A DNA stretch of 64,000 nt from the NCBI GenBank assembly GCA_963575745.1, contig CAUYUJ010016059.1:2449849-2513848 (forward strand), written 5' to 3'. Origin of the DNA: Prorocentrum cordatum. Its lineage: Eukaryota; Sar; Dinophyceae; Prorocentrales; Prorocentraceae. The notes beneath the pieces were generated by a model. It was not told where the DNA came from and ran no database searches. It saw only the letters and a list, made by a program, of their open reading frames with translations. Position 1 is the first letter of the stretch, and every line of letters starts with the position of its first letter. Below are positions 1-64,000 of this stretch, one piece after another. Made by a program: the position numbers and the translations under genes.

Positions 1-1
1 G

Positions 2-1594
2 GTTGAGAAGGCCCTTTCCGACAACAGCTCGGGCACCTCGCGTGGTCGTTCTGCGGCCGCCAGGAAGAAAGACAGGGCAATCTCCGACAGCAGCTTGGGC
101 GCCGCGAGCGCTCGAGGGGCTGCGACGGTGAACAGGGCACTCTCCAATGCCAGCTCGGAGGCCTTCCGAGGTCGTGCAGCCGCTGGCAGGGGCAGGGCCA
201 CTTCCGACGGCAGCTCGATTGCTGCAGGCGGCCGCGCGGCTGCTGGGAAGCAAAGGGCGCCCTCCAACGGCAGCTCGGAGGCCTCGCGAGGGGCCGTCAA
301 GACTGGCAGGGCGCCCTCCGACGACAGCTCCGTCGCTGCAGGCGGCCGCGCGGCTGCTGGGAAGCAAAGGGCGCCCTCCAACGGCAGCTCGGAGGTCTCG
401 CAAGCTCGCGCGGCCGCCACGAAAGGCAAGGAGCCCTCCGACGTCAGCTCGGACACCGCAGGCGGCCGCGCGGCTGCTGGGAAGCAGAGGGCGCCCTCCA
501 ACGGCAGCTCGGAGGCCTCGCAAGCTCGCGCGGCCGCCACGAAGGGCAAGGAGCCCTCCGACGGCAGCTCGGCGGCCGCCAAGAAGGGCAGGGCGCCGTC
601 CGATGCCAGCTCACAGGCCTCGCGAGGTCGGCCAGCAGTCAAGCAGGAAAGGGTACCGTCCGGGGACAGCTCGGGCACCCTCGGAGCCCAGCTGGCTGCC
701 AGGGAGGATAGGGCCCTCTCCGACGACAGCTCCCACGCTGGAGACGGCCGTGCGGCTGCTCGGAAGAAAAGGGCAGCCTCTGACGGCAGCTCGGAGGCCT
801 CGCAAGGTCGCGCTGCCGTCAAGGAGGCCAGGGCAGCGTCCGACGACAGCTCGGGCGACTTGAATGCCCGAGCGGCCGCGAGGAAGGATCGGGCAAATTC
901 CGACCACAGCTCGAGCTCTTCACGCGGTCGCTTAGGCTCCAGTGGTGGTGCAGCTGCCAGGGCACTCTCCCCCTCCTCGCGTGGCTCTGCGAAGGCTCGG
1001 GCCGGCGCGATCTTTGCCAGCAGGTCGCGCGCCTCCTCAGGCAGCGAGGCAGTCCATGGCAAGACGCCGTCGACAGACAGTTGCCGTGGGGCGGAAGCTT
1101 CTGATGCCCGTGCAGCGTCCAAGAAGGGCGGGGCGTCCTCCGACGACAGCTCCGACGCCGCAGGCGTCCGCGCTGCAGCTGGGAAGCAAAGGGCGCCCTC
1201 AAACGGCAGCTCGGAGCCCTCGCGAGGTCGCGCCGCCGCCAAGAAGGACAGGGCTTCCTCCGACGACAGCTCGGTCGCCGCAGGCGGTCGCGCGGCAGCT
1301 CAGAAGGAGAGGGCGCCCTCCGACGATAGCTCGCAGCCCTCGCGAGGTCGCGCGGCCGCCAAGGGCAGGACGCCCTCCGCTGGCAGCTCGCGTGCCGCCT
1401 CAGGCGGCGGGGACGCCAGGAAGGCCAAGGCGCCCTCGGACGGCAGCACGGGCTCCTCGCGAGCCCATGCGGCCGCCCGCGAGCCCTCCGCCGGCAGCTC
1501 GCGAGCCGCCTCGGACGGCGGCAGGCTCGCCGGGATAGAGTTGCTCCTCCTCAGAGGTAGCCGACAATCTTGTATCGTAGTTCCCCGCGTTTGA
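2..1594 (+). CDS. Repetitive Ser/Ala/Arg-rich protein, 5' partial
   Basis: The frame is already open at the left edge of the window and ends at a TGA at 1592-1594, so the start lies outside; the first internal ATG is at 95. The product is about 530 residues of degenerate repeats of roughly 20 residues, with a core like GRAAAxKxRAPSDGSS, rich in Ser, Ala, Arg and Lys and with no recognised domain. The last 25 or so residues are non-repetitive and hydrophobic. Repeat units differ at many bases, yet their length differences are whole codons, which supports translation of this frame. Against it, GC-rich minisatellites are often open by chance, and another frame is open for 238 codons. A basic, low-complexity, perhaps nuclear protein would fit, but no function can be assigned. 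The alternative is a non-coding minisatellite. Confidence 0.4.
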   Translation, partial: VEKALSDNSSGTSRGRSAAARKKDRAISDSSLGAASARGAATVNRALSNASSEAFRGRAAAGRGRATSDGSSIAAGGRAAAGKQRAPSNGSSEASRGAVKTGRAPSDDSSVAAGGRAAAGKQRAPSNGSSEVSQARAAATKGKEPSDVSSDTAGGRAAAGKQRAPSNGSSEASQARAAATKGKEPSDGSSAAAKKGRAPSDASSQASRGRPAVKQERVPSGDSSGTLGAQLAAREDRALSDDSSHAGDGRAAARKKRAASDGSSEASQGRAAVKEARAASDDSSGDLNARAAARKDRANSDHSSSSSRGRLGSSGGAAARALSPSSRGSAKARAGAIFASRSRASSGSEAVHGKTPSTDSCRGAEASDARAASKKGGASSDDSSDAAGVRAAAGKQRAPSNGSSEPSRGRAAAKKDRASSDDSSVAAGGRAAAQKERAPSDDSSQPSRGRAAAKGRTPSAGSSRAASGGGDARKAKAPSDGSTGSSRAHAAAREPSAGSSRAASDGGRLAGIELLLLRGSRQSCIVVPRV

Positions 1595-1621
1595 GAATAA
1601 GAGTGAGGAGGCGGGCGCGGG

Positions 1622-1706
1622 GTTGGTCGCGGAGTGGGTCGCCAGTGGTTCGCGGGATGGATCGCGGGGTGGGTCGCGGGTGGGGTCGCGGGCGGGTCCC
1701 GGGCGA
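1622..1706 (+). repeat. GGTCGC-type short tandem repeat, array 1
   Basis: Degenerate tandem copies of an 11-12 bp unit like GTGGGTCGCGG. The same unit recurs at 2085-2251 and, on the opposite strand, at 62674-62868. Confidence 0.8.
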
Positions 1707-1765
1707 GGACGACGACAACAACAAACAACAGATATCAACACTCATTTTGATATTGCCTGCTTTTT

Positions 1766-1860
1766 ATCTTCTCGCGTGCCATTCAACACGTATGTCTTAA
1801 ACCCTCGATGCCCGCCCTTTTCGTTTTCGATCGTGCCCCCCATCGGGGTATGCCTAGCAC
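1766..1860 (+). repeat. Fragment of the 0.75-kb repeat family
   Basis: Contains the family landmark CTCGCGTGCCATTCAACACG followed by the 'AAACCCTCG ... CCCGCCC ... TTCGATCGT' block shared with every unit of the 7.5-14.4 kb array. It is cut off by the TCC and GGTCGC repeats that follow. Confidence 0.7.
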
Positions 1861-1980
1861 CCCGCAGTGGCCGATAAGAGTGAGGGGGCTATTACGGTCG
1901 ACGCGGCCGTCGAGGCGGCGGACTTCCTGGCCCTCGCCTTCGCCTGATGCTCGGCCCCCTCGTTTGTTTCTGTTTGTTCC

Positions 1981-2080
1981 CCATCCTCCTCCTCCTCCTC
2001 CTCGTCCTCGTCCTCCTCCTCCTTCTCCTCCTTCTCGTCCTCTTTCTCCTCCTCCTCCTCCTCCTCCTGCTCCTCCTCCT
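1981..2080 (+). repeat. TCC-rich microsatellite
   Basis: Nearly continuous TCC/TCG triplets. Together with the following GGTCGC array it interrupts the 0.75-kb repeat copy. Confidence 0.85.
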
Positions 2081-2084
2081 GCCT

Positions 2085-2251
2085 GGGGTGGGTCGCGGGT
2101 GGGTCGCGGGATAGGTAGCGGGTGGGTCGCGGGATGGGTCGCGGGATGGGTCGCGGGTGGGTCACGGATGGGTCGCGGGTGGGTCGCGGGTGGGTCGCGG
2201 GGTGGGTCGCGGGTGGGTCGCGGGTGGGTCGCGGGGTGGGTCGCGGGTGGG
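2085..2251 (+). repeat. GGTCGC-type tandem repeat, array 2
   Basis: About fourteen copies of an 11-12 bp unit GGGTGGGTCGC, several identical. It is followed directly by the dispersed flank sequence at 2252-2365; the same pair occurs inverted at 62.57-62.87 kb. Confidence 0.9.
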
Positions 2252-2365
2252 GCGTCGACAACAAAACAAAACAAAACGAAACATCAAGAATCACCGCGGG
2301 AACCCACTTCAGCCACGCACCCGGGGATGGTGTAAGTCCGTTCGGCCCCCTCGCTCTGATCGTTC
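2252..2365 (+). repeat. Dispersed repeat, copy 1 (flank of GGTCGC array)
   Basis: Reads GTCGACAACAAA, AAGAATCACC, CACTTCAGCCACGCACCC, then GTCCGTTCGGCC and CTCGCTCTGATCG. Related blocks lie at 14480-14555 on the same strand and 62570-62660 on the opposite strand. No tRNA-like A or B box is evident, so a SINE origin is not supported. Confidence 0.7.
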
Positions 2366-3891
2366 TTACTTGGCAGGTGTAGTTGGCGCAGCACCTGAAA
2401 CAGAGGAAGGGGGGGAGGAGATAAGGGATAAGGGCGAGGCAGAAAGATGGAGCACGAGAGAGATTAGCAGGAGTGGGGTTACGAGCAGGAAGACAAGCGG
2501 CAGAACCGGACGGGCGGTCGGGCGGGCGGCCCCTGACGGACGGGTCGCGTGCGTGGGCCCAGACAGCCTGGTCGGGCGCGCGGGTCGCTGACGCGTCAGC
2601 CCGTGTGAATCACGATGATGTCTCGAGCGATAGCGCGATTCCCAAGTAATTTGTGAGGAAGTCCAGAACGAGAGCGTGATTCCTGAGTGTCGCGGGTTCG
2701 GCGTTTGAATAAATTGCGAGGAAATCCCACGCGAGCGACAGCCCGATTTTGAATCCATTGGCAGGAGGTATCAGGTCCGCGAGCCCCAGGAGGTGCACTT
2801 CAATGGAAAAACGCAGCGTGCACCAGAGGGAAGGGGATCATAGTTCTAAAGTTGTGAGGACTCAACAACAGCACCAACAACAGCAGCAGCAGCAAGTATG
2901 TACATACTGTTCTATATGACTTGCTCGCGTGCCTTTTTACACGTATGTCTGAATCCCTCGGCACCCGCCCTTTTCGTCTTCGCTCGTACCCACTTTGGAT
3001 TCACAGATTCCTTGCCCTCGTGAAATTGCTGTAGCCCCTCAAGCAGGAAAAGGAAGGGAGGAGGGAAGAGACAAGGGGGAGGGATAAGTATGGAGCACGA
3101 GAAGGGTTTACATAAGGAGGGTGAGGAGCAGGACTACAAGCGGCAGAGCCAGACGAGCGGGTCGGGTGGGCAAGCCCTCACGGGCAGGTCGGGCGGGCGG
3201 GCCTAGACGGCGGGGTCGAGTGGGCGTGTCGCTGGAGCGTCACTGCAACATTAATCGCAAGGATTTTTCGGGCGATGTCGCGATCCCTGAATCAGTTGTA
3301 CGGAAATCCATAGCGAGAGCGTGATTCCTGAGTCTTGGGGGCACGGCGTCGCAACAAATTGTGAGGAAGTACCACGCGAGAGCGCGGCTCTTGCATACCA
3401 TCTCAGGAAGTCCAGCGCGAGAGCGGGAACATGACATACATTGTGAGGAAGTAAGTCTTCGATCGTACCCTCTTGGGGGCATGTCTTTCTTACCTGCAAC
3501 GTGTATTTCGCGCAGCCCCTAAGGCAGGGGAAGGGAAGACGGATGGGAGGACGGGGCAATGGGCAGGTGGTTGTGCGTCCCATGAATCGCAGGGAAGTCT
3601 CGACCGATATGGCGGTTCCCAAGTGAATGGCGAGGAAATTCACAGTTAGAGCGTGATTCAGGAGTGTCAAGGGCGCGGCGTCAAAATAAATGGCGAGGAA
3701 GTCCCACTCGATAGCGCGTCTCCTGTGGAACTTGGGAGGAATTTCCCGCGCGGGAGCGCGATGTGGGAATACGTTGTGAAGACGTTTTCGGCGGGAGCCC
3801 GTTGCCGAGTTCGCATGCTTAAGAAATCAGCTGATCCGGCGGGTGAGTTTCTGAGAGCGTGGACTTGAGCTCGCTCAAGCTTCGCTCTGCA
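2366..3891 (+). repeat. 0.75-kb repeat family, two forward copies
   Basis: Both copies show the ordered blocks of the family: 'GGAGCACGAGAGAGATTAGCAG', the GGGCGGGTCGGGCGGGCGG segment, then several 40-50 bp subrepeats of the type GTGAGGAAGTCCCACGCGAG followed by AGCGCGATTCC. The second copy starts near 2925 at the CTCGCGTGCC landmark. Short frames here are chance. Confidence 0.8.
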
Positions 3892-4060
3892 AGTCACCAC
3901 CCACCAAACCACCCCAACCCAACCCGAAGGCTCAGATTTACAGTCGATTTCCAGTGGGGGGGGGTCGGGGAACATCGAAAAAACACGCGTGGAACCCTTA
4001 CCCCCCCCAACCCGAAATTCGGGCCTTCGGGTTGGGTTGGGGTGGTCTGGTAGGTAGTCA
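3892..4060. mobile_element. Foldback/MITE-like element with 37-bp inverted ends
   Basis: The left end (3894-3930) and the reverse complement of the right end (4024-4060) match at about 33 of 37 positions, including an uninterrupted 23 bp around CCACCCCAACCCAACCCGAA. The interior has no coding capacity. A partial, diverged relative lies at 52191-52340. Non-autonomous DNA transposons have this structure; no target duplication can be fixed because of the GC-rich flanks. Confidence 0.75.
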
Positions 4061-4500
4061 GCAAGGGATGGGGAACGCCATTCCCGACACATTTTGTGCT
4101 CGGGGGCGGGAGGGCCCACAGGCCCCCAAGAAGACCCCGGGAGGCCCCAGAAGGCCTCCAAGAGGCCAGAGAAAGGCCCCCCAGGAGACCCCAAAACGAC
4201 CCCCAAGAGGCTTCCCCAGGTCCCTTGCTCAATCCCCTGAGCCTCAGTCCTCAAGTCTGAGGATGCTTAATGGGCCCGGACCCCAAGCTCTCAAATCTCT
4301 TGAGGCTCCCCGCGCGCCCTCTGGGGCCCCCAGAATAGTCCCGCATGATTTCTTCGAGCCCCAGAGAGGCCCAAGACGGGCCAACAGGGCCCCAGGAGGC
4401 CCTCAAGACGGCCCAAGAACGCCCCGAATCACCGAACGATCGGTCCAAGACGCCCAAGATGGAACCATGGACATTACCATGATAAAGATCATCGTGCTTA
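4061..4500 (+). repeat. GGCCCC-rich degenerate repeat
   Basis: Irregular runs of GGCCCCAAGA-like decamers across 4100-4440. The style resembles the 245-bp repeat at 16.4-17.0 kb. I see no gene. Confidence 0.5.
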
Positions 4501-4518
4501 TCATTACCAGCTACCAGC

Positions 4519-4564
4519 ATCATCATCATCAGCATCAGCATCATCAGCATCATCATCATCATCG

Positions 4565-4597
<33 letters not shown>

Positions 4598-4598
4598 G

Positions 4599-4635
<37 letters not shown>
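4519..4635 (+). repeat. (CAT)n microsatellite
   Basis: About 39 nearly perfect CAT triplets with a few CAG interruptions. Confidence 0.95.
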
Positions 4636-4639
<4 letters not shown>

Positions 4640-4773
4640 GCGCCCCGGATCGGCGGCACTTACCAAAGGCCAGCACAATAAGTATTGTTGATCCCGCCCC
4701 CCTCGGGGGCATTTTTTTCCCAACCATCCTGTGGTGTTGGGTCCTCGTTTTGAAGAGACGGTGCCCCGCGTTC

Positions 4774-4858
4774 CTCTCCTCTCCTCTCCTCTCCTCTCCT
4801 CTCCTCTCCTCTCCTCTCCTCTCCTCTCCTCCTCTCCTCCTCCTCTCTCCTCTCCTCT
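4774..4858 (+). repeat. (TCTCC)n pentanucleotide repeat
   Basis: Perfect TCTCC repeats decaying to TCC-rich sequence, directly before the 90-bp minisatellite. Confidence 0.95.
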
Positions 4859-4878
4859 TCACCCACCCAGTACACCGC

Positions 4879-6400
4879 TTCGTGGCTCCATAGGGAGCTC
4901 CACCGAAGGCCCCAGTGCCCGCGCCCGCATGCGTCACCCACACCCATTTCGGCACACCCCTCACACGTTTCGTGGCTCCATAGGGAGCTCCACCGAAGGC
5001 CCCAGTGCCCGCGCCCGCATGCGTCACCCACACCCATTTCGGCACACCCCTCACACGTTTCGTGGCTCCATAGGGAGCTCCACCGAAGGCCCCAGTGCCC
5101 GCGCCCGCATGCGTCACCCACACCCATTTCGGCACACCCCTCACACGTTTCGTGGCTCCATAGGGAGCTCCACCGAAGGCCCCAGTGCCCGCGCCCGCAT
5201 GCGTCACCCACACCCATTTCGGCACACCCCTCACACGTTTCGTGGCTCCATAGGGAGCTCCACCGAAGGCCCCAGTGCCCGCGCCCGCATGCGTCACCCA
5301 CACCCATTTCGGCACACCCCTCACACGTTTCGTGGCTCCATAGGGAGCTCCACCGAAGGCCCCAGTGCCCGCGCCCGCATGCGTCACCCACACCCATTTC
5401 GGCACACCCCTCACACGTTTCGTGGCTCCATAGGGAGCTCCACCGAAGGCCCCAGTGCCCGCGCCCGCATGCGTCACCCACCCATTTTTTTCGTGCACAC
5501 CCCTCCACGTTTCGGCACACCCCTCACACGTTTCGTGGCTCCATAGGGAGCTCCACCGAAGGCCCCAGTGCCCGCGCCCGCATGCGTCACCCACACCCAT
5601 TTCGGCACACCCCTCACACGTTTCGTGGCTCCATAGGGAGCTCCACCGAAGGCCCCAGTGCCCGCGCCCACATGCGTCACCCACACCCATTTCGGCACAC
5701 CCCTCACACGTTTCGTGGCCCCATAGGGAGCTCCACCGAAGGCCCCAGTGCCCGCGCCCGCATGCGTCACCCACACCCATTACCGGAGGCCCCAGTGGCG
5801 GCGCTCACATGCGACACCCACACCCACCCATTTCGGCACACCCCTCACACGTTTCGTGGCCCCATAGGGAGTTCCACCGAAGGCCCCAGCGGCCGCGCTC
5901 ACATGCGTCCCCGCCACCCATCCCGGCACGCCACTCACAACAACAGGCTTCGTGGCTGCATAGGGAGCTCCACCGAAGGCCCCAGTGCCCGCGCCCGCAT
6001 GCGTCACCACCCGCACCCAATTCGGCACACCCCTCACACGTTTCGTGGCCCCATAGAGAGCTGCACCGAAGGCCCCAGTGGCGGCGCTCACATGCGTCCC
6101 CGCCACACATCCCAGTACACCCCTCACGCGCTTCGTGGCCCCATAGGGAGCTCCACCGAAGGCCCCAGTAGCGGCGCTTACATGCGTCTCCGCCACCCAT
6201 CCCGGCCCCCCCCCCGCAGCAGCATCATGTTTCGGGGACCCATAGGGAGCTCCACTGGAGGCCCCAGTGGCGGCCCGCACATGCGTTTCCGCCACCCATG
6301 TCGGCACGCCCCGCGCGTGTTTCATGTCCCCATAGGGAGCTTCGCCGAATGCCCCAGTGGCACCCATCTCGGCACACCCCTCACACGTTCCGTAATCCTA
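4879..6400. repeat. 90-bp minisatellite, array A
   Basis: The unit begins TTCGTGGCTCCATAGGGAGC and has a period of exactly 90 bp (starts at 4879, 4969, 5059 and so on). About seven units to 5478 are practically identical; later units to about 6400 diverge progressively. Because 90 is divisible by three and the unit lacks stops in several frames, long frames run on both strands, for example 509 codons on minus at 4251-5780 and 347 on plus at 5582-6625. I treat these as by-products. The same unit occurs inverted and more diverged at 46.4-47.6 kb. Confidence 0.95.
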
Positions 6401-6419
6401 TGGGGAGTTCCATTGAAGA

Positions 6420-7445
6420 TGAAACCCGCAGCTGCGGTACTGACAACTGCATATGGTTGGGTTCTTCGCCAGGCTAATTTCACATTTGAAGTGCTCCCAG
6501 GGAAAGCTGGGAGTCACACGACCGGGCCGTTGGACCCCGAGTTACAACAACAACGGCTGCCGCTTGCTACTTCTCCATCGCTTACTGCGACATCGGTCTC
6601 TCGCGCGGGACCTCTTCACAAGTAATGCAGGAATCGTGATCTCGCGTGGGATTTTGTCAATTTATTCAGACGCCGCGCCTTCGACACTCAAGAATCACGC
6701 TCTCGCTCTGGCTGTTCTCACGATGTACTTGGGGGTCGCGCTATCGCTAGAGCTTTCCTCGCGGTTCATGCAGTACTCACGCTTCAGCAACCCGCTTTTT
6801 CGACCTGGCCGCTTGGGTTCGGCTTCCCGACCCGTCTGTTAGGGTCTGCCCGCCCGATGGGCCCGTTTGGTTCTGCCACGTGTTTTCGGCTCCTAGCCCC
6901 CGTCCTGCTAATCCCGTGCTCCATCCTTCTGCCTCTTCATTCCATCCGTCCTCTCGTCACCTATTTCAGGGGCTGCGCCAAGTACACGCGGCAGGTCAGG
7001 AATCTATACTTCTTGGAGATTCGGGTCGAAAACGGAGATGGCGGCTACGTGTTGAATGGCATATCTCCGATGTATTTGTAAATCGCGCTATCGGTCGAGT
7101 TATCTTCGCGATTCATGTTCGCGCTTCAACAACCCGCCTGCTCGACCTGGCCGCCTGGGCCCGCCTTTCCGATCCGCGCGTTAGGCCACTCGCCCGATCT
7201 GCCAGGCTGGTTCTGCCAACTGCTTTCTGCTCCTAACGACCCTCCTGCTAATCTCTCTCGTGCTCCATCCTCCTCCCTTTCTCTTCCATCATCCATCCGT
7301 CCTTCTTCCACGCGGCAGGTGCACGCGGCAGGAAGGGAACACATACCCCCAAGGGGGGCACGATCGAAGACGAATATGGCGCGTACCGAGGGTTTGCGGT
7401 ATACGTGTTGCATGGCATGCGAGCAAGTCAGAGCGAGCAGTCTCA
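6420..7445 (-). repeat. 0.75-kb repeat family, inverted block
   Basis: One complete and one partial unit in reverse orientation. The reverse complement of 7381-7440 gives the TTGCTCGCATGCC landmark and 6604-6780 gives the AGCGCGATT subrepeats. It meets the forward array head to head near 7.45-7.6 kb. Confidence 0.8.
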
Positions 7446-10400
7446 AAGTATCGATGTTATAATAGTTCGCGGCCCAACAACACAGTTTGGTTACACCAAG
7501 CTTTCCCTGTTAAAATACCGGGTGCCAGCCCCGAGGGGAGCACATCAATTAAACAATGCAATGGCTATTGGAGCGGATATTTTATTTTCTAGAAGTGATG
7601 TTCCAACAACAGAAGCAATCATTTTAAGACTGCGCGCTCTTACTTGCTCGCATGCCATTCAACACGTATATCCCAAACCCTCAGTACCCGCCCTGTTCGT
7701 TTTCGATCGTACCTCCCCGTGGGGGTATATCCTTCCTACCTGCCGCGGGTAGTTGGCGCATTTCCTAAAACAGGGGAAGAGACAACAGATGGAAGAGGAG
7801 CACGAGAGAGACTAGTAGGAGAAGAACTAGGAGCAGAAAACGCGTGGCAGAACCAGACGGGCAGATCGGGCGGGTAGACTCTAACGGGCGGGTCGGGAAG
7901 GTGGGCCCAAACGAGGTCAGAGCAGGCGGGTTGCCGAAACGTGAGCATGAATTGCAAGGGAAGCTCGAGCGATGCGCGATTCTCAATTACACTTGACATG
8001 CCCGAGCGACAGCGTAACTCCCAAGGGTTGGAGGCGCGAAGATTGAATACATTGCGAAGATGTCCCACGCGAGAGCGCGATTCCTGAGTATATTGCACGG
8101 AAGTCCCAGGCGAAAGTTTCATGTCACAATACATTATGAGGAAGTATTAGGCGGGAGCCGTTGTTGTTGTAACTCGGGGGCCAGGGAGCCAGTTTGACCG
8201 TCAACACTTTCTTTGATACAAAACAGGGTGCGAGCCCCGGGAGGGGCACTCTAATAGGAACAAACAGTGTTACCAGATGGGGGGGTAACAGTTTTTCTTC
8301 CAGAAATGCGAGTTCAACAACAACACCACCACCAACAACAACAACACCAACACCAACAACACCACCAACAACAATCAGTCTACTACTACTGTTCTTTCCG
8401 ATCTGCTCACGTGCCATCCAAGACGTATATCCCAAACCATATGTCCCCGACCTCTTCGTCTTCGATCGTACCCCCTTGGGCGTGTATCTTTCTCACCTGC
8501 CGCGCGCATTTACTACAGGCCTTAAGACAAGGGGAGAGAGGACGGGTGGGAAGATGGAGGGAATAGGATGGAGCACGAGAGACATTAGCATGGTTGGGGC
8601 AAGGAACAGAAACATGTTGTGGAACCAGGCGGGAAGCTCGGGTGGGCAGACCCATAGCGGGCGGGTCGGGAAGGCGGGCCGATGCGACCAGGACGACCAG
8701 GACGACCAGGCGGGTTCTTGAAGCGTGGGCTTTGCATGGGCGCGAGGAAGTCTCGAGCCATAGCGCGATCCCCAAGTAAATCGTGAGAAAGGCCAGAGCG
8801 AGAGCGGGTTTCCTTAGCGCCGAGGGCGTATCGTCATAATAGATTGTGAGGAAGTCCCACGCGAGAGCGCGATTCCTACATACATTGTGAGGAAGTCCCT
8901 CGCGAGAACGCGATTTTTCAATACATTGTGAGGATGTCTCAGGCGGGAACCGCTGTTGTTGTACACCAGGGGGCAAAAACACATTTAGGATATTCAACGT
9001 CTCCCGACATAGAAAACAAGATCCGAGCCTTGGGATGGGCATGCCAAATGAAAAAAAAACACAATGTGCCCAGAGGGGGGATCAACAATGCTTATTTTTA
9101 GAAGTGAGACTTCACAAACATCAGCAGCAGCAACAGCAACAACAACAACGATCCGTTCAAGACTGTTCGTTCGTTTCCGCCCGCGCGCCTTCAAACACGG
9201 ATGTCCCAAATCATCAATACCCGCCCCTCGTGTTCGATCGTACCCCCCCCCCCCGTATGGATGTACCTTCCTTGCCTGCCACGCGTATGTAGTGCAGCCT
9301 CTAAGACAGGGTAACAGAGGACGCGTCAAAGAGAGGGGAGAAGGATGGAGCACAACATCAATTTGCAGGATCGGGGCAAAGAGCATAAGACAACCTGTAT
9401 AACCAGACGGGCAGATCGGGCGGGTCGGGAAGGCGGGCCCAGGCGACCAGGACGAGCAGGCGGGTTCCTAAAGCGTGGATCCTGCATGAATCGCGAGGAA
9501 GTCTTAAGTTGCAGTGCCATTCCTAAGTGAACCGCTAAGAATTCCACAGCGATATCCTGATTCCTGAGTGCCGAGGGCGCGGCGTCGAAATATATTGCGA
9601 GGAGGATCCACGCAAACGCGAGGAAGTCCCGCGTAAAAACGCGAGTTGGGAATAGTTTGTGAGGCAGTATTTGGCGGAAGCTGCTTGAGCAGGACAAGCT
9701 TCCCTGGTCAAAGATATCGGGTGCGAGCCCCGAGGGGACATTTTCATTGAAAATCACAATGTGCACCGGTGGTGGGGCATCGATTATATTTTTCTTCAAG
9801 ACTGACACTCAACAACACCAACAGCAAATACCACAACAACAATACCACCAACACTATCAACACCAATACCAACAACAACGCCAACAACAGCGCTCAATTC
9901 AAGACTGTTCGCTCTTATCCGCTCGCGTGCCACGCCACACGTATATCCCAAGCCCTCGGTACCCGCCCTCTTCGTCTTCGATCGTGCCCCTTGGGGTATA
10001 TATTCCTTCGCTTGCCCCGTGCATTTCGAGCAGCCCCTAAACAGGGGAACGGAGGACGGTTGGAAACGCGAGGGAGAAGGATGGAACACGAGAGAAATTA
10101 GCAGCGTTGGGGCACGGAGCAGAAACCAAATTGTAGAATTAGATGGGCAAGTCGGGTGGGCAGACCCCAACGGGCGGGTCGGGAAGACAGGCCCAGGCGG
10201 CCAGGTCGAGCAGTCGGGTTGTTAAAGCGTGAGTTCTGCATGAATCGCGAGGAAGTCTTGAGCGATAACGCGATTCCCTAATAAATCGCGAGAGAGGACA
10301 GGACGAGAGCGTGATACCTGAGCGCCGAGGGCGCATCGTTTGAATACATCCCGAGGAAGCCCCACGCGATATTACATACATCGCGAGGAAATTCCGCGCG

Positions 10401-10617
10401 AAAGTGCGATGCTTCAATACATTGTGATGAAGTACCAGGCGGAAGTCGCTGCCGTTGCAAACCAGGGGCCAGCAACCGAATTCTAATATATTCAATATTT
10501 CCCTGATCGAAAACAGGGTGCGAGCCCCACGAAGGTCATTTTAGTATTGGAAAACGCGATGTGCCCCAGAGGGGGGGTGTCAACAATACTTATTCCTGAG
10601 AAGTGGGAATTCGACAG

Positions 10618-10700
10618 CAGCATTCACAACAGCAACACCACCACCACCAACAGCAACAGCACCAACATCGACAACAACAACAACAACAACAACAACAATA
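10618..10700 (+). repeat. (CAA)n/(CAC)n tract inside a 0.75-kb unit
   Basis: CAA triplets with AGC and ACC interruptions, ending in about nine perfect CAA copies. Comparable shorter tracts sit at the same place in neighbouring units. Confidence 0.85.
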
Positions 10701-11535
10701 ACGACAACCATTTTGAGACTGTTCGCTCTCATCTGCTCGCGTGCCATTCTACACGTATCTCCCAAACCCTCGGTACCTTCCCTCTTTGTTTTCGATCTTA
10801 CCCCCACTAGGGGTATATGTTTCTTGCCTGCGACCCCAGAAGGCAGGGGAAGAGAGGACGGGCAGGGGGAAGGGACAAGGAGGAGGGAACATGATGAAAC
10901 ACGACAGACAAATTTGCAGGAGGCGGGCTAGGATAATAATGCACGCGGCAGAACCAGACGGGCTGATTGGGCGGGTAGACCCCAAATGGCGTGTCGGGAA
11001 GGCAGGCCCAGGCGGCTAGATCGAGCAGGCGGGTTGCTGAAGCGTGAATCCTGCCGGAGTCGCAAGGAAGTCTTGAGCGATAGCGCCTCGTGATAAATCC
11101 AAAGCGAGAGCGTGATACCTGAGTGCTGCGGGCGCGGCGTCTGAAAACATGGCGAGGCAGTCCCACGCGGAAGCGCGATTCCTGTATACGTGGTAAAACA
11201 TTTCCAAGTGAGAGTACGGTTTGAGAATCAATTGTGAGGAAGTATCAGGCGGGAACCGCTGTTGTTGTAAACCGGGGGGGCGTTGTAAAAAAAACAATGT
11301 GCGAGTCCCGGGAGAAGCACTTTAATCGAAACGTGCAACGGTTATCGGGCAGGAGGGTCAACCATTTTTTTTCGAAGTGAGAGTTGAACTCCGACAACAA
11401 AAGTATCAACAACCACCACAACAACGGCAATACCAATTTGACTCGTTGCTATATGCTCGCGTGGCATTTGGCACGTATGTCCCAAACCCTCGATACCCGC
11501 CCTCTTCGTATTCGATATTGTCCCCCTTGTGCGTG

Positions 11536-11571
11536 TATATATAAATATATACATATATATATATATATATA
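11536..11571. repeat. (TA)n microsatellite
   Basis: TA-rich run inside a unit of the 0.75-kb array. Confidence 0.9.
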
Positions 11572-13860
11572 AACATGTTTTTATACATGTTTTCCTGCCG
11601 CGCGTAGTTGACGCAACTCCGCACATGAACGGAAGAAGGGAGAAGGGAAGAGACAGGGTGGATGAAAAAGGACGGAGCACGACAGAGATTTGCAGGAACA
11701 GGGCTCGGAGCAACAACCTGCGTAACCGGACGGGCGGGTCGGGCGGGCGGACCCTAACGGGCAGAGGTCGGGCGGGCGGGCCCAGACGGCCTGGTCGGGC
11801 GGGCGGATCGAACAGGAATCGCAAGGATGTTTCGGGCGATACCACGATTGCCAAGCAAATCGGAAGGACATCCAGAGCGAGAGCGTGATTCATGAGTTTT
11901 GGGGGCACGGTGTCGCAACACCTTGCGAGGAGATACCGCGCGAAAGCGCGACCCTTGCATAACATCAGAGAAGGTCCCGCGCGAGATCGCGAACTTGACA
12001 TACATCTTTGAACATTGTATCAGGGGGCGCAGTTGTTGTTATTGCTGTTATTGCTGTAAATCAGGGCCCCAGTCCAGTTTGAGGACCACGACTTTGCTTT
12101 ATCATCAAACAGGGCGCGAGTGCCGCGAGGAACACTTTAATTGAACCACACACAAGGTGCACCAGAAGGTGCTCGCGTGATTTTCAACACGTATATCCCA
12201 AACCCGCGGTACCCGCATTCTCCGTACCGAACCCATTGGGGGATATCTTCCTTACTTGTCTCGTGTAGTTGGCGCGGCTACTAAGACAGGGGAAGGAAGG
12301 GATAAGGGAAGAGACAACGGGGATGGAAAAGGATGGAGCACGAGAGATATTCGCAGGAACGGACCTGAGCAGGGGTAGAAGCGGCAGAACCATGTGGACG
12401 GGTCGGGCGGGCGGACCCTGACGGGCAGATGTCGGGCGGGCGGGCCCAGACGGCCGGGTCGAGCGGGCGGGTCGCTGAAAGGTCAGTGCAACAGGAATCG
12501 CAAGGATGTTCCGGGCGATGGCGCGATCTCCAAGTCAATCGATAGGCAAACTACCAGCAAGGGCGTTATTCATGTGTGTTGGGGGCCGCCGCAATACATC
12601 GTGATGAAGTACTTCGCGAGAGCGCGATTCCTGGATAATTGGGGGGGGGCTCCCGCGTGAGAGCGCGATTCTGTGTATCGGTTGGGAACCGTTGCTGTTG
12701 TGAGTCGCGGGCCAGGGGCGCAGTTTGAGGATTGAGCATTTCCCTCATGAAAATTGGGTGCGACACCTGGGAGTAGCGTTTAAACTGAAACAACCCAAGT
12801 GGGCCGTTGTTCATGAGAAATGGGAATCCAACAACAATCACCATTCTAAGACTGTTGGCTATTATCTGCCTGCGTGCCATTCAGCACGGATATCCTAAAA
12901 CCCTTTGTGCCCGCCCGCATCGTCTGCGGTCATACCCCCTTTTATGGGCATATCTTCCTTACCTGCCACGCGTATTTAGCGCAGCCCCTCAAACAGGGGA
13001 AGAGAAGACGGATGGAACGGGGAGAGTACAGAATGGAGCACGAGAGAGATTATAGCAGGAGGGTGGCTAGGAGAAGAAACCACGTGGCAGAACCAGACGG
13101 ACGGGTCGGGCGGGCGGACCCCAAAGGGCGGATCGGGAAGTCGGGCCCAGGCGGCCAGGTCGAGCAGGCGGGTTGCTGAAGCGTGTGAGTATTGCATGAA
13201 TCGCGATTCCAAATCTGGATCGTGGGGAAATCCAAACCGAGCGCGTGATTCCTGAGTGTCGAGGGCACGGCGCCGCAATAAACTGTGAGGAAGCAGCTCG
13301 CGAGAGCGCGATTCACTGATATGTGGTGGGGAAGTGCCGCGCGAGAGCGCGATTTTGAAATACATTGAGAACAAGTATCAGGCGGGAACCGTTGTTGCAG
13401 TAAGTCGGGGGCCAGGGTCGCAGTTTGAGGAGCAAAACTTTCCCTGATCAAAGGTCGCGGCTGCTGTTGGTCGCGGCGTCGCGCCGACAACGGTGTGTCT
13501 GTACTTGTCCTGTGTTGGCGCGATGGCTGCCGACGCTTCGTGCAGCGCCGGCTGCGATATTCGTTTTCATTGTTTGCCCTGCCGGGCTTCATTCTTTGCC
13601 TTGTTGAGCAGGCACTCTTGGGGACAAACAGATTTAGCCATATAAAATCAGATTGCGAGCCCAGGGAGGAGCACTTTAATTAAAAAGCGCCAGGTGCACC
13701 GGGGGGGGGGATTCTCATCAATTTGATGTTAGAGTTGACCATCCAGCAACAACCATAATCTTACGACTGTTCGCTCTTATCCGCTCCCATGCCATTCAAC
13801 ACGTACATCGCAAACCATATGTACCCGCCCTCTTCGTCTTCGATCATACCCTTTGGATGT

Positions 13861-13867
13861 GTATATA

Positions 13868-13915
<48 letters not shown>

Positions 13916-13917
13916 TA
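13861..13917. repeat. (TA)n microsatellite
   Basis: About 25 TA dinucleotides, in the corresponding position of a later unit to the tract at 11536. Confidence 0.95.
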
Positions 13918-14479
13918 CACACATTACGTGCCCCGCGTATTTAACGCAGCCCCTCAAACAAGGGAAGAGCAGCACGAGAGAGATTAGCACGAGGGGGGGC
14001 CAGAAGAAGAACGCACGTGGCAAAACCAAACGGGGTCGGGCGGGCGGACCCCAACGGGCGGATCGGGAAGGCGGGCTCAGGCGGCCAGGTCGAGCAGGCG
14101 GGTCGCGGAAACGTGAGTCTTGCACAAATCGCAGGGATGTCTCAGGGGATAGCGCGATTTCTTGAATAAACCGTGAGGGAATCCAAAGCGAGCGCGTACC
14201 TCTTGAGAGGTCGGGTGCAGCGTGTGAATATGTTGCGACAAAGTCCCACGCGAGGGAGCGACTCTTTCAATAATAGTGAGGAAGTCACGCGCGAGGCCAG
14301 GATATTTAATAAATTGTGAAGGAGTATCAGGAGGGAACCGTTGTTTTGGTAGTTCGGGGGCCAGCAACACCTTAGGAGGCGTACGTCATGGGAAAAAAAC
14401 ACAATGGGCACCAGAGGGGGACCAACAACAGCAATTCTTTAGAACAGAGGGCTCGGCAACAACAGTAGCAAACACACGT

Positions 14480-14555
14480 AACGCAGGCCGCGGAATCCAA
14501 TGTAAGCCACGCGCCCAGGGACAATGAATATCCGCTCGGCCTTCTCACTCTGATA
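14480..14555 (+). repeat. Dispersed repeat, copy 2
   Basis: Shows 'AAGCCACGCGCCCAGGGACA', 'TCCGCTCGGCC' and 'CTCACTCTGAT', matching the flank at 2281-2365. Here it is not next to a GGTCGC array. Confidence 0.65.
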
Positions 14556-14692
14556 TAATATGGTTGTTTCGTTATCGGGGCGCCTGACCCAGGGCGGCTG
14601 GGAAACTTATGCCCTTACGGTGGCAGTTACGAGCATGTACTTTCCAGCCGCCCTGGGACAGGCGCCCAGACCGCGAAACATAGTATGTTATA
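14556..14692. mobile_element. Small foldback element
   Basis: Left arm 14563-14605 and the reverse complement of right arm 14641-14684 share GTTTCG, then GGGCGCCTG and CCCAGGGCGGCTGG, giving a near-complete hairpin with a loop of about 35 bases. No coding capacity. It could be a MITE or a structured RNA; I favour MITE because of its location among repeats. Confidence 0.6.
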
Positions 14693-15204
14693 CAAGTCTT
14701 CGCCCGCTGACAGATATCCGATGTCTGAATTTCTATACAACGTTCCCGCTGGCGGTCTCGAGGCCGAAAGCGGAGAAAACATATCCCGTCCTGTTTTTTT
14801 AGGACATCGCAGATCTCAGTCCCTGGGCCGGAACCCTACAGACCCCACATTTCTGCTGCACTTTTTCACGCCAGATCGATGCGTGATGGTCCTGGGCCTC
14901 GAACTGGGCGGAAACGCTTGGGGTGCACAAGTTGCAGCGCCCAGATCTGAAGGTTGGTTCCCCCCGGGGGCCACTGCCTCTCCCTCTGCCTCTCGCCGCC
15001 CAGCGCCTCTACAGAAGCCGGAGATTCGCCGACGAACGGAGGGCATGACGGCCACAATCCCCGATTTGCGGGGCTTCTGGATCGACCGAAAAGTGGAAGC
15101 CAAACTCAGGGATGCATGACGGGGGGCGTCCACCGTGGGCAAAAAAGACGTCTGTAGCCGCGGCCTCGCGGGCCGGGTTACTGAGCCGCGATCAAGCTGA
15201 TACA
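14693..15204. other. No gene recognised
   Basis: Frames of 144 codons (plus, 14685-15119) and 176 codons (minus, 14816-15346) overlap on opposite strands, and neither contains a domain or motif I recognise. Confidence 0.5.
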
Positions 15205-15335
15205 GGGCTTTATTTCGCGGATGCCCCGCGCGGAACGTTTCCGTGCGACCGCGCATCCACGGGATCGCGCGCCTGAGTCCAGACAGCGAGGGCGCGGATA
15301 CGGACATGTTCGCCGCTCGTGAGTCCATCTTCAAT
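15205..15335 (+). repeat. Dispersed 'ATGCCCCGCGCGGA' repeat, copy 1
   Basis: Blocks ATGCCCCGCGCGGA, 'GGGATCGCGC', 'GAGGGCGCGGATACG' and 'TTCGCCGCTCGTGA' recur in the same order and spacing at about 59366-59470. Confidence 0.7.
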
Positions 15336-16082
15336 ATGGTGTGCAACAGGTGAGCGACGCAAAAAAAACTAGTCGATTGCGCCGACAGTCGCGTGTAAGC
15401 TGCCGGCGTAAGGTCGCGCGCAGGCGATCTCGTTTCTAATGTGGCGTGCCGCGCGCCCGTGTAACCCGCGGCGTAAGGCTTTCAACCCGCTTCTTCTTTT
15501 TGTTCAAGTGGCAGCGCCCATCCAAACCAGAGGAGTAATAGTGGGATAGCGCAGATGGGGGGCCAGAGTAGGTGCAATAGTATGTGCAGTATTTTTTGCA
15601 TGGATGCGATCACTTGCGGTCTGGACCTCATGCATAGTTGCGTGTCGATGCAACCGTGCATTCTTCCGCACGAAATCTTTTTTACAAAACTTGCCGTAGT
15701 TCGTGCCCCCCCGGAAGGGTGCGCGCAGTAGTCCGCGCGAGCTAACTATTGCACCTCCAACCGCCCACCGAAGGTAGAATGACCATATCATGACAGTTGC
15801 AGCTGAAGTCGAAGGCAATATTTTTGTCAAGCAGATCGCTGGCTCACCCTTCTCCTGAGTCAGCCACCGGCAGACGGGCTAGGGAAAGCGGGAAGGGGGA
15901 AGGCTCTTTCGAAACACTCTCTTTATAGAAGCACCCCTGCTTCTCAGAAGGCGCGGGCCTTGTCTGTAGGTCTAGGGCCGGTGCCTTATAAGAAGCAGCC
16001 TCCTTCTAAGAAGCCTCCCCCCTCCCCCTACCCCGTTGTGCGCGCCGCCCACTGAGGGCGTTGCCCCCGCCTCGACCAGACG
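15336..16082. other. No gene recognised
   Basis: Contains two GGCGTAAGG-like motifs at 15400-15480, a 108-codon minus frame at 15504-15830 without recognisable domains, and several TTCTNAGAAGG-like palindromes at 15905-16010 that resemble the tract at 60.98-61.14 kb. Confidence 0.5.
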
Positions 16083-16228
16083 CAAGAGTGACCTTTCGTC
16101 GGAGTGACTTTTGGTGCCGGCCCCACGGGGTCCCGACCGCCGAACGTGATGCGATAGTAGCGTCTTGCGCGCTTGTGTTTGGCCCCCCAGTGGCCCCCCA
16201 AAAAGCCGCGCACCAAAGGTCACTCTTA
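16083..16228. mobile_element. Foldback/MITE-like element with about 16-bp inverted ends
   Basis: Left end AAGAGTGACCTTTCG at 16084 matches the reverse complement of the right end at 16211-16228, TAAGAGTGACCTTTGGTG. A second internal GAGTGACTTTTGGTGC near 16102 partly repeats the left end. No coding capacity. Confidence 0.6.
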
Positions 16229-16261
16229 CCCGGGGTCACGCTTAAGTGTAGCCGACCGTCG

Positions 16262-16405
16262 CTCCAGTCTGAGGCCCCGCCCTCGAGGTCTGGCCGCAGC
16301 CCGCGCGCCTCGCGCAGGGGCGGCGCCGCCGCCGGCAGGGCGCCCTCCGCCTGCAGCTCGCGCGCCGGCTCGGGCAGCGGTACCGCCGCCGGCGCGGCCG
16401 CGAGG
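16262..16405 (+). repeat. Relic of the Ser/Ala-rich minisatellite
   Basis: In the frame running through 16300-16400 it reads GGAAAGRAPSACSSRAGSGS, clearly related to the repeat peptide of the partial gene at 2-1594. It then runs into GGCCCC-type repeats, so it is a detached fragment. Confidence 0.55.
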
Positions 16406-16417
16406 CCGCCCCAAGAG

Positions 16418-17060
16418 GGCCCCGAGAACGCCCAGGAAGGGCCCGGCGAACCGAAAAGGGGCCTCAATGGCCCACAACGGCGCCTCAAGAGGACCCCAAA
16501 CATATCTCCAAGAGTACGCAGAGAAGTCTAGAAAAGAAGCGGAAGGGAAAAGGCACAAGGGGTGGAGAGTGGAGGGGAGAGAGGGAGGAAGGGGGGGGCA
16601 TTCCAGGTACACGCTAAGTGGGGGGAAAGCGTTCAAGAGGGGCCCCAACAGGGCCCCAAGGGGGCCCCGAGAACGCCTGGGAAAGGCCCTGCGAACACAA
16701 AATGGGCCCCAATGAGTACCCAACAAGTACACCCAAGAGCACCCAGGGAAGTCTAAAAAAAAGTGGAAGGGAAAAGGAAACAGGGGTGGAGAGGGAAGGA
16801 GGGAGAGGGACGAGAGGGGGCATTCCAGGTACACGCTAAGGGGGGGGAAAGCGCTCCACTACTGCCATTTCAATTCCATTCCCCTGACAATAGGAACGGG
16901 GAGCACCGAGGGAGGGACCCCATGAAAGCTCAAGGGGCGTTCCAACAGGGCCCCAATGCGGGCCCCGAGAACGCCCAGGCAGAGCCCGGCTAACCCAAAA
17001 GGGGCGTCAATGGGACCACAACAGCGCTCCAAGAGAACCCAGGAGGGCCTTTCAAGAGGG
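16418..17060 (+). repeat. Tandem repeat of about 245 bp, three copies
   Basis: Each copy begins GGCCCCGAGAACGCCYRGG (16418, 16663, 16961), followed by an AAAAGGGGC/AATGGG block. Copies 1 and 2 continue through 'GGAAGTCTA', a GGAGAGGGA-rich stretch and 'CATTCCAGGTACACGCTAAG'. Copy 3 is truncated. No coding frame is conserved. Confidence 0.8.
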
Positions 17061-17190
17061 CCCCCCAGACACTTAGCGTGTAACTCGGAAGGCTGTTCCA
17101 CCCGACCCTACTTAGCGTGTCCCCCCCTGCGTCGCTTAGCGTGTCAACGCCTTCGGTCTCGCAAGGCCCGAAATTACGTACACGCTAAGA
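16605..17190. repeat. Six copies of ACACGCTAAG in both orientations
   Basis: The decamer occurs forward near 16610, 16832 and 17180 and as CTTAGCGTGT near 17072, 17111 and 17135. Confidence 0.7.
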
Positions 17191-17576
17191 ACAGGACCCC
17201 GACCGTACCCTTGTCACGTACTCGAGGCATTTGCATCAAGTTACCAGATCAAGGGGCCCACATTGTTATGGATGGTTGGCAATTTCAGAAACGCTATTTG
17301 CTGCGCAAGCTAAACGGGATGTTCGCGCGATGCATGACTCACAGTGAGGCCCCAGACTCAAAGAGGAAGTGCTTGTGGGAAGGAGGGGCAGGAGAAGGAT
17401 GCGATGGGGGGCCGAAAAGTCCGCACGGCAACAGCAATGATATTGTTGAAGGAGGAAGAGGGCGACACCGAAAGTGGCAGGTTGAGGAAGAAGGGCGGCG
17501 GTTATTTGGCAATGGAACGATGGACAAGCAGCGCGGCCCGCGCCATGTTGCTCTGCCGGTCCAGGGGAACAGCTGT
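17191..17576. other. No gene recognised
   Basis: A 208-codon plus frame (16956-17582) and 104- and 84-codon minus frames overlap here. None has a recognisable domain. Confidence 0.5.
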
Positions 17577-17936
17577 TCATAGCCAGTGCACAAGGCGTTC
17601 GACGCCTAGCTCGCCCACCAGCTTCTCCGCTTCTTTCCTGCCCGCTTCAGCGCGGGAGTTAAACGCCCACAGGCGTGCCGCCATGTCTGCGGGTGGCCCG
17701 CGGGAAAGGACATCAAGGCTGGGTTTGCGTATCATCAGCAGGTTGTCCACGACGGGAGAGCATCACGTAGAGATGCAGCCAGAGGGCGTCCAGATCCTCT
17801 GCGTCCGTCGGTGATGAATCCTTGGTGCATGGTCTGGCCCTGGCAGGCCGTGGGCGTGAGGACCTCGGCGTAGGACATGACCAGGCCGGCGCGCGTTACC
17901 TTATGCACGCGGAAGCCGAACGGATTCGAAGACCGC
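17577..17936 (-). pseudogene. SF1/Pif1-like helicase, C-terminal fragment
   Basis: Reading the minus strand from 17936, one frame gives a beta-strand-rich stretch ending in LTPTACQGQTMHQGFITD. After a frameshift it gives EDLDALWLHLYVMLSR, and after a second shift a tail beginning VDNLLMIRKP that ends at a TGA at 17579-17577. The QGQT box and the YVMLSR box are the last conserved helicase motifs of the Pif1/RecD-like superfamily 1 helicases, which unwind DNA using ATP. The Walker A and B part is missing: the 5' side stops at 17940, where the 97-bp satellite begins. The helicase could come from a transposon, a large DNA virus or a host gene; the sequence does not decide. It is certainly broken. 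Confidence 0.6.
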
Positions 17937-17939
17937 CGC

Positions 17940-19540
17940 TAAACGAGAAAGAAAACCGCATATCCCAGCAACGGCAAAGTCTCACCTGATCTGAATAAGA
18001 CGTCACTCCGCTGGACCCCCCGGCAACCCCCGAAAGTTTCGACGGTTTCGCCGCTCGCAAACCCCAGCGACGACGAGGTGTCATCTGATCTGAATAAAAA
18101 ACCATTCCCTTCGAACGTGCTGAGAGTTTCGCAGCTCGCAGCCCCCAGCGACGGCGAGGTCTCATCTGATCTGAATGAAACGTCCCTCCGCTGCAACCTT
18201 CAGCAACCAAATTTGACAACAGTTCCGAACGCACTTCGCATCGTCCACAGACGGTGAGGTCTGATCTGGTCTAAGTCGGACGTCACTCGCTGGACCCCCA
18301 AGCAACCCACGACGGCGGCGACATTGGCGCACTTCGCAGTTGCCTGCGACGGCGATGTCCCGTTTGAGCTGAACGAGACGTCGCACAGTCTCGCAGGTCG
18401 CAGCCCTCAGCGACAGTGATATCTCACGTGCTATTGACAGACACCACCCCGCGGGACCCCCCAACAGCTTTCGAAAATGTTGACAATCTCGCTGTTCGCA
18501 GGCCCCAGTTACGCCGAATTCTCACCTGGTCGGAATAAGACACCAATCCGCTGGAATCCCCAGAAGCTTGCGAAAATGGCGGCGCTGGCGCAGTTCGCAG
18601 CCCCCGGGGCCGGCGACGTCTCGTCCGCTATGAATTAGATGTCGTTTGGTTTGCGCTCCCTGTGCAGCCCGCGAATGTGGCCACAGTTTCGGACACCGCA
18701 GCCCCCAGCGACAGTGGGATCTCACCTGATCTGAGTAGGCGCCATTCCGTTGAACCCCCCCCCCCCCAGCTGCCTTCGAAAAGGGGGACAATGCCGCAGC
18801 CCCCAACCCCAGCGACGGCGAGGTTTTTTTTGACTTGATTAAGACGTCGCATCACTGCACCCCTGGGCAGCCCTCGAAAGCGGCAGCATTTTCGCAGATC
18901 GCAGCCCCCGAGGGACATCGACGCGTGATATGATGTGAATAAAACGTAGTTCCGTTGGACCTTCGGGCAACCGTCGAAACTGACGGCGCTGGCGCAATTC
19001 GCACCCCCCCCTCGCGACGGCGAGGTCCCATTTGATTTGAACACGACAGCGCTCCGCAATGGCGACAGTTTGGGCCTCCCCAGCAACAGTGGGCACTGGC
19101 GGCAGTTTGGCAGATTGCAACCCCCATGACGGCGAGGTCCCAAGTGATCTGAACAAGACGTCGCTCCGCTGGTGCCCCCAGGCAGCCCTCGAAAGTGGCG
19201 ACAGTTTCGCCGACCGCAGCTGCAGAGACGGAGGGGTCTCGGCTGATCCGACTAAGACGTCGCTCCGCAGTACCCCCGGGCAGCCTTCGAAAGTAACGAC
19301 AGCTTCGCATTTCGGATATCCCAACACGGCGAATTCTAGTCTGATTGGAATAAAACGTCACCCCGCTGAACCCCCGAACAACCCTCGAAAGTGGCGGCGG
19401 TCTGGCAGATCGCATTCCCCAGCGACGGCGACGTCCCATCATATCTGGATAAGACGCCCCTCCTTTGCACCCTCCAGCAACCCTCGAAACTGGCGGCGCT
19501 GGCGCAATTCGCAGTTCCCCAGGGACGGTGAGGTCGAGTC
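17940..19540 (+). repeat. Tandem repeat of about 97 bp, array 1
   Basis: About 17 diverged units carrying CAGCGACGGCGAGGTCTCA, 'TCTGATCTGAATAAGACGTC', 'CTCCGCTGGACCCCC' and 'CGAAAGTGGCGACAGTTTCG'. Spacings are mostly 95-100 bp, with some deleted units. It begins exactly where the helicase fragment ends. Confidence 0.85.
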
Positions 19541-19800
19541 TGATTTGAATATACCTATACGACCGCCTTGCTGGCGATAAGGAGGTTGGGGGGATTGAGA
19601 TCAAATGCCCACTGAGTGACCTCCAGCCTGCCACCACGATATCATCTCTCTCTTTCTGTCTCCCTCTCTATCAGAGTTTCCCTCCACCACAATGATGATC
19701 GCGATGACGATGAGATCCCACTATCCACCTATCCGTCGATCGACGTGTCGGTGAATCTCACTGTCGATCTCACGATCGACTTCAAAAGCAACATGGAAAG
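19541..19800 (+). repeat. Junction module with GATAAGGAG and CGATC motifs
   Basis: 'CCTATACGACCGCC...GATAAGGAG' and a following GATCAAATGCCC recur, partly inverted, at 49265-49385. The CGATC-rich stretch at 19730-19790 resembles 49430-49630. Confidence 0.55.
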
Positions 19801-20160
19801 GCCCGCCGCAGGCGCTGAAAAACGACTTGTTGCCGGACATCCACAGGAACACCATCGGCACAACCACCAAACAACCATCAGGACAATGGATACTCCAGCA
19901 CAGGCCATTGGACATTGGATAAGATAAGATGGGTTGGATTGGAAGAAATGGATTGGATAAGATAAGATGGGTTGGATTGGCCCGCCGCAGCCGCAGAAAC
20001 ACATGAACTTATGGATTGGGTTGGGTGGATTGGATTGCGTGGGATCAGATAAGGTGGGACAAGATGGGTTGGAGAAGATAATATGGATTGGATTGGACAA
20101 GATGGATTGGATAAGTTAAGCTGGATTGGATAAGAAAGCCCGCCGCAGGCGCCGACAAAA
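19801..20160 (-). repeat. GGATTGGATAAGATAAGAT repeat with GCCCGCCGCAGGCGCC motifs
   Basis: Degenerate 10-20 bp repeats of TGGATTGGATAAGATAAGA, interrupted three times (19801, 19980, 20138) by the motif GCCCGCCGCAGGCGCC or close variants. The reverse complement of the same arrangement is found at 48976-49260. Confidence 0.8.
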
Positions 20161-20169
20161 AAAATGAAT

Positions 20170-20530
20170 TTTGAAATTGGCGACATGCTCTAGCGCCGGG
20201 ACGCCCAGGACACCCGGGACACCCGGGACCCCGCCCGGCCCAATTGGGACACCTCCCGGCCACCGGCGGACGGGAAACGGACTTTCGCTCCTACTGACAC
20301 CCGGGACACCTGGGACACCGCCCGGCCCATCTGGGACAATTCTCGGCCACTGGCGGACGGGCAGCGGACTTTCGCTCCTACTTCGGCCTAGCTACAGGAG
20401 GATCACGCGCAGCTGCGTCTCGCCCGCACGCACGACATGAACACGAAACCGAAACCCATCTCCCGGTGGGGGGTCTCGGTCTCACTGCGGTCTCACCCCC
20501 CAGCCTCCGAACGTCGTTCTTTTGCATCCC
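20170..20530 (+). repeat. Dispersed CCCGGGACACC module, copy A
   Basis: Two tandem half-units with GACACCCGGGACACC, 'CGCCCGGCCCA', 'CGGACGGG' and 'GACTTTCGCTCCTAC', followed by 'CGGCCTAGCTACAGGAGGAT'. It closely matches the reverse complement of 48640-48955 and the third copy at 49640-49890. Confidence 0.85.
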
Positions 20531-21235
20531 CGTGAAGCCTTCGAGAGTGGCGACAATTTCGCAACTCGCAGACCCCAAACACGGTGAGGTCTCACCAGAT
20601 CAATAAGACGTCGCTCCGCTGGACCCCCCAGCAGCCTTCGAACATACCACCCCCAAACAACGGCGAGGTCTCGTCTGATTGAGGCATTTCCGCTGGACCG
20701 CCAGCTGCCGTCGAAAATGGAGACATCTTCGCAGATCGCAGCTTTCAGCGATTGCGGTGTCTCGTGTGATCTGGATTTGACTTCGCTCCTTTGGGCCCCC
20801 TAGCAGCCCTCGAACATGGCAGCAATTTCGCAGTTCGCAGCCCCCCAGGGACGGCGAGGTCTCCGTCTGATCCGAATGAGACGCAATTCCGCTAGACCGC
20901 CAGTAGCCTTTGATCATGGCGACAGTTTGGCAGATCGGAGCTCCCCAGGGGCAGCGACGCCCCATCAGACCTGGATAAGACGCCCCTCCCTTGCACCCAC
21001 CAGCAGCCGTCGAAACTGGCGGCACTGGCGCAGTTCGCAGCCCCCCAGGGACGGCGAGGTCTAGTCTGAGTCTGAGTCCGCGTAGGACGTCACCTCGCTG
21101 GGATTATCCCGCAGCCCCCAAAATGGGCGACAGTTTCGCAGAACGCCGCCCCCAGGGACGGCGAAGTCTAATTGGAGTCTGCGGTAAGACGTCACTCCGC
21201 TGGACCCCCCAACAGCCTTCGAAACAGGAGGCAGG
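20531..21235 (+). repeat. Tandem repeat of about 97 bp, array 2
   Basis: Seven or eight more units of the family at 17.94-19.54 kb, split from it by the inserted modules at 19.54-20.53 kb. Confidence 0.8.
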
Positions 21236-21389
21236 GTAGCAGGCATGTAGAAGGGGAGGGGAGGCGGGAGGCGGGAGGAAGGAGGACTGGACATCACATT
21301 GCTGTACGAATTCAACACGAAAGCCCCACGCAGTTCCGCAGGGCCTTCGGCGGCCGTTCGCGACGCCGAGATCGGACGAACATTCCGCA

Positions 21390-21515
21390 GAACCTAGAAC
21401 CTCGCGATCCACCGGCTCTGGCTTCAAAGTCTCGTCCAAACCTAGAACCTAGAACCTCGAACCTAGAACCTAGAACCGTCCAATTCCGCAGAACCTAGAA
21501 CCTAGAACCTCGAGG
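21390..21515 (+). repeat. (AACCTAG)-type short repeat
   Basis: Tandem AACCTAGAACCTCG and AACCTAGAACCTAG copies. Confidence 0.85.
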
Positions 21516-21544
21516 TCCAAACCTCACAACCCTGTCTTCAAACT

Positions 21545-21845
21545 ATCGCCGATTGGCGCCTGGTAGTCGATGGGATCGCGCCGATTAGCGTGGATTAGCG
21601 TCGATTCAGCGTCGACTAGCGCCGACTAGCGTCGACTAGCGTCGAGTACTGTCGGACCACAAGGGCCAACAATATGGTACGGGAGGCGCCCAATAGCTCT
21701 GAATAGCGCCAAGTAGCGCCCACAAGCGACCAATAGCGACCAGTAGCGCCGAGTAGCGCTCAATAGCGCCTTGTAGCGCCGAGTTGTGTTTTCAAGTAGC
21801 GCCGAATAGCGTCGAAATGGCATCCAATACCGCCCGATGGCGCCA
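21545..21845 (+). repeat. TAGCGYC short tandem repeat
   Basis: 10-12 bp units such as GTCGACTAGCG and CAATAGCGCC. A 112-codon minus frame through it is a shadow. Related GTCGA-rich units are at 51485-51535. Confidence 0.8.
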
Positions 21846-22434
21846 TGTGAGGGAAATGCATTGCGTCCGCTTTGCGCGCTAGTGGGCGCCATGGGGACTA
21901 CCAACAGCTTCTGCGAGTTGCTTTCTAACGGTAGTTGGTCTTCCGGAGGCCCCCTCGTTGCCATGGTTGGACGCAGCTTGGATAACTAGTGCATTTGGAT
22001 CCGTTTGGATTTCGGGATGGGCCCATGGACCGATTAATCGAGTTGCGTTTATGGCTTGAGACCTGGGCCGTGCATTTCCTCACATATCGATCCAGTTTGA
22101 AAAATGCAGCAAAATGTGCGGTCTAGGGCTCCGCTCTGGTCGTCGTTGTTCGCGATGTTGTATTTTGTTTCAACGTCCGATCTCCAGGAATTCCTTCGGT
22201 TTCGCCGTGTCTGGCCTCCCCAGTGGCCCTCGTCGCCTCGGAAGCTTGGGCTGAACGCATCTCGGGAGGGGTCCAGGCAGTAGCGGCTTTCACACGGCGG
22301 TCAATATGAAAGTTGTTTTGTTCGTTCTATCCCTTGCCAGCTTCTTCTGGCGCGACCTGGTTTGGTATGTCAGTGGTTATTCTCTTTTGTGTGGGCTGCA
22401 GATGTGTTGTTCCACATGTGTTGTTTTCTTATGT
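21846..22434. other. No gene recognised; may include outer left LTR
   Basis: Non-repetitive and less GC-rich than the flanks. The part from about 22290 has weak similarity to 28960-29050 (GCTTTC, then ATGAA, then CTATC), so the left LTR may start here. Confidence 0.4.
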
Positions 22435-22572
22435 GTTGGATACTCCTGGGGACCAGCCAGTAGGTTAGCTATTTCTGAAACCTAGATGTGTTTCGGATTT
22501 GGAGTAGATTTCGCGCGATCTCAATCAGAGTACCGTCTGTAGTCCATCGTGTTCAAAAATATTGAAGAGTGT
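22435..22572 (+). repeat. Left LTR-like direct repeat
   Basis: Aligns over its whole length with 29054-29188. Shared blocks include CCTGGGG, 'CCAGCYAGTAG', 'GTATTTCGG'-like, 'ACCGTCTG', 'CCATCGTG' and 'TTGAAG'. The end next to Gag has a 20-nt tandem duplication (22551-22590). No clear primer-binding site was found. Confidence 0.8.
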
Positions 22573-22587
22573 TCAGAAATATTGAAG

Positions 22588-23136
22588 ATGGTAGCGGAGC
22601 TGCACCAGCTCCAGATCTCAGTCTCGCACGCCCCAAGGTCAACCGGGCGCGCGCGCGATAGCTTCCGCCAAGCGGTGGATCGAGCCGACGGGACGGAAAT
22701 TGACAAAAGGTTCGAGCTGGTCGGCGTCGAGAACACCTGGAGGTCGCTTGCGCTGAAGGCTATCCGCTTAGGCCGCATCAAGGGCTACTGGAGCCAGCTC
22801 GGAGCCTACCTGAACTACGTGAAGCACAGAGACGCGAGCAACGCTTCGGCATCGAACATGGCGTTGAACCAGGAAGCGTTCAACGAGATGCGCAACGCGA
22901 TGCAACAAACGCAACCAGTCATCGCCGAGCTACAAAGGCAGAGTGCCGAACTACGGCAACAAGTTCAACGGGGAGCAGGTCCTGAGAACATCAGTCAGGT
23001 CGGCGAGGTCGTAGAGAAGTTGCTGACTCGCCCGCACCGCAGCAGGCAAATATACTTCAGCCGGTCAGAGCGAAGGACGTCGGCAAGCCGCAGGCATTCA
23101 AAAATGAAGAGTCGCAGTTTGGTGAATGGTTGCTGA
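22588..23136 (+). pseudogene. copia Gag, N-terminal part
   Basis: I chose the ATG at 22588 because it falls just after the left repeat and starts a sensible protein; the same frame is open upstream only through non-ATG codons. It gives about 182 codons: a segment with RRFELVG-like sequence (here DKRFELVGVENTW), LGRIKGYWSQLGAYL, then a Gln/Glu-rich stretch near residues 110-145 likely to form a coiled coil. It is the capsid-like first part of a copia polyprotein. After about 23030 the frame turns into nonsense and the Gag reading resumes in another frame. Confidence 0.75.
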
Positions 23137-23519
23137 AGCTTAACAGTTACGTACTCAGTGCTTTCGGGGTGAATTTCAGGCCGGTGATTGAATGGGGCGT
23201 CGATCAGGCAAGCGATTCGATTGCGCTCGCCGCAGCACCTGTAGTCACGCAGCTCGTGGACGTCGCCGTCGAAGGCGAAGAGGTCGACAACGTCGACGAG
23301 AAGCGCTCGCAGTTCTACGCGGCGTTCTTCTCGCCGTCTCGCCCACCGAGGGCGAGTCGTTTGACTTGGTGGTCGCCGCTGGTCAAAGCAACGGGACGGG
23401 GGGGCCCCACCAGCGGCGGTCGCTGCCGCGTGTTGATCTGGGAGATCATGGCGTTCGCCAGAACCGCGAAGCTGGAGAACTTGGCAGTTGAGATCGTAAA
23501 GTCGGTAAAAGCTAATTAG
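23061..23519 (+). pseudogene. copia Gag, central capsid part
   Basis: This frame reads KDVGKPQAFKNEESQFGEW and continues through a Tyr/Leu-rich helix region, as in the capsid domain that assembles the retrotransposon particle. It overlaps the previous fragment in a different frame, showing a frameshift near 23040-23060, and ends at TAG 23517-23519. A further piece beginning QIKLSALEGLVPQDVG lies in yet another frame near 23570-23610. Confidence 0.7.
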
Positions 23520-23581
23520 GCGCTGCGAGATGCGACGAGCAGACGGACGCGACGCACGCCGCGACGATCAGATCAAGCTGA

Positions 23582-23911
23582 GTGCGCTCGAGGGCCTCGT
23601 GCCTCAAGACGTTGGAATGCACCTGGTTCCAGCGTCGCTTGTCCATGCGCGAGGAGGCGCGCGGCTTCCTGGAGACCCAGCGCAGGCGAAGAGCTCCGGG
23701 CCGATCCCGAGGATATCCCATGGAGGTGGACACACTCGCGAAGAACGGCCATGGCAAGAGCAAGAGCGGCAATGGCAACGGCGAGGACTTCAAGAGGAAG
23801 GGCCAGGGCAAGACGGCGAACGATCCGAATGCGACGCGCTGGAACTGTGGACGCAAGGGCCATCAAGCTGCAGCCTGCTGGAAGCCAGAGCTACAGATGT
23901 CACGGCAATGA
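23582..23911 (+). pseudogene. Gag zinc knuckle with Cys-to-Arg change
   Basis: The 109-codon frame has MEVDTLAK, then a Gly/Lys-rich linker and WNCGRKGHQAAACW. A retroviral-type zinc knuckle needs C-x2-C-x4-H-x4-C. Here the first Cys position (codon 23837-23839) is CGC, Arg, one base from TGC; the other three ligands (23846, 23861, 23876) are intact. The domain would bind the element's RNA; this copy is predicted to bind zinc poorly. Confidence 0.8.
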
Positions 23912-23999
23912 TATCAAGGGTGAGACGTACACCGAGAACGTAAAAAAGGCCAGCAACACCAACGTTACCAAAGTGGAGTTCGCCGAGGCAACCTGAGCA

Positions 24000-24430
24000 G
24001 CTCCGAGGAGACTGCCGGCGCGGTCGGCGCCGAGTTGCCAGCCTCGGCATTGCAGGTTCGATTGAACAACGACGCAGCGACCTTCAGCTTCAACGCGTTC
24101 GAGAAGGCCTTGACTGGGGCAGCGCTGAGGTCAAGACCGGGAAGCACTATCGCGAGAGCGCCGCGATGACCTGCGACGCTGGCGCCGCGGCCGCGGCCCT
24201 CCCGCTCGGCCAGGAGGGCGAGCGCAGCGAGCCCGACGGCAGCTTCCACCGCGCGGCCGCGGGCGAGGCCGTCGAGGGCGAGGGCGGCGTCGGCGTGGTC
24301 CTGAAGGGCAGGCGCGCGAAAATCGGGGCGGCGTGCTTGTCCGCCTCGGCCGATGCTGCCAAGCGCCGCTTCGCCTGGATCGGCGGCCGCGCCTCGAAGG
24401 AGAGCGAGCCCATGCATAACATCTACTAGA
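24000..24430 (+). pseudogene. Probable copia protease region
   Basis: Lies between zinc knuckle and integrase, where copia elements keep their aspartic protease. A frame includes SFNAFEKALTGAALRSRPGS, then another reads an Ala/Gly-rich stretch. I cannot identify the catalytic D-S/T-G. The assignment is by position, with weak sequence support. Confidence 0.35.
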
Positions 24431-24682
24431 TGATCGACCAATGCGGGGCTGAGGAGATCGAGGGCGCCGCGCCGCTGTTCCTGTGCGGCGGCGCTTGCGA
24501 GGCAGATGTGCTGATGGGCGCGCCGATGTTGGCTGCCTCTTCGGGATCGGCAGCGCTCGATCTCTGCCCTTGGGCCCCCGCGAGCGCGGCCCCTCAGTGG
24601 CCGGCGACGGTTCCGCGGCAGGCGCGAGGCCGCTGGCCGCTAGCGCCAGCGCCCTGGGGTCGAGATTCCGCTCCTCGCGACG

Positions 24683-25080
24683 TTGAAGAAGGAAGGTGGC
24701 GCGGGCTACGACGAGAAGGCGAAGATGGCGAAGACTACGACGGCGACCCCGCGGAGGTCGCTCCGGCGCGAGGTCCAGGGCGCGAGACGTTGCCGACCAA
24801 AGCCGAGCTGGATCACGAGTCCACAGGACGTGCTGTTTTTCGAGACCAGCGCGAAGTTTGCCGCGCAGCTCGAGGACGGTCGGCAACGCGAGCTCCGCGG
24901 CGAACGACCCGAAGGCGCAGATTTGGCGGCGTTCATTTATTTCGCGTTCATTGGCGAGAAGACCGGCGAGGAAAATGGGGGCCAGGAGGGCAAGTTTCCC
25001 GCGCTGATGGCGAGGGGCCCAAGACGAAGTTGTCGCGTCCATCGGCGGTCTCAGGCAAGAGGGTCGCCGACTTCATGATA
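24683..25080 (+). pseudogene. copia integrase core region, degraded
   Basis: The 131-codon frame includes AAFIYFAFIGEKTGE, resembling the start of the rve integrase core, where an Asp is expected close to this point but is not seen. The frame continues to a TGA-type end just before 25080. Integrase inserts the cDNA into the chromosome; this segment looks inactive. Confidence 0.5.
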
Positions 25081-25260
25081 TAGATCTCGATGGGCTTCAT
25101 CCTGAACCTCGGCCGCCGCGGGCTGATCTGTCGGCGCGACGCGGTGCCCGCAGTCGCAGCCCCTAAGACGGCCGTCGCAGCGGCGGCGCCTGCAGTGGAG
25201 CATCTACCGCGAGAGGTCGCCAGCAAGAGAACGTCGAATAATAGGCGCTTTTAGGTCGCA

Positions 25261-25908
25261 GTGCGAGAAGTCAAGTGGCAGGTCGGGGCGAATGGGTTCG
25301 CGTTGGAGCCCAAGCTCGGCGAGGAGGTCGACGACGCGCGCCCCATCCTGAAGTGGTTGCCCCAGCGCGCAGCGGCTCTCTTGGGCCGACATCGACATGG
25401 AACTGGTGGTCTTACCGCAGAACTGCGGCGCTCTGGCCGCGATTGGAAGAAGCTGGGGGCGGCGTTCGGCGAGCGGGTGATGCGCGGGCCGCTCGCGCCA
25501 GGAGGGCGCGGGGGCACCGTGGAGAGGCGCGTGGAGTATGGGAATATCCAAGGCTGCCACGCGCGGGCAGGGCCCCCTCTCGTCGCGACGGTCGACGGGG
25601 CGGGGAAGGCCTTGCGCTTCGGGAGGTTGCCGACGGAGCGGGCCTGGGACGGCAAGGACTGGGGCGGTCTTCGAGGAGTCCCCTGGGCGACGCGCCCAGA
25701 CGCGGAGGCGCCTGATTTCGCGAGAGCGCCGGCGGTGGCTGCCACGCGGGTGGAGCCGCGAGCCTCGCAAGCGAGGTACGTCTTGCGCCGCGATGTCGAG
25801 AGGCGCGGGGCTGCGTCGGGCTGCCCCGGGCGTCTCGGGCAGACGCAGAAGGGCGACAAAGGCCCGCGACGAGGAGCGCCGCGCGAGGATCGCAAAGCTG
25901 ACGAATGA
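25261..25908 (+). pseudogene. copia integrase C-terminal region
   Basis: An open frame of 215 codons, the best preserved pol segment. It begins REVKWQVGANGFALEPKLG, then has ILKWLPQRAA, GLTAELRRSGRDWKK and GERVMRGPLAPGG, and ends with RRDVERRGAASGCPG. This pattern (the helix after the catalytic Glu, then the GKR-type small domain and linker) matches the end of integrase in dinoflagellate copia polyproteins. After 25908 the reading shifts to the frame with EDPEDRIRV at 25910-25950. Confidence 0.8.
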
Positions 25909-26974
25909 GGACCCTGAAGACAGAATCAGAGTTACTGGGCGCCACTTCCGAGCCGAGGACCAACCGGCACGGGGCGACGTTATCGGCTTCAGGCCGTAGC
26001 TGGCGGAGACCAGGCTGCGCTTTCGCCGCCCGCTGGAGACGAGGGCCGAGCTCTCGACCGGGGGCCGGGGGGCGCCGCGACGGCCACCCAGCAGAGGACC
26101 CGGCTGGAGTCGATGGGAGCTCGACGAGCGCTGCCAGGTAGCACCGCGCAGGTGCGTCGGATTTGGGACGGGCCACCCGAGCGCGCGTCGGCGTCGGCTT
26201 CAAGACCGACTGCGGCTCAGAACCTTGCGATGGACGTCGACCAGTCGCCGAGACTGAGTGTCAACGACAAAGGGTGACATGTTCGTCGCGATTAACGAGA
26301 TAGCCGTCTTTTAGATCACTCGCATCGGAGACGGCGAACCTAGACGTGGCGCAGGCGGAGGCGATTGCGCAACTTTTTGCAGATATGTGCGCTGCAGGTG
26401 TCGCGGAGATCTGCTCGCCGAGGAAGTTTGCCAAGACAACGGAGGTTCGGACTCGAACCAGGCCTGGCTGGGGGCGTCGAGACTGATTGGGATCCACGAC
26501 TTCCAGAGCAGGGGAAGACACTCACCACCCTGCGCAAGTTCTCGGACTGCAAGCGCGACCCAGCGATCGTCGAGGCCCATTACCTGGATGGCGAGATTCA
26601 CTTTTAGCATGGAGGTCTGCGCGGGGCGCTGCAGGGCAGGGGGCCATTGATTGATTGCTATCTCTTCGGGAAAGACCTTGGTTGGCAAGCACCTGGCACC
26701 GCCAATGCGTTCAGGAGTTCATCGAGTTGGCTATGCGTGCGCCTAGTCCATGGGCCTACGCGCCGCTGGCACGCGCAGGCGATTGGCCCCGACGGGAAGC
26801 GGGGCTTCTTTCGGGGAGAGACTGGGTGACTCGCCGACGGTGAGCTTCTCGCGAACTTCTCGAGGTCTAGTGCGAGCGTCTGAGAGGTCCGAATCGAGAA
26901 AGAGAGCTGCCTCGCTCTGTGCGCGCGGTCGATGGGCGAGCCGGACACGCGCGACGGACCCCCCCCCCAGCTCT
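25909..26974 (+). pseudogene. copia pol linker between integrase and RT
   Basis: Several short frames carry recognisable pieces: a run ending AEICSPRKFAKTTEV near 26400-26440, QEFIELAMR near 26715, and AIGPDGKRGFF near 26785. Dinoflagellate copia polyproteins commonly have a long region of this kind before RT; its role is unknown. Stops and frameshifts are frequent. Confidence 0.55.
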
Positions 26975-27165
26975 GCACGAACGACGTGGGTACGGAAAGA
27001 ATGGGTACAATGCCCAACAGCAGTTCCTGCTCATTTGGAACAGGACTCGCTGTCCGCGCCGCCGCGGCCTGTGTCCACTTGAGACAGAAGGCCGCCTGCC
27101 CAACAGTGCCCGCTGTTGGTTTGGGACAACATGTGTTGTTGGATATTGTACCCATTCGTTCGTGC
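26975..27165. mobile_element. 191-bp foldback/MITE-like element nested in copia
   Basis: The right end, reverse complemented, begins GCACGAACGAATGGGTACAA. The left end has the same two decamers, GCACGAACGA at 26975 and ATGGGTACAA at 27001, separated by 16 extra bases. CCAACA follows on both arms. No coding capacity. It sits where the polyprotein would run from the linker to RT. Target duplication is unclear. Confidence 0.7.
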
Positions 27166-27183
27166 CAATGTCGGGCGTCCACA

Positions 27184-27600
27184 CCAGCTTGGCGGCAGCT
27201 GTTCTCAGAGGATTGCGAGAAGAGCTTCGGCGACGCGAAGGTCTCGTTACCTTTGCCGCTCCTTGCGGGGTGCCAGGGCGACTTCTTCATTGGCGACCTC
27301 ACTGGCGGCGCGCTCGATTCTGAGGCCGTTCAGGCTGCGAGGCTGGCGGAGCTGGAATGGCGCCGCGGAAGGCGCGCGCGGGAAGAAATATACTTGCACG
27401 CGAATTGCCCAAGAATGGCAAGAAGGCAGTTGCTCTCAAGTGGATCTGCAGCAGCGAGGGCGACGGGACCCCAGCGAGGCACCGCTCAAGGCTGGTCGCG
27501 AGAGCAAACTAGAAGGCGATGGAAGCCGAAGACCGACCTAACCAACATGAGTTGTTCTCGGCTACGCCGCCGCTCGAGGCGTTCAGCGCGATGGTGATCA
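27184..27600 (+). pseudogene. copia reverse transcriptase, N-terminal part
   Basis: One frame gives VSLPLPLLAGCQGDFFIGDL followed by RLAELEWRRG. A shifted frame supplies the Trp-containing strand after ARRQLL, and at 27552-27597 another reads HELFSATPPLEAFSAM. These are the first conserved blocks of copia RT, before the catalytic Asp of motif A. At least two frameshifts separate them. Confidence 0.75.
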
Positions 27601-27652
27601 TCTTCGCAGGGCGCGTAAGCGACGCCTATTTTGATGGCGATAACGAGGGGCC

Positions 27653-28027
27653 GTGCACAAGTTCTACGACACCTCGAGGGCGCACTCCTATGGCGACGTG
27701 AATCGCGAGGCGCGCGTGGAGTTGCGCGAGGAGGAGACCAGCGAGTGCCCAGAGCCCATGGTGGGCAGGCTACTCACGATGGCGCACGGTGCGGCCGACG
27801 CAAGTCACGTTTGGCAAGACGACTACATTGGCTTGACGAGCTCGCGCAGCGTCAAGAAGGGGATTTCGAACCCTGCGCTGCTGCGCCATGCCGAGCGTCA
27901 GATCCAGGCGGAGGTCCACGGCGTCGATCTCGGCGCGACCATGAGTAAGTCCCAGCAGAGTTGGTTCGATGAGGGACTTTCCCGCTACGATATCAAGGCG
28001 ACGGGGTCCTGTGCAGCAAGCCGCTGA
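27653..28027 (+). pseudogene. copia reverse transcriptase catalytic part, HGVD
   Basis: A 124-codon frame reading ECPEPMVGRLL, then DASHVWQDDYIGL, SNPALLRHAE, and EVHGVDLGATMS at 27911-27946, then WFDEGLSRYDIKATG. RT needs two adjacent Asp in its xxDD motif; here the first is Val (GTC at 27923-27925), so the enzyme would be dead even without frameshifts. The reading continues in another frame at 28039 with HVQEVFMDLSLENEKEG. Confidence 0.85.
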
Positions 28028-28038
28028 AGGAGCAGAGC

Positions 28039-28695
28039 GTGGTCTACCTCAACTGGGTGCTGGTCTGGGGCCCGTTCGAGCGCTCAGCCCGCCTCGAGGC
28101 GGGCGCCGGGCATGTACAGGAGGTGTTCATGGACCTGAGTCTGGAGAACGAGAAGGAGGGTCACGACTCCGGCTGTCAAGAGGTCGGTGTCGAAGGTGCC
28201 GAAAATCGATCGTCTTTCGCCGAGATTGAACGGCGAAGAGATCAAGGCCTACCGCGGCGTGGACACGAGTGTCATGCGCCTGCGCATGCACAGGCCCGGT
28301 ATCAGCTACTTCGCGAGAATGCAGGCCAGACGCATGCGGGAGCCGAAGGAGCCCAACGTGGAGGACTTCCAGAGAATCGGCGCTCCCTGGAGAAGTACCC
28401 CGCCGGGCGGCTGCTGTTCCCAGCTCAGAGGCTGCCGAAGAAGGCGAGCGCGTGCGGCGACGGCGACTACGCGGGCGACCCGATCACGAGACGCTCGAGA
28501 AGTGAGATGGCAATACTATCGGGATCGTATCTGCTGGAACATGGCAGTACAACCCAAGGCGCAGAGATTTTGGGCAGCGGCGAGGCCGAGTACAACTCCC
28601 TACTGCGGGGATCCTTCCACGGCTTTGAAGTAATAGCCACGATGATCGATCCAGCAATCGATGTTGGCAGCGAGATTGGAGCTGTATGTCTCTAG
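28039..28695 (+). pseudogene. copia RT thumb and RNase H, frameshifted
   Basis: One frame holds the RT connection region to about 28180, a second (28187-28380) reads LNGEEIKAYRG and ARRMREPKEPNVEDFQRIG, and the first resumes with FPAQRLPKKASACGDGDYAG, LLEHGSTTQGAEILGSGEAE and YNSLLRG. RNase H removes the RNA template; the expected Asp (DGDYAG) and Glu (GEAEYNS) are visible. The frame switch in the middle breaks the protein. Confidence 0.85.
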
Positions 28696-28735
28696 GGACA
28701 GTTAGGCCGCCAGAGGGATCACAAACCGACAAGGA

Positions 28736-28942
28736 GTGGAAACTGTTCGACACCTGGATGTGCGTTTTTTTCTCTGGCTGCAGGAGTGGATTCAGCACGA
28801 GAGGTTGTTGCTGAAGGCGGTCGAGGGCCACTGGGATCCAGCCGACCTGTTCACCGAGGCTCCCGACAAAGAGACGATGGAGCGGCTGATGAAGCTGATC
28901 ACGACGAAGGACGACAGTTGCGAGAGGCACCGCGGGCTGTGA
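28736..28942 (+). pseudogene. copia RNase H C-terminal end
   Basis: Reads VRHLDVRFFLWLQEWIQHE, then VEGHWDPADLFTEAPDKETM. Copia polyproteins characteristically end in HLD(I/V)..H and ADxxTK; here TK has become TE (GAG at about 28856). The fragment ends at TGA 28940-28942, the probable natural end of pol, about 110 bases before the right repeat. Confidence 0.85.
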
Positions 28943-29053
28943 TGATGCTGGTTGTGAGCTAGCGCTTTCGTCATGAAGAGATGAAGCTGCTGGTCCTTTT
29001 GGCTATCGCCCTCCGCCTCCACCCACACGCGGCGACGAAGGCTGAGGAAGGAT

Positions 29054-29188
29054 GTTTGGCTTTCCTGGGGGCCAGCTAGTAGTTCAGCGAATACTGAAGC
29101 CTAAACGTATTTCGGGTTTCAAGTAGGTTTGAGGCGATTTCAACCCGAGTTCCGTCTGCAGCCCATCGTGCTCAAAAGAGTTGAAGGT
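29054..29188 (+). repeat. Right LTR-like direct repeat
   Basis: Partner of 22435-22572. The LTR may begin earlier, near 28960. No clean polypurine tract is visible before it. Confidence 0.8.
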
Positions 29189-30690
29189 TATGTTCTCGAC
29201 CGTGGGTGTATCGGCATCTATCGGTTTCCCCACGGGGCTGGCGCGGCCTCGCCTTCTGCGGTCGCGGACCTCCCAGCGGGTATTTTTAGACTCCCGCCCC
29301 AGTCTGTTGTCGGCGCCCTCCTGTTTCAAAGGGTCGAGCGGACTTCTCCTTGACACTCCTCTTTAGGGGGCGGGCAGTGGCCCCCTCTTCGTTGAATGCC
29401 CATCCTGCTTCATGTATCTTCCCAGGTCTTCCGGCCGATGGGTCTGTATGTTTGTTTCCTCTGCTCGTTGGCGCTCCCCCTGGCCTCCCGCGGGCTCCCC
29501 GCAGGACGTGCCCAGGGGCCGTGTGGTGGACGGCCCGGACTCGCAGCCGATCGGGGACCCCGGCGCGGAATGCCCCGCGGGCCCGAAGGAGTTCCTCGCA
29601 TTCCTCGCCCACCTCCTCGTACTCGTCGTCCTCCTCCTCGTCCTCCCCCGCGTCCTCGTCGTCCTCCTTCCTGTCCTCCCTCGTCCTCCTCCTCCTCCTC
29701 CTCCTCCTCGTCCACCTTGTCCTTCCTGCCTTCCTCCTCATCGTCCTCGAGAGGGGGGGGCGGGCGACGGACGAGAGGGAGGGAAGATGGCCAGGAGGGG
29801 GAGGAGGAGGGGGGAGGAGGGGAGAGGGGTCAGGGAACGGGCAGGAAAGAAGCGGAGGACTGCGAGGATCCGAGGCGGGGGCTTCTGGTCAGGACCTCTG
29901 GCTCAGCGTGTCTCAGGAGGGAAAGAAACACACAGACACAATTAATCCTCGATTCCCCAGAAAATATGGGAAAATATGGGAATTGGGGGGGAAGACAAAA
30001 ACCCAAAACATATGGGAAAATATGGGGATCAGTTTTATTTGTGTGTATTTATTTGTGTGTCCTAATTTCCCTTTACACCAGGTCGGGCCCCCCACGATGC
30101 CGCGCGACGCGCTCTCCGCGGCCCGGCCCTCGGGCGCCAACGTCCCGAGCAGCCTTGCACAGAGCCTCCCACGCCGCGCAGCGGAGCGACGCGCTATCCG
30201 CTCGCAAGAGGCACAGCGCGCCGCCGGGGCCGCCGCCGCGACGTGGCACGCAAAGGCCCCCGACCGCATCCGTGGCCACCGCATGCCGAGGTCCCGGGGA
30301 GATCGATCCCACGGGGCGATGGTCACGGACACGCCCCCGCCGACAAGGGGAGGGGCGTGGGAGGGGGGGGGTGCGGACGGACGGGCGGTGCTCACGCGGC
30401 ACAGCGTGTTCAAGGCGAGGGCCGCGTTCCACGAGAGATCTTGCGACTCCGCTGAGGGCGTAACGACTTCTGCCGTCCCTCCACTCGCGCTGGAGCGGCC
30501 ACGAGTTGTTCCAAATTTCCCTGGAGATCTCTGGGTCCACCTGGATCTGCCACGATTTACGTGGATTCTGCATTTGCGTTGATGTACTTGGCTCGATTTT
30601 CACAAGTGGATTGGCGAAACATCGTCAATCCCTTAGGGACTACTGTTCGTAACTCGCCCGATGACGCACGGAACCCAGCATATGATCTTG
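29189..30690. other. No gene recognised; TCC tract and AT-rich patch
   Basis: Overlapping frames of 410 and 355 codons (plus, from 29350 and 29396) and several on minus are low in information and lack domains. 29600-29715 is a TCC/TCG microsatellite. 29935-30075 is an unusual AT-rich patch with three AAATATGGG copies and GTGTGTATTT/ACACACAGACAC ends that are loosely inverted, possibly a small insertion. Confidence 0.5.
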
Positions 30691-30696
30691 ACGATC

Positions 30697-30800
30697 CCCT
30701 CCTCCTTTTCCTTTGTCTTCGCTCTCGTCCTCATGTCTGTGTCCTCGTCCCCGTCCCCGTCCTCGTCGCCGTCCTCGTCTTCCTCTCTGGTCTCATCCCC
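30697..30800 (+). repeat. CTCGTCC-rich tract
   Basis: CTC/TCGTCCCCG pyrimidine-rich low-complexity sequence immediately 5' of the reverse transcriptase fragment. Confidence 0.7.
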
Positions 30801-30829
30801 TGCTGCAGCCTCCGCCCTCTCTCCGCCTC

Positions 30830-32427
30830 CTCCTTTGGGCTCGGCGCCGTGGAAAAGGCCGCAGCCGCGGCGGCAGACCCTGCGAGGGGCTACTGCTACC
30901 GGGATGGCCCAGATGTCATCTGCGACCCGAGCAGGGCCGATGCCGCCGAAGAAACGTTCGCCCAGGCGCGCGCCGCGGCCGGCCTCCGCTGCAACCCAAA
31001 CAAGACGAAACTGAGCCCAGGCCAACAGGTCGACGTGGCGGTGCTCCCTGGGCGGCGGGTTCGAGCTGGAGCCCCGAACCTTGGCAGCCCCGCCACGGCG
31101 CTGCAGGCTGTCCCGAACCCCCCGCCGCAGCACCAGGTGGAAGGGGCCCCTTCGCCGCGGGCAGCCCCGAGGTTGCCAAGCTACAGACGGCCCGCGGGAG
31201 GATCTCCCAGATACTCCGCGACCTGCGCGCAGCGGGTTTGGACAAACGCGCGGCGCTGGCCCTCCTGCGCACGAGGACAGGCCCTGACCACACCTTCCTG
31301 GCGCGCACCTGCGGCATCGCGGGCCCTGGAACGGGCGCTGGCCACAGAGTGTGAGCACGCGCGGGGCGGCGAGGCGCTTGGCGGCACGGCGCGCAAGAAA
31401 CTTTTCCTCGCTGGCGCCGGAGGTCACGGGCTGCTGCAGGGCGTGGAGCTTACGGCCCCTGCGGCGCACGCCGCGCCCTGGCACCTCTGCCTGCCGCAAT
31501 GCCTGCGGCGGCTGGGCCTGGAGAGCGCCAGCGCCTTGGCTGCGCTGAGCCCATGGGCGCGGCGCAGCCTGCCGGCGGCCACGGCGACGCTCCGGGCCGC
31601 GCTGGGGGACGATGCAGCCCGCAGCACACTCTGGCACTCAGGCTACGGCCCCTTTCGCTGCGGCTGCCCGCCTCGTTGCTGACGCAGCGGCCGCGGACCC
31701 CTTGGCGGCGGCCGCCCTGCGCTCCGCAGGAGGCCTAGGCGCGAGCGCGCTCTTGCAGGTGCCGACGCTGCCCTGCCACCGGCTGGCCGGCGCGCAGTTC
31801 GACATTGCGTTGCTGGCCCCCGACTTCTTAGGCTCTGCCAGCACCGGCGCCCGGACGGCAGGATCTGCGGCGCGCCGCTGGACCCCACCGCGTGACGGCG
31901 CCGTGGAAAGGTGGCTGGTCCGCCGCCACGACGCGGGCTGCGCGGCGCTCGCGGCGTGGTGCGAGGAACAAGGGTGCCCTGTGCACCGAGAAGTCCTCCC
32001 CCGCGCCATGCAGAGCCCCGAGGCGCGGATGGACCTCGTCACTTACGCCCCGCGCCTCGCCGAGCTGCTCACGGTTGACCTGGCCGTGGGGAGCGCGCTC
32101 GCGCAGGATGCGCTCGCCCTCGGCTCTGCGCGGCAGGGCGGCGCGGCAGCGGCGGCCGCGGCGCGGCGCAAGCGGGCCCGGTACCCTGGGGCGGCCACGG
32201 TGCTCTTCGTGGTGGACCGCCTGGGCGAGGAGGCGCTTCCCCTGACGTGGCTTCTCGCGCCCGCGCAGGACGCGGGGATTTCGGTGGCCATCGAGCGACT
32301 GCACCAGTCGCTCGGATGCGTCGTCCAGCGCGACGCAGCCGACGCGGTCTTGGCGGCGACGCAGTCGGCGCTAGGCGGGGCGCATTGGCAGGGGGCCGAA
32401 CCGCAAAAAAAACCCGGCGGCCGCTGA
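30830..32427 (+). pseudogene. Non-LTR reverse transcriptase with RLE-like end, 5' truncated
   Basis: From about 30885 the plus strand reads CYRDGPDVICDPSRADAAEE and then AGLRCNPNKTKLSPG, the usual sequence after the RT catalytic YxDD box; the box itself is disrupted by inserted residues. A shifted frame has VAKLQTARGRISQILRDL and LLRTRTGPDHTFLART. Frames at 31612-32427 give LPCHRLAGAQFDIALL, an isolated CGAPLDP in another frame near 31865, and RRHDAGCAALAAWCEEQGCP followed by ARMDLVTYAP and LLTVDLAVGSAL. Cys-rich then RHD...D...VD is what is seen in elements with a restriction-like endonuclease (R2/NeSL type). At least three frameshifts. Confidence 0.6.
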
Positions 32428-33046
32428 AGGCGCTGACTGACTGATCACTGGCTCACGCGGCGTTGCGACGCCAGCCGTGCGCCGATCAATTGCAGCGCGG
32501 GCCGGGCGGGCGCTGTTGGGCGACGAGCGCGGCGGCTGGGCGCTGCCGGTTGGGGGGCTGCCCCGCGGGGGCGTTGCCAGGCGCTGCGCCGGGCCCGGGG
32601 CGAAGGCGGCGCTGGCGGCGTGCGGTGCGGAGCCGCGGCCACCCGGAGGCTGGCCCGGGCGCGAGGGGGGGGCCCCGGTTGGGCGCGGGCGGAGGCGCGC
32701 GTCCGCGCGACGGCTCGGCGGTACTACCGCGAAGGCGCGGCCGCTGGCGGCGCCACCCGCGGGCGGCTGGCCGGCGCGCTGGCCGACCAGAGGCCCAGGG
32801 AAAGCGCGCGGGGACCGCCGCGAGGCGGGGCCGAGGTGCTCGCGGTCGTTGGACGGCACCACCCGATGGCCGCGAAGCTCCTGGGCATGCTTCCTAAAAG
32901 GCCCCGGCTGGCCGGCCCATCCCTCCTTGGGAGTTGCTGCTGTCTTGGACAGTCGGTCACCCCAGGAGGAAACGCCCAGTTTTTGCGGGCGGCGGAGGTG
33001 TTCGCCTGCCCACGATCAACGCGCGCCCGCGGAGAAGACACGCGCG
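32428..33046. other. No gene recognised
   Basis: Extremely GC-rich with overlapping frames of 144-192 codons on both strands and no domain. It may be the 3' part of the preceding element. Confidence 0.45.
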
Positions 33047-33803
33047 CGCCGCTGAGGAGGAGGAGGAGGAAGAGGAGGAGGAGGAGGAAAAGGAGGACGA
33101 GGAGGAGTAGGAGAAGAAGGAGAAGGAGGAAAAGGAGGGAAAGGAGGAAAAAAAGAAAAGGAAAAGGAGAAGAAGGAGAAAACGAAGGAAAATAAGGAAC
33201 ATATGGAAAAGGAGGAGGATGAGGAGGAGGAGGAGGAGGAGGAGGGAGGAGCAGGAGGCTGAGAAGGAGGAGGAGGAGGAAGAGGAGGAGGAGGAGGAGG
33301 AGGAGGAGGAGGAGGAGGAGGAGTTGGAGTTGGAGTTGGAGTTGGAGTTGGAGTTGGAGTTGGAGGAGGAGGAGGGAGGAGGAGGAGAGGAGGAGGAGAG
33401 GGAGGGGGAGGAGGAGGAGGAGGAGGAGGAGGAGGAGGAGGAGGAGGAGGAGGAGGAGGAGGGGGGAGCAGGAGGAGGAAAGAGACGAGAAAGGAGGCGG
33501 AGGAGGAGGAGGAGGAGGAGGAGAGGAGGAGAGGAGGAAGGGGAGGGGGAGGAGGGGGAGGAGGAGGAGGAGGAGGAGGAGGAGAAGGGGAGGAGGAGGA
33601 GAGAGGAGGGAGAAGGCTCGAGGAGGATGAGGAGAAGAAGGAGGAGGAGGGAGGAGGGGAGAGGAGGAGGCTCGAGGAGGAGGAGGACAGGGCGGAGGAG
33701 GAGGAGGAGGAGGAGGAGGAGGAGGAGGAGGAGGAGGAGGAGGCTCGAGGAGGAGGAAGAGGAGGACAGTGCGGCGAAGGAGGAGGAGGATGAGGAGGAG
33801 GAC
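33047..33803 (+). repeat. (GGA)n microsatellite, about 750 bp
   Basis: Almost continuous GGA/GAG triplets with GAGTTG and GGCTCGAGG interruptions. Long Glu-rich, Arg-rich or Ser/Pro-rich frames on both strands are by-products. It lies at the 3' end of the minus-strand LINE. Confidence 0.95.
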
Positions 33804-34335
33804 GCCGCAGTTGACCAGTGGTCAGTTTCAAAGGCGTTGGAAGGACCAGCCGTTCAAGCAAGGGCGGCAGGGGAGAAAAGTATCCCCCCCTTTCTTGAAT
33901 TTGCTCAAATCGGCATTGCCAGTTTGGATGGCCTCCTTACACTATTTGAAAAGATTATGAGCGCTGCGTGAGGCATGGCTGCCACACGTCAAACATATGT
34001 AAGTACCCTTGGCCGAAAGGACCATGTCATGAGATGGATCAATATACCTGGCCCCGATGTGCACATTTCTGAGCTGCCTGGCACCTTCGTGCCCAGCTCT
34101 GGGTACAGCGGCCTGGCACCGGGAGTACAATAACTCCTGTGACGGGATATTACCGTTGGAGTTGACAGGAATTACAGAGCAACATACATTACATAACAAA
34201 CGGCAATCGGAACCTTCGCCGACTGGGATCATTGAGTGCGCACCGGCGCGCAGCTGCTTGGCGAGCTTCGGGCGAGGGTTCAAAGAACGAGGAGGGAGGA
34301 ATTGGGGGAAACGCTGTTTGGCTCTGGCTTTCTTC
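33804..34335 (-). other. LINE 3' untranslated region
   Basis: Follows the stop of the RNase H frame. No conserved frame, no poly(A) run and no terminal short repeat; the last bases before the microsatellite read CAACTGCGGCG on the minus strand. Confidence 0.55.
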
Positions 34336-35559
34336 CTAGCTCGAGACTGTCCTTCGGGACTGAGTGCCTTCAGGGACCTCCGAGGACCTCGAGAGGAACA
34401 TCTCAGAAGCACGAATTCGAACCGCTCGGGTCACGGCCTCAGAAATCAGAACACCTTCCACCTCCCCCGCCTGCAACTGTATTTTCTTGGCCGTCTGCTC
34501 GGCCAGCTGGTCGGCTATCCTGTTACATACCCAGGTGAGCAGCATGTTTTGCCTCGCGGCCGCTAGCTCTGGTGTCATGTGCGACTTGATGTTGAGAATG
34601 ACCGTCGGCTTCGATCGAAGCAGAAATTGACTTCTTCGCCATTCGTTCCGATGGCCATCAGGAAAGAAATACAAGACGATTTTTCGCAACATTCTTCTGA
34701 ACGTAGGACGAGCCCGCGACAAAGACCAGCTGATGGCCCACGGGGGCACCTCCAGTAACCTCAAGAAGGCTATCGCTTCTCCATGGTTGATGGTTAGGTC
34801 TCCCCATGTGGCTCCAGTAGAGACCCTCGCAGCCGTGAGCTCAGGATCGGGATTGGCGATGTCGAAACGCTGGAACACGATGAGAGCCCAATATACCATC
34901 CGAAACCCAGCCTGATAAGAGCACTTTCCTGCCGACGCGCCCCCTGCGCAGAGGATGATACCTGCGTCGGCTGGGAACTCGCCGTGCGAGTGCACGAACA
35001 TGTCGGGCTCGTCGGGCGGCAGAGATATTTGTGTCCATGCAGCTGGTGTGAGACCTCGCAACCATACCGACGGCTGAGAATCCATCTGTGCACGTGCTCT
35101 GCGCGCGTACTCCTCGCTGCTGGTGACCGAGGGGAGGCCGGGGTTCGCAGAACATTCCCAAAGTCGGTGGTACGTGGTCACAGGCTGACCGCTGTCGCCG
35201 CGATCACAAACGATTGAAAAATCTGGTGGGCCGATGACATTTCGAATTCTCGTTTTAGGCCACTGGTCTGCACAGCATACGTTCACCAGAGCACCTGCCG
35301 AAGTATGTGTATCCCGATCTCTAGACCATCGTAGCTGCTGTCGTGCGTCCGTCAAATCGACCCCGTCCCATACGTCGTCGCTTTCGTGATGGTTGGCGGC
35401 TCGCTTACAAAGGATGCGTTGCGGCGTTCTGGCGAAGCCCCGTCGCAATATCATCCAGATCGAGGGGGCCCGCTTGGAGGATCTCTGGAGAAGCCCGATA
35501 GACATTGCTCCGACCTGAGACCCAATGCCAAGGCCCGACGGGGTCCCAGTTGATGTCAA
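34336..35559 (-). pseudogene. LINE C-terminal Cys/His box and RNase H
   Basis: The longest uninterrupted LINE frame, 407 codons. Around residues 118-136 there is C-x12-H-x4-C (ending YHRLWEC), as in the zinc-binding box after RT. Residues about 190-360 resemble RNase H: CAGGASAGKCSYQAGF (where a catalytic Asp is expected in place of Ala), GEAIAFLRLLEVPP with a conserved Glu, and NIKSHMT followed by WVCNRIADQLAE with the terminal Asp. The first Asp therefore seems lost. The domain helps remove template RNA. The start is arbitrary, because in the living element it was part of a longer protein. Confidence 0.75.
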
Positions 35560-36346
35560 GCAAGGTGTTCACGACGGCCCTTGCGGGCCCAGTGAGCTTC
35601 CGCCAACGGCGCTCGGATTCTCCATGGCCTGTGGGACGTGCGCGCCCCAGTCTCGCGCCGCGAACTTGCGCGATTCGTCTCCAGAGGACAGAGTGGCCAT
35701 CCAGCTGTCGAGCAGTCTAAATGCCTGCGAGATGACTGGGTCTTTGTCGCCCAGCTCAAGCTGCAACAGGGCGTCGAGGCAATGTCCGCGAATAGAGCTG
35801 GCGAAAGGTGAAAGTGCCTCCCAAAGCTCGACGCCAAGCCTGCGCTGCCGAAAGACTTGCGCCATGCACTGGTGCATCGTATTGTACTTTAGCGTAGCAG
35901 CCCTGAAGTCTGACCCTGCGTGCTGCGCGCTTGTCAGTGCAACCCGCTCCCACAAGCATGCGTGCCTTGCTGACTTGTTTCCACGCTACTGCGCGACATG
36001 CTGCTGCTTTAGGACGCGCTCGCATGGTCGCGCCTCTATCGGCGCCGAGGTCAAAAGCTCTGTGTGCCAAAGTAATCTTCATAGTGTGGTTTGCCAGCTT
36101 GCGTGCAATATATGTAGCCAGACTCTTGCCCCCCACGATGATCGCATTTTTGCCGGCAATGCTCAAGTGCGCTTGCCCCGCATCTTGGCCAAGAGAGCCC
36201 CAGCTTCGGCGAGGGCCTGCGGGAGGAACCCGACGGAGCCAAATGCATACTGCGTGGTATCATAAACCCAGGAAGTGGTGCACACCGTCGGGTAAAGTCT
36301 GTTGTGAACAGCCTCCAAAATCTAAAACATATAGAATCTTCCAAAA
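35560..36346 (-). pseudogene. LINE RT thumb/connection region
   Basis: Frames 35569-35955 and 35756-36166 carry AHRAFDLGADRGATMRARPK and ALGGTFTFRQLYSR-like stretches of the type found between RT and the Cys/His box in dinoflagellate LINEs. They lie in different frames, so at least one frameshift separates them. The RT catalytic DD box, expected near 36200-36340, is not readable. Confidence 0.55.
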
Positions 36347-37012
36347 TCAACTCCTCGGCGTGCACTGGCAACGATGCTCATGTGCGCCTGGGCAGGGGGG
36401 GTAGCATCTCTCTGCCCTGATACTCCGAACAACGATGTGCGAAAGGCCATCCATAAGCAAAGCAAGCGGCGGCAAACTCAAAGCCAGGCCCTGCTCGAAG
36501 AGCCGCTCGCACACAGGCGAGTCGTAGAAACTGTCGATGCTCCAGAGCAAGCTGGCAGACGCAGTATGTTTGGGCCCCATGCGCACACCTTCGCCCGCGA
36601 AGGTTCTGAGAAAACCCACGCGAAGACCAGGGGAACCATGGGCGGCATGGTCCCATGTTCCTGCCATGCGGTCAACCCACTCAGAAGGATAGATCTGCCT
36701 GGCCGAACTCCACAAGCGAACCAAATCTGGCAACAATACATGCTGAATGTGCCATAGCCGTTCCCCATCGACGTTCGCAGTCGTTGAGAGGCAGCGAGAT
36801 GCGCGACGTCCGAGGGGGGGGGAGTATTTGAGCGATCCACTGAGCTGCTCGATGCCCGCCGACCTTTTGGAGTTGATCTGCGTGACTGCGATGGCAATTT
36901 GTTCGGGTCGGAGCTCCGGCCGCGGCTGATCCACCCATTCTTGATGGGCGTGCCGCGATAGATGAGAACACGGCGTGCCGAGATTATTTTTGAAGCCAAT
37001 TTCTGTTGCCAC
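36347..37012 (-). pseudogene. LINE reverse transcriptase core
   Basis: A 221-codon frame with INSKRSAGIEQLSG (motif preceding the fingers, usually K..GxD), LLPDLVRLWSSARQ, and ASLLWSIDSFYD, which corresponds to RT motif A with its catalytic Asp, then the LALSLPPLALLM helix. RT copies the LINE RNA into DNA at the nicked target. The frame ends before motif C. Confidence 0.7.
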
Positions 37013-38179
37013 CGAGAGCTCTGCTGAATGCGAGCGCCCTTCAGGTTTGCATACCTCCCAACACTGTCGCGGTGCTCCGTCTCGACTCGGGCCTCGGGCA
37101 TGAAGAAGCTATGAATTTGGCCTCATCCGTGCTCAACCAAAACCACGTGCCTAATTTTATGTTGTTGCGTGGCTTTCCTTGGCGGATTTCCTGTCGAGCG
37201 TCAGAGCAATTTCGGTTGCTGACCTTTCCATCGCGCAGAGAGCGCCGCGCGAGAGGCCATGTGCACCCGGAAGGGTACTGACCCAATCATGCCCGTCTCC
37301 GCCCGCGACTGCCGTGCCCAGGTAGAGGCGTGTCTGCTGGGGCCCGCGCCGATCCGCGCACCGAGAAGTCTCTTCTCGCCGCGATCTGGGCCATCTGTTT
37401 TTCCTATTATTCCTTTGCGCGACAACTAAGGGGGGGAAGGGAGCTCGCCGTCTCCCGTAGAAGCGGCAAGCGCACGCGGAGCGATACGCCCATACCATCA
37501 GTGACATTGATGAGCTCGTTGATCCATTCTGAAAACTGCAGCCGCCATTTGATTGAAGTATCCGAATGCGAGCGCATTGGTGCGGTCTGCTACATAGGCA
37601 CCAGCTTCAACGCAGGGGGGCCTCTCCTCGGCCGCAGTGCTACCGCGATCGCTCTGGTGGTGCGTCCAGGACACAGCATAGAAACCTTTCAAGGCAACTG
37701 GCGAACAAATCCATATTCTTTACCCAGAGACAGAGCGGCGCCAGGATCATACCGGCACGAAGGACTGCTTTGGATTAAACCTGGCGGTTTTGCCGAGGCA
37801 GAACGCGGCAACGTGCGACTCTCGATGCCATTCCACAGCTCGTCCAGATCATGAGTAGACCGTTGGTGATACTTGGCAGGGTCGCAGGTATCGTCGGCCT
37901 TTCTGGTCTTGCCGTTGTTGGTCCCGCTGGCATGCGTCTACCACATGCGCCTGGGAGCCTCCGAATCAAAATCGCCAAATTCTCGGCGCAGGAACTTGCG
38001 AGCATCCTCCGGAGATTTAGCGACAGAATGTGCGACCTGAGGTTGGGCCAACAGATCCTCGTCATCGGTGTCGGTGTTCCCCTTCATCGTGTCGTGCCGC
38101 TGCTCCTGCTGTTCATGATGCGCGTGGCTCTGCTGGCGCCTGAGGATCGAGCTCGAGCTTCTTCCGTGGGCACTTGCTG
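37013..38179 (-). pseudogene. LINE linker between endonuclease and RT
   Basis: Broken frames, including one with SPEDARKFLRREFGDFDSE near 37950-38020. The region spans the distance normally seen between EN and RT and holds no separate gene. Confidence 0.5.
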
Positions 38180-39011
38180 TCAGGGTCTGCCTGGATCTTG
38201 CTTGGTAGCGGCGGTCAAGGGTTTGGGCATATGAAGGATACGGCGGACGGCGCACTGTGAATCAATATTCATTTTCAAAACCGTGCCACGATTATCGCCT
38301 CCCTCCGCATCAGTCTGAATCGAATCGCGGCAAATGGAACACACATCAACGTATCCAATGGCGTAGTCGATGATGCGCGAGGGCTTGCCTCTGGCGAAGG
38401 TGTCCTGATGCCTGTCGGGAAATAAACATGTCCGTTCCACCTGCGCATCCAGATATCATCCAGTTAGCAAACTCCACAGGCGTGGAATTCAAATCGGCCA
38501 AGCTGACCCAAGGACCAGGGTGGTTCGAAATCAAGCCAGATATCGTGAGCAGCTTGCTCACGTTGCATGGGCTCTTAGGTCCGACTGACGCAGTAAGGTA
38601 AGCACCAATCACCAGACATGATACTCGAGGCATCTCCCACTCCGAGGTAAAAGCATATCTGAAATGCAATGAACCATTGGCATCACCACTGTCACCAACG
38701 TTCACAAGACCAATCACCTTATTTGGGGGGGGACGAAATGGAGTCCGTGAATGATGCTGCCGAATGCCGAGAACAATACCACCTGCTTTACGCGACTTGG
38801 CCGTAGGGCATGTTGGCGATACAATCCCATGCCACTTGTGCTGCTTGAGTGTACTCACAATAGTCTGAGCGTCACTGGCCACGACGTGGGTCTCTGGAGC
38901 GATGGCAATGTCAACGCCGCCCTCGGCAAAAACTGGGGCTCTCCTGTGCCCGCACCGAGAGATTGCGAAGTAAAATGCGGCGAACGCCTGGACGTACATC
39001 GGGTTGCTCAT
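38180..39011 (-). pseudogene. LINE AP-type endonuclease
   Basis: The frame 38346-39011 has IAIAPETHVVASD (the Glu of the QETH-type box), RKAGGIVLGI, and WVSLADLNSTPVEF (Asp and Asn of the GDxN box kept, Gly replaced by Ala). After a frameshift, 38180-38440 gives SRIIDYAIGYVDV (the S-x-IDY box) and a MNIDSQCAV end where S-D-H is expected. Such EN domains of the exonuclease-endonuclease-phosphatase superfamily nick the target to start reverse transcription. The catalytic His is not evident. Confidence 0.75.
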
Positions 39012-40404
39012 ATCTGGGTCTGGGATAGATCCGCATCGTGTTGCCCTCGAGTTTCCTGTGAACTTGAGGCAGCCTTGCTCTCATATGATTCAGCTTTGGG
39101 CTGAACTCCAGATCGAGCCGTCTCCGGGAGTTTCTGGACCTACCTTGGCGAGGCTTTGGGGGGAAGTGGAGGGGGGGGTTGGCTGGGGCTTCCGCAGGCT
39201 GCGGCGCCGCAGGCGGTGCAGATGCGACAGCCGCGGGAACTGGCTCCTCGGCAGTTCCTCCATAATTTGGCTCAGGTTCAGCATCGTGCGCTTCACCATC
39301 TGCGGCTGCCTCCCCTTGACCTCCGAGTCGGCGACGTTTGGTCGCCATGCGAGCCTTGGAATCGTTGAACTTCTTCTTGCGAGCGCCCAGCTGTGCAGCA
39401 GCTGGACCGACTGCCTGACTGATGAGTTACTTGGTCTCTTTCGCCAGGGTGTTCTTGTGGTTCTGCCATGCATTGATATCCTCGGGGGACAGGTCGAGTT
39501 CGGAAAAGTCGAACGCGTCGCCGTCATCCCATTCGAACATCTTGTCGAGGTCGCTGTCCTCCACCAGGAAGGCCGACAGGTTTAATTTTGACTTGCGGTC
39601 GTTGGAGTTCTCGTCGTGCTGCTGCTGCTACTGTTGCTTGAGACGTTCGAGGTCACTCTCCGGCTGGTGTTCATGAGCAAGACATACATCGGCTGCATCC
39701 TGCGCTGCAGTCTGGACAGTCTTGCGTGCTCGTGCGTACCACTGGAGACAATCTTGCTCATGAGCGAGGGCCTTCTCGAGAGCCTCGTCTGCCTTGCGTG
39801 CTGCCGCTGCCAACCTTTGTGCTGCACGCTCGCGCTCGAGGTTGGGGTTCGTGGCTGGCTGCTGTGGCTGCGCGGGGCGAGCTGTTTGCTTGATGGCCTT
39901 GAGCTGAGAGCTGGCTTGAGGTACGCGTTGAAAAAGCGCCTTTGCAAGCTGGTCCGTGGCGGGTGCGAAAAAGGGTGCGTGGAGCCGTTTGCGAGGATGT
40001 ATGTGCCGCCGCCTGGAGACCATTGGCCAGGGGGTGGCTGGCGGAACGGGCTGACCTGCTTGCTGGGCGCGGCGGCATTGCCCAACGCGGGAGGCCCGTA
40101 GCTCCATGCACCTGCGTCTCGCTGTGGGGGATGGCCGCCGATGGGACGCAAGACACCACTGCACTGCCAGCATTGAGTATGCTTCTTCCAGTTTCACTTG
40201 TAATGGCAGCCGTCATAAGGACAAGACACATAGCCTTGCGCACCAGCATACTGAGCCTTCCATGTCCCTATGACTGCAGGGCCTGGCTGCCCTGGCCGTG
40301 AATGAAGGATGGATGCTGCGCCGCCTGGGCAGGCTCGAAGCTCTGAAATGGTGGGATATAGCCGCGGACTAGCGGTATCCACGTGTTCCCTTGCGGAACA
40401 ACAT
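38911..40404 (-). pseudogene. LINE ORF1-like region with zinc ribbon and coiled coil
   Basis: Near the 5' end, CPYDGCHYK and TQCWQC form a C-x4-C plus C-x2-C pair (about 40155-40225), a zinc ribbon split by an in-frame TGA at about 40193. Further on, after a frameshift near 39975, a long frame contains ERERAAQRLAAAARKADEAL (coiled coil), an acidic stretch with WDDGDAFDFSELDLSPED and a basic segment with TKRRRL near 39335. In-frame TAG (about 39614) and TAA (about 39433) are single-codon breaks in otherwise open sequence. Such regions bind the element's RNA. It joins the endonuclease in another frame. Confidence 0.65.
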
Positions 40405-40440
40405 CTTGAGCCAGATGGTTTGAGCCAAAATGGCTACGAC
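40405..40440 (-). other. Double spliced-leader (DinoSL) relict
   Basis: Read on the minus strand, 40438-40420 is CGTAGCCATTTTGGCTCAA, 19 consecutive bases of the 22-nt dinoflagellate spliced leader; the 22-nt stretch 40440-40419 differs from it at two positions. It is followed directly by CCATCTGGCTCAAG (40418-40405), a shortened second copy that starts just after the internal AG of the leader, and then by ATG. No GT splice donor or Sm-like site follows, so this is not an SL RNA gene. Stacked full-plus-truncated leaders are the known signature of mRNAs that were trans-spliced, reverse transcribed, reinserted and trans-spliced again. Confidence 0.85.
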
Positions 40441-40965
40441 GGAGGAGGAGGCGGCGGCGGAGGAGGAGGAGGAGAAGGAGGAGGAGGAAAAGGAGGAGGA
40501 GGAGGAGGAGGAGGAGGAGCGAGAGAGGAGAGGAGGGCCGAGCAGGGTGGACGAAAGTTGAATATTATGGCAGTGTTCCTCCATGGGCGCCGGCAGGAAA
40601 AGGAATTGACGGACGAGTCGGAGGAGGAACAAACATGAGAAGGAGGAGGAGGAAAGCCTCAAAAGGTGGAGGAGGGAACGGGAGGAGGAGGAGGAGGAGG
40701 AGGAGGAGGAGGAGGAGGACGAGGAGAAGGAGAACGAGGACGTCATGAGGAGGAGGAGGAGGAGGAGGAGGAGGTGCAGGAGGAGGAGGAAAAATAGGAA
40801 GAGGAGGGGAGGATCAGGAAGTGGAGAAGGAGGAGGGTGGCACCGATAAGCAGAAGGGCGGAGGAGGACGAAGAGGAGGAGGAGGAGGAGGAGGAGGAGA
40901 GGAAGGAGGAGGAATGAGGCGGAGGAGGGATGGAGGGAGGGGGGAAGAGGTGGTGCCTATCCGTG
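40441..40965 (+). repeat. (GGA)n microsatellite flanking the LINE 5' end
   Basis: GGA triplets with GGC and AAA interruptions. A less repetitive stretch, 40535-40660, lies inside it. Glu/Gly-rich and Ser-rich frames through it are by-products. Confidence 0.9.
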
Positions 40966-41595
40966 GACGCCCTGGCAAGGAGAGCGGCTGCGCATGCCAC
41001 AGCCCGGCGCCTTGCCTCGCAACGACGGGCTGCCGTGTGAGCTTGCTGGGCTTCTTCGGAGTGCTCTGCGGCTCGGCCTCGCCCGCCACTGCGTCTTGCG
41101 GCCCGTGAGGGCATCCAGGGCCCCCCCCCCACTCATCCATCCTCCCTCGCTTGGTTGACGGGGCCAATGAGCTCGGCGAAGGAGCTCAATATACACGGTC
41201 GGGAACTGTGGCTGAGCGTGTCGCCCCGGCGGCCCACGCCACGGTTCCGTGGGGCGGGAGGTTCGGATAAGTTCGGGACGTTGATGCTTTAGGGCCCGGG
41301 AAGTGGATTACCGTATCGTATCGCGCCGAAGCGTGGTGAACCAGAACCTTCGGAGCGACGCGCTAACAAAGTCCCCGACCGTAGAAGGTTCATAGTCTCA
41401 CAGGTTGGGCCAATTGGGCGCTTGTACACCGAGCTCTCTGGCAGACCGAACGAGCCCATCCCAGTCCTCCCCCCCGTTCCTCCGCGAGAACGCCCAGTGT
41501 GAGAAACATTGCACAGGCAGGGTCCCACGGGATAGGGACCGCCTTGTCCAGGCTCAGTTAGCGTGGTGCCCGATCCGTGGCGCCCCTCCGCCCCC
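40966..41595. other. No gene recognised
   Basis: Unique GC-rich sequence. Frames on both strands lack domains, and I checked it for rRNA- or tRNA-like segments without success. Confidence 0.5.
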
Positions 41596-41599
41596 CGAG

Positions 41600-41670
41600 G
41601 CGCTTGCGGGGAGAACCTATCGAGCCTCGGTCGATCGAGGCTCGGTCGATCGAGCCTCGATCGACCGAAG
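41600..41670. repeat. TCGATCGAG palindromic repeats
   Basis: Four to five copies of a roughly 15-bp unit CCTCGGTCGATCGAG with alternating GGCTC/GCCTC, containing the self-complementary CTCGATCGAG-like core. Frames here give repeating SIEPRS/SIEARS peptides on both strands. Confidence 0.75.
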
Positions 41671-41892
41671 CCTCCCAGCCGTGCCCCATTCCTCTCCCCC
41701 CGCCCCGCCCCGTGCACAGGGGGGGGTCCGACGAGCAGGGTTCGGTGCTGCGGAGCCCGTGCCCGTCGGGGGGGGGGCGTCTGCCCTCGTAATGCGCGAG
41801 CGGGTCCCCGAAGCGGTCCGTCGCCGAAAAAGGTGTCGCCTGGCGGGGGGGAGGGCGGGAGGGGGCTTGGGCGGGATCCAGGAGCAAGGCAA
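41671..41892. other. No gene recognised
   Basis: GC-rich with poly-G runs. Frames on both strands lack domains. Confidence 0.5.
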
Positions 41893-42002
41893 GAGGAGGA
41901 GGGAGGGTGGGAGTGGGGCAAAGGAGGAGCAGGAGGAGGTGGAGGAGGAGGAGGAGGAAGAGGAGGAGGAGGGGGAGAAGGAGGAGGAGGAGGAGGAGGA
42001 CC
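41893..42002 (+). repeat. (GGA)n microsatellite
   Basis: GGA triplets with GTG and AAA interruptions. Confidence 0.9.
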
Positions 42003-42288
42003 ATTGTTTCCCCAAGAACCATCAACGATGTTGGAATGAGCCTCTCTCCAAGCTCCGTCTTCATAACCCCTACAGAGAACTTCTTACTTCGAAGACAACT
42101 GTTTGAAGACCCTGAAGCATGGCAAATCATTGTTCTCGGGATTCCAACGCCACGGATCAACCTGAATGTTGCATTTTGACAATCCTGAATCGTGCCAAAA
42201 CGCCAATCTTGGAACTTCAACACAGCGAATCAACATGACTGTTGCACCCGCGTTACACAGTTTCTGGCACGGTGGTAATGGAAACCCG
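42003..42288. other. No gene recognised
   Basis: Lower GC than the surroundings, with short partial repeats of GATCAACCTGAATGTTGC type. No coding support. Confidence 0.45.
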
Positions 42289-42683
42289 TGAACTATTGCA
42301 AAGTTTGTGTGCGAATATGCGCGGCGCCAAGGCAAGAGCCACGGTTTGAAAAGGTACCGCCCTCAATCCGTGAAGCTCTTGCAAAGTTTGTGCACGAATG
42401 TGCGCGGCGCCAAGGCGAGAGCCACAGTTTGAACAGGAACCGCCCTCAATCTATGAAGCCCTTGCGCATGTTTGAAACGAATGTGCGCCGTGCTGAAGCG
42501 AGAGCCATATTTTGAAGATTGCCCGCGCTCAATCCGCGAAACAAAGGTGCGCCGCGCTAAGACGAGAGCCACATGTTGAAACCACCCGCCCGCATCGGCG
42601 AAATTCTGGCACATGTTTAGAACGAATGTGCGCCGCGCCAATGCGAGAGCCACACTTTGAAAACCACCCGCCATCAATATGTA
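42289..42683 (+). repeat. Tandem repeat of about 80 bp, five copies
   Basis: Units carry ACGAATGTGCGCSGCGC, 'GCGAGAGCCACA', 'TTTGAAAA' and 'CCGCCCTCAAT'; one unit is shortened. No frame is conserved across units. Confidence 0.8.
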
Positions 42684-42814
42684 ATGCTGATGTCAAGAGT
42701 AAGTTTCAGAGTCATGAATGGTGAGGAAGTCTCAGGCCAAACGCCCAGCCCGCAATAAAAATGGGCGTCGGGGTGCGACAGGGAGATATTAAGTATAAGG
42801 GAGAGGATTGGAGG

Positions 42815-43305
42815 ATGAGGAGGAGGAGGATGAGGAGAAGCAGGAGGAGAAGGACAGGCGGCCGCGTCACACGATTCTTCGGCCGAGAGAGAGAGAGATA
42901 GAGACAGAGAGAGAGAGGCAAAGAGAGAGACAGAGAGAGAGAGAGGAGGAGGAGGAGGAGGAGGAGGAGGAGGACGAGGAGGAGGAGGAGGAAGAGGAGG
43001 AGGAGGAGGAGGAGGAAGAGGAGGAGGAGGAGGAGCAGGACGAGGAGGAGTGTGGGGGGAGGGAGGATCGAATTGACACGGCAGAAGGAAGCGTCTTGCC
43101 CCACAGCGGCATCTGGGCCCCCTTTGGGGGCGCGGGGGGAGGCAGTAGGGAGGAGAGAGGACGTTAGGAGGAGGTGGAGGTGGTGATGGAGGAGGAAGGG
43201 GAGGAGGGGAGGAGGAGGGAGGGAGGATGCTGATGAGGAGGACAGAGGAGGTTGGAGGAGGAGGAGGAGGAGGAGGAGGAGGGAGGGAGGCAGGAAGGAT
43301 GTTGG
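42815..43305 (+). repeat. GA and GGA microsatellite cluster
   Basis: (GA)n at 42885-42945, (GGA)n at 42945-43050, and a second GGA-rich block at 43165-43300, separated by about 110 bp of unique sequence. Confidence 0.9.
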
Positions 43306-43534
43306 TGAGGGGTGTGGAGGGGAGGTAGTAACCAACAAGTGCATAAACGCAAACTTTCCGCGCTGACTTCTTGGAACGGCGCGGGAGCCCCCTGACGGCG
43401 CATCGGGCGCCGCCTCTTGCGCGCTCCACGTGCCAGGGAGGGAGGTCCAGCGGTGATCCAAGAAATCAGGGCGGGCCTCCGAACGTTTCCCATACAATGC
43501 TTGCACTTCAGGGTTCCTTTGTGGGAGCGGGTGT

Positions 43535-43795
43535 CGGTTTGGCCGGCTCGTTGCCGCCGTCGCCGCTCGTCGCTGCCGTCCGTCGCCGCTGTTTCTGGGC
43601 CGGGGTGTCGGTCGCCGCTTTTGTTGCCGCCGTCGCCGCCCGTCGCCGCCGTTCGTCGCCTTTGCTTCTGGGCCTGGGTGTCGGTCGCCGCGTTTGTTGC
43701 CGCTGTCGCCGCCCGTCCGTCGCCGCTGCTTCTAGGCCTCGGTGTCGGTCGCCGCGTTTGTTGCCGCCGTCGCCGCCCGTCGCCGCCGATGCCTT
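43535..43795 (+). repeat. GTCGCCGCC tandem repeat, unit about 85 bp
   Basis: Three to four units of TTCTGGGCCTGGGTGTCGG and 'TCGCCGCGTTTGTTGCCGCC' followed by GTCGCCGCC runs. Confidence 0.8.
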
Positions 43796-43810
43796 GCACG
43801 CTTCCCCGTT

Positions 43811-43925
43811 GCATTTTATTTGGTTGCCACACATTTCCCGACATAGATTGTACCACATGTGCTGTGCATCACACATTGCACCACGTAGGTTTCAAAAGCA
43901 ATCCACCACGTTGATTTCACTCCAT
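43811..43925 (+). repeat. TTGCACCACGTAG short repeats, copy 1
   Basis: Degenerate units of about 20-22 bp such as GATTGTACCACATGTG and 'ATTGCACCACGTAG'. Related units are at 49880-50085. Confidence 0.6.
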
Positions 43926-43945
43926 GGATCGCGCCACACAAATAT

Positions 43946-43984
43946 ATACATATATATATATATATATATACATTTATATCTATA
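43946..43984. repeat. (TA)n microsatellite
   Basis: TA dinucleotides with one CA interruption. Confidence 0.9.
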
Positions 43985-44089
43985 GTATGTTCTACACGTG
44001 CCCCCTTTTCGCGTATTGCAATTTATGTGATGTTGTCCCCATCGCCCATCCGAAACATGAACTCATACCATCCCACGCAGGCCAGCATC

Positions 44090-46015
44090 GCCCCCCCTCA
44101 TCCTCTGCTGGAGGAGCTATGCGCGCACACTCTCGTGTGTCAAACACCATCAGATACCAAGAACGATTTGCAAAAGACGGTGAATTGCACACGCGCGCGT
44201 GATCGCGCGCGCATGCCGAAACCCTTCAAGAACCTTAGGTTTTGTAAGGATTATAAAATCGAGTGTCCCGCTCGTCGCAAGAATGTTCAAAAATAGCTTG
44301 CGTTCGCGCTCTTGCGAATTCTTCCGACAGCCATCGGTTTTACAGCATCGCCATAAGATGCTACCAAACGGGCCTCTCGCGCGCGCATGTCGGAATCACA
44401 AGAACGCCCTTGCGCGCGTGATGTCGCAAGAACTCTATGCGCAAGATGGGACACAGTGCGCACGCGCGCGTTGTCGCGCGCGCATGCCGAAATCATTCCA
44501 AAACCAGGTGAGACGCAAGGGTTTCAAATTCGAGTGTTCCGAACACATCGAAAGCATATGGATTTGCAACATCAGTTATGAATTTATATGTGTATATATA
44601 ACAAAAAACCTGCGCTCGCGGTCTTCCGATTTTGTGAGAATACCATATGTTTCTCAGAATGTTCATTCATTTCTGCCCAGCGAGCCTCTCGAGCCTCATG
44701 TCGAGATCCAGCGAATGTCCTTGCGCGCGTGCTGGGGGGCACGATCGGAGTCAAATGGTACCATGCGGGCCACTCGCGCGCCGGCCGCGCGCGCATGGCG
44801 AACTTCTGCCAAACCGTCATCACCCACGAGAGGACGCCATCATCGTCGTCGGCGTGATCGCCGTCATCGTCGTCGGCGTGACCAGCATGGGCGCCGTCAC
44901 TGGCCGCGCCCTGTTTCGTCGTCAGATTCGCCCCCAGTTTCGCCACTATCTTCATCGCGTTGACCGTTGTCGAAGTCGCCATGCTACCGCGCCCGCCCAA
45001 GTCAACGACTCGTAATGAAGTGCCCGCTGGGAAGTGCCCAACGGTCAGCGCCACCGCGGCCGCGCCGGTCGCTGCAACATAGATGGCCGCTGTGCGCGCG
45101 AGCATGCGCGCTAGCGCGGCCGCGGCGATGCGCCAGCCAGCGCCGAACAGGCATCGCAGTCAGTAGGGTGGGATGATTGCGCGGGCAGTAGACTTGACAA
45201 TTTCAAGTTCGGCAGGGGAAATGATTTGCGCATTTGTTGACTTAGAAAACCCTTTCAGAAACAAAAAACGGGGCGAAGTGCACGCGCGCGCGTCGTTGCG
45301 CGCGCATGCCGGAATCCTTCCCAATTCATGGCTTCACAAGGATTTTCGAATCGGCCGTCTCCACAACATATAGTAACACGTTGTTTTGCAACACCAGTTT
45401 TGAAGCAGGTTTGCGCGCTTCTGCGAGAACATCGCATCGTTTCTCAACGTTGTCATTACATTCGACCAAATCGGCCTCTTGCGCCGCATGACGAAATCAG
45501 TCGAACGGCCTTGCGCGCGTCCTGCGGGCGCATGGCCCCTGCCAAACTATACAATGGGGGCCACTCGCTCTCGTCGGCCGCGCGCGCATGTCGAACCCCC
45601 TGCCAAAACCTTGTTCAACGACGCGGGGGCATCATCATCGTCATCGGCGTGCTCGGCATCGGCGCCGTCATTGGCTTTGCCGTCGTCATCGTCATCATCC
45701 TCACCAGCATCGCTACTTACATCACTGTGTCTACCGTTTTCGGCGTCGCCATGGTATCGCGCCCGCCCAGGTCACCTGCTCGCACTGAAGTGCCCGCTGG
45801 GAAGTGCCCAGCGGTCAGCGCCGCCGTTGCCGCGACGGTCGCGCCAAACAAGCTGGCCGCTGTGCGCGCGACCGTGCGAGACCTCTAGCGCGGCCGCAGA
45901 GATGCACCAGCCAGCGACAAGCACTTGTCGCCATCGCCGCCGCCAAGTTGCGGGTGGGTGGGTGGGACGATTGCGCGAACATTCGGGCTGACAGTTCCAA
46001 TTTTTTCAAAAAATA
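44090..46015 (+). repeat. Repeat of about 0.9 kb, copies 1 and 2
   Basis: Shared order in both copies: GTGCACGCGCGCG/TCGCGCGCGCATGCCGAA; then 'CTTGCGCGCGTGCTG'; 'GGCCACTCGCGCGC'; a (GTCATC)n-like tract; 'CGCCCGCCC'; 'GAAGTGCCCGCTGGGAAGTG'; 'GCGCCAGCCAGCG'; and 'TTGCGGGTGGGTGG'. A third copy is at 47660-48640. Frames through the (GTCATC) tract encode Val/Ile-rich peptides but are not conserved between copies. Confidence 0.75.
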
Positions 46016-46411
46016 ATTTCAACGCGTACGTGTTCTTCTCTTCGAGTGAAAATCCACCGCCCTCCCGAAGCCGGACTTGCCCTTTCCCCTGGGGATGTGT
46101 AAGCTACATACGATTCTGCCCCATCGTGCATCCAGAATATGAATTCGTATGACTCCAGCCAAACCGGCATCGACTCCCCCATTTCTTACAAAGCAACCGT
46201 GCGCGCACATTCTTTCATTATCAGAGATCCTGTCGCAATATTCTTTTTCACAAAGAAGGGGAAGTGCACGCGCGCGCGCGTCGTCGCGCGCTCGCTCCGA
46301 AATATTACAAAAACTAGGGGGTTCGTAAGGTTGTCGGTGCCGACTGCCCCGAAAACGATATCAATTATCCGGGCGAAAAACCTAGCTATATGCAGTTGCG
46401 GGCACGGCAGA

Positions 46412-47567
46412 AGTGCGTATCCTTCTCGGCGAAGCTCTTCATAGGGCCACGCAGCGTGCGAGGGGTGTGCCGAAATGTGTGGCGGGGGCGCATGTGGTCA
46501 CAGCCGCTGGACCCTTCGGTGGAGCTACCTGTCTTTGGGTCCACGGAACGTCTGGGGGGGCGTGTCGAAGTGGATGGCGGGGGCGCACGTGGTCACAGCC
46601 AGTGGGGCCTTCGGTGGACCACCCTATGGGGCCGCGAAGCATGTGACGGGTGTGCCGAAATGGGTGCCGCGAACGCATGTGGCCACAGCAATTTGGGCCT
46701 TCGGTGGAGCTTCCTGTGGGGCCACGAAGTGTGTGAGGGGTATGTCGAAGTGGGCGGCGGGGGCGCATGTGGTCACAGTCGTTGGGGCCTTCGGTGGAAC
46801 TCCCGATGGGGCCGCGACACGAGGGACGGGTGTGCCGAAATTGATGGCGGGGGCGCATGAAGCCGCATCCAGTGGGGCCTTCGGTGGAGCCCGTCATGGG
46901 GCCGCGAAACGTGTGAAGCATGCGCCGAAATGGGTGCCGCGGGCGCATGTGTCCACAACCGCTGGGGCCGCCCGTGGAGCTTTTTATGGGGCCGCGAAAC
47001 GTGTGAGTGATGTGCCGAAGTGTGAGGCGGGGGCGCCAGTGACCACAGCCGCCGGAGCCTTCGGTGGAGCTCCCTATTGCGCCACGAAGCGCGTGGGGGG
47101 CGTGTGCCGGCATTGGCGGCGGGGACACATGTGGACACAGCCATTGGGCCTTCGTTCGAGCTTTCTAGGCCACGAAATTTGTGGAGGGTGTTCCGAAATG
47201 AGCGGCGGGGACGCATGTGGTCGCAGCCACTGGGGCCTTCGGTGGAGCTCGCTAAACGGGCGGCAAAACGTGGGGGGGGGGGCGCGCCGAAATGGGTGGC
47301 GGAGGCGCATGTGGTCACAGCCGCTGGACCTTTCGGTGGAGCTTCCGATGAGGCCGCGAAACGTGCGAGAGGGGTGTCAAAATTGGTGGCGGGGGCGCAT
47401 GAGGCCACAGCCACTGGAGCCTTTGGTGGAGCTCCCTATGGGGCCGCGAAGTGTGTGAGGGGTGTGCCGAAATGGGTGCCGCGGGCGCATGTGGCCACAG
47501 CAATTTGGGCCTTCGGTGGAGCTTCCTGTTGGGCCACGAAGTGTGTGAGGGGTGCCGAGGATGAGGG
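46412..47567. repeat. 90-bp minisatellite, array B (inverted)
   Basis: About 13 diverged units, 'GTGTGAGGGGTGTGCCGAAA', 'GGGGCGCATGTGGTCACAGC' and 'GGGGCCTTCGGTGGAGCTCC', the reverse complement of the unit at 4.88-6.40 kb. A plus frame of 327 codons (46475-47458) and minus frames of 229 and 213 codons run through it. The plus frame repeats a peptide like GAFGGAPYGAAKRVRGVPKW, which is also open in the diverged part of array A. Confidence 0.9.
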
Positions 47568-47659
47568 GAAGGGGGAGGGCAGCGGGAAGGAAGGAGACTT
47601 GGGTCGCTGTCTTTTCCAAACGAAGACCCAACATCAGGGGGACTGGGACAAAAAAGCAG

Positions 47660-48640
47660 AAGTAACCTCGCAACATGACTTTTCAAAAATGCATGCGCTC
47701 ACGCTCTTGCGAAATCTTACGAGAACTATCGGATTTGAAGTATGGAAAGTGTTCCTCGCGCGCGCGCATGTCGAACTCATTCGAACGCCCTTGCGTGCGT
47801 GCTGTCGTCGCAACGAGCACTTTCAAAAACCTGGCGCAGTGCACGCGCGCGCGTCGTCGCGCGCGCACCCAGGAATCCTCCGACAAGTTCGGGGCATCGC
47901 AAGGATTTCGGAACCGAAAGTTTTGAAAACATATTCATAGCAATGGTCGCGTAACAGGACATTTCCAAAAGCATGCGCTCGCGCTCCAGCGAATGGTCAT
48001 GGAAACCATTGGTTCGTCAACGTGTTCATCAAATTCGACCAAACGTGCCCCTCGTGCGCGCATGTCGAAGTCATTCGAACTCCCTTGCGCGCTTGCTGGG
48101 TTGGGGGAGCGCGATCCCGGTCAAAAACTGCAGCGCTGGCCACTCGGGCGCGTCGTCCGCGCGCGCATGTCGAAATCCTCCCTGAAAAACCTTCGTCACC
48201 GACGCGAGGACACAATCATCGTCACCAGCGTGGTCAGCATCGGTGCCGCAATTGCCCTTGCCGTCGTCATTGTCATCATCGTCACCAGACTCGCCATTAT
48301 CATCATCGTGTCTGCAAGCGTCGGCGTTGCCATGATACCGTGCCCGCCCGGGCAACTGGCTCGCACTGGCGCGCCCGCGCGCGGCCTGCGAGACGCGCTG
48401 GGGCGTTCCCAGCGGTCAGCGCCACCGCGGCCGCGTCGGTCGCGCCAGGCCAGCAGGCCGCCCTGCGTGCGAGGCTCCGCCCGCTAGCGCGGCTGCAGCG
48501 AGGCACCAGCCAGCGCCAAGCAGCCATCGAAATCGCCGCCGCATGAATTTTGCAAACCAAGTTGCGGGTGGGTTGGTGGGAAGGTTTGGTGAGCAGTGGG
48601 GGTGACAATTTCAAGTTCGGCCGGGCGAATCGCACCACAT
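47660..48640 (+). repeat. Repeat of about 0.9 kb, copy 3
   Basis: Same ordered blocks as at 44.09-46.01 kb, separated from them by the 90-bp array. Confidence 0.75.
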
Positions 48641-49262
48641 CGAAGGTTGTGGGGGTGAGATCGCAGCGAAACGGAGACCCCCCACCAGGAAGTCGGTTTC
48701 GTGTTCGTGTCGTGCGTGCGGGCGAGGCGAAGCTGCGCGTGATCCTCCTGCAGCTAGGCCGAAGTAGGAGCGAAAGTCCGTTGCCGTCCGCCGGTGGCTG
48801 GGAGGTGTCCCAGTTGGGCCGGGCGATGTCCCGGGTGTCCCGGGTGTCAGTCGGAGCGGAAGTCCGTTTCCCGTCCGCCGGTGGCCAGGAGGTCTAGTTG
48901 GGCCGGGCGGTGTCCCGGGTGTCCCGGGCGTCCCGGCGGTAACGCACGTCGCTAATTTCAAAATGTATTTGTTTCGGCGCCTGCGGCGGGCTTTCTTATC
49001 CAATCCAGCTTGTCATCTCCAATTCATATTGTCCAACCCAAATCCATCTTATATTATCCCACCCATCTAGTCCCATCTTATCTTACCCCACCCAACCCAA
49101 TCCACCCAACCCAATCCATGAATTCATTTGTTTCTGCGCCTGCGGCGGGCCAATCCAATCCATCTTATCTTATCCAATCCATCTCTTCCAATCCAACCCA
49201 TCTTATCTTATCCAATACTTCTTATCCCATCCAAACCAATCCACCCAACCCAATCCATTAAT
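48640..49262 (-). repeat. Inverted copy of the 19.8-20.53 kb module (copy B)
   Basis: Its reverse complement follows 20.17-20.53 kb nearly base for base by eye through the CCCGGGACACC half-units and the CGGCCTAGCT block. It then gives the GCCCGCCGCAGGCGCC motifs (48976-48991, 49136-49150) and the GGATTGGATAAG repeats of 19.9-20.16 kb in matching order. Confidence 0.85.
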
Positions 49263-49639
49263 TCATTTTTGGGCATTTGATCTCAGTCCCCCCCAACCTT
49301 TTATCTCAGTCCCCAGTCCCCCCCAACCTCCTTTGGGCGGTTGTATAAGTACCTATACGACCACCCTTCGGGTGATAAGGAGAATGTGTGGGGGGGGGGG
49401 GGGGGAAAGGGGGGGAACCAACATTTGACTCAATCGATATCACTATCGATCTCATTCAACGGGACACCACGGGACACTTGTCGATCTCACTATCGATCTC
49501 GGTATCGATCTCACTCAACGGGGAACCATCATCTGACTCAATCGATATCACGATCGATCCCACTCAACAGGACACCACGGGACACTTGTCGATCTCACGA
49601 TCGATCTCACTATTGATCCCATTCAACGGGACACCACTG
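49263..49639 (+). repeat. GATAAGG junction and CGATCTCA repeats
   Basis: Contains 'CCTATACGACCACCC...GATAAGGAG' as at 19550, a poly-G run, then TATCGATCTCACTCAACGGG units repeated about six times with 'GGACACCACGGGACAC' spacers. Confidence 0.7.
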
Positions 49640-49890
49640 AACACCACGGGCCACCACAGGACACCACGGGACGCCCCGGACACCGCCCGGCCCAGCTGGG
49701 ACACCTCCCGGCCACTGGCGGACGGAAACGGATTTTCGCTCGTACTGTGGCCTAGCTACAGGAGGATCACGCGCAGCTTCGCCTCGCCCGCACGCGCGAC
49801 ACGAACACGAAACCGAAACCGATTTCCCGGTGGGGGGTCTCCGTTTCACTGCGATCTCACCCCCCAACCTCCAATATTGCATCACGCATT
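49640..49890 (+). repeat. Dispersed CCCGGGACACC module, copy C
   Basis: Matches 20290-20520 on the same strand: 'CGCCCGGCCCAGCTGGGACA', then 'CGGACGGAAACGG', 'CTAGCTACAGGAGGATCACG' and 'CCCGGTGGGGGGTCTC'. Confidence 0.85.
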
Positions 49891-50090
49891 TTGCACCTCA
49901 CGCGCTGCTCAGCAGATGTTGTACAAGACAGATTGTACCACGTAGATGGCACCCGCCTCATATTTTGCTCCATATAAAGTGCTCCACGTTGATTGTTCCA
50001 GATCGGATGCGCAGCCAGCATTGGCTCACGCAAATTGCACCACGTAGGCTGTAGAACGTGCTACATAATTTGGACAATGTGGATGGCGGC
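49880..50090 (+). repeat. TTGCACCACGTAG short repeats, copy 2
   Basis: Units such as 'GATTGTACCACGTAG' and 'AATTGCACCACGTAG' at intervals, related to 43811-43925. Confidence 0.55.
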
Positions 50091-50094
50091 ACAA

Positions 50095-51145
50095 CAGCTT
50101 CCCCAATGAAAGCTTGCCTCTGTAGGGGTCCAAGCGGATTCATGTGGTTTTGGTCAGGTACGCCGCCGATTTCGGCGGCACGCCCAGGTGCCCGGGTGCG
50201 AGGGTGTCCAGGTGCACGGGTGCCCGGGTGAGGTGCGTCTCTGGTTTCCGCGGCCGGGTGCCCGGGTGCCCGGGTGCTCTATAGCCCTATAGCCCCACAG
50301 CTATGTAGCCCTATAGCCTTATAGCCCTTTCGCCCTGTAGCCTTAAAGCCCATAGTCCTGTAGCCCTAGAGCCCTATAGCTCTATAGCCCCATAGCCCCA
50401 GAGCCCTAGAGCCCATAGCCCTAGAGCCCTAGAGTCCCATACCCCTATAGCCCTATATCTATAGCCCTATAGCTCTACAGCCCTTTAGCCCTATGGCCCA
50501 TAGTCTGAGAGCCCTATAGCCCCATAACCCCCAAAAAGATTCAGATTGGGGCTTCTCTCCGGTACCATATTGCTAGATGCGCACGGTTTGGGGTCCACGG
50601 CGGCAATCATCATCATTAGTTGTTTCGAGCGCGGTCGCATTTGACCGTAAGACGGTCACGGCTACTGCCACCATGAAAAGATGCCCGACCACCCTCAACA
50701 CAGACACCGTTGCTTATATTCCCCAATCAAGTATTGGCACTGTAGGGGTCCTAGCGGATTCATATGGTTAGGTCAGGCCCGCCGCCGATTTCGGCGGCAC
50801 GCGCAGGTGCCCGGGTGCCCGTGTGCCTGGGTGAGGTGCGCCGCTGATTTCGCGGCCGGGTGCCCTGTAGTCTTATAGCCCCATCGCCCTATAGCCCTAT
50901 AACCCTGTAGCCCTATAGCCCTATCGCCCTATCGCCCTATCGCCCTATAGCCCCATAGCCCTATAGCCCCGTAGCCCTCTAGCCCTATAGCCCCATCGCC
51001 CAATAACTCATACCCATAGCCCCATAGCCGCCCTATAGCCCTATAGCCCATAGCCCTAGAGCCCTAGAGCCCCACAGTCCCATAACCCCAAAACTGATCA
51101 TGATTCGGGTTTCTTTCCGGTATCATTTTCTTAGTGCTTCTGCTG
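50095..51145 (+). repeat. Tandem duplication of about 620 bp with TAGCCC arrays
   Basis: TGTAGGGGTCCNAGCGGATT (50121 and 50741), the 'CGCCGATTTCGGCGGCACGC' palindrome block and 'CAGGTGCCCGGGTGC' are repeated 620 bp apart. Each copy is followed by an array of CCCTATAGC-like 9-bp units (50275-50528 and 50868-51090) and by 'ACCCCAAAA...TTCCGGTA'. Confidence 0.85.
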
Positions 51146-52190
51146 TTTGACATGGTGGTGACCACCAGTTGGGCTTCTGCGCTCGTTTTTAGTTGTAGTT
51201 CGGCATTTGAGCTCGCACCTGTCCTGCTGGACCCTCTAGGTTTTTCCTTTTCATTTTAGGCCGACTTAGACCAGCGATCTTAATGTCTGGGGCACAATAA
51301 CGACCTAGGCGATGTAACGAACAGGAGGCGTACACGCACACGCCTTGTCTAGGAAACGTGATGGCGAAGGAAGACGGTAACGTAGACTTTGATAGCAACG
51401 CATTGGCGCCTTGTGTGTTTTCGAAGTTCCATGTGTTAGTTTACGCTAACGTCTGGTAGCCGACGGGGAAGCGCAGATTCAGCGTCGAAAAATGTCGACT
51501 GGCGTCGATGAGGTGTCGATTAGACGTCGACTCGCAAGAGCCAGCAAGATGACATGGGAGACTTCCATGAGTTGCCACATTAATTTGTAGACAGGCCCGC
51601 CATGGATCAGCGTAACCACGGCGCGCGGTGGTGTTGCTGTTCGTGCTCCTTGTCGTGCTCCTCTTGTCGGTTACTCTGCATCGTCGGGGGATTGGCTGAC
51701 TGTCCTCTTACACTGTGTTTTTGCCTTGCTTTCGTACGTGGGTTCGGCGCGGTTTCGACTTGGATTCGACGCGGATGTAATTTGTTCTTGGGGAACAGAC
51801 AGGCACCGATACCGATACCCCGCGGACATCTCTTGGGGCGTGTTCTGACCAGGACTTCGAGGCGAACCCAGCCCTTGCGAGAAGAGCCTTCCCGGGAAGC
51901 CCACAAAGGCCAAAACGAGGGACGGGTTGCGGTACGTATCGCTTCTTTTTCTTTCGCGGGCGTTCGATGTGGATTCCGACGCGGTTTCGGCGCGGACAGT
52001 GGCGCGGTGGGACAGGCAAGCCCCCCACCCCCCCCCGAAGGTGCAAAACAGAGCGTCGGTGCGGCCGCGGCCGCGCGCGGTCTCGCCGCTGCCTCCGTGC
52101 TGCAGGGCACGGCCGCCTCTGCCCCGGGGAGCAGCGGGGGGGGAATGGCGATGGCCAGGCAGCGGGACAAGGCGCGCCCGCCAGGGAGCG
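51146..52190. other. No gene recognised
   Basis: Contains GTCGA-type short repeats at 51485-51535 and overlapping frames on both strands (up to 266 codons plus and 247 codons minus over 51602-52414). None carries a domain. Confidence 0.45.
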
Positions 52191-52350
52191 TTTGTCACCA
52201 GAACCAAGCCACCCCAACCCAACCCCAAGGCCCCAATTCGCCATCCTTCCCATTCGGCGGGGTGGTGGGCGTCGGGGGACATGGAAAAAACGCACGTGGA
52301 ACCCGTGCCCCCCCTTTCCAGATTGCGGGTCTGCTTTTTGTTGGGGGGGT
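52191..52350 (+). mobile_element. Partial copy of the 3.9-kb foldback element
   Basis: 'CCACCCCAACCCAACCCCAA' and the interior 'GTCGGGGGACATGGAAAAAA' followed by CGCACGTGGAACCC match the element at 3892-4060. The right inverted end is not found. Confidence 0.6.
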
Positions 52351-52411
52351 CATTTTTTGGGGGGTTCTTGGAGCGGCGGAGCCGTCGGGCGCCAAGCGCT
52401 AACAGGCATTG

Positions 52412-52640
52412 CAAGCCTCTCGTTCTCTCTCTCTTTCTCTCTTTCTGTTTCTCTTCCTTCCTCTCTCTCTCTCTATCTCCCCTCTCTCTCTCTCTCTCTC
52501 TCCCTGCCTCTCTTTCTCCTGGTCGCTCTCTCGCTCTACCCCTCTCCCTTCTGTCTCCCTCTGTCCCTCTCCCTCTGTCCCCCTATCCCTCTCTTTCTCT
52601 GCCTCTCTCTATGTGTCCCTCTCTCTCTCGCTTCGGGCCC
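52412..52640 (+). repeat. (CT)n-rich microsatellite
   Basis: TCTCTCTCTC runs with TTTC and CCC interruptions. Confidence 0.9.
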
Positions 52641-52910
52641 CTGCTACTTAGCGCTCAGCTCCGAGCCCGATGTGGAGCGGGCTCGCGCGCGGTGCTAGCA
52701 CCCGCGGCGGCGGACTGACTCCTGTCCGATCTTCTGTGTGCCGATAACTTATGGCGTTCTCCGCCTCTCCCATCTATGCGCAGATGGCTGGTGCCGATAG
52801 GTTCGCATCCTAAGCGATGTTGAGGGCCCAGCCGTCCCGTCGCGAGCGTTTTTCTGTTTGTTGCACTTCCTCCGCCTCGTCGCTGCGCGCGTGGCCGCTA
52901 CCGCCAAAAC

Positions 52911-53144
<234 letters not shown>

Positions 53145-53149
53145 TGTTA

Positions 53150-55210
53150 TATTTCTTTTTTATGGTGTTCTCTCCATCTCTCTGCGGTATCATTTCTTCC
53201 ACACTTGATGTGTGTGCCTTCGGTTATTGTTTGGGCTACGCAGCATATCGCAAGCATGGGGTCAAGAAGGAGAGAGGAGTTCGTGGTGAGACGGGGGCGG
53301 AGGGTTTGGCAGAGGGGACAGGGGGGATGGTAGGATGGGGAGTGTCGGGGGAGAAGGGAGTTGGGGGGGTAGAGGGGAGGCGGACAGGGGGGAGGAGAGG
53401 AAAGAGACTCCCACACATGGTGGGAGAGTGAAGGGGAGATTGGGGGGCGGAGGGAGGAGGTATGAGAGCAGGGGGAGGACGAGGAGGAGGAGGAAGCGGG
53501 ATTAGGAGGGACGAGGGGCAGTCCTGGCGACAGAGTGTTGGCGCAGCCATGCCCTCAACACTCGGCTCGCCTTCGCCCCCAGGAGGGTGCCTTTTTCCAG
53601 CACCGGCCTCCCCGCAGCCCACTGCACGATGGGGCAGCGCTCCGTGGCACGAGCGGCATTCTTGCGCGCAGCGTTTTTCGGAACTCGGGGCCGGGAGCCT
53701 CGCCCCGCCACTGGGGGTGCCCTTGCTTCGCAGCTGCGGATGCGCGCGCGAGCGACCCATGACGGGGGCAGCGGCACCGATGTCGAGGCAGCGCGCTGCG
53801 TCGCAAGTGGGGGCGTAGCGTTGGTGCATCGGAGGGGGTCTTGCTCCCCGACCGGAGGCGCCCCGCTGCGCCGTGCTGGCTTTGGCAGGAGGGGCGCTCT
53901 CTCGACGGGGCGGCTCTGGCAGCCGCCCTCTCGAAGCGCTCAGGATGGCAGTGCCGCCCTGTCACCCATGTCGCTTCGGCTGGGATCTCGCTCCGCGATG
54001 GGCAGCGACCTGCTGCGCAAGGTCCACGTCGGCGGGGGGAAGCTCGCAACAGGACGGGTCGGGCGCCCCCTCTGAGACCCTTTTTGCCGCTGCAGCCCCT
54101 CGCTCTGCGCCGGGGCGGTAAAGCAACGCCCAAGCAAAGGACTCGTAGGCGAAAGCGGACGGCGATGGCAGATGGGAGATGGGAGGTGGGGAGCATCGCC
54201 GTGGCGCAGTCAAGGTTGCGAGCCGCTCGAGAGTGACCAGGGAGCGCCCTGGATTCTTGGGGAGCTTTTGGCAGTAGAGAGCGTTGGCCGCTGTGCGCAA
54301 GGGTCCCCTGGGAGTCGCTTGCGCCTGGGATTGTCCGGGCGTTTACGCGTCGCTGAGCCGTTGCTTGGGCAGCCCTGGAAGTGCTCGGGGGCGTCCTGGA
54401 GGCGCATCGGAGTTTCCAGGTGAGCGCTAGGGAGAGCCTGGGTCTGCGCTCGCTTGTGGGCGGTTGGGCGCGATCAGGGGTGCCTGGGGATCGCTGAGCA
54501 GCGCGCGGCACGCGCCTAGGAGCGCCGTGGGGCGCCTGGGAGCGCCTGGGAGCAGAGGAGGAAGAGGTGCAGGGAGGAGAGGGAGGTGCAGAAGGTGGGC
54601 ACAGGTTGTTCGGTCCTTGCGCGCGGCCAGGGACGAATGGCCGAGTAGGAACGGCCGCTGGCCGCCAGAAGCACCGCAGCTCCCAGCTCCGAGAACGAAT
54701 CCTCAGCAAATCGTACCCTGACGCTGTTTCTCGCTTCGGCAGCGCACAGGAGGGCGAGGCCCAGCGGTAAGCCCATGTGGGCCGCGAGGGCCAGTGAAGT
54801 GGGGGTGGGGAGGCCCGCCACGCGAAGAAAGACACAGCCGTCCGCCAGTGGTCTCTCCTCAGACCCCCTGTTGGCCATGAGACAATCATGGCAGGATGTG
54901 TGTTGGCTGTGGTCGGCCTCTGGGGGCCCTCGCCGGGCCCTGGGACCGTTCAAAAAACGACTCGGGATGGAACACCGAATCCAAGGACTGGTTCGAGACC
55001 TCTGGAGACCGACTTCATAGAAAAATCATGACGCCGGGGGTCTGGGCCCCTGGGCCTCAGGGGAGAGTGGCAGTGCATGAACCACCACCGAGGTCCAGCG
55101 ATTCTCGACACCGCCACCCTCTTTGAAGGCACAGGATCTACTCGTTGGCTGGCGCCTCTATGTGTAGACTCCTCGTACTGTACCATACACCTGTCGTCAT
55201 GTTTCTTTTC
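53150..55210. other. No gene recognised
   Basis: GC-rich. A 444-codon minus frame (53555-54889) faces several overlapping plus frames and reads as Arg/Ser/Pro-rich sequence without domains. GCCTGG-type short repeats are present at 54360-54560. A GGA/GGGG-rich stretch is at 53330-53515. Confidence 0.45.
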
Positions 55211-55217
55211 ATGACGT

Positions 55218-56435
55218 CGACCCACAGACGATATACTTCTCGGACCTGAAGAACAGTACAGCAGCGCCCACTGGAGGAAGGCATGCAAGCTGTCCCGGAA
55301 GAACAAGTATGTCCCCAACCAGATGATGAGCGACCGCTGGAAGATGCGACACAAGGTCGACGTGCCGAGGAACCACCTACTCGACGCCCTCCTTCACTAT
55401 GATTGTTTGGGCCGCTTTGCCTCTGGAAGCCCATGTTGGGAGACCCTAGCCCCCAAAGGATCCCACGTTAATCGTGGGCATCTCTCAGGACTCATCGATG
55501 GTCCTCACATCAAGGGGCCAGTTGCGTATCCGACTGGACAGCGGTGGATGATGGATATGGCGCCGGCATGCGCTAGGGAGACGCAGCATGACAAGGAGCT
55601 CGACAAGAAGGAGGCCCAGATCGAGACTGCCTACCACGGTGCCAACTTGGCAGCACGGGCGTCTATGTGGAGCAAAAAGGGCCTGTTCGAGTTGAAGCCA
55701 GGACCTCCGGGCTGCGAAAACGTCTACGACTTTTCTGTGGAAGGACACTTCGCTGTGCCTCCTGCACCCACTGCATGGTGCACGTGTCGTCTGCTGTCAG
55801 CCCTGAGATTCACCTGTGCTCTTGCATTTTCGAGCTGCATCTGAATCGCAGTCGTCACGCAGGCTATCCCAAGATGCATGTCCACTGGCAGCGGTGCCAA
55901 ACCGAAGGCAGCGTCTACGTTAATGCGCTCTGGATTCGCACTACGACGATGAGGGAGATCTGGGATAAGGTACAGGCGAAGCAGCAAGTCTTTGGATGGT
56001 CTCGGCCCTGGAGCCGCACGGTCAGGATGTGCCTTGCGGCGAAGGTCATCCCGATAACGTTTCCGAGTGTCCACGCGTGCTCAGACGAGACAATCGAGGA
56101 ATCCGACTTCCCGACATCTCGAGGTCAAGCTGATTCCCAAGCACGATGGATGGGCTCCTCATTGAACCAAGGAGCTCAGTGCAACAGATCGTCTCCTAGA
56201 GCGCATTGGCCAACAGTACGACCAACGCGGAGTCGAGCCACAGAGTTTCATGGATCAGATGGGCCAGGCGACGGACGCAGCGAAGTCGGAATACCTCATC
56301 ATGGACCCAGGTCGGGCAGTCCTTTCAAGGATCTCTCTTAGAGGTGCTGTGAAGGCGTACTTGTTCGTGGAACGGTGCCGGATGCATGTCACTGCGGCTC
56401 TTGTAGTACCTGGAATGGCTACGGCATCTTCTTAG
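55218..56435 (+). pseudogene. Unknown gene-like region with frame switches
   Basis: I do not recognise the family. From 55218, one frame reads EEQYSSAHWRKACKLSRKNK, continues through DRWKMRHKVDVPRNHLLDAL and a Lys/Glu-rich stretch (HDKELDKKEAQIETAYHGAN), and stops at 55844. A second frame (55667-56341) has CASCTHCM and then a TTTMREIWDKVQAKQQVFGW stretch. The first frame then reopens with DRLLERIGQQYDQRGVEPQ and SFMDQMGQATDAAKSEYLIM to a stop at 56433-56435. Amino-acid use is balanced, unlike the low-complexity frames around it, so this is probably a real protein gene, either decayed or interrupted by introns. Confidence 0.4.
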
Positions 56436-57824
56436 GATTTTCATGTTCTGAGGCGGGGCGGCGTTTCGGCTGCAAGAAAGGCGGGGACTGGTTGTCAAGG
56501 CCTGTCAGCCCATCCTCCTCCTGCGCCTCTCTCTGTATTCCCTTGTGCGCCGCCATATCGGCTCACAAGGGACCTTGAGCTATCATGGCGCGCCGGTGAC
56601 GGACGCGCCCGCGCCTTCGTTGAAAGGATAGAGAACGTGCTCTCTTCTAGCACGGGTCCCCTACTTGTACCTCGTGTCTCTCTGTATCCATACAGTCAGT
56701 CACTCCTGTGCAATCCACGCACCCTCGTACTCGTGGCTCCTATGACGTCGTAAAGCTCTTATCGCAGGGGTTCAAGGCTGCTGCAGGCCAGGAAGGGGCG
56801 GGGGAGGCTTGCGCCCGGGCCACCCGCCCAGGAGGGTGGTGCCCGAACCGTGTCCCGCTGTCCAGACATGCGACGTCCTGGTTGCTTCAACCCGCGGCCC
56901 CAAGCGTGGGCCGCGCAGACAAAGCCGTCGGGGGGACCACAGCGATTGCACGAGCTTCGAAGACAGTCTCTCACACAGCCATGAGCGGCCTTCTTCGGCC
57001 CTCCAGTGGAGTCGCACAACACGGGAACGCACAATGCTCTAAGATCGGGGTTCGTGGCTCATGGTTTCACGTCGCGGCCCCTGGCCCTTTCCCCAGGCTC
57101 CGTTTTTCACCCCGAGCAATTTTTGACGGCATCGCGGCGGTGCGAGGGTCTCCCGGAGGCCGAATATGGCTAAGCACCGGGAGTGGCCAGAAAGGGGGTG
57201 ATGATCAGGGAGGGGGGGTATCCTTCGGACGGGGCTAGGACGAGGATCAATCTGTTCCAGCGCGTTCTGAAACGCTTCCAAAGCGTCATCGAAAACTCTG
57301 AGAAAGCCGCGGCGCCCAGGACATCTTCCAGAACCGCTGGATCTGAGAGATTCCCGACTAGTCTTCACCTGAACTCATCCTTGTCCTGGCTCCGTTTTAA
57401 CCCTGGCCAGGGCCATGATTTCCGAAGCTGGCCTAACACATAATGTTTTGGTGAGCTGCTTCTCCCGGCGCGAGCGTGCCTGGGCCGGGCGCGCGACGCA
57501 ATGGGATGGCGATGAACCGGGGGGGGGGGGCAGCGAGGGCTGCAGAAAAAGGGGCCCTGTTCAGGGCCCCTGAAGGGGCCCTTTCGTCCAAGAAGGTGGC
57601 TTCAGTGCCCAAGAAATCCACCGTTCCCCCTCCCCCCCTCCTTTTATCACCCCCTTCAAGCGGCTGATTCAAGCGGCGCTGAAGTCTCCGCCCGCCCTGC
57701 CGTGCCCCTCCCCGGCGGCCTGCGCGCCCCTCCCGTCGGCAGGTGGGGGCGGCGACCGGCGGCCCGCGGTGACTTGGCAGCCATGGCCCTCGACGGCGGG
57801 TTGGGCCATCCTCCTGGGCTCTCC
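56436..57824. other. No gene recognised
   Basis: Frames up to 308 codons (minus, 57433-58359) and 176 codons (plus, 56708-57238) overlap others and lack domains. Confidence 0.45.
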
Positions 57825-57945
57825 TCGCTCCTCCTCCTCGCTCCTCGCTCCTCCGCCTCCTCCTCCTCCTCGCTCCTCCTCCTCCTCGATCGTCCTCCTC
57901 GCTCCTCCTCCTCCTCGCTCCTCCTCGATCGTCCTCCTCCAGGTA
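57825..57945 (+). repeat. CTCGCTCCTCCTC-type microsatellite
   Basis: TCC triplets with regular CTCG and ATCG interruptions. Confidence 0.85.
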
Positions 57946-58184
57946 TTCGCCATGAAGGAAAGGGGTCCTCGACGGCCGGGGTCGCCATGAAGGGAAGGGG
58001 TCCTGAGTGAAACGCGTCCTCAGGTTTTTGGGCGTTTGGGGCTTCCTGGGCCCTCCGCGGGCCCCAAGACTGTGAGAACACCTCCTAGAGCGAAAAGCTG
58101 GTCCCGGGGGTAAGGCCCCGCGGTCCAGGACCCGTTTCCCACATGACACGCGCCATTCATGCCAAGTGGATGGGCTCGGGCAGC
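57946..58184. other. No gene recognised
   Basis: GC-rich sequence. No supported frame. Confidence 0.45.
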
Positions 58185-58345
58185 GCCGAGGAACTTCGGC
58201 GGCGAAATCCGAACCCTGCGAACTCTGCTCTCGCCGATCAGCGATTCGGGCAACCCGACGGGCGGCGGGGGCAGGCTTCCGAATTCGTCGAGTACGTGGC
58301 GAAATCCGAATCCTACCCCCGCCTCCCATCGATGGCGTGACCATG
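58185..58345 (+). repeat. Dispersed GGCGGCGAAATCCG repeat, copy 1
   Basis: 'GGCGGCGAAATCCGAACCCT', 'GGCAACCCGACGGGCGGCGG', 'GTGGCGAAATCCG' and 'CTCCCATCGAT' recur in the same order at 59250-59580. Confidence 0.75.
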
Positions 58346-58759
58346 GGTGGGTCGGGCATGTCACGTCACGATTCGCGCCGGCGCCGCATGCGAATGCTTA
58401 AGAATGCTAAATTCCCAAGCGGCGCCGGTGCGGATCGTGACTTGACCAGAGTGAGGGGGAGGGGGCGGGGCTGGTCACGGGCGTTATCGCGAATCATAAG
58501 ACATGTCGGCTTTGGCACCATCACAGATCGATCCGGCGCCCATTCAAGAAATCTGCGCGGAGTTCCGCGATGCCGGTCGAGCATATGATTAAGAACCTCC
58601 TCCCGAAAAGTTTGACCAGTTTCCTTAACAAACTTGCTGGAAAGCTGTTCCTGCTTCTCAAGCAAGGTCGCTCCTCCAGCGTGAACAAAAAAGATTACTC
58701 AGGCTTGCTTGGTTTACGAAACTTCTGGAGATCTGGCCAATGTTTCTGAAGCGATGAGT
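58346..58759. other. No gene recognised
   Basis: The short frames on both strands have no domain. The 99-codon minus frame at 58366-58665 has the most natural composition but no family match. Confidence 0.4.
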
Positions 58760-58905
58760 TTCATGACCACACGACCAGCGACGACCAACGACGACGACCA
58801 CGGGCGTCGTTGATCTCGTCTTTCGGACGGCCAACGACCACCAACGACCACTGAGTCGTCGCTGGTCGCCGTTGGTTGTCGCTGGTCGTCGTGAACCTGC
58901 TGCGT
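58760..58905. repeat. GACCAACGAC inverted repeat
   Basis: GACCACCAACGACCA-like units on the left half face GTCGTCGCTGGTCGTCGTTGG-like units on the right half, giving a long imperfect hairpin centred near 58850. Confidence 0.7.
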
Positions 58906-59239
58906 GTCGTCGTTGGCCGTCGACTTCCGCCGTAAATTGAGGCTTCGTTATGTCGTCGCGACGTGAACTTGTCGTACACAGCTCTGCGGCAGGCCCGCGC
59001 TCGTGGCGTTCCCGCCTGCCTGGCGGCGTGCCCCTGGAATGCTCTGTCGAAAGAACCCACAGAAAAAATACAACACAAACATAACCACACAAACACAGCA
59101 AAACTGTGGTTAGCTTTTCTTCGGTGAGTGCATGTGTTCCCACAGCGTATGTTTTTTGCTGTGTGTGGTTTCGTTGTGTTGCTTGTGCTTGTTTGTGCTT
59201 GCTGTTGTGTGTGTGTGCTTCAACACAAGTGCACCAACT
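58906..59239. other. No gene recognised
   Basis: Contains ACACAAACACA and GTGTGCTTGTTTGTG stretches. Frames lack domains. Confidence 0.4.
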
Positions 59240-59640
59240 TTCGAGGGTCCGCTCGGCGGCGAAGTCCGTACCCTGTCTCGCAGGCGAGGAAGATATCCGT
59301 ATCCTCGGCATCGCGGGCAGGGCCCCAGGGCCGTGACCCCGCGGATACGGGGCGCTTTTGCCGCGTATGCCCCGCGCGGACCTTGTATGTGTGACCCCGT
59401 ATCCGCGGGATCGCGCCCCGGAACCCAGACCGCGGGGGCGCGGATGCGTATATTTTCGCCGCCCGTGACTACCTTCTCCGAACAACGATTTAGGCAACTC
59501 GACGGGCGGCGGGGGGTGAGGTTCGGAACTTGCCAAACCCGTGGCGAAATCCGGACCCTACCCCCAGCTCCCATCGATTCAGGGGACTCGATAGTTGGTG
59601 GGGGGAGGGTTCGGATGTCGCCGCCTATCCGTGCGGCCTT
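59240..59640 (+). repeat. Dispersed GGCGGCGAAATCCG / ATGCCCCGCGCGGA repeats
   Basis: Holds a diverged copy of the 58.2-kb unit, with its middle filled by a copy of the 15.2-kb unit (59366-59470) and a self-complementary CCGCGGATACGGGGCG/GACCCCGTATCCGCGG pair around 59340 and 59395. Confidence 0.7.
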
Positions 59641-60114
59641 CTTGCATCGGCGGAGCACCCCTCTCCCCTAGCACGCCAAACGCGCCGGGAAGCGTGCTGG
59701 AGGCGCCACCAGCGCCGAGTCGAGAGATGCAAGTGGGCATCCGAAGGCTCATTCCGCAAGCAGTGCTTGCACCAAGGGTCCCGTTTTGTGTCTGAACGGT
59801 GACGTGGATGCGCTCCCAAGGAGCTTCGCTGGCTGGCCACCCGTCGTCTTCTCCTGGCCGCCTCGTTGCCTGGCTGGGTTCTCTGGGGTTCCGCCCGGTG
59901 GCCGCCTTTCACTGCCTTGCGGCAGCCCCGTGCCCCAACAATGCCTCCGAGATCTTCGCCCAGTGCCCGCCCGTCGCGGCCTCGGCCGCCCTGTGCGCTG
60001 GCCACGCCTTTCGCGTGCTCGCCCGGTCCCCCTGCGCCGCCTCCTCCATTCTTACCTCCGACTACCCCAGAGGCCCAACAGGGGCACAAAACCACCTTCC
60101 TCCTCCGCCTCCTC
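59641..60114. other. No gene recognised
   Basis: Frames of 223 and 115 codons (plus) and 164 codons (minus) overlap; none has a recognisable domain. Confidence 0.45.
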
Positions 60115-60272
60115 GTCATGACGAGGAGGAGGAGGAGGAGGAGGAGGAGGAGGAGGAGGAGGAGGAGGAGGAGGAGGAGGAGAGGGAGGAGGAGGAAGAG
60201 GACCAGGCGCTAGGTAGTTTAGAGAGGGAGGGGGATGGAGAGGAACAGGAGGAGGAGGAGGAGGAGGAGGAA
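60115..60272 (+). repeat. (GGA)n microsatellite
   Basis: GGA triplets in two blocks, 60122-60202 and 60240-60272. Confidence 0.9.
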
Positions 60273-60984
60273 GACCTCCTCAGCCGTCTCCTCGCCGTTT
60301 CCTGCTGTGGGCTGCTGTCACAGCAGGTTCAGACTCTGCTGCCTCTTCCCACCGAGGCCGGCGGCCAGGATTATCCGCTCCACCAGGAGCCTTGCGACGG
60401 GGGTCAACGCAAACGAGGGTCAGCCAGAGCGCCGGATCTTGCAGGGTTTGCAGAGCCAGTGTCGCAATGACCCGGCTACGGGCGCAGGAGCCGGCAGGAT
60501 CCTGTAAGGCCTTGCTGACCCGGGTCTGGATTGACCCGTTTCAGCAGATCCCCGACTCCTTGCGGCTTGCGGGCCTTTGTCTCCGCCCCCTATTCAGGTC
60601 ACCACCCAGCACCAGCCGCCCGATCCGCGCCGGGGCTCACGTAACGCGGGTCAGCGCCAACGGAGGTCAGCCACTCCTCGCCGAGATCCTCTGGTCGATC
60701 TGGGTTTGGGAGCCACGCCGGCCCCGCTCGCCCGTCTTCGGCTGACATGGGCTTAGGAGCTACTTCGTGGCAGGCCTGGGTTTGCGACATGGCCTTGGCT
60801 GACCCGCTGTCAGTGCGTCCCCGACCGCGTATATTTTTGCTCGAGCGTTCCTCCCGCACAGCGCGGTCCAGACGGCGGAGGCAGAACGAACGGCGGCGGG
60901 TCCGCCAGCGGAAAGTCGGCGGAAGGTGGCGGAAGCAACAGCGGACGTCAACATTTGAACATGTTTTTCGGAGGCGAGCGAGGC
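60273..60984. other. No gene recognised
   Basis: Contains several CGGGTCARCGCMAACGRAGGTCAGCC-like blocks (60400, 60650) that suggest an old tandem repeat. Frames lack domains. Confidence 0.45.
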
Positions 60985-61145
60985 GGGGCAGTGCGAAGGA
61001 GAAGGCCTTCTCAGAAGGCCGCGGGGCTCTTCAGAGGCCCACTGGCCTTCTGAGAGGTTTTCTGCGTCTTCGGGGAAGGCCTAGAAAACTTCTCGGAAGG
61101 CCGGTGGACTTCCGAGCCTTCTGAGAAGGCTCGCCCCTTCTCACT
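60985..61145. repeat. CTTCTGAGAAGGC palindrome cluster
   Basis: At least six copies of GGCCTTCTGAGAAGG-like sequence, alternately whole or half palindromes. Confidence 0.7.
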
Positions 61146-61724
61146 TCCCCCCCTCGCTCGCCGCCGAGTTCAGTCTCAGGGTTTGTCCAAAGTCAGCTAA
61201 ATCTCACCGAATCCCATGCGAGCCGATCCAGCCCCCCCCCCCACACACACACACACACACCCACACTCTCCCCTGGCGTCTGTTCATGTGTTGATCTAGC
61301 GCGTGCGCTTGTTTCAGGCTCCTCACAATCAAATAGCACACTCCGCTCCTTTCAACTGGATCTCAGATGCCGGCCTAGTTTAGCCGAGATCCAGTTTTAC
61401 CAAGTCGATCTTTATCGAGCCTGGGTCTGTCTATTAAGTCTGTTCCCAGAGCGCTGCTGAGATTATTTTGCTGTTGCCGTTGCATCTGCTTCTGCCATTT
61501 GCCGCTGCCAGGAAACCACGGCAGCATTTTGGGAGACGCGGGTTCCTGGCCCTGTCCCGCCGCTGCCGCCGTCGTCGTGGACGAGGATCGATGATGCAGT
61601 GTTTCGTGTTTTATAATGTTTATGCATGTTTTTGTTCACCCTGATGGAGATCCCGGGAATCTCTGGGGACCTCATGGACCTTGTTGGCCGGTCGTCGGCG
61701 TCGTCGTCGCGAGGGGGAGGAGGA
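61146..61724. other. No gene recognised; short CA tract
   Basis: A (C)n(CA)n tract lies at 61229-61263. The rest is unique and less GC-rich, with no supported frame. Confidence 0.5.
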
Positions 61725-61813
61725 TGAATATGAGGAGGAGGAGGAGGAGGAGGAGGAGGAGGAGGAGGAGAAGGAGGAGGACGAGGACGAGGAGGAGGAG
61801 GAGGAGGAGGAGG

Positions 61814-61851
<38 letters not shown>

Positions 61852-61866
61852 CAGGAGGAGGAGGGA
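61725..61866 (+). repeat. (GGA)n/(GCAGGA)n microsatellite
   Basis: GGA triplets ending in six GAGCAG copies. Confidence 0.9.
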
Positions 61867-61914
61867 ATTTCCCCGAATGGACGCACCTCAGAGGGATCCT
61901 GCATGAGCCGATCC

Positions 61915-62055
61915 TGGGTCACCTCCTGGAGCGAACCCCGGACTGACCTCCGGGACTAATCCCACCCCGGAATGTTCCCGGACTGACCCCGGACTGATCC
62001 CATTGACCCGGGATTGACCCCGGACTGATCCTGGAATGGCTCTGGACTGATCGAC
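61915..62055 (+). repeat. GACCCCGGACTGATCC short repeats
   Basis: About seven degenerate 12-16 bp units. Confidence 0.75.
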
Positions 62056-62188
62056 TGGTCGTCGTGCCTCTCCTCCTCGACCACGCGTGGGGCCGGGGCA
62101 GGCGACAACAGCTTCAGCCTGAAGCCCGCGGCCAAGGAGGAGGTGGAGGCCGTGGCGCCCACTCGTGCCGCAGTCCCGCCCTTGGGGA

Positions 62189-62256
62189 GGAGGAGGAGGA
62201 GGAGGAGGAGGAGGAGGAGGAGGAGGAGGAGGAGGAGGAGGAGGAGGAGGAGGAAA
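62189..62256 (+). repeat. (GGA)n microsatellite
   Basis: About 22 perfect GGA triplets. Confidence 0.95.
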
Positions 62257-62304
62257 CTGGCTACAAGCTTACGTAGATCCTCGGAGGCCGCTCAACCACA
62301 ACAG

Positions 62305-62393
62305 GATGATGATGCTGATGATGATGCTGCTGCTGATGATGATGACGACGACGATGATGCCTATGATTACGATGATGATTATGATGATGCTGC

Positions 62394-62481
<88 letters not shown>

Positions 62482-62560
62482 ACTGCTGATGATGCTGAGG
62501 ATGAGGATGATGATGACGATGATGATGATGAGGAGGAGGAGGAGGAGGAGGATGAGATTT
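62305..62560 (+). repeat. (GAT)n microsatellite
   Basis: Long GAT run with GCT, GAC and final GGA interruptions. Poly-Asp, poly-Met and poly-His frames through it are by-products. Confidence 0.95.
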
Positions 62561-62569
62561 AGTGTCAGA

Positions 62570-62660
62570 GTCAGGTGGCCGAACGGTCATTCACTGTCCC
62601 TAGGCGCGTGGCTGAAGTGGTGATCCGTGGTGGGGATTCTTCTTGTTGTTGTTGTCGTCG
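62570..62660 (-). repeat. Dispersed repeat, copy 3
   Basis: The reverse complement gives 'GAAGAATCCCCACCACGGAT', 'CACTTCAGCCACGCGCC', 'AGGGACAGTGAATG' and 'CCGTTCGGCC', matching 2281-2365 and 14480-14555. Confidence 0.7.
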
Positions 62661-62673
62661 TCGTCCCCCCCGC

Positions 62674-62868
62674 GATCCATCCCGCGACCCACCCGTGACC
62701 CACCCCGCGACCTTCCCCGCGACCCACCCCGCGACCCACCCCGCGACCCACCTGCGACCCATACGCGACCCACCCGCGACCCATCCGCGACCCGGCCCGC
62801 GACCCACCCGCGACCCACCCGCGACCCACTTGCGACCCACTTGCGACCCACCCCGCGATCCACTCACA
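62674..62868 (-). repeat. GGTCGC-type tandem repeat, array 3
   Basis: CCCGCGACCCACC units, the reverse complement of the 2.1-kb array, next to dispersed-repeat copy 3 in the same relative order as at 2.1-2.4 kb. Confidence 0.9.
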
Positions 62869-62887
62869 TTGCTTTAACGAAAAATCG

Positions 62888-62943
62888 GCGCCTGCGGCGG
62901 GCTCACTGCATAACTTGTAAAAGTTAGGCGCCTGCGGCCGGCT
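62888..62943 (-). repeat. Two GCCCGCCGCAGGCGCC motifs
   Basis: GGCGCCTGCGGCGGGC at 62888-62903 and GGCGCCTGCGGCCGGC at 62928-62943, the motif also found at 19.8-20.15 and 48.98-49.15 kb. Confidence 0.8.
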
Positions 62944-63014
62944 TCTTCAGAGCCTCGCGGACTGACGACGTCCTCGCCGCCCCCCCACTCTTATCCGCAA
63001 CTGCGGGGTGCTAC

Positions 63015-63360
63015 ATTTGATTACGATTGTGATTATGATAATGGTGATGATGATGCTAATGACGATGATGCTGATGATGCTTATGATGGTGATGAGAAGG
63101 AGGAGGAGGAGGAGGAGGAGGAGGAGGAGGAGGAGCAGGGATGATGAGGAGGAGCAGCAGGGAGGAGGAGGAGGAGGAGGAGGAGGAGGTGGAGGAAGGG
63201 GGAAGGGAGGAGGAGGAGAAGGATGATGAGGAGGATGAGGAGGAGGAGGAATGAGGATGGAGGAGGATGGAGGCGGATGGAGGCGGACGGAGGAGGGAGG
63301 ACAGGAGGAGGAGGAGGAGGAGCGGGGAGAACAGAAGGAGGAGGAGGAGCAGCAGCAGGA
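63015..63360 (+). repeat. (GAT)n and (GGA)n microsatellites
   Basis: GAT-rich to 63092, then GGA-rich with GCA and GAT interruptions to 63360. Confidence 0.9.
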
Positions 63361-64000
63361 TCCTAACATTCTCGCGTCGTGGCAGGAGTCGCGAAGGAGG
63401 TTGTTTTGCTGCCGTTTTCGGTCTGGCCCTCGCCAGGCCCCGGGACACTGAGGAAATGGCTCGGTATGAACAGCCAGTCCTGGGGAAGGGGTCGGGACAT
63501 CTGAGGAGCCACGCTGCGAAGAAATTGCGACGTCGAGTGCTTGGGGAGCAGATCGGTCGTCGGAGCTCAAGTAGTGGCCCACGCCTTCTTCTCGAGGGTA
63601 CGGTTCTCCCAGGAGGGTGGGAGAGGGACACGAGGTGCAGTCGAGGAAAAACCGAGGATCATTTTGGGTAGAGGAGGGGTTCCGGTTTTCGGGCCGCTTC
63701 CTTGGTCTGGGTCGTGGGACAGATTCGTTGTCGAGGCTCGCTGGGGCCAGAAAAGCCCCTTCGTTCCTCATTCAACTTTCCTTCTGGTACCCTTCTGGAA
63801 TCCTCCGATCGCCTCACGACGACGGCGACGGTGACGACGACGACCGCGGCGGCGACAACGCCGCCGACGACCACGCAGCGGGGTGCGGCGGGGAGCTTGC
63901 CGCATGGCGGAGGGCGCCAGCCATACGCTAGTGCTGATCCTGTCCAGGCCGGCGGTCAGGAACCTTTGGTTGACGTGTCGCGCCGCTTGCTTTGGCCCAT
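63361..64000. other. No gene recognised
   Basis: Overlapping frames of about 100-270 codons on both strands without domains. A GACGGCGAC-type short repeat is at 63815-63870. Confidence 0.45.

What the first reader, a model, noticed from the sequence alone, without database searches (positions are those of the whole stretch)
40405..40440. A LINE that carries two stacked spliced-leader relicts at its 5' end
The minus strand reads CGTAGCCATTTTGGCTCAA, then one base, then CCATCTGGCTCAAG, then ATG. The first block is 19 exact bases of the dinoflagellate spliced leader; the second is the truncated leader expected when a later trans-splice uses the AG inside an older leader. The pair sits at the 5' boundary of a 6.6-kb LINE. 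It implies that LINE transcripts are trans-spliced, reverse transcribed with the leader, inserted, and that this happened at least twice in this lineage. Leader relicts are established for processed host genes in dinoflagellates; I do not know of a description for an autonomous LINE. It would mean each LINE copy stores a count of its own retrotransposition cycles, and that trans-splicing supplies the 5' end, and perhaps the cap, of a self-copying element.
Basis: partly seen in the sequence, partly recalled or inferred. Interest (0 to 1): 0.92.

Follow-up and report, generated by a model that had tools for sequence, protein, structure and literature searches.

The report
LINE retrotransposons headed by spliced leaders
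In this dinoflagellate genome, many selfish LINE elements carry the cell's own spliced-leader sequence at their very front, so they appear to borrow the host's trans-splicing machinery to make the 5' end of each new copy; the element in this window is an old, decayed example with two stacked leaders.

Summary
Minus strand 40440-40405 is a 22-nt dinoflagellate spliced leader (19 exact bases, changed near both ends), followed at once by a truncated relict leader. No other place in the window comes within 3 mismatches (expected 0.00). The 6.6-kb body is a decayed LINE: endonuclease, RT and C-terminal profiles have their best window matches inside it, collinear.

The whole genome (4.13 Gb; by size and GC probably Prorocentrum cordatum) shows it is general. 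The leader occurs at 33,832 places (reversed control 9). Of 20 leader-headed loci read to 9 kb, 15 are LINEs, always on the leader's strand. Of 40 copies picked by an element motif, not by the leader, all have it at the 5' end (38 within 3 mismatches, one decayed, one cut). The leader is 92% identical between copies; the next 26 nt 62%. So LINE RNAs are very probably trans-spliced and copied with the leader.

'Each copy counts its cycles' is not supported: 37 of those 40 are not stacked, so the old leader is usually replaced. Most copies in both 40-locus samples sit in TCC/GGA tracts. No RNA data were available.

The parts
40419..40440 (-). outer spliced leader: 22 nt, 19 exact consecutive bases, changes at its second and last base
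40405..40418 (-). inner relict leader CCATCTGGCTCAAG, cut exactly after the internal AG (CCGTAG|CC) of a leader
40402..40404 (-). ATG directly after the relict; ATG follows the leader directly in 20 of 26 family copies with a 26-nt spacing
40385..40399 (-). hairpin 1 (GTTCC-GCAAG-GGAAC), also seen in relatives; weaker support
   Evidence: alignment A2
40361..40380 (-). family motif GGATACCGCTAGTCCGCGGC with hairpin 2 (CCGC-TAGTCC-GCGG), stem kept by compensatory changes; 4,126 places in the genome within 2 mismatches (reversed control 21)
38349..39080 (-). decayed AP-endonuclease-like fragment of the LINE
   Evidence: 7.5e-5, best of 1250 window fragments; aligned to L032
36350..37108 (-). decayed reverse transcriptase fragment
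   Evidence: 1.3e-7, best of 1250 window fragments
34339..35716 (-). decayed C-terminal region (two overlapping fragments, related to the C-terminal ORF of L032)
33803..40440 (-). whole element, about 6.6 kb, between two TCC tracts
40441..40536 (-). 5' flank: TCC tract on the element's strand (a further tract at 40681-40928)
33054..33802 (-). 3' flank: TCC-rich tract on the element's strand

Best explanation
The window holds a decayed copy of a LINE whose RNA was spliced-leader trans-spliced before reverse transcription. Proposed cycle. (1) A LINE copy, mostly sitting in a microsatellite, is transcribed from upstream, so the RNA includes the flank and the old leader (inferred). (2) The spliceosome joins a fresh 22-nt leader to an AG in or near the old leader. 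Usually it is the AG at the leader's end (CTCAAG|), which replaces the old leader exactly; in roughly 8% of cases it is the internal AG (CCGTAG|CC), which leaves a truncated relict and so a stack; sometimes an AG upstream (inferred from which junctions exist). (3) The LINE's endonuclease and RT insert a full-length copy, leader included to its first base, preferentially into a TCC or GGA tract, with an orientation that looks family-specific (shown by flanks and ends). The host leader thus becomes the element's renewable 5' end. In this copy an older leader was cut at the internal AG and a newer one added, so at least two trans-splicing and insertion rounds are recorded. A conserved hairpin, probably two, follows the leader. 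The cap is implied by trans-splicing but untested.
For: 33,832 leader places in the genome within 2 mismatches against 9 for the reversed pattern. 15 of 20 leader-headed loci carry LINE domains, all on the leader's strand (some of those loci also built the profiles, L023 and L033 did not); Pfam endonuclease and RT in an ORF that opens at the leader, e.g. 1869 aa in L025. 40 of 40 motif-chosen copies have the leader at the 5' end. Leader identity 0.92 against 0.62 in the next 26 nt and 0.36 after the motif, over 26 copies: renewed, not inherited. Relicts cut exactly at an AG: 2747 stacked places, reversed control 0; of 20 exact stacks one has three and one has four units. The base before CCG is T in 36 of 40, so the copy reaches the leader's first nucleotide. 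The first downstream tract has the same strand as the 5' tract in 14 of 17 loci (my reading).
Against: No RNA evidence. 5 of 20 leader-headed loci show no LINE domain. In the 40-locus leader sample 12 are not in TCC/GGA tracts; of 20 stacked places 11 are not, and those 20 were not tested for LINE domains; 3 of 17 loci have unlike flanks. The window copy itself has no Pfam hit to RT or endonuclease; its LINE identity rests on profiles I built. The motif lies only about 26 nt from the leader, so the 40/40 speaks for copies that reach the 5' end, not for all copies. GGA-flanked families lack an adjacent pyrimidine tract.
Confidence: 0.85

Rival explanations
1. The leader was captured once by an ancestral LINE and has been inherited since as a fixed 5' end or promoter (a TTT(G) promoter inside the leader has been proposed for retrogenes, PMC6050394).
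For: The leader is at the 5' end of all 40 family copies read; host retrogenes may use it as a promoter.
Against: The leader is 92% identical while the adjacent element sequence is 62%; it heads two groups of LINEs between which BLASTP found no match at 1e-5; stacks are cut exactly at the internal AG and reach four units.
Confidence: 0.1
2. Template jumping: the RT runs off the LINE RNA and copies the SL RNA, with no trans-splicing.
For: LINE RTs are known to jump templates (recalled).
Against: Jumping would copy the SL RNA from its 3' end and include its intron part; in the copies read the exon is joined at its splice end. I did not search separately for SL intron sequence. AG-cut relicts need splicing.
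Confidence: 0.03
3. These LINEs insert into SL RNA genes, like SLACS/CRE elements of trypanosomes (recalled), and the leader is target DNA.
For: The leader abuts the element; the 3' ends of L025, L036 and L027 contain CAAGGT(T)ACGTTC, which resembles a splice donor.
Against: Directly upstream of the leader lie mostly TCC, GGA or other simple tracts, and the 3' flank is usually a tract of the same strand; stacks are unexplained. SL RNA genes themselves were not located or compared.
Confidence: 0.02

Closest known systems
Spliced-leader relicts of dinoflagellate retrogenes (Slamovits and Keeling 2008, seen only as cited in PMC3229502 and PMC7245778)
   Same: Leader followed by CCATTTTGGCTCAAG, cut at the internal AG; explained by trans-splicing, reverse transcription and re-integration; Polarella full-length transcripts with one relict are 0.68% and 2.31% of all, where 13.54% and 50.39% carry the leader.
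   Different: In the passages I read they are described for host genes and some viral insertions. Here the passenger is an autonomous type of LINE, a possible source of the RT, and most copies have one leader.
Trypanosomatid L1Tc/ingi LINEs with Pr77 (PMC8190864, passages)
   Same: LINEs in a host that trans-splices its mRNAs; a short 5' hallmark defines the element's 5' end.
   Different: L1Tc uses an internal promoter that makes unspliced transcripts and a ribozyme that cuts upstream of +1; here the host leader itself is the 5' end, and no Rfam family matched the 16 5' ends scanned.
SL-containing transposable elements of Schistosoma mansoni (PMC5832876, passages)
   Same: Six genome-encoded SL exons merged with transposable elements; the authors suggest trans-spliced, retro-transcribed elements.
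   Different: Six cases, possibly chimeric assembly by the authors' own caution; here thousands of leader places, fixed position in the family, stacks.
Microsatellite-targeting non-LTR retrotransposons (PMC4640811, start of abstract in search listing)
   Same: Insertion preferentially in simple repeats.
   Different: The listed work concerns restriction-like-endonuclease elements; these carry an AP-type endonuclease, the target is mostly TCC/GGA, and orientation seems to differ by family.

Membership tests
LINE / non-LTR retrotransposon | reverse transcriptase domain | tested here: met
   window 36350-37108: 1.3e-7 with a profile from leader-headed LINEs; Pfam RVT_1 above cutoff in relatives L025, L028 and L030. 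No Pfam hit to it in the window copy itself.
LINE / non-LTR retrotransposon | apurinic-type endonuclease upstream of the RT | tested here: met
   window 38349-39080: 7.5e-5; Pfam PF03372 above cutoff in L025, L028, L032 and L030.
LINE / non-LTR retrotransposon | no long terminal repeats | not tested
   no dedicated search for terminal repeats was made; the flanks are TCC tracts.
LINE / non-LTR retrotransposon | target-site duplication | not testable with these tools
   the insertion lies in a microsatellite, so a duplication cannot be told from the repeat.
LINE / non-LTR retrotransposon | 3' poly(A) or simple-repeat tail | tested here: inconclusive
   the 15 downstream junctions read, the window's included, run into a tract without poly(A); whether the tract is tail or target cannot be told.
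dinoflagellate spliced-leader relict | full leader directly followed by a relict truncated after the internal AG | tested here: met
   window 40440-40405; 2747 such places in the genome within 2 mismatches, reversed control 0.
dinoflagellate spliced-leader relict | present on a transcribed, trans-spliced RNA | not testable with these tools
   no RNA reads available.
SL-gene-targeting LINE (SLACS/CRE type) | insertion inside SL RNA genes | tested here: not met
   upstream flanks in 40 motif-chosen copies: 30 TCC, 5 pyrimidine-rich, 5 other; the 5 other flanks were not compared with SL RNA genes.
L1Tc/ingi with Pr77 ribozyme | HDV-like ribozyme at the 5' end | tested here: not met
   no Rfam match up to E = 1 in 16 loci with leader-headed 5' ends; none in the window at gathering scores.

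The most novel reading that the evidence does not exclude
These LINEs need no 5' end of their own. Inserted into TCC tracts, they ride on read-through transcription; the tract plus the AG inside the copied leader forms a ready-made trans-splice acceptor, and each cycle the host restores an exact capped leader. The host leader is thereby a domesticated part of the element, most genomic 'relict' leaders in this alga are LINE heads rather than retrogenes, and the same RT explains the host's retrogenes.
Probability: 0.45. Interest if true: 0.9.

Novelty: new variant of a known kind. Interest (0 to 1): 0.82.

Why it matters
A LINE normally has to encode its own transcription start so that each copy keeps its 5' end (general knowledge). 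Here that job appears to be done by the host's trans-splicing. It names a concrete candidate for the enzyme that writes dinoflagellate mRNAs back into the genome: the review PMC6050394 calls the mediating element unknown and favours LTR elements, while these LINEs evidently copied leader-bearing RNA. It also warns that counting leader sequences upstream of genes to find retrogenes will count LINE heads: 15 of 20 leader loci sampled here are LINEs. And it turns acceptor choice into a countable genomic record (single, double, triple, quadruple leaders).

Tried and rejected
Chance match: rejected. LINE identity by Pfam or PDB sequence search in the window copy: no RT or endonuclease, resolved with relatives. 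Chance adjacency of a leader to the LINE: rejected, near-fixed distance in the family (26 nt in 26 of 40). Rfam family in the 5' end: none. 'Stack height = number of cycles': rejected as a general rule. Self-comparison of the window showed no second copy of the element among the matches I saw (its output was cut). Profiles from leader-headed LINEs found no window fragment outside the element below E = 0.01.

Results against my reading: 5 of 20 leader loci are not recognisably LINEs; 12 of 40 leader loci and 11 of 20 stacked places are outside TCC/GGA tracts; 3 of 17 loci have unlike flanks; Pfam found nothing in the ORFs scanned from L037 and L040 and no LINE domain in L022; one of the five covariation measures for hairpin 2 is no better than shuffles (further pair types, 229 of 500); hairpin 1 is only partly supported; a count of the exact tract CTCCTCCTN before an exact leader gave just 467 places, a lower bound set by one register.

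Not answered: genome counts of full-length relict stacks, of triple stacks as a pattern, of GGA-flanked leaders and of leader+ATG; DNA and protein searches for the element itself.

Full report
OBSERVATION. Read on the minus strand, 40440-40405 is a dinoflagellate spliced leader followed directly by an AG-truncated relict and ATG. The leader DCCGTAGCCATTTTGGCTCAAG (quoted in PMC7245778) matches with 19 exact consecutive bases; the second and the last base differ. The window holds no other leader within 3 mismatches, and none is expected.

GENOME. The genome search places the window in an assembly of 4,128,499,153 bases and 21,875 contigs; its contig C1 has 3,562,531 bases. The window's GC is 60.1%. 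Prorocentrum cordatum is reported at 4.15 Gb, 59.7% GC, 22,724 scaffolds, longest 3.56 Mb (PMC10666404, passages). I infer that species; no tool named it. The leader occurs at 16,858 + 16,974 places within 2 mismatches, against 7 + 2 for the pattern read backwards. True SL RNA genes are included in this count and were not separated.

WHAT THE LEADERS HEAD. I read 20 leader loci to about 9 kb and 20 more to about 700 bases: 40 of the first 42 places listed, leaving out C1:893877, which lies inside L027, and C26:180892. All have an exact leader, by the order of the list. 15 of the 20 long loci carry LINE domains at E up to 1e-3, every hit on the leader's strand: L021, L023, L025-L030, L032-L034, L036-L038 and L040. 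The profiles were made from some of these loci, but L023 and L033 did not contribute. Pfam, on 12 ORFs from 10 of the loci, finds RT and/or AP-endonuclease in L021, L025, L028, L029, L030, L032 and L038, some below the curated cutoff, with RNase H in L032 (below cutoff) and L038; it finds no LINE domain in the ORFs scanned from L022, L037 and L040. In L025 one open frame of 1869 aa runs from inside the leader to about 30 bases before the 3' tract. L022, L024, L031, L035 and L039 showed no LINE domain with the profiles.

IS THE WINDOW ELEMENT ONE OF THEM. Yes. It aligns in order with L032 at protein level, and among 1250 six-frame window fragments the best hits of endonuclease, RT and C-terminal profiles all fall in it, on the minus strand and in order. 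The copy is decayed: its longest stop-to-stop stretch on the minus strand is 410 aa. It shares GGATACCGCTAGTCCGCGGC close behind the leader with L021 and L027.

TEST WITHOUT SELECTING FOR THE LEADER. That motif has 2057 + 2069 places within 2 mismatches, control 11 + 10. I took entries 3-42 of the list, all exact motif matches; the first two were already known. All 40 have the leader upstream: 27 exact, 8 with one change, 1 with two, 2 with three, one decayed (L064, 7 mismatches) and one cut short after CCGTAGCC (L079). The spacing is 26 nt in 26 of 40. Three are stacked (L072, L091, L093; 7.5%, 95% interval 1.6-20%). The upstream flank is TCC in 30, otherwise pyrimidine-rich in 5, other in 5, GGA in none. 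In the 26 copies with a 26-nt spacing mean pairwise identity is 0.92 in the leader, 0.62 in the next 26 nt, 0.36 just after the motif. A sequence that decays with the element would not stay this uniform; a leader renewed at each insertion would. 20 of these 26 have ATG directly after the leader.

STACKS. Leader+relict (36 nt, 2 mismatches) has 1364 + 1383 places, reversed control 0, about 8% of leader places; the two searches tolerate mismatches over different lengths, so the ratio is approximate. In the leader sample 5 of 40 have an exact relict, 3 more one within 4 mismatches. Of 20 exact stacks read further (taken in list order after leaving out those already seen), one has a third and one a third and fourth perfect unit (L105, L119). 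Their flanks are TCC in 6, GGA in 3 and other in 11, and they were not tested for LINE domains, so some may be host retrogenes. L037 and L040 carry, behind the leader, what looks like a whole older leader including its first T, as if spliced at an AG upstream. Since single-leader copies dominate a family with thousands of places, the old leader must usually be replaced by splicing at its terminal AG. A lineage whose parent copies are single and which stacks at about 8% per insertion would give the same picture, so resets from stack to single are not strictly required. Either way stack height is not a generation count.

ENDS AND TARGET. In the leader sample the 5' flank is TCC in 19, GGA in 9 and other in 12 of 40; some of the 'other' flanks are simple repeats too, such as ATC or AGACAC. 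Of 17 loci (window included) with a tract-type 5' flank and a tract further downstream, the first downstream tract has the same strand in 14; L024, L035 and L037 differ. This is my reading of the table, with L039's 5' class; in L032 and L034 that first tract, near 3.3 kb, may be internal, but the next one near the end has the same strand too. The base before CCG is T in 36 of 40, also in 7 of 9 GGA flanks, so the copy reaches the leader's first nucleotide. I read this as preferential insertion into TCC/GGA microsatellites with family-specific orientation: the motif family is never GGA-flanked (0 of 40), while L023, L029, L032 and L034 have GGA on both sides. That the TCC tract also acts as a pyrimidine tract for the next trans-splice is a hypothesis; GGA-flanked families speak against it as a general need.

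TWO HAIRPINS. Behind the leader, hairpin 2 (four pairs) is kept by changes on both sides at all four pairs in 13 sequences: 98.1% of cells paired, covariation 0.596 against 0.169 in shuffles (0 of 500), and slid registers score at most 0.122; the number of further pair types does not exceed shuffles (229 of 500). L038's better stem is shifted by a base; it was kept in the count. RNAalifold on 30 sequences also draws hairpin 1 and an extension of hairpin 2, with weaker support. No Rfam family matches. A role in RNA recognition by the element's proteins is a guess.

MECHANISM: SHOWN AND INFERRED. Shown: leaders at LINE 5' ends, at a near-fixed position in the motif family, far more uniform than the body, stacked at AG boundaries, copied to the first base, mostly in simple-repeat targets. 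Inferred: that the leader was added by trans-splicing of LINE RNA (not by template jumping), that transcription enters from upstream, that the cap comes with the leader.

PRIOR WORK. Relicts in host genes are established (PMC3229502, PMC7245778, passages). PMC6050394 (abstract and section 7) says the mediating element is unknown and favours LTR elements. LINE-mediated integration has been suggested for endogenous viral sequences in Symbiodiniaceae (PMC10235124, passages). In Schistosoma six SL exons merged with transposable elements led the authors to the same suspicion, with a caution about assembly (PMC5832876, passages). In trypanosomatids LINE transcripts are unspliced and start from Pr77 (PMC8190864, passages). 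My searches listed no paper whose title, abstract start or passages I saw describes leaders as the 5' ends of dinoflagellate LINEs; most listed papers were not read in full, the library holds only openly licensed papers, and Slamovits and Keeling 2008 and Song et al. 2017 were not read (the latter not held).

LIMITS. No RNA, no second species, one assembly made partly with transcript-guided scaffolding (PMC10666404, if the species is right), lower-bound genome counts, and a search tool that was busy for most requests.

Noticed in passing
window 4879-6361 and 46444-47554: Two arrays of the same 90-bp unit on opposite strands, 40 kb apart (roughly 70% alike), with a 270-bp higher-order period.
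   Followed up: no
window 19914-20510 and 48640-49216: A 0.6-kb sequence repeated in inverted orientation at 86% identity, including an 84-87-bp tandem repeat.
   Followed up: no
window 50279-51072: Long arrays of an 8-base unit (CTATAGCC / GCCCTATA).
   Followed up: no
window 2800-14300: Many overlapping copies of a degenerate repeat (about 64-70% identical at DNA level), some matching in the opposite orientation at protein level.
   Followed up: no
L027 6197-6292: A second, stacked leader sits in the 3' TCC tract of the LINE in L027, so tracts can take successive insertions.
   Followed up: partly
L025, L036 and L027, last bases before the 3' tract: Shared 3' terminus CAAGGT(T)ACGTTC(A/G)CTCC, which resembles the leader's exon end followed by a splice donor; meaning unknown.
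   Followed up: no
L034, L053, L055: A GGA-flanked group starting leader + GCTAAACG / ACTTAAACG, i.e. the opposite tract orientation from the window family; L034 carries LINE domains.
   Followed up: partly
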